Below are positions 1 through 34,189 of a stretch of DNA of 34,189 nucleotides, piece after piece. Under the pieces are notes generated by a model. The model saw only the letters and a program-made list of their open reading frames with translations. It made no database searches and had not been told where the DNA came from. Made by a program: the position numbers and the translations under genes. This DNA comes from Candidatus Symbiothrix sp. (GTDB lineage: Bacteria > Bacteroidota > Bacteroidia > Bacteroidales > Azobacteroidaceae). The stretch lies in NCBI GenBank assembly GCA_031261285.1, contig JAISKM010000021.1, positions 1 to 34,189 on the forward strand, in the 5' to 3' direction. Within the stretch, counting starts at the first letter, position 1. The number at the start of each line of letters is the position of its first letter.

Positions 1-1
1 A

Positions 2-193
2 TACACTCAAACCCTCTATCACATCGTTCTGCGAACAAAGCGAAGCGAAAAGTCCATACCGCAACAAAATGCCTCTTCGTTGTACAAATATGTGTGGGGA
101 GTTATTAAAAACAAAAAGGAAAGTTCTAAGGATGAATTAATGCGTATTTTTAAAGAATGCGGTGTTGATTTTGATGAAAAATACTTATCTTAA
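2..193 (+). pseudogene. IS200/IS605-type (Y1) transposase remnant, internally deleted
   Basis: The frame starting at base 2 is open to a TAA at 191-193. It begins with residues typical of the N-terminus of IS200-like transposases (YTQTLYHIVLRTK, then LYKYVWGVIKNK) and ends with the typical C-terminus (DELMRIFKECGVDFDEKYL). In the intact family of about 150 residues these two pieces are separated by roughly 80 residues that hold the HUH metal-binding motif and the catalytic tyrosine. Here they are joined in frame after the IKNK segment. The catalytic core is therefore missing and the product cannot be an active transposase. The start codon lies before the window. The family call is firm from the two ends; the deletion is inferred from memory of family length. 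Confidence 0.75.
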
Positions 194-205
194 TTAGTTT
201 ATATT

Positions 206-305
206 CAACCCCTTCGGGGTTGCGAGGGGGAGAGCATTTGATCTTTCCCCCAGTCGCCCTATCGGGCTTCACTGGGGGTTATTCATATTCAAGACCTTCG
301 GTCTT
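206..305. repeat. Cluster of three hairpins downstream of the IS200-like remnant
   Basis: Three inverted repeats lie in 100 bp. CAACCCC-TTC-GGGGTTG is at 206-222. An imperfect hairpin at 247-278 has outer arms CCCCCAGT/ACTGGGGG and inner arms GCCC/GGGC. AAGACC-TTC-GGTCTT is at 291-305. Two of them share a TTC loop. IS200/IS605 elements are bounded by subterminal hairpins, and related transposases act on REP palindromes, so these may be remnants of the element end. They could also terminate transcripts arriving from either side. Confidence 0.6.
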
Positions 306-361
306 CTCAAACACAGGGTTTTACTGGTGAGGGGTAATCTTGCGGATAGTCATTTTTATTT

Positions 362-1963
362 TTATGGTAACAAGTCTTCGATCATGTTCCGCATTTCTTC
401 TACTCCCGGAAATCCGATAGATTTATTTTTCAATACGCCGTTTTTATCAAAAAGCAAATAGGTCGGGATGCCATCAAATCCATATTTATCTGAATATGAG
501 ATACTTTCCCATTCTCCATCATTCTTCAGATAATACTGTTCGCCGCCAATTTCATGAATCTTCTTTTCCCATAATTCCTTCGGAGAAGACCCATTCGTGA
601 TATAAACAAAAACGACATCCTTATCTATCATTTCTTGTTTAAGTGCACGAGATGCTTGCATTGCTTGAAGACAAGGACCACACCAGGTTGCCCAGAAATC
701 AACGACGACCACTTTCCCTTTATATTTAGAAACAATCGCATCTACTAATTTTCCTTCCGGCAATTTTTTATCTTCTTCGAAATAAGTTTCTATTGGTTTC
801 CCATCCGGTAATGCCGGGGTTTCATTGATTTTCAGATGCGCGGTAATGCCGGCAACTTTCTCTGTTTCTTTATCTTTATTCAAGAGGATTTCTACAATAG
901 ATTTATTCTTAAAATAGTTTTTAATATTTTGTTTTTGCATTTCGGATAACGGTTGCGTTTTTTCGTCCAGTTGAAGTGCATAAGCCTTTGCTGCTAACAT
1001 ATCATAGAACAAACCAGTATCGAAACCGACCAAATCAGCCAAGATTAATTTGGCGTCAACAAGCCATTTTTCTACCGGTGTATCATTAATGGGAGGAAGA
1101 TTGAGCGTTCTGTTTGAAAGAATTAATCTCAACAGATTCATAGTTTCGGGAATATATAAATAATCACTGTTGTTAAGATTTAAAGTTTTCAAGTATCCAA
1201 AATAGGCTTTATCCGGATTTTTCGGTTTAGTAAAGGAATCCCATTTTTCTTCCGGATTTAAGTCTTTGAAATTAGATTCCATTTGTTCGCTATAAAAAAA
1301 CAAAGTATGGTTTATGAAAAACAACCTAAATTCATCTGATAAAAATTTTCTTGCCAATGGGGATAATCTTTGTTCCTTCGTAACTACATTATCAATTCTA
1401 TAATTTATGGTTCTCATTACACATTCAAGAAAATCGTCGGGCGTTAAGTCATAACGTTCTCTAAACTCATTGTAAAGAGTATCGTAAACACTATATTGGC
1501 TCATTTTTATCAACAGGTTGGACAGTTCTATAATGTCAAATGAATTGAACGGTAGTTTATTTTGTTCACTTGCATGTATTTCACCATCTTCATCTATCGT
1601 TATTTCAACTTTAGTTTCCTCATCCGAAACAACAGTTAAAGTTAGCCAGAGGTTAAGGTTATCAATAGATAAACCCACAATAGATGTTTTAGTTTCCATC
1701 GGAAAGTCAAAATGAAAATATCCTTTTGAATCAACGTTTGATTGCAGTGCTACAACATCTCCGGAAATCAGTTGGGAAACGGATAAAGAAACCGTTATTT
1801 CTTGGAGATTTACAGTAGTATCTGTTACGGTTAACATTCCTGACAATGTGGATTGTCCTTTGATAACCTCATTTTCGGGTTTGTCTTCTTCCTTACAGGA
1901 AGAAGCAATCAAAATTAACACAGATAACAATCCGAAAAGCATTTTTAAATTCATATTCCGCAT
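362..1963 (-). CDS. TlpA-type thioredoxin-fold lipoprotein
   Basis: Likely a periplasm-facing, membrane-anchored thiol-disulfide oxidoreductase. The N-terminus is a lipoprotein signal with a hydrophobic stretch and a lipobox ending at Cys23. Residues about 35-130 form a beta-rich region like the N-terminal domain (DUF4369-like) that often precedes thioredoxin domains in Bacteroidota. A long helical middle follows. The C-terminal third is a TlpA/AhpC-type thioredoxin domain with the active site WATWCGPC near residue 425 and a cis-proline region GIPTYLLFD near residue 505. It stands alone, separated from the next gene upstream by about 160 bp. Its role may be cytochrome maturation or redox control of envelope proteins; the substrate cannot be told. 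Met4 is an alternative start. Confidence 0.85.
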   Translation of the reverse strand: MRNMNLKMLFGLLSVLILIASSCKEEDKPENEVIKGQSTLSGMLTVTDTTVNLQEITVSLSVSQLISGDVVALQSNVDSKGYFHFDFPMETKTSIVGLSIDNLNLWLTLTVVSDEETKVEITIDEDGEIHASEQNKLPFNSFDIIELSNLLIKMSQYSVYDTLYNEFRERYDLTPDDFLECVMRTINYRIDNVVTKEQRLSPLARKFLSDEFRLFFINHTLFFYSEQMESNFKDLNPEEKWDSFTKPKNPDKAYFGYLKTLNLNNSDYLYIPETMNLLRLILSNRTLNLPPINDTPVEKWLVDAKLILADLVGFDTGLFYDMLAAKAYALQLDEKTQPLSEMQKQNIKNYFKNKSIVEILLNKDKETEKVAGITAHLKINETPALPDGKPIETYFEEDKKLPEGKLVDAIVSKYKGKVVVVDFWATWCGPCLQAMQASRALKQEMIDKDVVFVYITNGSSPKELWEKKIHEIGGEQYYLKNDGEWESISYSDKYGFDGIPTYLLFDKNGVLKNKSIGFPGVEEMRNMIEDLLP

Positions 1964-1984
1964 AAATTAATCTTTTTCATGTTA

Positions 1985-1992
1985 CAAAACTA
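1985..1992 (-). promoter_or_regulatory. Probable -7 promoter element of the TlpA-type gene
   Basis: On the minus strand this reads TAGTTTTG, matching the Bacteroidota -7 consensus TAnnTTTG, 21 bp before the start codon. No clear TTTG -33 element is visible at the expected spacing. Confidence 0.45.
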
Positions 1993-2126
1993 ATTAAAAT
2001 TATTTACATTGTAGAATTTTATACAATAAATCGTAAATTTATTGCCTATTGCTCTACAAAATTAGCAATAAATACCGTTAACGATTTTCAGGGGTTTGTA
2101 TCAACGAGAATGATTTTTGAAAAAAA

Positions 2127-2918
2127 TCACATTCTCCGGCGAAATTCCGATAGCGTGATAGCAGTCGCAGTCGCTACATTGAGCGATTCGGTTGTTGGAG
2201 TGCCCAGCGGAAAATTGGGGATGTAGAGCCTGTTTGTCACATGTTGTGCCGTTTCGGGACGAATACCGTTGCCCTCGTTGCCCATGATAATCAGCCCTGT
2301 AGACGTTAATTTTTCGTTGTAAATAGTGTTTCCATCCAAAAATGTGCCATAAATGGGCATAGGCGTGGGTGATAGGGGCGTATCGGATACGCCCATTCGC
2401 CCACCCGTACATCCATCCAATAATTCCGGCAACGATTCGTAAAAAACGCTGACACGTGCCAATCCGCCCATAGTGGCTTGCACGGTCTTGGGATTGTAAA
2501 TGTCGGCAGTGTCCGGCGAACAAATGACCGTCGAAATGCCAAACCAGTCAGCCAAGCGTACAATCGTACCCAGATTGCCCGGGTCTTGAATACCGTCCAA
2601 AACTAACGCTAATTCGTTGGCGAGGACTATTTTATCTAATTTTCGTGTGGGTTGTACGAAAACGGCAAGCACGTCCTGCGGATTTTTGAGCAAGCTGGCC
2701 TTTTCGATGTCGTTTTCTTCGGCAACGATGATTTCTTTGGCTTTCAAATCGCCTTGTGTAGCCATCCACGACGATTTGGCAAGCAACAGTTCGCAATCGA
2801 AAAAAGGCAGCAGGTCGGCCACTAATTTGTTGCCTTCCGCCAGAAAAAGCCCCGTTTCAGCACGGACTTTCTTGCTTTCTAACGACTTAATAAATTTTAT
2901 TCTATTTTTACTTAACAT
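2127..2918 (-). CDS. SpoU/TrmH-family RNA 2'-O-ribose methyltransferase
   Basis: A cytoplasmic SPOUT methyltransferase, probably modifying 23S rRNA or tRNA with S-adenosylmethionine. The N-terminal substrate-binding region (residues 1-95) contains the FLAEGNKLV segment common in RlmB-like proteins. The catalytic domain shows motif 1 (LDGIQDPGNLGTIVRLADWFG), motif 2 (IIMGNEGNGIRPE) and motif 3 (IPNFPLGTPTTESLNVATAT), whose SLNV forms the trefoil knot. At 263 residues it is normal for the family. Residues about 169-186 are an extra segment rich in Gly, Pro and Thr, encoded by a palindromic element. A hairpin at 2106-2136 overlaps the stop codon. Target RNA is not predictable, so no symbol is given. 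Confidence 0.9.
   Translation of the reverse strand: MLSKNRIKFIKSLESKKVRAETGLFLAEGNKLVADLLPFFDCELLLAKSSWMATQGDLKAKEIIVAEENDIEKASLLKNPQDVLAVFVQPTRKLDKIVLANELALVLDGIQDPGNLGTIVRLADWFGISTVICSPDTADIYNPKTVQATMGGLARVSVFYESLPELLDGCTGGRMGVSDTPLSPTPMPIYGTFLDGNTIYNEKLTSTGLIIMGNEGNGIRPETAQHVTNRLYIPNFPLGTPTTESLNVATATAITLSEFRRRM
2361..2411. repeat. Palindromic REP-like element inserted in frame in the methyltransferase gene
   Basis: The core at 2376-2394 is a perfect palindrome, GGGCGTATC-G-GATACGCCC, preceded by TA and flanked by further GGGTG/CACCC-type partial complementarity. It encodes an 17-18 residue linker absent from typical SpoU proteins and keeps the frame. The core resembles the AGGGGCG...CGCCC palindrome at 27221-27246. 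Confidence 0.65.
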
Positions 2919-2925
2919 CTTTTTT

Positions 2926-3053
2926 AATTAAAAATTAAAAATTAAAAATTACGAATTAAAAATTATGAACACTTAATGGATGCACGACAAAAGAGGGATA
3001 TTTATCGTACACCCACACTTAATTCGTAATTTTTAATTTTTAATTTTTAATTA
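2926..3053. repeat. Inverted pair of period-7 A/T arrays between obg and the methyltransferase gene
   Basis: The left array (2926-2964) repeats TTAAAAA with a period of 7 and includes AAATTACGAATT. The right array (3020-3053) is its inverted counterpart. About 55 bp of unrelated sequence lies between. The right array supplies the TAA stop codon of obg, and the left array begins eight bases before the methyltransferase start codon. Confidence 0.85.
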
Positions 3054-4181
3054 TCCCGCGTAATCCTCAAAATCGTCCTCCTCCTCGTCGCCCGCTTCTT
3101 TGGGGGGTGCAAAATCGAAATCGTCTTCCACTTCGGCGAGATTGAGGGACATCGCCTGCGTGGCAATCGTGTCTGTATCTAAGAATGGCTGATTGTTCAG
3201 TTCTTTCCACAGCAAATCTTTCAACTTGATAATGCCCTTGTGGGTGATTGAGGAGATGAAAATGTGCGGAATATCGACCGGCAAATCTTTTGCTATTTCT
3301 TCTTCGAGTTCGTCGTCGAGCATATCGGATTTGGAAATCGCGAGGATGCGCTGCTTGTCGAGCAGGTCGGGATTGTATTGCGTCAGTTCGTTCAGGAGAA
3401 TGTTGTATTCCCTGTGAATGTCGCCGGCATCCGCCGGCACGAGAAACAACAACAGAGAGTTGCGCTCGATGTGGCGTAAAAATCTCAGTCCCAATCCTTT
3501 GCCTTCGCTTGCTCCTTCGATAATACCCGGAATATCTGCCATCACAAACGTGTGTTCGCCGCGCACGTCCACGATTCCCAAACTGGGTTCGAGGGTCGTA
3601 AACGCATAATTCGCGATTTTCGGTTTCGCTGCCGACACCACCGAAAGGAGTGTCGATTTGCCGGCATTGGGGAATCCGACCAATCCGACATCTGCTAACA
3701 GTTTGAGTTGCAGAATGATACGCCGTTCCTCGTAGGGTTCTCCGGGTTGTGCATATTTGGGTGCTTGATGCGTGGCGGTTTTGAAAAAATTGTTGCCTTT
3801 GCCACCGCGTCCGCCTTTTAAGATTACGATTTCCTGTCCGTCGTGCTTCACGTCGGTGATAAATTCACCTGTTTCGCCGTCGTAAACGACTGTGCCCACC
3901 GGCACATCAATGATTTTATCGTCGCCGTCTTTGCCGTGACTCAGTTGTCCGGAACCACCACCGCCGTGTCCGGCAAGGATGTGACGCTGGTATTTAAGAT
4001 GCAACAGTGTCCAGAAATTGCGATTGCCACGCAGGATAACGCTACCGCCTTTGCCGCCATCGCCCCCATCCGGACCACCGTAAGGGATGTATTTTTCACG
4101 GCGGAAATGGGTTGAACCCCGCCCTCCTTTGCCCGAACGGGCATAAATTTTCACATAATCCACAAAATTTGAGTCCGCCAT
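3051..4181 (-). CDS. obg: GTPase Obg (CgtA), ribosome assembly and stress GTPase
   Basis: An essential cytoplasmic GTPase that associates with the 50S subunit. Residues 1-160 are the glycine-rich Obg fold (for example [14 protein letters not shown] and GGRGGKGN). The G domain follows: P-loop GFPNAGKST near residue 170, G2 region [17 protein letters not shown] as G3, and a G4 written SKSD instead of the usual NKxD, with a G5-like ISS. The C-terminus is very acidic ([11 protein letters not shown]), as in many Obg proteins. Length (376) is normal for forms without a TGS-like domain. It lies downstream of adk on the same strand, a common order in Bacteroidota. The stop codon is made by the adjacent repeat array. 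Confidence 0.96.
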
Positions 4182-4182
4182 A

Positions 4183-4289
4183 TTTTTTAGAGTTTAGAGT
4201 ATAGAGTGTAGAGTGTAGTTATTAGAGTTTAGAGTTTTTTTATTAGAATTTTTGTGTTTAACTACACTCTAAACTCTAAACTCTAAAAC
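4183..4289. repeat. Inverted pair of TTTAGAG heptamer arrays between adk and obg
   Basis: The left part (4183-4235) repeats TTTAGAG / TGTAGAG with a period of 7. The right part (4260-4289) is the inverted form (CTCTAAA units). A transcript would fold into a long hairpin. The adk stop codon TAG is formed by the right array and the left array starts just upstream of the obg start codon, so the pair fills the whole intergenic space. Confidence 0.85.
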
Positions 4290-4858
4290 GAGAGTCTGCT
4301 GATTTCCTGGACGATTTCTTCAAAGACATCGTTTATGGAGCCGCTACCGGGTATATTAAAGAGCTTGCCCTTCTTTTTGTAGTAGTCACGCAAGGGGTCG
4401 GTTTGTGCTTTGTAGACCTTCATGCGATTTTCGATGACTTCCAACTTGTCGTCGGAACGTCCGGATTCCCGGCCGCGTTTCAGCAGTCGTTGAATTAGTT
4501 CTTGCTCCTCTACTTTCAGAGAAAGCACGGCTACAACAGCTGTATCCCGTTCATTAAGCAGTTTATCCAAAGCTTGCGCTTGGGCAATCGTGCGTGGAAA
4601 ACCGTCGAAAATATACCCTTTTGTGTTGGCTGTTTTGTCCAAAATATCCGCCAACATATCAATCATCAACTCATCAGGCACCAAATGACCACGACTGATA
4701 TGCTGATCTGCCAGCAAACCCAGTGGACTTTTTCGTTCGATTTCTTCACGTAAGATTTCGCCTGTAGAAATATGGTGCAACCCATATTTTTTTGTAAGCA
4801 ACTCACTTTGAGTACCTTTACCGGTACCCGGAGCACCAAAAATAACAATATTCAACAT
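4283..4858 (-). CDS. adk: Adenylate kinase
   Basis: Catalyses ATP + AMP to 2 ADP in the cytoplasm. From Met at 4858 the protein is 191 residues, the usual short-form length in Bacteroidota. It starts MLNIVIFGAPGTGKGTQSE with the P-loop GAPGTGKGT, then HISTGEILR (AMP binding), DGFPRTIAQA, and RLLKRGRESGRSDD in the lid. A longer frame to 4921 exists, but a strong promoter (-7 TACCTTTG at 4880-4887) lies inside that extension, so the upstream methionine cannot be the main start. Met at 4870 is a second possibility, adding four residues. It is probably transcribed together with obg. Confidence 0.95.
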   Translation of the reverse strand: MLNIVIFGAPGTGKGTQSELLTKKYGLHHISTGEILREEIERKSPLGLLADQHISRGHLVPDELMIDMLADILDKTANTKGYIFDGFPRTIAQAQALDKLLNERDTAVVAVLSLKVEEQELIQRLLKRGRESGRSDDKLEVIENRMKVYKAQTDPLRDYYKKKGKLFNIPGSGSINDVFEEIVQEISRLSF

Positions 4859-4879
4859 GTTGTATTCCATAAAGACGTG

Positions 4880-4911
4880 CAAAGGTAGGTATTTTTTTTC
4901 ATTTTGCCAAA
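4880..4911 (-). promoter_or_regulatory. Bacteroidota-type promoter of adk
   Basis: On the minus strand TTTG (4908-4911), a 20-bp spacer and TACCTTTG (4880-4887) match the -33/-7 consensus. The transcript would begin roughly 15-20 bases before the start codon. The promoter is back to back with that of the large surface-protein gene. Confidence 0.75.
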
Positions 4912-4950
4912 TGTTTAACAATTTTCCTGACGGTTAAAAAAATTTATTAT

Positions 4951-4958
4951 TATCTTTG
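4951..4958 (+). promoter_or_regulatory. -7 promoter element of the large surface-protein gene
   Basis: TATCTTTG matches TAnnTTTG and is followed by GCGG, typical for these promoters. The start codon is 47 bases downstream. No clear TTTG -33 element is present; the region upstream is A/T rich. Confidence 0.65.
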
Positions 4959-5005
4959 CGGCGTGGAACTTTCCGAATAATTACGATAGACAAATTACAA
5001 GCATT

Positions 5006-8000
5006 ATGAAGCACTCAAAGAACATCCGCCTCCTGTTAGTGGCGGCAGTTGCATTGGCAGCGGGCGTTGTCAATGCCAACACGCGTTTTGTAAAACAAGG
5101 TGGCTCCGGCGATGGTAGCAGTTGGGCAAATGCCTCCGGCGACGTGCAGTTAATGATTAATGCCTCCGCAGCAGGCGACGAAGTTTGGGTAGCCGCAGGC
5201 ACCTACAAACCGACGATCAAAGCAGGTGACGGCTCATCAGACCGCGACAAAGCCTTTATGCTCAAGGCAGACGTAAAAATCTACGGCGGCTTTAATGCCA
5301 CCAACCCCGAAACGTCTATTGCCGATCGCGATTGGGTAACCAACACGACCATTCTTAGCGGTGACCTTGGCACAGCAGGCGATAACAGCGATAATGCCTA
5401 CCACGTTGTAATCGCCTCATACTGGGAATACGGTGTTAACGCAGCCCTGCTTGACGGCTTTACCATTACCGGTGGAAATTCAAACGGCGGTGCTAATTCC
5501 TCTATATCTATATCAATGGTAGGCGGCTTAACAGAAGTTTATAGAGATTCCGGCGGTGGACTCTATTTTAACGAGACATTGCCAACACCAACACTAACAA
5601 ACTTAATAATCAGTGGCAATAGCGCAAACGACTATGGCGGTGGGCTATTTAGTAGGTACGCATCGCCTAAGTTGACCAATGTAACTATCAGTGGAAATAA
5701 AGCAGCTAAGGGTGCCGGAATAGGTAATTATGCTTCATCACCTGTACTAACCAATGTAACTATCGCCGGAAACAAGGGCTACGGACTATATTCTTCTTTC
5801 TCAGGAACATCTAAACTATTCAACACAATTGTGTGGGGCAACACTAATAATATATATAAGAGCATGGGTAACAATATCACCTACCAAAACAGTTTAGTGC
5901 AGGGGCTTGATCCGGCAGGAACAGGCAATTTAGCCGGTACTGCCGACCCCAAATTTGTTTCTCCGGCACTGGCAAGTGCTGCACCTACCAATTCCGGCGA
6001 CTACCGCCTGTCAGACACAAGTCCCTGTATCGGACAGGGTGATAACACATCTTATCTCACGGCTCGCGGCATTCCAAACTTCGATGGCGAAAAAGATTTG
6101 GCAGGCCGTCCGCGAAAAATTGGTGCAAATATTGATATGGGAGCGTATGAAGAACAAACGCCTCCCACGCCCACTCCCGATGATTCCGGCACTCTCTATG
6201 TGAAAACCGGCGGCACAGGTGATGGTTCCTCGTGGGCAAACGCCTACCCCAACCTGGCAGACCCGCTGCAGCAAGCCGACAAACAGAGTAAAGGCACGAT
6301 TCCGGCAGCCGCTTCCGACACCATTCGCCAAATTTGGGTAGCCGCAGGCACTTACTACCCAATGTACATTGCAGGTACCAGCCCACAAGACCGCAACAAA
6401 GCATTCGTATTGGTAAATAATGTGAAAATCTACGGCGGTTTTCCTGCCAATGCCAACGACATAGACAACACCACCATTACCGATCGCGATTGGGCAACCA
6501 ACATTACCACATTGTCCGGCGATATTGACGGCAACGACCTGTTAGACGCAGGCAACGTCAATCACGTTGTAATCTCCGCAGGCGATGTAGGCACCGCCCT
6601 GCTTGACGGCTTTACCATTACCGGCGGAAGTGCAACGGATACTAGGGTCGTTTCTGTAAACAAGCAAAGCATTTATGGCGACCAAGGCGGCGGAATTGAG
6701 ATTCAGGGGTCTTCGCCCACGCTCACCAATTTAGTTGTTAGTGGAAATAGAGCTAGCTACTATGGTGGTGGAATATACAATCGCGGTGCTCCCACACTGA
6801 TAAACGTAACTATTAGTGGAAATTCAGGCAACTATGGTGCCGGAATATACAATGACGGAACTTCCACACTGACAAACGTAACTATTAGTGGAAATTCAGG
6901 CAACTATGGTGCCGGAATATTCAATAACAGAAACTCCACACTGACAAACGTAATTATTAGCGGAAATTCAGCAACTTCTCGAGGGGGCGGAATATACAAT
7001 GAGGGTTATACGATAACCATGAAAAACAGCATTGTAGCAGAGAATACCTCGTCAAATGGACCTGATATATGGGTTTATAATGATAATTCGACATTTGTCA
7101 ATGCTTCCTATTCGTTGATTGGCAATATGGCGCAGTCAGGTGGTAAAACGGCAACTCTTATTACAGGCAATATTACCGGCATCGACCCGCAATTTGTGGG
7201 CAGTGGCGATTATAGTTTGCAGGAAACAAGTCGTGCCGTGAATGCTGGCGACAACAGCACCTATATCACCGCCATAGAAGCCGCTACCGGTGCCCCCTTT
7301 GGAGGTTGGGCGGATGAAAAAGACCTTGCGGGCAATCCGCGCCTTACAGGCACAAACATTGATATGGGAGCCTACGAAAATCAAACCATTGTTCCCACGC
7401 CCAATGCCTTCGGCATTCTCCATGTGAAAACCGGCGGCACGGGTGACGGCTCTTCTTGGGCAAATGCCTACCCCAACCTGGCTGAACCGCTGCGGCAAGC
7501 CGACAGACAGCGAAAAAACACGATTACAGCAGCCGCTTCCGACACCATTCGCCAAATTTGGGTAGCTGCGGGCACTTACTACCCGATGTACAAGGCAGGC
7601 GATTTCACCGATCTCACCGAAGACAGCGACAAAGCATTCGTATTGGCAAATAATGTGAAAATCTACGGTGGCTTTCCTGCCGATGCCAACGATACAGACA
7701 ACACCACCATTTCCGACCGCGATTGGGCAACCAACATGACCACCCTGAGCGGCGACATTGACGGCAATGGCACATTAACCGACAACGCCTATCACGTTGT
7801 AGTTTCCGTAGGCGCAGTAGGCACTGCCCTGCTCGACGGCTTCACGATAACCGGCGGAAATGCCAACGGCAGCACTTCTAATACTATAAATGGGATAAGT
7901 ATTATCAGGCTTGCTGGCGGCGGAATATATTCGCAAAATTCTTCGCCCACGCTAATCCATGTAACGATTAGCGGAAATACAGCCGGTTTTGGCGGCGGAA

Positions 8001-11000
8001 TACATTTGCAAAATTCTTCGACCACGCTGACCAATGTAACGATTAGCGGAAATTCAGTAACTGCTGACGGTGGTGGAATAAATAATAGCTCTTCTTCGCC
8101 CACGCTGACCAATGTAACGATTAGCGGAAATACATCCTCTCGTAATGGCAGCGGAATATATTTGCAAAATTCTTCGCCCACCTTGACCAATACGATTGTA
8201 TGGGGCAATACCGGTGGTAATAACATCGAAATCTCATCCGGTACGCCAATTTACAATCACAGTTTGGTAGAAGGACTTAATCCGGGAGGTACAAACCTGG
8301 ACGGCACCAATGCGTCAAACGATCCGCAGTTTGCCAATGCTTCTACCGGCGATTACTTAATAAACTCCGAAAGTCCGGTTGCGAATGCCGGCGATAATGC
8401 AGCCTATATAGCTGCCATAGAAGCCGCTACCGGCACCTCCTTTGGGGGCTGGGAGGCTGAAAAAGATATTGCAGGCAACCCGCGCCTTTACAATGTAACC
8501 ATTGATATGGGTGCCTACGAAGTGCAAACGAAACCGGCAGTGCCTACTCCTGATGCGTCCGGCATTCTCTTTGTAAAAGATGGAGGCGCCGGAGCTATGG
8601 ACGGCTCCTCATGGGCAAATGCCCACCCCAATCTGGCAGACCCACTGCGGCAAGCCGACAAACAGCGTAAAAGCATGATTACGGTAGCCGCTTCCGACAC
8701 CATTCGCCAAATTTGGGTAGCCGCAGGCACCTACTACCCGATGTACATGGCAGGCACCGGCTCCGAAGACAGCGACAAAGCCTTTGTGTTGGTTGAAGAC
8801 GTAAAAATCTACGGTGGCTTTGAAGGCAGTGAAACTTCTATTGACGAACGCGATTGGGCAACAAACGTTACTACCCTTAGCGGCGACATTGATAACAATG
8901 GTACATTAGACGAAGGCAATACCAACCACGTAGTAGTCAGCGCAGGTGATGTAGGCACTGCCCAGCTTGATGGCTTCACAATAACAGGCGGAAATGCAAG
9001 AGCTGGTTATTCTATTTCTGTAAATGGACAATCTGTTGATGCTAGTTTCGGTGGTGGAATTATTAATGTATCTTCTTCGCCTGCATTAAGAAATGTAATC
9101 ATTATAGGAAATAAAGCAAATTATGGCGGCGGAATACATAATATGTCGTCTTCGCCTACATTAACCAATGCAACAATTAGCGGAAATACACTAATAACTG
9201 GAGGTGCCTCTGGCGGTGGAATATATAATGATAATTCTTCGCCCACACTAACCAATGTAACCATTAGCGGAAATATTGGAGATTACGGCGGTGGGATATA
9301 CAATGTAAATTCTTCGCCTGTATTAAACAACAGCATAGTATGGGGCAATAATGGGTATAGTGAAAATATATACGATTCTGGTGCAGACAATACTCCAACT
9401 TACAATTACAGTTTGGTAGAAGACCTTACCCTCACAGGAAACGGTAATTTAGACGGCACGGATTCGGCAAACAATCCACTGTTTACAAATGCCGATGCCG
9501 GCGATTACTCGTTAAATCTCCGAAGTCCCGCTGTGAATGCCGGCGATAATGCTGCCTATATAACCGCCACAGAAGCCGCTACCGGCTCCTCCTTCGGGGG
9601 CTGGGCGGCTGAAAAAGACCTTGCAGGCAACCCACGCCTTGAGGGTGCAAGCATTGATATGGGTGCCTACGAAGTGCAAACGATACCAAATGTGCTGGAT
9701 TGGGTCGGTCAAGACGATAACGGCATGGTCGATAAGAATTGGAATCAGACCGTCAAAAACTGGAAAGTGTATGATGATGCCCAAAGTTTAGTCAATGGGG
9801 ACAAGGCATTCGTTTCCGATCTTGATTGTGTCAACTTCGGCTATAGACAGTCCAATCCAAACAGCACACCAATTATGGTTGCTGCCGAAGGCGTTGAGCC
9901 GTTCGATATAGCATTTAGCGGTGCGGATAACTGGTCGTTCGCCGAAGGCGGCGGCAAAATAAGCACTAAGAGAATGACGCTTGGTGTCTATTTTAACGAT
10001 CCTTTTCCATTGTCTATGGATAATCCGTTCTCCGGAGTCATTGATATGACCAAAATTGACACGGACTTTAAGCAAATCATCATTGATGGCGGAACGCTTA
10101 AAGTCAAAGAGTTGAGCCCCGCTTTTGTCAGCAATGGACTGGCATCCGTAAACGCACTGACACTCAGAGGAACCAACGCCAATCAAGCGACACTCTCTGT
10201 TGAGCAAGGCGATTACGTCTTCGACAGTGAAGGAACCGATAAAAACCGGTTAACGGTTTACATGACAGAGCATGCAAAAATCGAACTCGCCGCCGGCGCC
10301 ACGTGGACGGTCAAGAACGCTGCTGTCTTAGGAGACTTAGGCGCGACAATTTACAACTCCGGCAACCTTACGCTGACCGGCGGCACGTTTAACTTTATCG
10401 ACAATATAACAGACCAGGATGGTGGGGCAATCTACAACGACGGCGGCACATTCAACCTGAATGTGACCGGCGGCAAGACTGCCACTTTTTCCGGAAATAA
10501 AGCCATGAGCTACCGGCTTAATTCCATTCACAACACCGGCCACTTGACCGTGAACACCGCAGAGGGAGCTGTTGTTGATATGCTCGACCCGATGGCAGGC
10601 GAAGGCGTGAGTAGTGCCGCAACGATAACCAAAAGTGGCGCAGGAACGTGGAAGTTGGCGGGTGAAAATGATTTGAACACGAGCTTGGGAACCAACTTTA
10701 CCGTGAGTGCGGGAACGTTGGATTTGTATAAAAAAGGAGATGTCGGTGATTTCGGGGCAACGAAAATCAAGCTTGGTGCCGGTATATTCACGCTCACCGA
10801 TACGCTCGTGACACACGCTGTCGCGGCAGACCATGCAAGTCAAATCAGTGCGTCTACAGTGAATAGCACCGGCGGCGTGCTTGCTTTCGATTTGAGCGGA
10901 GTAGTTGATATCACCGGATCCTCTACCAATAATTTGACTTTAGAGGCAACAACATTTACCGGAGTGCCGACGATTGACCTCCGCAATATCAATGACTTGC

Positions 11001-14000
11001 AAAGCAATCGTGTTTACAACCTTGTTAATACCGGCAATTCCGACATAGCAACCGGTTGGGCAGCGGCATCCTTAACCTGTAATGGCCTGGCGATTAGCAA
11101 TTTCCCCGAACTTGTCGGCAAGTTATCGCTACAAGCCACCGGCATCTATGTGCAATTAGCCGTTGGCAAATTAGGCGCCAAAGTGCTGGACTGGGTCGGT
11201 CAAGACGAAGCCGGTAATGCCAATGCTAACTGGAATCAGGCGGTCAAAAACTGGACAAAATACGATGCCTCCCAAGAGTTAGTCAATGGGGATAATACAT
11301 TCGCTTTCGGCAACGATTATGCTAACTTCGGATGGAGAGCATCAAACGCAGGCAGCACTCCGATTCGTGTGGCCGAAGCAGATATTATGCCGTCCGGTAT
11401 GGCATTTAGCGGCGTGAATAACTGGACGTTCATCGACAATGCTATAGCCGGCGACATCCTCACGCTCGGCGGCACCTACACCTCTTCGCTTCCGGCAATC
11501 AACGCAGGGACTCCGTTCTCCGGCACGGTCGATATGACCGCTATTGAAACGGCTTTTGACCAAATCACCATCAACAGCGGAACGCTTCAAGTCAGGGGGC
11601 TTAGTTCCGGTTTTGTAGATGCGGGTTTGAAAAACGGACTGTCTCTCACGGGAAACAGCACGAACGAGGCCATGCTCCTTGTCCTTACCGGCAACTACGT
11701 CTTTGACAGCGAAGTATCGGGCAGCAAAACCGATAAAAACCGGTTAACGTTTGCCAATACAGACCGTGTGACAATCGCACAGGGCGACGGTAAGTGGACG
11801 GTCAAGAACACTACGGACAACCTTGGCGGGGCGATTTACAACGACGGTACGGTTGATCTTTTCAATGTTGATTTTACCGGCAACGCAGCCCTGACTAACG
11901 GCGGAGCGATTTACAACGGCGGCACCCTTAATCTTACCAACGTTGATTTTATCGACAACAGTGCCGTCACCAACGGCGGGGCGATTGCGACAGCAGCCGG
12001 CAGTACAATAAACCTGAATGTGATTGACGGCAAGACGGTCACTTTCTCCGGAAATACGCAAGGAAGCGGCACACTAAATTCAATTTACAACACCGGCAAC
12101 TTGCACGTGAACACCGCAAACGATGCTACTCTGGATATGCTTGACCCGATGGCAGGCGAAGGCGTGAGTGGTCGAGCAGCGATCACCAAGAACGACATAG
12201 GAACATGGAAACTGGCGGGTGATAATGATTTGTCAACGGGTTTAGGAAGCAACTTTACCGTGAATGCAGGAACGTTGTTTCTTTACGGCAGCGAGGCATT
12301 AGCCGGAGTGGGAAAAATCGAACTTGGTGCAGGTAAATTCTCACTCGAACAGGATGCCACACTCGATGGAGAAGGGCAACTCTCCGGTGCCGAGCTAACC
12401 ATCCGCAGCCTTTCAAATACGGCAGGTTCAATAGACTTTCCTGTCCTCAATTTCAACCTGCCCGCCAACACAATCAACGGCAGCAAGGTGCTGGACCTTA
12501 CCGCCGAAGTGGACCTTACCGGTGTAACCGTGAATGTTACGGCCGGCGAATTCACGCCTCTTAGCGAAGGCGAAAGCATTATTTTGCTTGAATCACCTGC
12601 AGGCGTCACTCATTTTACCACCCGAAACATCACGCTGAACAACGTTGATTATTCATTGGAAATTGACCCGACAGAGAAACAATTACGGTTGTTTAACACG
12701 TTGATAGACCAGACAATCACCTGGAATCAAACGTTTGAAGTCGTTTATGGCGATGCACCCATCACGCTTACAGCCACGGCAAGCAGCGGTTTAACGGTCA
12801 GTTTTGATTCCGACGATACGAGTGTTGCAACCGTTTCCGGCGACCAACTCACCATAGTGGGCGCAGGTACGGCGAAAATCACCGCGTCGCAGGCCGGCAA
12901 CGCGACTTACAATGCGGTTACAGATACTGTGCGAGTAGTAACAGTAAATCCGAAATCCGTCACAATCACCGATTTTTCGGCAAGCGATAAAGAATATGAC
13001 GGCAATGCCTACGCGACCATTCTTGGCACTGCCACCATTGACGGAAAAGTGGCAGGCGACGATCTGGACGTAATAGCCGGCTCGGCTACTTTCGATGATA
13101 AGAATGTCGGCACAAACAAGACCGTAACATTTACGAGTTGCAGTTTGGACGGTGCGGCAGCAAAAAACTACACCCTTGCAGCACAACCCGCAAGCGTTCA
13201 GGCGAACATCACGCCGGCACCGGTCACCATAACGCCTTACGCCGGTCAGAATAAATATTATAACAAACCCGACCCCGCCGCCTTTACCTTTAAGGCAAAC
13301 GGACAAGTCAGTGGTGAAATACCCCACTATTCAGGTGCGCTTTCCAGAATTGCAGGCGATTCGGTTTGGACGTACAACATCACGCAAGGCGACCTGGCAT
13401 TTGTTGACAATGGCGCGTTTTTGGCAAACAACTACACGCTTGAGTTCGATGCCGTGCCGGTAGTGTTTACGATTAACGTACGCGTTACGGACTTTATGGT
13501 GGAGGATATTCCATCTTACATCTACACGGGCAGTGCGATAACACCACCCACTCCGGTAGTGAAAGATGACGATGTCACATTGCTCATAGCAGGTACAGAC
13601 TATACGGCATCATTTAGTGATAATACGGATGCCGGTGCAGCAAAAGTGACCATAACGGGTATCAATGGCTACGCAGGAAATGTACACAATACGATATTTA
13701 TCATTGAACCAAAGTTAGTGTCCATTACAGGCTTGGTGGCAAGCGATAAAGAGTATGACGGCAACCCCAAAGCTACTGCTTTCGGGATTGTCGACATTGA
13801 CGGAAAAGTGAAACACGATGATTTAAGTGTGGTAACAGGCTTTGCGACGTTCGCCGACAAGAACGCCGGAACAGGCAAGACGGTCACATTTGAAGATTAT
13901 CGTTTGGGTGGTACGGCCGCAGGAAATTACACACTTGAAGCACAACCGGCAAGCGTTCAGGCGGACATCTCGGCAAAACCGCTGACCATTTCCGGCTTAT

Positions 14001-16516
14001 CTGCCACGAATAAAACGTATGACGGCACCGTCAATGCTCCTGTTTTCGGCAGTGCTACGATTGACGGAAAAGTGGAAGGCGATAATGTAATCCTGGTCGC
14101 AGGTTCGGCTACGTTCAATAATAAGAACATCGGACCCGGCAAAACTGTAACATTTACAGGTTACAGTTTGGATGGCACGGACGCAACCAACTACTCGCTG
14201 TCACAACCGGCAAACGGAACTGCAACTATTACGGCAAAATCTGTGACAATCACCGGTTTGTCTGTTGAAAATAAACCGTATGATGGCAACGCTGACGCCA
14301 CTGTTTCAGGTACTGCCACTCTTTCCGATAATTACGACGGTGATGATCTGACTGTTACAGCAGGTTCGGCTACTTTCAACAATAAGAATGTCGGACCGGG
14401 CAAGAACGTCACATTTAAAAATTACAGATTGGATGGTCCGGAAGCAGACAATTACACGCTTTTGACGCAACCCCTAAGCACAACGGCGAACATCACGGCA
14501 AAATCCGTGACAATCACCGGCTTGTCTGTTGAAAATAAAACGTATGACGGCAACGACAACGCAACAATTCTTGGCACAGCCACCATTGACGGAAAAGTGG
14601 CGGGCGATGATCTAAACGTGGTAACAGGTCTTGCAGTTTTTGCCGACAAGAACGCCGGAACAGCCAAGACGGTCACATTTGAAGATTACGACTTGAGCGG
14701 CTCGGCAGTTGGAAACTACACGCTTTCAGCACAACCGGCAAACGTTACGGCAAACATCACAGCTAAAGCGGTTACGATTACTCCGGACGCCGGTCAAAGC
14801 AAATATTACGGTGCAAATGATCCGGTCTTTACTTTTACGGAAAACGGACAAGTCAGTGGTGAAATACCTGATTATTCAGGTGCGCTCACCAGAGTTGCAG
14901 GCGAAACGGTAGGGCCGTACAACATCACGCCCGGCAATTTGGCATTTATTGACAACGGCGCATTTTTGGCAGACAACTACACACTTGCGTTCGATGCCGT
15001 GCCGGTAGTGTTTACGATTAACACGCTCAATACAACCTTTATGATTGATGACATTCCGTCACAAACCTACACAGGCAGTGCAATAACGCCTACCCCAGTA
15101 GTGAGAGACAACGGCACTTTACTTACGGAAAACACGGATTACACCGTATCCTACAGTAATAATACGGGTGCCGGTGTAGCGAAAGTGACCATTACAGGGA
15201 TCGATCACTACGCAGGAAATGAAGACGACAAAACGTTCATCATTGAGCCAAAGTTAGTGACAATCACCGGCCTGTCGGTAAACAGTAAAGAGTATGACGG
15301 TAACGCCAACGCGACAATTCTTGGCACAGCCACCATTGACGGAAAAGTGGCAGGCGATGATCTAAACGTGGTAACAGGTCTTGCAGTTTTTGCCGACAAA
15401 AACGCCGGAACAGCCAAGACGGTCACATTTGAAGATTACGACTTGAGCGGCTCGGCAGTTGGAAACTACACCCTTGCATCACAACCCGCAAACGTTCAGG
15501 CAAACATCACAGCTAAAGCGGTTACGATAACTCCAAACGCCGGTCAAAGCAAATATTACGGCGCAAATGATCCGGTCTTTACTTTTGAGGCAAACGGACA
15601 ACTCGCCGGTGAAATTCCTGATTATTCAGGTACGCTTGCCAGAATAACAGGCGAAACGGCTGGGACGTACAACATCACGCAAGGTAACTTGGCATTTATT
15701 GACAACGGCGCATTTTTGGCAGACAACTACACGCTTACGTTCGATGCCGTGCCGGTAGTGTTTACGATTATCGAAAATCCGAGCACGGGCGTGAAAACAG
15801 TGACTATAAATGGCACCGGTTTGACCGATAATTTTTATGTAGTGGATTGTGGCGCAACCGAAGCTGTTGTAACCATAACTACCGAAGAGTCGAACGCGCA
15901 AGTAGTGTACAACGGAGTTACCGGTAATACATTCTCGGTTGACATCAGTCGTGCCGATATTTACACCATCGAATACACTGTCATATCCGGCACGGACAAT
16001 CGCGAAAATTACAGTTTGCAAATTGAACGGTACTTTGCTTTTGAGGACATTACCGGTGAGAAATTTAATAATGTGCTGTTTGTAAACAATAACCCCGATA
16101 CCAACGACGGTTATCATTTCACGGCTTACGAATGGTTTAAAAACGGACAGTCTATCGGTACGGGACAATATTATTCCGCAGGCGACACTGGCACCGACCT
16201 GTTAGACCCGACAGCCCAATACAGTGTAACACTTACCACCGATGATGGAAAAGTATTGCACACCTGCGTTGGCTATGTAACCTTGCGTTCAGCCTCGTTG
16301 AAAGTATATCCGAATCCTGCAACAGCAGGAGAAGCTGTTACAATTGAATACGATGCATTCAGAAACTCGGCAAACGATATGGTATTTCTATACAACCTGT
16401 CCGGTCAACAGTTAGGCACGCAAAAATTAAGTGCCGGCAAAATAAACTTGCCAAATAAGCCCGGAACGTATGTGATACAATTAAATAATGAATCAGTAAA
16501 AGTAATAGTAAAATGA
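5006..16516 (+). CDS. Giant T9SS-exported surface protein: beta-helix modules plus YDG/MBG repeats
   Basis: A 3836-residue secreted or cell-surface protein, likely an adhesin. A Sec signal peptide occupies about residues 1-24 (hydrophobic run ending VVNAN). Four modules of about 390 residues follow (starting near 25, 392, 800 and 1184). Each opens with a G(D/M)GSSWANA motif and IWVAAGTYYP, has many GGGIYN / NVTISGN rungs of a right-handed parallel beta-helix (Pmp-like), and closes with IDMGAYE. Two modules of about 500 residues begin VLDWVGQD (near 1562 and 2060). An Ig-like domain lies near 2567-2650, then tandem YDG and MBG-type domains (KEYDGNA..., Y(T/Y)GSAITP). The end (from about 3765) is a T9SS sorting domain: LKVYPNPATAGE to GTYVIQLNNESVKVIVK. 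No catalytic motif is evident. The four-base overlap with the next gene suggests translational coupling. Confidence 0.9.
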   Translation: MKHSKNIRLLLVAAVALAAGVVNANTRFVKQGGSGDGSSWANASGDVQLMINASAAGDEVWVAAGTYKPTIKAGDGSSDRDKAFMLKADVKIYGGFNATNPETSIADRDWVTNTTILSGDLGTAGDNSDNAYHVVIASYWEYGVNAALLDGFTITGGNSNGGANSSISISMVGGLTEVYRDSGGGLYFNETLPTPTLTNLIISGNSANDYGGGLFSRYASPKLTNVTISGNKAAKGAGIGNYASSPVLTNVTIAGNKGYGLYSSFSGTSKLFNTIVWGNTNNIYKSMGNNITYQNSLVQGLDPAGTGNLAGTADPKFVSPALASAAPTNSGDYRLSDTSPCIGQGDNTSYLTARGIPNFDGEKDLAGRPRKIGANIDMGAYEEQTPPTPTPDDSGTLYVKTGGTGDGSSWANAYPNLADPLQQADKQSKGTIPAAASDTIRQIWVAAGTYYPMYIAGTSPQDRNKAFVLVNNVKIYGGFPANANDIDNTTITDRDWATNITTLSGDIDGNDLLDAGNVNHVVISAGDVGTALLDGFTITGGSATDTRVVSVNKQSIYGDQGGGIEIQGSSPTLTNLVVSGNRASYYGGGIYNRGAPTLINVTISGNSGNYGAGIYNDGTSTLTNVTISGNSGNYGAGIFNNRNSTLTNVIISGNSATSRGGGIYNEGYTITMKNSIVAENTSSNGPDIWVYNDNSTFVNASYSLIGNMAQSGGKTATLITGNITGIDPQFVGSGDYSLQETSRAVNAGDNSTYITAIEAATGAPFGGWADEKDLAGNPRLTGTNIDMGAYENQTIVPTPNAFGILHVKTGGTGDGSSWANAYPNLAEPLRQADRQRKNTITAAASDTIRQIWVAAGTYYPMYKAGDFTDLTEDSDKAFVLANNVKIYGGFPADANDTDNTTISDRDWATNMTTLSGDIDGNGTLTDNAYHVVVSVGAVGTALLDGFTITGGNANGSTSNTINGISIIRLAGGGIYSQNSSPTLIHVTISGNTAGFGGGIHLQNSSTTLTNVTISGNSVTADGGGINNSSSSPTLTNVTISGNTSSRNGSGIYLQNSSPTLTNTIVWGNTGGNNIEISSGTPIYNHSLVEGLNPGGTNLDGTNASNDPQFANASTGDYLINSESPVANAGDNAAYIAAIEAATGTSFGGWEAEKDIAGNPRLYNVTIDMGAYEVQTKPAVPTPDASGILFVKDGGAGAMDGSSWANAHPNLADPLRQADKQRKSMITVAASDTIRQIWVAAGTYYPMYMAGTGSEDSDKAFVLVEDVKIYGGFEGSETSIDERDWATNVTTLSGDIDNNGTLDEGNTNHVVVSAGDVGTAQLDGFTITGGNARAGYSISVNGQSVDASFGGGIINVSSSPALRNVIIIGNKANYGGGIHNMSSSPTLTNATISGNTLITGGASGGGIYNDNSSPTLTNVTISGNIGDYGGGIYNVNSSPVLNNSIVWGNNGYSENIYDSGADNTPTYNYSLVEDLTLTGNGNLDGTDSANNPLFTNADAGDYSLNLRSPAVNAGDNAAYITATEAATGSSFGGWAAEKDLAGNPRLEGASIDMGAYEVQTIPNVLDWVGQDDNGMVDKNWNQTVKNWKVYDDAQSLVNGDKAFVSDLDCVNFGYRQSNPNSTPIMVAAEGVEPFDIAFSGADNWSFAEGGGKISTKRMTLGVYFNDPFPLSMDNPFSGVIDMTKIDTDFKQIIIDGGTLKVKELSPAFVSNGLASVNALTLRGTNANQATLSVEQGDYVFDSEGTDKNRLTVYMTEHAKIELAAGATWTVKNAAVLGDLGATIYNSGNLTLTGGTFNFIDNITDQDGGAIYNDGGTFNLNVTGGKTATFSGNKAMSYRLNSIHNTGHLTVNTAEGAVVDMLDPMAGEGVSSAATITKSGAGTWKLAGENDLNTSLGTNFTVSAGTLDLYKKGDVGDFGATKIKLGAGIFTLTDTLVTHAVAADHASQISASTVNSTGGVLAFDLSGVVDITGSSTNNLTLEATTFTGVPTIDLRNINDLQSNRVYNLVNTGNSDIATGWAAASLTCNGLAISNFPELVGKLSLQATGIYVQLAVGKLGAKVLDWVGQDEAGNANANWNQAVKNWTKYDASQELVNGDNTFAFGNDYANFGWRASNAGSTPIRVAEADIMPSGMAFSGVNNWTFIDNAIAGDILTLGGTYTSSLPAINAGTPFSGTVDMTAIETAFDQITINSGTLQVRGLSSGFVDAGLKNGLSLTGNSTNEAMLLVLTGNYVFDSEVSGSKTDKNRLTFANTDRVTIAQGDGKWTVKNTTDNLGGAIYNDGTVDLFNVDFTGNAALTNGGAIYNGGTLNLTNVDFIDNSAVTNGGAIATAAGSTINLNVIDGKTVTFSGNTQGSGTLNSIYNTGNLHVNTANDATLDMLDPMAGEGVSGRAAITKNDIGTWKLAGDNDLSTGLGSNFTVNAGTLFLYGSEALAGVGKIELGAGKFSLEQDATLDGEGQLSGAELTIRSLSNTAGSIDFPVLNFNLPANTINGSKVLDLTAEVDLTGVTVNVTAGEFTPLSEGESIILLESPAGVTHFTTRNITLNNVDYSLEIDPTEKQLRLFNTLIDQTITWNQTFEVVYGDAPITLTATASSGLTVSFDSDDTSVATVSGDQLTIVGAGTAKITASQAGNATYNAVTDTVRVVTVNPKSVTITDFSASDKEYDGNAYATILGTATIDGKVAGDDLDVIAGSATFDDKNVGTNKTVTFTSCSLDGAAAKNYTLAAQPASVQANITPAPVTITPYAGQNKYYNKPDPAAFTFKANGQVSGEIPHYSGALSRIAGDSVWTYNITQGDLAFVDNGAFLANNYTLEFDAVPVVFTINVRVTDFMVEDIPSYIYTGSAITPPTPVVKDDDVTLLIAGTDYTASFSDNTDAGAAKVTITGINGYAGNVHNTIFIIEPKLVSITGLVASDKEYDGNPKATAFGIVDIDGKVKHDDLSVVTGFATFADKNAGTGKTVTFEDYRLGGTAAGNYTLEAQPASVQADISAKPLTISGLSATNKTYDGTVNAPVFGSATIDGKVEGDNVILVAGSATFNNKNIGPGKTVTFTGYSLDGTDATNYSLSQPANGTATITAKSVTITGLSVENKPYDGNADATVSGTATLSDNYDGDDLTVTAGSATFNNKNVGPGKNVTFKNYRLDGPEADNYTLLTQPLSTTANITAKSVTITGLSVENKTYDGNDNATILGTATIDGKVAGDDLNVVTGLAVFADKNAGTAKTVTFEDYDLSGSAVGNYTLSAQPANVTANITAKAVTITPDAGQSKYYGANDPVFTFTENGQVSGEIPDYSGALTRVAGETVGPYNITPGNLAFIDNGAFLADNYTLAFDAVPVVFTINTLNTTFMIDDIPSQTYTGSAITPTPVVRDNGTLLTENTDYTVSYSNNTGAGVAKVTITGIDHYAGNEDDKTFIIEPKLVTITGLSVNSKEYDGNANATILGTATIDGKVAGDDLNVVTGLAVFADKNAGTAKTVTFEDYDLSGSAVGNYTLASQPANVQANITAKAVTITPNAGQSKYYGANDPVFTFEANGQLAGEIPDYSGTLARITGETAGTYNITQGNLAFIDNGAFLADNYTLTFDAVPVVFTIIENPSTGVKTVTINGTGLTDNFYVVDCGATEAVVTITTEESNAQVVYNGVTGNTFSVDISRADIYTIEYTVISGTDNRENYSLQIERYFAFEDITGEKFNNVLFVNNNPDTNDGYHFTAYEWFKNGQSIGTGQYYSAGDTGTDLLDPTAQYSVTLTTDDGKVLHTCVGYVTLRSASLKVYPNPATAGEAVTIEYDAFRNSANDMVFLYNLSGQQLGTQKLSAGKINLPNKPGTYVIQLNNESVKVIVK
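14561..15471 (+). repeat. Near-identical direct repeats in the YDG region
   Basis: Segments 14561-14721 and 15311-15471 are 161 bp each and differ at three positions by my count. They lie 750 bp (250 residues) apart. The identity at DNA level, with clear but weaker similarity continuing downstream, points to recent duplication or gene conversion. The unit contains one YDG domain, one MBG-type domain and one YTGSAITP-type domain. Confidence 0.85.
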
Positions 16517-17403
16517 AAAATAATAACGTCATTGCGGGCTTGTCCCGCAATCCCCTCTATCCAATGTCACTCTTAGCGGCTGTTCTGTTCACACTATCTA
16601 TGAGCGCGCAATCCAAACACGAATTTTCGATTGCGGCAGGCGGCGGATCGTCTACACTTCGGTACAAATCGGTTGAGGGAGCTGGCAAGAGCGGCTTTGG
16701 CAGTAATGTGGGCTTGGGTTACACCTATTTCTTTAATGCCAACTGGGGACTCGGCACGGGCGTAGGCGCAAGCTTGTTTAGCGGACAGTATGACATTCCC
16801 TCATTTTCGGAATTTTATCAGAGCCATGATGGGGAGGAGGCGTTTGAATACCGGTATACAGCAAAAAATTATAACGAAAAACAACGGGCTTGGCTGCTGG
16901 ATATTCCGTTAATGGTGCAATTTCAAACCGGAAAGTTTTATGCTAAGTTTGGAGCGAAAGCGGGTATTCCGTTAAGTGCAAACTATAAAAACAGCGTGGG
17001 CGAATTGCAGGCATCCGGCTATTATCCGCAATCCGATCTCACTCTCAACGATCCTGCATTTATGGGATTCGGCACATTTACCAATATCAGCAACAAAGAC
17101 GATTTGAAACTGAAAACGGCATTTTTTGCCGCTGCCGAAGCGGGTGTCAAATGGAAATTATCCGGCAATTTAGCTTTATACACCGGTGCCTATCTTGATT
17201 ATGGTTTGAACAACACGCTCAAACAGGAGACTTCGGCCAATCACTTGATTGCCTACAATGCTGCAGCAGCGGATACGTACCGTCCAAACAGTGTTTTTAA
17301 CTCTCAGAAAGAGGGTAAATCGTTAGTGGATAAAGTCAATCCCCTGTCGGCAGGGATAAAAGTGAGCCTTGCCTTTGGAACACAAGCAAGGAAAACAGAC
17401 TGA
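16513..17403 (+). CDS. Outer-membrane beta-barrel protein coupled to the giant surface protein
   Basis: A porin-like barrel of the OMP_b-brl type. After a signal peptide ending near SMSAQS, the sequence alternates short amphipathic strands rich in Gly and aromatic residues (for example SNVGLGYTYFFNANWGLGTGVG and FYAKFGAKAGIPLSANY), ending in a strand LSAGIKVSLAFG. Its ATG overlaps the TGA of the upstream gene by four bases, so the two are likely co-expressed; it may help anchor or display the large protein (inference). The first 17 residues include a translated palindromic repeat (VIAGLSRNP). Met18 at 16564 could be the original start, but it would leave a signal peptide with no basic n-region. 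Confidence 0.8.
   Translation: MKNNNVIAGLSRNPLYPMSLLAAVLFTLSMSAQSKHEFSIAAGGGSSTLRYKSVEGAGKSGFGSNVGLGYTYFFNANWGLGTGVGASLFSGQYDIPSFSEFYQSHDGEEAFEYRYTAKNYNEKQRAWLLDIPLMVQFQTGKFYAKFGAKAGIPLSANYKNSVGELQASGYYPQSDLTLNDPAFMGFGTFTNISNKDDLKLKTAFFAAAEAGVKWKLSGNLALYTGAYLDYGLNNTLKQETSANHLIAYNAAAADTYRPNSVFNSQKEGKSLVDKVNPLSAGIKVSLAFGTQARKTD
16528..16556. repeat. REP-like palindrome in the N-terminal coding region of the barrel protein
   Basis: The arms ATTGCGGG (16531-16538) and CCCGCAAT (16544-16551) are perfect complements, flanked by GTC and CCCCT. It is nearly identical to the element inside mutL at 18053-18081. Translated here it gives VIAGLSRNP, a peptide typical of dispersed palindromic repeats read as protein. 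Confidence 0.8.
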
Positions 17404-17446
17404 TAAACCGGCGAGTGGTACTAATAATCGCTGAATGAAGACCATT

Positions 17447-19312
17447 TTAGGAAGCCACTGATTTTGCTAATTCATCTTCTGTCAAAATAGATAGAATCCG
17501 TTTGCCGTCGGGCGTGTAATTGGGAGATGTAGATGAAAAAAGGCCTGCGATAAGCGCCATGGCTTCGGCTTCGGCGATGCTTTTGTGATGCGAGAGAGCG
17601 GCTTTTTGGGCTAAAGCTAACGCCAAAGATTCGGTATGGGCAGGAGAAACAGTGTTGCGCCCTACCCCATCGTTTTCTAACACATCGTCGACCATTGCTT
17701 GCAAGGTTTCCACGATGTTGATGTTTTCTAATCCTTCCGGCACGCCATTGATAGAATAGGAATTGCCGCCCAAATCGGCTAAATCGAAGCCAATAAAAGC
17801 CAAATCTTCCAAAATAGCGGGCAAAACAGTGACTTCTTTGGCTGTAAACGTGATAATTTCAGGAAACAACAACTGTTGAGAAACGCCTTTCCGTTGGTTC
17901 ATACGTCGCATATAGTCGTCAAACAGGATGCGAATGTGTGCCCTCCGGCTGTCAATAATCGCCAATCCCGACTTGAGGCTGGTAATCAAATAACGCCCGT
18001 GCTGTATAAAGGGACGCGATTCGACCGGTTGTTCAAACAATTCATCCGTATTGTCATTGCGGACTTGATCCGCAATCCCCTGAAACGCAGGAGGGGATCC
18101 TGCGTCAAGCGCGGGATGAGAATCGTCCTTATTTGTTTTGTACAACTGTTCCCAATCAATTTTGGGACGGTCGTAAGTCTTTGAATTTCCGTGAATTGAC
18201 GTATCTTTAAACGGATTATAGTTGGATTGATAGTTCACTTTTGGTGCCTCCAAAGGGATATGCTGCCCTGTAAAAACGGGAAAATCGCCACCAATCACTT
18301 CTGCACGATCGAAATTCAGGGCAGGCGTCGTGGCAAAAGCCTCTTTCACTGCCGACGTAATGATTTGAAACAGAAGGGGTTCGTTTTCAAATTTGATTTC
18401 CGTCTTCGTTGGGTGAATATTCACGTCAATATTCGCCGGATCAATATCTAAATAAATGAAATAATTGGGCTTGTCGCCGGCAGGAATATACGGTTCATAA
18501 GCCAGCATCACTGCCCGGTGGAAATAGAAATGCTGCATATAGCGCCCATTGACAAAGAAAAATTGCTGCGGATTTTGTTTTTTGCTCGTTTCAGGCAAGC
18601 CTATGAAACCCGAAATTTTAACCAGCGACGTATCTACATTGACCGGTACGAGGGATTGTGCGATTTTTTTGCCGGCAAGATTACTGATGCGCTGTTTTAG
18701 TCCAGAAACAGGAAGTGTAACCACCTCTGTATCATTGTGTTGCAGCGAAAAAGCGATTTCAGGATTGACCAATGCGATGCGTTCAATCTCGGTCAGGATA
18801 TTTTTAAACTCGGTGTCGTTGGATTTCAGAAACTTTCGACGGGCGGGCACATTGAAAAACAAATTTTTGACGGCAAAACTACTCCCTACTGCTGTTGCAG
18901 CCGCTTCTTGACGTTCCACTTGTGAACCTGCCAACTGAATCTGCGTGCCAAGTTCATCGTCCGGACGGCGGGTTTTCAATTCCACTTGTGCCACAGAGGC
19001 AATTGACGCCAGGGCTTCCCCGCGAAAACCCATCGTTTGAAGGGCAAACAAATCTTGTGCCGATTTTATTTTGGATGTCGCATGCCGTTCAAAAGCCATC
19101 CGCGCATCGGTTTCAGACATGCCCTTACCGTTGTCGATGACCTGAATCAGGGTGCGTCCGGCATCTTTAATAATGACCTGAATGATGCCGGCACCTGCAT
19201 CGACGGCATTTTCCACAAGTTCTTTCACCACTGAGGCAGGTCGCTGGATGACCTCTCCGGCAGCAATTTGATTCGCGATGGAATCGGATAACAGGTGGAT
19301 TATGTCGCTCAT
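17447..19312 (-). CDS. mutL: DNA mismatch repair protein MutL
   Basis: Links MutS mismatch recognition to downstream repair. The N-terminal GHKL ATPase shows IAAGEVIQRPASVVKELVENA with motif I ENAVDA, DNGKGM (motif II) and ATSKI...TMGFRGEAL (motif III). The transducer domain follows (FFVNGRYM, DVNIHPTKTEIKF). Residues about 397-420 are an extra linker segment (containing GIADQVRNDN) encoded by a REP-like element. In the C-terminal dimerisation domain, near residue 454, IIDSRRAHIRILFDDY stands where endonuclease-type MutL proteins have DQHA(x)2E(x)4E, so nicking activity looks absent or altered. Length (621) is normal. Convergent with the barrel gene. Confidence 0.95.
   Translation of the reverse strand: MSDIIHLLSDSIANQIAAGEVIQRPASVVKELVENAVDAGAGIIQVIIKDAGRTLIQVIDNGKGMSETDARMAFERHATSKIKSAQDLFALQTMGFRGEALASIASVAQVELKTRRPDDELGTQIQLAGSQVERQEAAATAVGSSFAVKNLFFNVPARRKFLKSNDTEFKNILTEIERIALVNPEIAFSLQHNDTEVVTLPVSGLKQRISNLAGKKIAQSLVPVNVDTSLVKISGFIGLPETSKKQNPQQFFFVNGRYMQHFYFHRAVMLAYEPYIPAGDKPNYFIYLDIDPANIDVNIHPTKTEIKFENEPLLFQIITSAVKEAFATTPALNFDRAEVIGGDFPVFTGQHIPLEAPKVNYQSNYNPFKDTSIHGNSKTYDRPKIDWEQLYKTNKDDSHPALDAGSPPAFQGIADQVRNDNTDELFEQPVESRPFIQHGRYLITSLKSGLAIIDSRRAHIRILFDDYMRRMNQRKGVSQQLLFPEIITFTAKEVTVLPAILEDLAFIGFDLADLGGNSYSINGVPEGLENINIVETLQAMVDDVLENDGVGRNTVSPAHTESLALALAQKAALSHHKSIAEAEAMALIAGLFSSTSPNYTPDGKRILSILTEDELAKSVAS
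18053..18121. repeat. REP-like double-hairpin element inserted in frame in mutL
   Basis: First hairpin: ATTGCGG (18056-18062) with CCGCAAT (18070-18076). Second hairpin: ACGCAGGA (18085-18092) with TCCTGCGT (18098-18105). It falls in the variable linker between the MutL domains and keeps the frame, adding about 23 residues. Confidence 0.8.
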
Positions 19313-19315
19313 TCA

Positions 19316-19397
19316 ATTATGAATTATGAATTAAAAATTACGAATGATGATTATCAAGATGTTTCATTCGTAATTTTTAATTTTTAATTTTTAATTA
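19316..19397. repeat. Inverted A/T array pair between kbl and mutL
   Basis: The left array (TTATGAA units then AATTAAAAATTACGAATG, 19316-19348) faces its inverted form (CATTCGTAATTTTTAATT and TTAAAAA units, 19368-19397). The right array encodes the last residues of kbl and its stop codon; the left array ends a few bases before the mutL start. Confidence 0.8.
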
Positions 19398-20583
19398 TTT
19401 TTAGTTCTTTGCCGATTTTGATGAACGCGTCTGCACATTTGTCCAAGTGTTCTTTTTCGTGTGCTGCGGAAATTTGTACGCGGATGCGTGCTTGTCCTTT
19501 TGGCACGACCGGAAAATAGAAGCCTGTGACGTAAATGCCCTCTTTTTGTAACGCCGAAGCCATATCTTGCGACAGTTTCGCATCGTAGAGCATGACCGCG
19601 CAAATGGCTGATTGTGTGGGTTTTATGTCAAAGCCGGCAGCTTTCATTTTTCCAATAAAATACTCAGTGTTCGTGTGCAATTTATCTTGCAAGGTCGTGT
19701 CGCGTTCCAACAGTTGAAACGTATAAATACCTGCACCAACCACTGCAGGCGGTATGGAATTAGAGAACAAATACGGGCGTGAACGTTGACGCAACAAGTC
19801 GATAATCTCTTTTTTGCCCGTCGTGAAGCCGCCAATAGCTCCTCCAAACGCCTTTCCAAGCGTTCCGGTTAGGATTTCGACCTGACCGCGTAAATTGAAT
19901 TGTTCGGTAGTGCCGCGACCGGTTGTTCCGACCACGCCGGCCGAGTGCGATTCGTCGACCATGACCATTGCGTCGTATTTTTTTGCCAGTTCGTAAATTT
20001 TATCCAAAGGCGCTACATTGCCGTCCATAGAGAAAACACCGTCGGTCACAATCAATCTAAATCGCTGTGCCTGAGCCGTTTTCAGTTGTGTTTCCAAATC
20101 TTCCATGTTCGCATTGGCGTAGCGATAGCGCACCGCTTTACACAACCGAACGCCGTCGATGATCGACGCATGGTTGAGCGCGTCGGAAATGATCGCATCT
20201 TCCTCTGTCAGAAGGGGTTCAAACACGCCGCCGTTGGCATCAAAACACGCTGCATACAATATGGTATCTTCGGTGCCGAAAAAACGAGAGATCGAGGCTT
20301 CCAATTCCTTGTGCAAATCCTGTGTGCCGCAGATAAAACGCACGGACGACATACCGTAACCACGTTTTTGCATCGCCTGAGTGGCGGCTTCAATCAATCC
20401 GGGATTGTCGGAAAGCCCCAAATAGTTGTTTGCACAAAAGTTCAACACTTCTTGTCCGCTCTGTAGACGAATTTTTGCCGACTGAGGCGACGCAATGATG
20501 CGTTCGTCCTTGTAAAGTCCGGCACTTTTTATGGTGTTGATTTCGTCCGAAAGATGTTTTTGAAAAGCAGAATAGTTTGCCAT
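19384..20583 (-). CDS. kbl: Glycine C-acetyltransferase (2-amino-3-ketobutyrate CoA ligase)
   Basis: A PLP-dependent alpha-oxoamine synthase that cleaves 2-amino-3-oxobutyrate with CoA to glycine and acetyl-CoA in threonine breakdown. Typical signatures are SGQEVLNFCANNYLGLSDNP, YGMSSVRFICGTQDLHKELE, DALNHASIIDGVRLCKA, VMVDESHSAG (PLP contact), and TGTLGKAFGGAIGGF with the Schiff-base lysine near residue 245. Length 399 is standard. Close paralogues (serine palmitoyltransferase, AONS) differ at the N-terminus, where LYKDERIIASPQ supports Kbl. No threonine dehydrogenase gene is adjacent. The gene lies 24 bp downstream of tRNA-Pro on the same strand and may share its promoter. The C-terminal IIKN and stop codon are within a repeat array. 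Confidence 0.94.
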   Translation of the reverse strand: MANYSAFQKHLSDEINTIKSAGLYKDERIIASPQSAKIRLQSGQEVLNFCANNYLGLSDNPGLIEAATQAMQKRGYGMSSVRFICGTQDLHKELEASISRFFGTEDTILYAACFDANGGVFEPLLTEEDAIISDALNHASIIDGVRLCKAVRYRYANANMEDLETQLKTAQAQRFRLIVTDGVFSMDGNVAPLDKIYELAKKYDAMVMVDESHSAGVVGTTGRGTTEQFNLRGQVEILTGTLGKAFGGAIGGFTTGKKEIIDLLRQRSRPYLFSNSIPPAVVGAGIYTFQLLERDTTLQDKLHTNTEYFIGKMKAAGFDIKPTQSAICAVMLYDAKLSQDMASALQKEGIYVTGFYFPVVPKGQARIRVQISAAHEKEHLDKCADAFIKIGKELKIIKN

Positions 20584-20607
20584 GATTTTAAGTTTTAATT
20601 AAGACCG

Positions 20608-20682
20608 TCGAGGTACCAGGATTCGAACCTGGGACCCCCTGCTCCCAAAGCAGGTGCGCTAACCGGACTGCGCTACACCTCG
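20608..20682 (-). tRNA. tRNA-Pro (anticodon UGG)
   Basis: A 75-nt cloverleaf can be drawn: acceptor CGAGGTG/TACCTCG (last pair G-T), D stem GCGC/GCGC, anticodon stem CCTGC/GCAGG with loop TTTGGGA (anticodon TGG), T stem CCAGG/CCTGG with loop TTCGAAT, discriminator A. CCA is not encoded. The 5' 46 nt are duplicated at 27093-27138 by integration of the mobile element. Confidence 0.97.
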
Positions 20683-20700
20683 ATTTCATTTGCGACTGCA
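20637..20700. repeat. Left attachment repeat, within intact tRNA-Pro
   Basis: 64 bp identical to 27093-27156. It runs from CCCT in the variable/anticodon region through the anticodon and D arms to GACTGCA upstream of the gene. Crossover probably lies in the tRNA part, for example the anticodon arm (inference). Confidence 0.88.
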
Positions 20701-20706
20701 AAGGTA
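20699..20706 (-). promoter_or_regulatory. -7 promoter element of tRNA-Pro, spanning the element junction
   Basis: On the minus strand this reads TACCTTTG followed by CAG, a perfect TAnnTTTG. The 64-bp repeat shared with the other end stops at 20700, so six of the eight bases come from outside the repeat. At the other copy the corresponding sequence is TATCCTGTG, a poor match. Confidence 0.7.
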
Positions 20707-20919
20707 AGAATAAATTACGAATTAAAAATTAAAAATTACGGTTTTTTTTGAAAAAAATGATAAATTTTATTTATATTGCTGATAATCAATTATTTATATT
20801 TTTTTTCAAAAGAATGAGAGGAATAGACATATAGTTGAATTGTTTGCAAATAGGAATGAAAAATGCTTTTGATAAAAAAATTGTGTTGCTTTTTTTAGTT
20901 TTTGAGAATGCCCGTTTTA

Positions 20920-20979
20920 AGGCATTTTGAGGCACTTTGTGTAAACCGCTGTGTAAACCAAGATATAAACCAAGTTTAC
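20920..20979 (+). promoter_or_regulatory. Direct-repeat cluster immediately upstream of the integrase start
   Basis: (G/A)TAAACC occurs at 20941, 20953 and 20965, exactly 12 bp apart, followed by an inverted GTTTAC at 20974 abutting the start codon. Just upstream, AGGCA(T/C)TTTG occurs twice, 10 bp apart (about 20920-20940). Helically phased repeats next to int suit arm-type integrase, excisionase or repressor binding sites. The rest of 20707-20919 is A/T rich and holds a single AATTAAAAATTACG-type array (20712-20740). Confidence 0.5.
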
Positions 20980-22188
20980 ATGAGTACAACAGTTAATGTC
21001 GTGTGTTACACGTCCAAAGTATTAGCAAACGGAACAAGTCCGTTGATGTTAAGAGTGAGTAAAGACAGAAAAAGAAAGTATCAAAGTTTGGGTATATCTG
21101 TCAAACAAGAGGATTGGGATTTTCAAAAGAATAAGCCCAAAGCAAATTGTCCCAACAGAGAATTGATTTTGAAAATTATGCTTGATAAAGAATTGGAATA
21201 TCAGAAACAGATTTTAGAATTGCAAGCAGAGGAGAAAGATTATACCGCATCGACTTTGATAGTTTCAAAGGTCAAGGTCAAACGGATGTCAGTTTGTGAA
21301 TTTTATACAGAAGTGATAAAAGAGTATGAGCATGCCAATAAAATCGGCAATTCAAGGGTCTATAAAGACTCTTTCAATTCGTTGAAAAATTTTACTGCTA
21401 ACAAGTTGGATATTCCATTTTCACATATTGACGTGGATTTTTTGAAAGGATATGAGAAATATTTGCGTGAAAATCAATGTACAGAAACAACTATGAGTTT
21501 GTATTTCAGGACATTGCGAAGCATCTACAACAAAGCGATTGATGCCAAGCACGTGAAGAAAGCAGACTATCCGTTTGATGAGTTTAGAGTGTCTAAATTT
21601 GATACAAAAACGGAAAAGCGAGCCATTCAGAAAGAGGACATTAAACAAATCATTGATTTGGATTTGAGCGATGAAAGTCATGTAATGCGATTAAGTCAGG
21701 ATTTATTTGTATTCAGTTATCTGTGTGGTGGTATCAATTTTGCGGATATGGCAAGCCTAAAAGCGGAAAATATTGTAAATGGACGATTAGTGTATGTGAG
21801 GCAAAAAACGCACAAGAAAATCAATGTTTCGCTGTCTGTAAATGCGTTGGCTATCATTGCAAAGTACGCAAATCACGCGAATGGCTATGTGTTCCCAATT
21901 TTAGATAATACTATTCACATGACAGAAACACAGAAATACAACCGCAAAAAGAAAGTGTTGCGCAATATCAATGCTTGTTTGAAGAAAATATCAGCAAAGA
22001 CAGGCATCAATGCCAAGATAACGACCTACGTTGCACGCCACTCATTTGCCACCGTCTTAAAGCGTTCAGGCGTGAATGTGGCGTTGATTTCAGAGGCGTT
22101 GGGGCACAGCGATTTGGCAACTACGCAAATTTATTTGGACAGTTTTGAAAACAGTCAGATTGATGCGGCTATGGCTAATTTGCTGTGA
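20980..22188 (+). CDS. Tyrosine recombinase / integrase of the island
   Basis: Site-specific recombinase likely to integrate and excise the element at tRNA-Pro. From the Met at 20980 it is 402 residues, starting with the Bacteroidota arm-binding domain (VNVVCYTSKVLANGTSPLMLRV...DRKRKYQSLGISV), then a SAM-like core-binding domain and the catalytic domain. Box II shows TTYVARHSFATVLKRSG and LGHSDLATTQIYLDSF with the nucleophilic Tyr near residue 385. In the box I region (FSYLCGGINFADMASLK) there is no arginine at the usual Arg I site, a feature described for the IntDOT group. The frame extends 26 residues upstream, but that part is made of a 12-bp direct repeat, so I take the internal Met. A terminator follows. 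Confidence 0.92.
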   Translation: MSTTVNVVCYTSKVLANGTSPLMLRVSKDRKRKYQSLGISVKQEDWDFQKNKPKANCPNRELILKIMLDKELEYQKQILELQAEEKDYTASTLIVSKVKVKRMSVCEFYTEVIKEYEHANKIGNSRVYKDSFNSLKNFTANKLDIPFSHIDVDFLKGYEKYLRENQCTETTMSLYFRTLRSIYNKAIDAKHVKKADYPFDEFRVSKFDTKTEKRAIQKEDIKQIIDLDLSDESHVMRLSQDLFVFSYLCGGINFADMASLKAENIVNGRLVYVRQKTHKKINVSLSVNALAIIAKYANHANGYVFPILDNTIHMTETQKYNRKKKVLRNINACLKKISAKTGINAKITTYVARHSFATVLKRSGVNVALISEALGHSDLATTQIYLDSFENSQIDAAMANLL

Positions 22189-22226
22189 GTATCAACGTTT
22201 CTCAACTAGACACAATGTTGGAAATC

Positions 22227-22257
22227 AAGACCGTTTCGTAATTGGAGCGGTCTTTTT
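22227..22257 (+). terminator. Intrinsic terminator after the integrase gene
   Basis: AAGACCG (22227-22233) pairs with CGGTCTT (22248-22254) and runs into seven Ts. It is immediately followed by the -7 element of the next gene. Confidence 0.8.
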
Positions 22258-22260
22258 TTG

Positions 22261-22268
22261 TATCTTTG
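22261..22268 (+). promoter_or_regulatory. -7 promoter element of the ATPase gene
   Basis: TATCTTTG followed by CC, 25 bp before the ATG at 22294. It lies directly behind the integrase terminator and within the longer version of the reading frame, which argues for the internal start codon. Confidence 0.65.
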
Positions 22269-22293
22269 CCGAAAATTTCAAAAAATAATTATT

Positions 22294-24117
22294 ATGGACG
22301 AAAAAGATTTGCATTTTTGGCTATACAGTCGAGAAATTAAAATTAGTAAGGGGCAATATTTAGGCGATGTATTGCCTGAAATCCCGACTAATACGATATT
22401 GGCGAAAACAGTGCCTGGCGTTGGGGCTACTACTTTGGAAATAAACACGCCACGTCATTCTATCATCATCGAGCCAAATGTGCCTGTCATCAAAGGCAAA
22501 GCGCAAAAACATAAAAATTTGTTGGGTGTGTATGAGGGCGTTTCAACCGATGATGTTTTCAAGTATTTGGAACGTCCAAGTAAAGAGCACAAAAAGATTA
22601 TGACAACCCCTGAAAGTTTTTTCAAAGTGATACGAGCGATGAAGTTGCTGCAAATTGATTACCGCAAAGATTATATGTTGCTGTTTGATGAGTGCGACAA
22701 AATCATCAAAGACGTTGATTACCGTGATACGATTGCGTTTCCAATGGAAGACTTTTTTCTGTTTGAACGCAAAGCGTTTGTTTCAGCGACCCCGATTTTG
22801 CCACACGACCCACGTTTTGAACAACAAGAATTTGAATTATTAAAAATTGTCCCTGATTACGATTATACCAAGAAAATGCAATTAGTGACGACTAACAATG
22901 TGGTTGCCGTATTTCGTAAAGTGTTGGCTATGTGTGACAATCAAAAGGATGTGTGCGTTTTTCTTAATTCAACAGATACTATCCACGCCATTATTGAAAA
23001 ATTCGGATTGCAAGAAACATCCAAAGTCTATTGTTCCCAAGACAGTGTTATTAAACTTCATACTTTGGGCTATGGAAATGCCTTTGCCGATTTGCAACTA
23101 GACAGCAAAAAGAACGTAAAATTAGCACAACACACGTTTTTCACTAGTCGGTTTTTCTCTGCCGTTGATATTGATTCAACCGTACAGCCCACCATTCTAA
23201 TCATTACCGATTTGTTCTATGCCAAACATTCGATGATTGACCCCAAGACAGAGGCGATACAGATTATTGGGCGTTTTCGGAATGGAACAGGCGGGATAAT
23301 CCACGTTTCAAACACGGATTGGAATCTTTCATGTAAAACGCCTAGTGAGATAGACAATTACTTAAACGGTTGCCACGAGGTTTATATGCAAATCAAGCAT
23401 TTATTTGAAACAGCCACAAACGAGGGGGCAAAAGATGCGCTGAAAGAGGTATTACAGAGGATTAGTTATGCCAAATATGTTGATGAAAACGGAAACAAAA
23501 AGCATTTCGCCATAGATAACTATTTCGATGAGGAGCGTGTGAAAAGTTATTATCAACGTCCCAACTTCTTGAAAGCTGCGTACTTAGATACTCCCTACTT
23601 TGAATTAAAATATCAGCACTTTGATTCGCCTTTGGGCGATGAAGACCATCTGAAAATTAAACAAGCAGATAATAAAAAAGATAAACGGCTTATTATTCTA
23701 GACCTGTTGGATAAGCTAAACGGAGAAAAAGACGTTTACGATGAACCATTATTCAAAGAATTTCGGGATTCACTACACAAAGATGATTCACTGATTGTGG
23801 AAGTTTATGAAGAATTGGGCGCAGTTTACGCAAAGGCAAATCTGATGTCAGACAAAAAAATGAAGTTGGCTTTGATAAAACACAGAAGCGAACATGGACA
23901 AGACAGGTTTGCCATAATGACTTCTATTTATGCCGTTTTTTCAGAGGGACAAAAATATCAAGTTGAGTACATAAAATCAACGATACGGAAAATTTATAGT
24001 TCCTATGGCGATAGTACTTCCTACCCGACGGCAAAGATAAAAGACTTCTTTGCAGTCAATGAGAATGTTCGGTTACGTGGGCAAAGAGCCTACTTGCTGA
24101 TAAAGAAACGTAATTGA
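22294..24117 (+). CDS. SF2-helicase-like ATPase with altered Walker A, mobile-element associated
   Basis: A 607-residue protein with helicase motifs in order. A P-loop-like PGVGATT is at residues 41-47, where the usual lysine is Ala45. LLFDECDKI (DE at 132-133) is the Walker B/DEAD-like motif. VSATPI (163-168) is motif III. QIIGRFRNG (323-331) is motif VI with its arginines. The C-terminal 250 residues are helical and charged without recognisable motifs. I recall similar proteins with G-x-G-(A/G)-T-T loops in Bacteroidota mobile elements, annotated only as DEAD/DEAH-box family. It may remodel DNA for the element or act in phage defence; neither can be shown here. It has its own promoter and a terminator 90 bp downstream. 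Confidence 0.7.
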   Translation: MDEKDLHFWLYSREIKISKGQYLGDVLPEIPTNTILAKTVPGVGATTLEINTPRHSIIIEPNVPVIKGKAQKHKNLLGVYEGVSTDDVFKYLERPSKEHKKIMTTPESFFKVIRAMKLLQIDYRKDYMLLFDECDKIIKDVDYRDTIAFPMEDFFLFERKAFVSATPILPHDPRFEQQEFELLKIVPDYDYTKKMQLVTTNNVVAVFRKVLAMCDNQKDVCVFLNSTDTIHAIIEKFGLQETSKVYCSQDSVIKLHTLGYGNAFADLQLDSKKNVKLAQHTFFTSRFFSAVDIDSTVQPTILIITDLFYAKHSMIDPKTEAIQIIGRFRNGTGGIIHVSNTDWNLSCKTPSEIDNYLNGCHEVYMQIKHLFETATNEGAKDALKEVLQRISYAKYVDENGNKKHFAIDNYFDEERVKSYYQRPNFLKAAYLDTPYFELKYQHFDSPLGDEDHLKIKQADNKKDKRLIILDLLDKLNGEKDVYDEPLFKEFRDSLHKDDSLIVEVYEELGAVYAKANLMSDKKMKLALIKHRSEHGQDRFAIMTSIYAVFSEGQKYQVEYIKSTIRKIYSSYGDSTSYPTAKIKDFFAVNENVRLRGQRAYLLIKKRN

Positions 24118-24133
24118 TTATTTTCTATGATAG

Positions 24134-24182
24134 GACATTTTTGAAAATATATAGGTTATATACCCCCAAAACAGAAAATGTC
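24134..24182. other. Long inverted repeat downstream of the ATPase gene
   Basis: GGACATTTT (24136-24144) faces AAAATGTCC (24175-24183), with TATATAGGTTATATA-type symmetry in the loop. It could be an RNA hairpin at the transcript end or a binding site for the serine recombinase encoded downstream. No evidence decides between these. Confidence 0.4.
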
Positions 24183-24208
24183 CCACTTCTTAAAAATCTA
24201 AACGAAAA

Positions 24209-24258
24209 CAGCCCCTAACACCAATTTTTCAGGATTGGAAGTTAGGGGCTGCTTTATT
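24209..24258 (+). terminator. Strong intrinsic terminator
   Basis: CAGCCCCTAAC (24209-24219) pairs with GTTAGGGGCTG (24241-24251); CCAAT/ATTGG extends the stem inward. A T-rich tract follows. Confidence 0.85.
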
Positions 24259-24591
24259 TTTTAGTATCAAGACCTTGTTATCTTAAAAAATCCCCCCTCC
24301 ACTTCAATGAAAGACACTTAAACAAGCGTAGAGAGCCACTTAAATCCCTCTCTGTAATCGAAGAGAGAGAAGAAAGTTTTTTTTTCTTTCAGACACAAAA
24401 CGGCACTCTAAAAAACAATCGAACGACCGACTACCAAAATAACACGTCAAAAATCCATTTTAATGCCTGTGAGTATAGCCTCCATTTTCCACTTTGCAGC
24501 ACCAGAAAGGCAGGAAATTGGCTCAAATCTAAGTGGCATTTTAATGACGAACGTTATTAAAACGCTAATTATTCACTAATACATATCTTTT
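24259..24591. other. Non-coding gap upstream of the serine recombinase
   Basis: No credible reading frame is present. It contains a short purine/pyrimidine inverted stretch (CTCTCT...AGAGAGAG, about 24349-24370) and long A or T runs. Recombination sites for the downstream recombinase would be expected here, but no clear paired dyads typical of a res site were recognised. Confidence 0.4.
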
Positions 24592-25257
24592 ATGAAATAC
24601 ATCGTCTATTACAGAGTATCTACAAAGCGGCAGGGCTTATCTGGTCTAGGTTTAGAAGCGCAACGGACAATTGTGTCCAACTACATCAAAGGCAATAAGG
24701 TCATTGCTGAATTTACGGAAATTGAAACAGGCAAGAGCGCAAACCGACCACAGTTAAACAATGCTTTGGCAGCTTGTAAGCAACACAACGCTACTCTGAT
24801 AGTGGCTAAGTTGGACAGACTTGCGAGAAATCTGCATTTTGTCACTAGTTTGCAGGCAGCCAACGTTGATTTTATTTGTTGCGATATGCCAACGGCTAAC
24901 CGCCTGACCATTCATATCATTGCAGCCATTGCAGAGAATGAGGCGCAACTGATTAGTACACGAACAAAACAAGCCTTAGCAGAAAAGAAGAAGCAAGGCA
25001 TCAAGTTAGGCAATCCGCAAAACAACGGTTTGACTAGTCAGAGCATCGCAAAAGGCAGGCTGTTAAGGCAAGAAAACGCGCTGCACAACGAACAAAACAG
25101 GCAAGCGGGCACGTTAATTCTATCCATGAAAAGCAGCGGCTCTAAATGGTCTGCAATCGTGGGACAGTTAAACGCCAACGGCTTTAAGACCCGCAGAGGC
25201 TGCGATTTTGACATTACAGCGGTCAAACGGTTGTATGGTCGTTATAATTTAGCGTAA
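24592..25257 (+). CDS. Serine recombinase (resolvase/invertase family)
   Basis: A 221-residue small serine recombinase. The catalytic domain starts YIVYYRVSTKRQG with Arg8 and the nucleophile Ser10. It continues with GLGLEAQR, TEIETGKSANRPQL, IVAKLDRLARNL (active-site arginine helix) and AENEAQLISTRTKQALAEKKKQGIKLGNP, the long helix E leading to DNA binding. The C-terminal part (SMKSSGSKWSAIVGQLNANGFKTRRG) resembles the helix-turn-helix found in these proteins. It may resolve multimers, invert a segment, or act on a second site of the element. A target site was not identified. Confidence 0.9.
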   Translation: MKYIVYYRVSTKRQGLSGLGLEAQRTIVSNYIKGNKVIAEFTEIETGKSANRPQLNNALAACKQHNATLIVAKLDRLARNLHFVTSLQAANVDFICCDMPTANRLTIHIIAAIAENEAQLISTRTKQALAEKKKQGIKLGNPQNNGLTSQSIAKGRLLRQENALHNEQNRQAGTLILSMKSSGSKWSAIVGQLNANGFKTRRGCDFDITAVKRLYGRYNLA

Positions 25258-25284
25258 AAAATGCTTTCGTATTCAAAAATTCAT

Positions 25285-25292
25285 TATCTTTG
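25285..25292 (+). promoter_or_regulatory. -7 promoter element of the island non-coding RNA
   Basis: TATCTTTG followed by TCG. TTTCG about 17 bp upstream is a weak -33 candidate. Confidence 0.6.
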
Positions 25293-25549
25293 TCGCATAA
25301 TTCTGACAGTTCATAGCGTTGGACTTTTGGAAGGACATTTTGATAAACGAAAGCGTTTTAGATATTACTTTGTCTAAGAAAATCCACAATTTTCAAGACT
25401 GTACAAAGTGATAGACAGTAAATGCTTGCGTTCTGTTTGTATATAATTGATTTATATGCAATATAGAGCGCAGGATTGCTGTTTATTTGTACAGTTGGGT
25501 ATGTGGATGCCTCTTAGACAGATAAACTAACAGTTCCTGCGCTTTTTTT
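25293..25549 (+). ncRNA. Structured non-coding RNA, copy A (unrecognised family)
   Basis: No plausible protein is encoded. The RNA has two domains. Domain 1: P1 GCGTTT (25353-25358) with AAATGC (25420-25425); P2 TTACTTTGT (25365-25373) with ACAAAGTGA (25403-25411); P3 GAAAAT (25378-25383) with ATTTTC (25389-25394). An A/T hairpin (TTGTATATAA...TTATATGCAA, about 25437-25461) follows. Domain 2: GCGCAGGA (25468-25475) with TCCTGCGC (25535-25542), then GTTTATTTGT (25481-25490) with ACAGATAAAC (25518-25527). Its large apical loop contains TTGGG and GCCTCT. Seven Ts after the outer stem make a terminator. The 5' end is estimated from the promoter. Copy B at 33650-33915 has the same architecture. 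The HNH gene starts 58 bp after the terminator. Confidence 0.75.
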
Positions 25550-25607
25550 GTGTAAAAAATTATAAACTGCTGAACGGTGGGGACAGGGAGGCGAAAAACA
25601 AATTATT

Positions 25608-25910
25608 ATGGCGAGATGTAACAGTACAATTCAATTAGAAGTCCATCACAAAAACAGTAATGGTGGAAACAATTTAAGCAATGCAGAGGTGCTTTGTCAC
25701 AAATGTCATCAACAAACACTTTCTTATGGCAGACCGCATGGAAGTTCTCCTCCTCTGTTTTCAGAAGAAACGAAAAGACAGGCAATGCAAAGAGCAGGCA
25801 ACAGATGTGAGTGTGAAAGAACAACGTGCAATCATTTCTCAATTTTAGACAGTCTTGGTTTGCCAAATACCGCATTGGGTAATTTACAAAGCACATTTTC
25901 TCATAGATGA
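25608..25910 (+). CDS. Small HNH-motif protein
   Basis: A 100-residue protein with an HNH-type core, LEVHHKNSNGGNNLSNAEVLCHKCHQQT: His13-His14, Asn22/Asn25 and the zinc knuckle CxxCH at 30-34. A second Cys-containing start of a zinc motif (RAGNRCECERTTCNH) follows at about residues 62-78, after which the sequence ends without a matching HNH core. The protein may be a short family member or one truncated at the 3' end. No RuvC domain is present, so it is not IscB/Cas9-like. Nuclease activity and target are unknown. It follows the structured RNA closely on the same strand. Confidence 0.6.
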   Translation: MARCNSTIQLEVHHKNSNGGNNLSNAEVLCHKCHQQTLSYGRPHGSSPPLFSEETKRQAMQRAGNRCECERTTCNHFSILDSLGLPNTALGNLQSTFSHR

Positions 25911-25979
25911 CGAGTTACAAACAAATTAAGTAATAAAAAAATGAACACAAAAACAACATTCAATTTACACAACAAGACA

Positions 25980-26327
25980 ATGAAACACCGCTTATTAATC
26001 GTTATATTATTCATTCTAGGAATGAGTAGTTGTTCAGGTGAAGAAGATTTATTTATTCACAATGTTCGTACATACGAATATACTGTTTATTCTTCAACTC
26101 TAGTTTCAATTCATTTTGATACACGCATAAATCAATTTATTGTGCATCCTGAATCTTCAGTAATATCTATTGAAGAAAATATGACTGATCACGGAAATTT
26201 TCCTATCGAAGAAGCAAACCAAAGGTTCGACTCATTTTTCAATTTGATACGAGTTGCCGATAATCTTAAATGGGGAGAGAATTTGTATCGTAACACTGGG
26301 TATTATCGAACATGCGTTAAAATATGA
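25980..26327 (+). CDS. Small lipoprotein of unknown function
   Basis: From Met at 25980 it has a typical lipoprotein signal, MKHRLLIVILFILGMSSC, with the lipidated Cys18 followed by SGEED. An acidic stretch after the Cys matches the Bacteroidota lipoprotein export signal. The remaining 98 residues are mixed alpha/beta without a recognised domain. An upstream Met at 25941 would add 13 polar residues and makes a worse signal peptide. It is on the mobile element as cargo. Confidence 0.65.
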   Translation: MKHRLLIVILFILGMSSCSGEEDLFIHNVRTYEYTVYSSTLVSIHFDTRINQFIVHPESSVISIEENMTDHGNFPIEEANQRFDSFFNLIRVADNLKWGENLYRNTGYYRTCVKI

Positions 26328-26354
26328 TTTCTCGTACTAAAGCTCATGTCTTAA

Positions 26355-26468
26355 CACGTAACAGTATGTGTGTTGACAAGTGTCAATGGCAGTGTTGAAA
26401 TTAGTTTGAACAAGGGCGTTTATATCGTGAGTGTGAGGAATGAAAGTCAAAAAATAATTATAAAATAA
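26355..26468 (+). pseudogene. Decayed T9SS C-terminal sorting tail
   Basis: The frame from 26355 to the TAA at 26466-26468 encodes NGSVEISLNKGVYIVSVRN followed by ESQKIIIK. This is the characteristic end of T9SS (Por secretion) sorting domains (G-x-Y-I-V ... K-I/V-I-x-K). A stop codon (26352-26354) precedes it and no signal peptide or passenger is attached, so it is the 3' remnant of a secreted-protein gene. The end of the 3836-residue protein (GTYVIQLNNESVKVIVK) is closely similar in form. Confidence 0.7.
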
Positions 26469-26474
26469 AAAGTT

Positions 26475-26900
26475 ATGGAGTGTTGGAGTTTTACGCTATC
26501 AATTGTTTCTATTTTGTTAGCAATCTTTTCAGTTTATTGGGCAACTGTTGCTTGCCGATTGAAGCCAAATTTGGAAATCGGTGTCCCATATATTAAAAAC
26601 GGCAAAATCAATGTTAATGTGGTCAATAGCGACCGACGTGCTGCTATCAACATAAAGGTGGAAATTTGTACGGTAAGAGGTAACGATTTTACTGGTTATT
26701 TTAAGGTTGATAAGGGGGATTTTTTAATGTTGCCAAGTAAAAAAGACCGTGTGTTTAAATGCGAAGAGAGACCAATAGACGATAATACAATTATTCGTAT
26801 TAGAGTTTACGCAGCCAATGCGGATAGTGGTTTTGGGAAAGTGTTTGATGCAGAATTTAGATACGATGCAAAAACAGGCAAGTTTGAACATACAAAGTAA
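26475..26900 (+). CDS. Small membrane-anchored protein of unknown function
   Basis: 141 residues. Residues 5-27 form one transmembrane helix (FTLSIVSILLAIFSVYWATVA). The remaining 110 residues look like a beta-sandwich domain (alternating hydrophobic strands such as INVNVVNSDRRAAINIKVEI) presumably on one side of the membrane. No family is recognised. It follows the T9SS-tail remnant by 6 bp and is the last gene of the mobile element before the attachment repeat. Confidence 0.6.
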   Translation: MECWSFTLSIVSILLAIFSVYWATVACRLKPNLEIGVPYIKNGKINVNVVNSDRRAAINIKVEICTVRGNDFTGYFKVDKGDFLMLPSKKDRVFKCEERPIDDNTIIRIRVYAANADSGFGKVFDAEFRYDAKTGKFEHTK

Positions 26901-26909
26901 AAACAATCC

Positions 26910-26940
26910 GAACGGCAGGCACTAAAAACGCTTGCCGTTC
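26910..26940. terminator. Hairpin after the last island gene
   Basis: GAACGGCA (26910-26917) pairs with TGCCGTTC (26933-26940). There is no T tract on the plus strand, so termination would be inefficient or factor-dependent; a T run exists on the minus-strand side. Confidence 0.5.
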
Positions 26941-27017
26941 TAGTAAAAATAGTGAGAATAAAAATAATAATAACAATCATCTTGGGAAAAACATCAGTTA
27001 AACCATGAAGTAAACTA

Positions 27018-27051
27018 AAAAGAAAAAGCAATTACTTGATTTCGTAATTGC
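27018..27051 (-). terminator. Intrinsic terminator for transcripts from the mutB side
   Basis: On the minus strand GCAATTAC and GTAATTGC (27044-27051 and 27028-27035) form a stem followed by TTTTTCTTTTT. It would stop mutB transcripts inside the right end of the mobile element. Confidence 0.75.
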
Positions 27052-27092
27052 CTGATATTGAGATTGTTGAGAGCCTAAAATAGTGTGTAAAA

Positions 27093-27156
27093 CCCTGCTC
27101 CCAAAGCAGGTGCGCTAACCGGACTGCGCTACACCTCGATTTCATTTGCGACTGCA
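27093..27156 (-). repeat. Right attachment repeat: 5' half of tRNA-Pro
   Basis: Identical over 64 bp to 20637-20700. It includes the acceptor 5' strand, D arm and anticodon stem-loop but no T arm or acceptor 3' strand, so it cannot make a tRNA. The upstream promoter match is lost here. Confidence 0.88.
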
Positions 27157-27220
27157 CAGGATACCGAATTGTTGAATCCTGACCCAAACAGCCTCGACTG
27201 GAGAGGATAATTGCCTATTG

Positions 27221-27246
27221 TAGGGGCGACCCTTGTGGTCGCCCTC
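27221..27246. repeat. REP-like palindrome downstream of mutB
   Basis: GGGCGACC (27224-27231) pairs with GGTCGCCC (27237-27244), preceded by TA. It is the same type as the palindrome in the methyltransferase gene (TAGGGGCG ... CGCCC). It lies 14 bp beyond the mutB stop codon. Confidence 0.7.
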
Positions 27247-27259
27247 ACTCCACGGAAAT

Positions 27260-29338
27260 TTATTCCGCCAACAGCAATTCCAAAATAGTAACTGCAGCCG
27301 TAGTCACCGGCGAACCGGGACCAAAAATCGCAGCCACACCGGCCTTGTACAAGAAATCATAATCTTGCGCCGGAATCACACCGCCTGCGATGACTAAGAT
27401 GTCTTCGCGACCCAATTTCTTCAATTCGGCGATTACTTGCGGCACCAAAGTCTTGTGACCGGCTGCCAACGAAGATACGCCCAACACGTGTACATCGTTT
27501 TCAACGGCTTGACGGGCGGCTTCTTCGGGCGTTTGGAACAAGGGCCCCATGTCCACGTCGAATCCGCAGTCAGCATAACCGGTTGCTACTACTTTTGCAC
27601 CGCGGTCGTGACCGTCCTGACCCATTTTGGCGATCATGATACGAGGTTGACGACCTTCTTTTTTCGCAAATTTGTCGGCCAGTTCGCACGCTTTCTTAAA
27701 CGTATCGTCGCCTTTTGTTTCTGATGAATACACGCCTGCTATTGTTCTAATGATTGCTTTATAACGTCCTGCAACCGCTTCACATGCGTCGGAAATTTCG
27801 CCCAAAGTGGCGCGAACCGATGCTGCTTTCACGGCTAATTCCAGCAAGTTGCCTTTACCTGTTTTTGCACTCTCCGTGATGTCTGCCAAGGCTTTTTGCA
27901 CCGCCGCATTGTCACGTTTCGCTTTCAAAGCGTTCAAACGCTCTACCTGTTGGATGCGTACTGCCGTGTTATCCACTTCAAGAATGTCAATCGGAGCTTC
28001 CTTTTCCAAACGGTATTTGTTGATACCAATAATCGTTTGATTGCCGGAATCAATACGCGCTTGTGTGCGTGCTGCCGCTTCTTCGATACGCATTTTAGGC
28101 AAGCCTGTCTCGATGGCTTTTGCCATTCCGCCCAATTCCTGCACCTCCTGAATCAACGCCCAAGCCTTTTCAACCAATTCCTGTGTCAGTGTTTCAACAT
28201 AATAGGAACCGGCCCACGGGTCAATTTCCTTCGTGATATAGGTTTCTTCCTGAATGTAAATCTGCGTGTTACGCGCGATACGAGCCGAGAAATCGGTCGG
28301 CAACGCGATGGCTTCGTCCAAAGCGTTGGTATGCAACGATTGGGTGTGTCCCAAAGCGGCAGCCATCGCTTCCACGCACGTACGACCTACGTTGTTAAAT
28401 GGATCTTGTTCGGTCAGCGACCAGCCCGAAGTCTGGCTGTGCGTGCGCAAAGCCAATGATTTCGGATTTTTCGCTCCAAAACTTTTGACGATCTTCGCCC
28501 ACAGCAAACGACCGGCACGCATCTTGGCAATTTCCATGAAGTGATTCATGCCAATCGCCCAGAAGAACGACAGACGAGGCGCAAACGCATCCACATCAAT
28601 ACCTGCGTCGATACCTGCTTTCAAGTATTCCATACCGTCGGCAAGCGTGTATGCCAACTCAATATCTGCCGTTGCGCCGGCTTCCTGCATGTGGTAGCCG
28701 GAAATGGAAATTGAATTGAACTTCGGCATTTTTTGCGACGTATATTCAAAAATGTCGGCGATGATGCGCATCGAAAATTCGGGCGGATAGATATAGGTGT
28801 TGCGCACCATAAATTCCTTCAAAATATCGTTCTGAATCGTTCCCGCCATTTCTTCCAATTTCGCACCCTGTTCCAATCCGGCATTGATGTAAAACGCCAA
28901 AATCGGCAATACAGCCCCGTTCATAGTCATGGACACAGACATATCTTTCAATGGAATGCCGTCGAACAGCACTTTCATGTCTTCGACCGTACAGATGCTC
29001 ACACCTGCCTTGCCCACATCGCCCACCACGCGTGGATGGTCGGCATCATAGCCACGGTGAGTTGCCAAGTCAAAAGCAACGGAAAGTCCTTTTTGTCCGG
29101 ATGCCAAGTTACGGCGATAGAACGCGTTAGACTCTTCGGCGGTCGAAAAACCGGCATATTGACGAATGGTCCAAGGACGCATGGCGAACATGCCTGAATA
29201 CGGTCCTCTCACGAAAGGAGGGATCCCGGAAGCGTATTCCAAGTGTTCCATGCCTTCCAAATCTTCTTTGGTGTAAACCGGCTTTACCGCGATATGTTCG
29301 GGTGTCAACCAAGTTTCTTCAACAGTGTTTGTGCTCAT
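27260..29338 (-). CDS. mutB: Methylmalonyl-CoA mutase, large (catalytic) subunit
   Basis: Adenosylcobalamin-dependent interconversion of succinyl-CoA and (R)-methylmalonyl-CoA, leading to propionate in Bacteroidales. The N-terminal TIM barrel shows [55 protein letters not shown] and [19 protein letters not shown]. The C-terminal B12 domain has [20 protein letters not shown] with the cobalt-coordinating His577, and [13 protein letters not shown]. Length 692 is slightly under the usual 710-720, with the N-terminus short. It forms a heterodimer with the product of mutA, but two nuclease genes separate them; the start codon lies one base after the DUF1016 stop codon. Confidence 0.97.
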
Positions 29339-29339
29339 G

Positions 29340-30470
29340 TTATTTAATTTTATTTGTTATTTTTTGTTGTAAATATATCTCTTTTTGTCGCTCAATCTCT
29401 CGTTGCAATTCTTCCTCCGTAGGCAGATAATCCATGTATTTGGTAGCAAACACCTGCTTGTTTTCATTCAGAACAGAATACTTTGCAATCACCTGATCCG
29501 TTTCCGTACAAAGTAAAATACCAATAGTAGAGTTGTCGCCTTCGCGACGTTCCAAGTCGTCATACATTCGCACGTACATATCCAATTGCCCAATATCCTG
29601 ATGTGTTATCTTGTTGGTTTTCAATTCAATAATCACAAAACATTTCAGAATGTAATTGTAAAATACCAGGTCAATATAAAAATCTGACGTTTCAGTACGA
29701 ATCAATTTTTGCCTGTCCACAAACGCAAATCCTTTGCCCAATTCAAGCAAAAATCGCTGCATCTGGTCAATAATAGCGTGTTCCAATTCCGATTCGGTGT
29801 AGCCTGTATTTGCAGGAAGTCGAAGAAATTCCATCACAGTAGGATTTTTGATAAATTCCAATGGATCGTTTTGCAACTCCTTAGTTTTTTCCTGCATCTC
29901 AGCTATTACAGGCTCTTTCACTTGGGAAGACAACAATCGTTGGTAATACAATGTGGAAATATTTCTATCCAAAGTGCGTACAGACCAAGTGTTTTCTGCG
30001 GATTCTTTCATATAATATGCTCGTGCCTCAGGATTTGAAACCCGCATTATCCGTTGGATATGTGACCAAGTTAGATGTTGAAAATGAGGTTGCCAAGATT
30101 GTGCGAACAGTGTTCGCACAATTGTATTCGGCTGATTATCAGTATTTTGTAATTCGGCGAACGGTGTTCGCCGAATTGAAGAATCAGAAAACATTTGATA
30201 AAACTGGCGATATTGTCTAATGCTTCGTTCCGAAAACCCTTGCCCAAATTCCTTGGTCAAGGCGGCAGAAAGCCGTTTAAGCAAACCTGCACCATATTCG
30301 GCACGTTCCTCACCCTGCTGCTCCTGCTCCACAATGCGCTTACCAAGATTCCAATAGGTCTCCACCATCGCACTATTAATGGCACGATAAGCCTGCGATT
30401 GTCCATTTTGGATAATCGTTTTGACTTCGTTAATAAACGTCTGCTCAGTTTGTGCGATTGCTGTGTGCAT
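29340..30470 (-). CDS. DUF1016/YhcG-family PD-(D/E)xK nuclease
   Basis: 376 residues. The N-terminal domain ([34 protein letters not shown]...[25 protein letters not shown]) is the DUF1016 N-terminal fold. The C-terminal half is the nuclease domain: [10 protein letters not shown] with Asp267 and FVIIELKTN with Glu282-x-Lys284. Such proteins occur in defence islands and near restriction systems. Residues about 98-124 are an extra segment encoded by two palindromes, between the conserved QFYQMF and [12 protein letters not shown] motifs. It starts 14 bp after the Mrr-like gene and ends one base before mutB, so all are probably co-transcribed. Confidence 0.9.
30099..30177. repeat. Pair of perfect palindromes inside the DUF1016 gene
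   Basis: 30099-30121 has 11-bp arms TTGTGCGAACA/TGTTCGCACAA around one base. 30151-30177 has 12-bp arms AATTCGGCGAAC/GTTCGCCGAATT around three bases. Both share the core GCGAAC-GT-GTTCGC, are 29 bp apart, and together encode the related peptides RRTPFAEL and VRTLFAQ. They look like a duplicated in-frame insertion. Confidence 0.8.
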
Positions 30471-30484
30471 ATTTTCTTGTTATT

Positions 30485-31417
30485 TTATATTTCATCAAAA
30501 TAATCACCATCCATTTTCTTTACATCATATTGTATTTTTGTTGCTACGCCAATTCCATGCTCAATCATTAATTCGGCTAACTCTACTCCATCAATCAGAA
30601 CTATTTTAGGCTCTATGCTTGCGACGAAATCATACGCCCCCCTTGGATAATTAGAAGTTGAAATAAAAATACCTTTTTTTGCCTTTTTTGAAAGAAGTGA
30701 ACCGGCAAAATCTCTAACCTGTGAAATTGGGACTGTGTTATCCCATCTCTTAGCCTGTATATAAATAGTATCAAGCCCCAATTTATCTTCTTTAATAATT
30801 CCGTCTATCCCCCCATCTCCCGATTTTCCAATTGTTTGTCCTGCATCTCTTTTAGATCCACCATAGCCCATTTTGAGCAATAAATCAATAACAAGACGCT
30901 CGAAAAAATTTGGAGAACAACTTTTAATTTTTTCAATAAGTTCTTCTGCTAAATCATTTTTTAATTGATTAAACGAATAGTCTAAAAGTTCTTCCGGAGT
31001 TTTTTCTGTTGTAAATTCATCCGATTGGCTAATCGGAATGAGTTTTTTGTTTTTTATGAGATATGTTTTTCTCCATTCTTGAAAATCAGGGAGTTGTTCA
31101 AGATACTTTATGTCAATACGTCTTGGCTTTGAATCCAATACTTGCAATCCTTTTTCCGTAATAATAAACGTGGCTCGTCTGGGTGAATTAAGTAATCCCG
31201 CCTTTTTTAAGTAAGTTTTTGCCCAAGCAACCCTATTGTTAATTATTTCTTGATTTCCGCTTGGTAGAAGTTCTGTCCTTTGCTCATTTGAAAGATCAAA
31301 TCTATCACAAATTTGTTGAATGGAATAGTGAAGACTATGTTCTTGTTTATCTGCAAACACTTCTAAAAGAGGAAGCATAATAGTTTGAAAATCTGGAATA
31401 TTCATATTTATTTTCAA
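30485..31417 (-). CDS. Mrr-like restriction endonuclease (type IV type)
   Basis: 310 residues. An N-terminal winged-helix Mrr_N domain (residues 1-100, with PLLEVFADKQEHS and NRVAWAKTYLKKAGLLNSPRRATFIITEKG) is followed by a linker and the Mrr catalytic domain. This has FFERLVIDLLLKMGYGG, the acidic pair GDGGIDG near residue 210, and IYIQAKRW with the QxK variant of PD-(D/E)xK. Mrr enzymes cut methylated foreign DNA. No methyltransferase is nearby, consistent with a modification-dependent enzyme. It is first of two nuclease genes placed between mutA and mutB. Met5 is an alternative start. Confidence 0.92.
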   Translation of the reverse strand: MKINMNIPDFQTIMLPLLEVFADKQEHSLHYSIQQICDRFDLSNEQRTELLPSGNQEIINNRVAWAKTYLKKAGLLNSPRRATFIITEKGLQVLDSKPRRIDIKYLEQLPDFQEWRKTYLIKNKKLIPISQSDEFTTEKTPEELLDYSFNQLKNDLAEELIEKIKSCSPNFFERLVIDLLLKMGYGGSKRDAGQTIGKSGDGGIDGIIKEDKLGLDTIYIQAKRWDNTVPISQVRDFAGSLLSKKAKKGIFISTSNYPRGAYDFVASIEPKIVLIDGVELAELMIEHGIGVATKIQYDVKKMDGDYFDEI

Positions 31418-31440
31418 TTATTGGTACTAAAACCTCATTT

Positions 31441-31566
31441 TTCTAACAAAACAACCTCAGCATAAATGCCTACCCTTTTTTTCCCAACCTCATTACCACA
31501 TCAATAAGGTAATGAGGTTAAAATCAAAAATATCAATTAAGGTTACTGAGGTCGTTTTGTTCAGAA
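31441..31566. repeat. Nested inverted-repeat (MITE-like) element between mutA and the Mrr-like gene
   Basis: Outer arms 31441-31460 and 31546-31566 are complementary except for one mismatch and one single-base gap (core ACAAAAC/GTTTTGT and CCTCAG/CTGAGG). Inner arms AACCTCATTACC (31486-31497) and GGTAATGAGGTT (31508-31519) are perfect. The 126-bp unit has no coding capacity. It separates mutA from the nuclease genes and could reduce read-through. Confidence 0.7.
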
Positions 31567-31596
31567 CAAATTAGATAAAAAATAGGTTCCCCTCCG

Positions 31597-33525
31597 TCAT
31601 TTTGTGCTTGAGATTCCTAATTTAGCATTAAACCCTTGTAACGTTTCCAACACATTGCTGCGCACATTGATGAAATTCGTGATGCCTTGCGCTTTCAATT
31701 CATCCGTAGAGGCAGGCGCACCGGCGATGACTAAGATTTCTTTGTCGCCAATCAATTGGTGTGCTTCAGGCGCGAAAGTCGCATATTCATCGTCACTGGA
31801 ACATAGCACGATGATGTCTGCACCTGCTTTGCGAGCTGCTGCAACACCTTCTGCCACTGTTTCAAAGCCAAGATTGTCGATTACTTTGTAACCGGCGCAA
31901 GCCAAGAAGTTGGACGAGAATTGTGAACGCGCTAATCGCATCGCCAAATTTCCGATGGTCAGCATGAAGGCTTTCACTTCTTTACCTGATTTTTCGGTCG
32001 TGAGGCGGAGGTTTTCAAATTCAGTGCCCAGACGTTTGGTATTAAGAAGGGTGCAGGGTGTGGGGTTAAGGGTACAAGGTACTGAACTATCACATCTTCC
32101 ATCTTTTACCTTTGACCCTTCACCGTTTACCTTTGACCCCGCTTTTTCCGTGAAATTCGGAAATTGATTCGTTCCCAACAGGATTTCGCGACGTTGTGCC
32201 AACAATTTGAAACGTTTGTCGGCACTGGCGTTAATCGCTTTTTGAATGTCGCCGGCTTTTACTGATTCGTAAAAGCCTTTGGCTTTCGTTTCCGTGAATA
32301 ATTTTTTAGCCTCTGTGGCGATGGAATCAGTCAGCGTTTCAATATAATAGGAACCGCCGGCAATGTCAGCCACTTTGTCGAAATGACATTCTTCTTTCAA
32401 TATCAATTGTTGGTTGCGGGCGATACGTTCCGAAAAATCATCGGCTGTTTTGTAAGATTCATCGAAAGCGGTCACTAACAGTGAATTAACCCCTGCGATG
32501 GATGCCGACATCGCTTCCGTTTGTGTACGGAGCAAATTGACGTGCGCATCGTAAACCGTTTGATTGAACGTAGATGTTTGTGCAAAAATATTCATCTTGC
32601 TTGCATCGCAACATTGGTTGTTTGGCCCTTCGTTCGGGCAATCGTGCCGGCACGTTGGGTTGTAAGATTTCACGATTTCAGCCCACAGCAAGCGTGCCGC
32701 GCGGAATTTAGCGATTTCCAAGAAATAGTTGGTGGAAACACCTAAATTGAATTTGATTTTTTTAGCTGCTGTGGCAGGCTCTACGCCGGCTGCGATTAAG
32801 CGACTCAAAATTTCATCGCCCCAAGCCAACGCATAACCCAATTCTTGCGTGATAAACGAACCTGCATTATTAAACAGGTAAGCATTCACGCCGATGGCTT
32901 TAAACAGGTACATTTGAGGTGGTATAGCGTTGATAGCCGCCGTCATTTCCGTAATCCATTCTTCTTTGACGTGTCCTTTTTTCAGGATGATGCCGACAAA
33001 GTCAATATTTATTGACCCTTTGATTTTCGTCAAATCGTAGTTTTTTTCATTGAAATACGCTACCAAAATTTCAATCAATTTAACCGATTGCATATTGCAG
33101 GTCGTGAAATTCAATTCAATGTGTTCAGGTAAAATACCATTTAATAAGGTAGCGATGTTTTCTTTCGTGAGGCCTTCCTTTCCGATTTTGAAGCCCAAGG
33201 AAGTCACACCTTTGTTCAAAATATCCAAGGCCTTTTTGTTCGCATCGGCAAAATTTTCAACCGTAATGTCTTGTCGCACAAGCCAGTCATTGTCTTTTTT
33301 CGTGCCGCGCACATAAGGAAATTCGCCCGGTGCAGTGCCTGTGGTTTTTAAACCGGCGATGTCTTCACTGCGATAAAACGGCTTTACATCAAAGCCTTCG
33401 TTTGTTTTCCAAACGAGTTTTTTCTCGAAATCTGCCCCTTTGAGGTCGGCGACAATCTTTTCCATCCACTTCTCAGTCGAAACAGGCGGAAATTCCGAGA
33501 ATAGTTTTTCATTAGATTTGCTCAT
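31597..33525 (-). CDS. mutA: Methylmalonyl-CoA mutase, small subunit
   Basis: Non-catalytic partner of MutB. The N-terminal region starts EKLFSEFPPVSTEKWMEKIVADLKGADFEKKLVWKTNEGFDVKPFYR, typical of the small subunit. The barrel has YLFKAIGVNAYLFNNAG, FLEIAKFRAARLLWAEIVKSY and GGSYYIETLTDS. The C-terminal B12-like domain lacks the DxHxxG cobalt ligand (VLCSSDDEYATFAPEAHQL), as expected. Residues about 462-493 are a Gly/Ser/Lys- and Pro/Cys-rich insertion encoded by a period-7 inverted array, placed between the barrel and the B12-like domain. Its promoter is at 33557-33564. Confidence 0.95.
   Translation of the reverse strand: MSKSNEKLFSEFPPVSTEKWMEKIVADLKGADFEKKLVWKTNEGFDVKPFYRSEDIAGLKTTGTAPGEFPYVRGTKKDNDWLVRQDITVENFADANKKALDILNKGVTSLGFKIGKEGLTKENIATLLNGILPEHIELNFTTCNMQSVKLIEILVAYFNEKNYDLTKIKGSINIDFVGIILKKGHVKEEWITEMTAAINAIPPQMYLFKAIGVNAYLFNNAGSFITQELGYALAWGDEILSRLIAAGVEPATAAKKIKFNLGVSTNYFLEIAKFRAARLLWAEIVKSYNPTCRHDCPNEGPNNQCCDASKMNIFAQTSTFNQTVYDAHVNLLRTQTEAMSASIAGVNSLLVTAFDESYKTADDFSERIARNQQLILKEECHFDKVADIAGGSYYIETLTDSIATEAKKLFTETKAKGFYESVKAGDIQKAINASADKRFKLLAQRREILLGTNQFPNFTEKAGSKVNGEGSKVKDGRCDSSVPCTLNPTPCTLLNTKRLGTEFENLRLTTEKSGKEVKAFMLTIGNLAMRLARSQFSSNFLACAGYKVIDNLGFETVAEGVAAARKAGADIIVLCSSDDEYATFAPEAHQLIGDKEILVIAGAPASTDELKAQGITNFINVRSNVLETLQGFNAKLGISSTK
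32047..32140. repeat. Period-7 inverted array inserted in frame in mutA
   Basis: The left side (32047-32081) has AGGGTGC-AGGGTGT-like units ending AAGGGTACAAGGTA. The right side (32103-32140) has TACCTTTGACCCTT repeated with a period of 7. The two 14-mers (32068-32081 and 32107-32120) are complementary except for two bases. The layout equals that of the intergenic arrays elsewhere in the window. Confidence 0.75.
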
Positions 33526-33556
33526 TATCTATGTATTTTTTTAGATTTTTACGCCG

Positions 33557-33564
33557 CAAAGGTA
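33557..33564 (-). promoter_or_regulatory. -7 promoter element of mutA
   Basis: On the minus strand TACCTTTG followed by CGG, 31 bp before the mutA start codon. A -33 TTTG is not obvious because a TTATGAG heptamer array occupies that position. No cobalamin riboswitch is seen in the short leader. Confidence 0.65.
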
Positions 33565-33572
33565 CGAAAAAG

Positions 33573-33593
33573 TTATGAGTTATGAGTTATGAA
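33573..33593. repeat. Short TTATGAG heptamer array upstream of the mutA promoter
   Basis: TTATGAG at 33573 and 33580 and TTATGAA at 33587 are tandem units of seven bases. Unpaired, unlike the arrays between genes. Confidence 0.75.
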
Positions 33594-33616
33594 TGCCGAG
33601 TTTTTTTGCAAAAATA

Positions 33617-33648
33617 TTTGGTAGTTAAAAAAAATAGTTCTATCTTTG
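33617..33648 (+). promoter_or_regulatory. Promoter of the second structured RNA
   Basis: TTTG (33617-33620), a 20-bp spacer and TATCTTTG (33641-33648) followed by CGG. A full match to the Bacteroidota -33/-7 pattern, divergent from the mutA promoter. Confidence 0.8.
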
Positions 33649-33649
33649 C

Positions 33650-33915
33650 GGTCAATATATTAATAATAAAAAAGAAAAAACATCAGCGTATGATATAAAA
33701 ACTAATGTGATACACACATTTTAAATACATTTTGGAAAAAGCGTTATAGCTTTTATTCTTGATTGTAGAAACTTCGACAATTTCAAACAATATCCGAGAA
33801 TAGAGTGTTTAACGTTCGCGCCGATTGGCGTGGACTTAATTCATTTTGATTTGGATATTGGGCAGTCGAAGGCCTCTACAATCAGATAAAATTGAATTTT
33901 GTCCGCGCTTTTTTT
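33650..33915 (+). ncRNA. Structured non-coding RNA, copy B (unrecognised family)
   Basis: No protein frame. Same layout as copy A on the mobile element. P1: GCGTTA (33741-33746) with TAACGT (33810-33815). P2: TTATTCTTG (33753-33761) with CGAGAATAG (33795-33803). P3: GAAA...TTTC or ATTGT/ACAAT around 33762-33784. A hairpin CGCC-GATT-GGCG (33819-33830) follows. Outer stem of domain 2: GCGTGGAC (33828-33835) with GTCCGCGC (33901-33908), then seven Ts. The inner stem starts AATTCA (33838-33843) with TGAATT (33893-33898). The apical loop has TTGGG (33858), GCCTCT (33872) and CAGATAAA (33883). GGCG can pair either with the CGCC hairpin or in the terminator stem, so two alternative folds are possible. 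The first 85 nt have no counterpart that I can align to copy A beyond ACATTTTG. Confidence 0.78.
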
Positions 33916-34140
33916 ATGTCTATGTGTGAGATATTTCCTCCTTTGCATGGTTTGCTCTGCGTTTTGGTTTCGTTTCGTTTTTTCGTACAGTTAGGCTGTG
34001 CAGGGGGAATTTTCTAAAATAATGGTTAATTATTAATGGTTAATGGTTAATGGTTAATTATTAATGATAAATTAGTAGTGTTGCGTTAATTTTTTTAAAT
34101 TTATTGTAATATATTGATATACAAATACATATAAGCGTTT
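33916..34140. repeat. Intergenic region with a TTAATGG heptamer array
   Basis: No gene is seen. Tandem GGTTAAT / TTAATTA units with a period of 7 lie at 34021-34067. The rest is A/T rich. Confidence 0.7.
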
Positions 34141-34173
34141 TTTGATTTTTCGATTTGAATTGACGTACTTTTG
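34141..34173 (+). promoter_or_regulatory. Promoter for a gene beyond the window
   Basis: TTTG (34141-34144), a 21-bp spacer and TACTTTTG (34166-34173) followed by C match the -33/-7 consensus. The transcript would start close to the end of the window. Confidence 0.55.
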
Positions 34174-34189
34174 CTCAAAAAGCAAAAAG

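Follow-up and report, generated by a model that had tools for sequence, protein, structure and literature searches.

A stretch of 34,189 nucleotides from an assembly fragmented into 171 contigs (the window) carries, at its tRNA-Pro gene, a segment of ~6.4 kb bounded by a direct repeat of the 5' half of that tRNA. How did a segment with this geometry come to lie there, and what would follow for the tRNA gene if it were excised? We put the probability at about 0.68 that 20637-27156 is an integrated small element whose integrase recombines at tRNA anticodon stem-loops, the tRNA module of its attachment site having been flipped. The argument, made at the level of sequence, runs through the repeats, the arm-site motifs, the family, the flip and the contrast between two promoter regions.

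Gene content and attachment repeat

Our search of the element's own genome found a single tRNA-Pro(TGG) gene besides the displaced fragment, and a separate tRNA-Pro(CGG) gene is also present in the assembly. As shown in Table 1, two copies of a sequence identical over 64 bp bound the segment, and the match extends to 68 bp with one mismatch. The repeat contains tRNA-Pro positions 1-46, that is, the 5' half with the entire anticodon arm, and 18-22 bp of upstream DNA. A perfect 64-bp repeat within 34 kb is far beyond chance. An intact tRNA lies at one end and a displaced fragment, as a direct repeat, at the other, and candidate integrase arm-type motifs common to relatives occur at both ends; by this arrangement tRNA islands are recognised. 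The repeat, its coordinates and its composition of tRNA 5' half plus upstream flank are as the earlier note described them. In the Islander collection, 5' fragments are a known minority (PMC4383910).

Six ORFs lie between the repeats, and GC content is ~32-42% within the element versus ~44-50% in the nearest flanks. The integrase ORF is intact and not split by integration, and the HNH-nuclease-like ORF is probably truncated. No relaxase or conjugation gene was matched among the six element ORFs, so that the element was not classed as an ICE or IME, and no terminase, capsid, packaging, capsid-size or satellite regulatory gene was matched among them. A PADLOC search with the integrase, the helicase-like protein and the serine recombinase gave no defence match, and RadC was not recognisable in the window. 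For the helicase-like protein, a profile search against the PDB returned nothing meaningful, and structure prediction (three rows, two distinct sequences) was unusable at a mean pLDDT of 34. The picture first proposed, in which a small integrative element has entered at a tRNA gene, carries both a tyrosine and a serine recombinase and has neither transfer nor packaging genes, holds for the six ORFs, the repeat and the arm-type motifs at both ends.

Table 1. Features of the tRNA-Pro locus and the adjoining element (window coordinates)
Feature	Position	Strand	Remarks
Intact tRNA-Pro, anticodon TGG	20607-20682	-	ARAGORN and Rfam
Left attachment copy, 64 bp	20637-20700	.	tRNA 5' half + 18 bp upstream
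Anticodon stem in left copy	20638-20642 and 20650-20654		around loop 20643-20649
-7 promoter box TACCTTTG of intact tRNA-Pro	20699-20706	-	mostly beyond perfect repeat, inside element interval
Host-type upstream DNA	20707-20815	.	first ~35 bp are a dispersed host repeat
Original int-proximal element end	20886-20979	+	starts at remnant of tRNA-terminator T-run
Left arm-type sites TGTAAACC/TGTAAACC/TATAAACC (candidate)	20940-20971	+	12-bp period
Tyrosine integrase, 402 aa	20980-22188	+	Arm-DNA-bind_5, SAM_5 and Phage_integrase domains
Helicase-like protein, 607 aa	22294-24117	+	SF2-like motifs, no Walker A lysine; recurrent partner of integrase
Small serine recombinase, 221 aa	24592-25257	+	PF00239
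HNH-nuclease-like fragment	25608-25910	+	weak HNH matches
Lipoprotein-like cargo ORF, 128 aa	25941-26327	+	weak DUF4765 match, below its cut-off
Small ORF, 141 aa, N-terminal hydrophobic segment	26475-26900	+	no family match
Right arm-type sites GTTAAACC/AGTAAACT (candidate)	26997-27016	+	12-bp period
Inverted tRNA-terminator module (hairpin-like)	27017-27056	-	relatives carry module beside tRNA 3' half
Right attachment copy	27093-27156	.	displaced tRNA-Pro 5' half + 18 bp
Degenerate -7 region of displaced copy, TATCCTGTG	27155-27163	-	no consensus box

An integrase/helicase-like island family

Homologues of the tyrosine integrase (36-64%) occur in tRNA islands across the class; several of these relatives also carry the helicase-like gene, and the closest a serine recombinase as well. 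In 40 congeneric genomes the helicase-like protein is missing; other Bacteroidales have it at 34-46% identity, mostly with an integrase of 42-53% identity close by. Two relatives stand closest: L194, an IMG/VR contig (integrase 63%, helicase 71%), and L148, a Prevotellaceae MAG (integrase 62%). They are also the nearest rows in the integrase tree. L194 and a Bacteroides finegoldii record have the gene order integrase, variable genes, helicase-like, RadC, serine recombinase. The helicase-like family keeps the DE, SAT and QxxGRFR motifs, and GxGAT replaces GxGKT in all aligned members (9/9).

We considered the serine recombinase as a second, nested element and dropped the idea because the two relatives that are best resolved have a counterpart at this very position, a homologue in L194 and a similar gene in L196; the gene is therefore not a second hitchhiker. 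Judged from these comparisons, the segment between the repeats is a genuine integrative element of a Bacteroidota integrase/helicase-like island family, which is widespread in gut-type bacteria and apparently still without a name.

Candidate arm-type sites and element ends

Pairs of TAAAC spaced by 12 bp are confined, across the whole window, to 20942/20954 and 26999, within the candidate arm-type sites. Motifs of the TGTAAACC type were found on the integrase strand at both ends in the 12 scanned relatives other than L180, as 12-bp pairs in most of them; one motif of the pair was missed at one end in L177, L181 and L166, and L173 has an 11-bp period. The ends of L180 carry a different repeat, TGTTGTACC. 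Without recourse to the tRNA repeat, the motifs mark the two ends of a single element, and the integrase would be expected to bind the paired sites at both ends. An integrase with an arm-binding domain, a perfect 64-bp repeat and arm motifs at both ends are all features that favour site-specific integration.

From the anticodon loop it is 93-105 bp to the right arms, a distance like that in relatives, and 294-318 bp to the left arms, versus ~113-157 bp in relatives, so that the spacing from core to left arm is ~150-180 bp greater. Because the left arms are farther out than in relatives, extra DNA is indicated between core and arms. Beyond this DNA, the int-proximal end aligns with the element ends of L148 (1/500 shuffles) and L166 (0/500). 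At the other end, the reverse complement of the terminator module matches L148, L194, L196 and L170 (0/500 shuffles), and no recognisable tRNA 3' half was found beside it.

Orientation of the tRNA relative to the integrase

Most Bacteroidales relatives have the tRNA 3' half duplicated, their integrase gene follows directly after the 3' end of the tRNA and reads the same way, and the repeats of such standard relatives start at tRNA position 20-32 and end at the tRNA 3' end. L194 and L148 show this orientation at tRNA-Val; L170 and L181 have the entire tRNA repeated. The tRNA reads away from the integrase in L174 and in the more distant L219 and L224, the fragment at the integrase end being the whole tRNA in L174 and the 3' half in the other two. 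A further candidate for a flipped case, L179, was not counted, since a search through 24 kb did not reveal its far end. The window element has both a flipped tRNA orientation relative to the integrase and a 5'-half repeat, and a second 5'-half repeat, covering positions -1 to 47, occurs in L180, a distant family member. Since the nearest integrases, those of L194 and L148, are in standard elements and L180 lies far away in the tree, 5'-half use in the window element most likely arose separately. That flipped relatives and a second 5'-half repeat exist speaks for a flipped attachment module here.

The anticodon arm is common to all resolved repeats, including that of the window, and its stem is palindromic (CCTGC..GCAGG); for this reason we infer that the crossover lies in the anticodon loop. 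The palindromic stem would then be the core and the loop the overlap. Where the tRNA reads toward the integrase gene, as in most Bacteroidales relatives, the element rebuilds the tRNA 3' half; in the window element the tRNA module is flipped relative to the integrase and arms, and the integrase-side end completes the tRNA with a 5' half and upstream region. Integration of an unmodified standard element in the wrong orientation was set aside, as it would destroy the tRNA at both junctions.

Promoter of tRNA-Pro

A TAnnTTTG box, the Bacteroides -7 consensus (PMC7366714), lies upstream of the gene in 18 of the 20 tRNA-Pro loci compared. The DNA at 20683-20815 aligns with the native tRNA-Pro upstream region of the element-free relative G008 with a score of 81 versus 34+-6 for shuffled sequences (0/500), the alignment being AT-rich, and gave no alignment with the element ends of relatives. 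Several dispersed copies of the host repeat adjoin other -7 boxes, of the CAAAGGTA type. That the extra DNA on the left matches host tRNA-Pro upstream DNA, with family sequence resuming at 20886, is in keeping with a flipped module. From these alignments, ~200-250 bp of host-type DNA, comprising the tRNA 5' half and its upstream region, occupies the place that the tRNA 3' half and terminator have in relatives, and the element would have captured this DNA from a host.

The promoter of the functional tRNA-Pro is thus host-type and lies within the interval that the integrase would excise, and the gene would be transcribed from there; the displaced 5' half retains only a degenerate -7 region. Because the promoter of the intact copy lies between the repeats and the displaced copy has no box, excision should leave a poor promoter: the only tRNA-Pro(TGG) gene found would stand behind a poor, degenerate -7 box. 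The integrase may be active at present, and if it is, strong retention of the element is predicted. We suggest, tentatively and with more doubt than confidence, that the element made itself hard to lose through a flipped attachment module carrying the tRNA-Pro(TGG) promoter, the palindromic anticodon stem letting one integrase family switch between 3'-half and 5'-half use.

Flanking DNA and alternative origins

The earlier note proposed a comparison with relatives lacking 20701-27092. In G008, G041 and G045, kbl (or a remnant of it) adjoins tRNA-Pro with its native promoter and without the element, but the right flank is not syntenic: the DNA there differs, and mcm is found on other contigs, where its downstream flanks are unlike. 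An exact empty site was not found, these three element-free relatives differing at the right flank. By their sequence, the element-free kbl-tRNA-Pro loci are consistent with an element-free ancestor. No similarity could be detected between the right flank of the element and native upstream DNA of tRNA-Pro, though simple integration predicts the original promoter in that flank; this weighs against the preferred reading, as does the perfect 64-bp identity beside an abruptly different -7 region, which argues against plain neutral decay. The host-type character of 20701-20860 could also mean that host DNA up to ~20886 never moved.

These observations bear on a second account, which we consider rather improbable: that an element of the same family, with a flipped tRNA-derived attachment end like that of L174, was joined to the host by recombination, whether homologous or illegitimate, or by gene conversion, at ~20886 and ~27160, the left tRNA and promoter staying in place and the right copy being an att relic. 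In its favour, host-type upstream DNA continues without a break from the tRNA to ~20815-20860 and family sequence starts at 20886, the right flank is unrelated to native upstream DNA, with mcm on other contigs in relatives, and the right end has the inverted terminator module without a recognisable tRNA 3' half. Against it, two unexplained junctions are required, site-specific integration gives directly oriented anticodon sites and arm sites at either end, as seen here, and such integration fits the remaining family members for which both ends are resolved.

A phage satellite, replicated by the helicase-like gene and packaged by a helper phage, would be compatible with site-specific integration at a flipped module, as it concerns the life style of the element. 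Between two tRNA-Val 3' halves the closest relative adjoins amidase, holin and tail-like genes, a 4.3-kb record from human faeces labelled Bacteriophage sp. (MT839350, unverified) has the integrase and helicase, and transfer genes were not found among the element ORFs. Yet no packaging, capsid-remodelling or phage-derived regulatory gene was found, two elements may use a single tRNA in tandem by chance, and an origin of MT839350 in virus particles is presumed. We regard a packaged satellite as unlikely, and status as a satellite or hitchhiker in the general sense as possible.

It is very improbable that the 64-bp repeat led the assembler to join the element to a wrong flank, a reading suggested by the fragmented assembly, by a relative (G302) whose contig breaks exactly at its 73-bp att repeats and by a right flank unlike that of relatives, since 64 bp is shorter than usual read lengths and the arm sites and terminator remnants at either end are independent evidence for a single element between the copies.

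Comparison with known systems

Within one integrase family, the tRNA is found to read toward or away from the integrase, and the 3' half or, in the window element and L180, the 5' half is duplicated. The family lends itself to testing how an integrase that targets anticodons comes to switch orientation, and also whether a carried tRNA promoter protects an island from loss.

The integrases of NBU1 (IntN1) and CTnDOT (IntDOT) of Bacteroides are Bacteroidota arm-binding tyrosine integrases, as is that of the window element. The core of NBU1 lies at the 3' end of tRNA-Leu, unlike that of the window element, and unlike NBU1 and CTnDOT the window element has no relaxase or transfer genes that we could find. 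Integrases of this type are reported, in work cited in PMC10865867, to tolerate overlap mismatches. The island of Bacteroides finegoldii (NZ_OY725919) and IMGVR_UViG_3300006045_000028 share with the window element an anticodon-arm repeat and, except for RadC, the family gene order, but they have the standard 3'-half orientation, at tRNA-Lys or tRNA-Val, whereas the window element is flipped.

Like the tRNA/tmRNA islands of Islander (PMC4383910), the element has its own tyrosine integrase, an intact tRNA and a fragment at its ends, and an anticodon-arm repeat; it differs in having a 5' instead of a 3' fragment and a promoter located between the repeats. Of the 3919 islands in Islander, 159 have 5' tRNA fragments and 3760 have 3' fragments (PMC4383910), so the 5'-side geometry is rare, not new, and represents a rare variant of ordinary arm-binding tRNA integrase islands.

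The archaeal pTN3 family uses the tRNA 5' half (PMC8371274), and in pTN3-like elements of Thermococcales this half is likewise the shared att sequence and the tRNA is rebuilt but parted from its original promoter (PMC8371274, PMC5495485). The pTN3 integrase, however, is split by its own attP (suicidal), whereas that of the window is intact and of the bacterial arm-binding type. SpyCI of Streptococcus (PMC3430984) is an island that likewise adjoins a host gene on its 5' side, and in one strain a promoter within the island drives that gene, but its target is the protein gene mutL and the element is unrelated. In function, pTN3-like elements and SpyCI come nearest, as cases in which the promoter of a host gene is supplied from within an element.

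Attachment ends of related islands

In four related islands (L172, L175, L177 and L166), the att copy far from the integrase gene, at the right end, consists of a tRNA whose D-loop region carries an insertion of ∼30–40 bp near position 20, and this insertion accounts for the sharp left edge of the 3'-half repeats. Both ends of the L166 contig (genome G302) fall exactly within the 73-bp att repeat; integrated and excised forms may coexist in this genome, or the assembly may merely have broken at the repeat. A short second tyrosine recombinase (195 aa) lies near the integrase-distal end in both the L172 and L174 islands. In the element-free relatives G045 (L123) and G041 (L124), all that is left of kbl beside tRNA-Pro is ∼26 codons from its start and ∼22 from its end.

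A helicase-like family conserved in Bacteroidales islands

The product of the gene at 22294–24117 and its homologues form an SF2-helicase-like family that is conserved in islands of Bacteroidales. In their alignment, the Walker A motif GxGKT is replaced by GxGAT in all aligned members (9/9). Searches of Pfam, NCBIfam and PDB returned no clear match to this family.

Other features of the window

Two repeats, each with ∼50 matches, are dispersed in the window and many other contigs of the host genome. A nuclease-like gene pair separates the genes for the two methylmalonyl-CoA mutase subunits, and the length of the interval between these subunit genes differs among related genomes.

Additional features of the window
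Feature	Position	Remarks
AT-rich dispersed repeat AATTAAAAATTAAAAATTACG	20707–20740	often adjoins promoter -7 boxes
Dispersed repeat GTAGGGGCGACCCTTGTGGTCGCCC	27220–27246	
Two nuclease-like genes	29340–31417	PADLOC PDC-S02 and type IV restriction-like matches
3836-aa ORF	5006–16516	many repeated extracellular-type units

Relatives with a possible link to phage

A close relative of the element (L194, IMGVR_UViG_3300006045_000028) adjoins phage tail-like, holin and amidase genes and lies between tRNA-Val 3' halves, two in number; a single tRNA site thus apparently houses a prophage and a small island in tandem. A 4.3-kb record from human faeces labelled "Bacteriophage sp." (MT839350) comprises integrase and helicase-like genes of the element's family, adjoining a tRNA-Pro 3' half.
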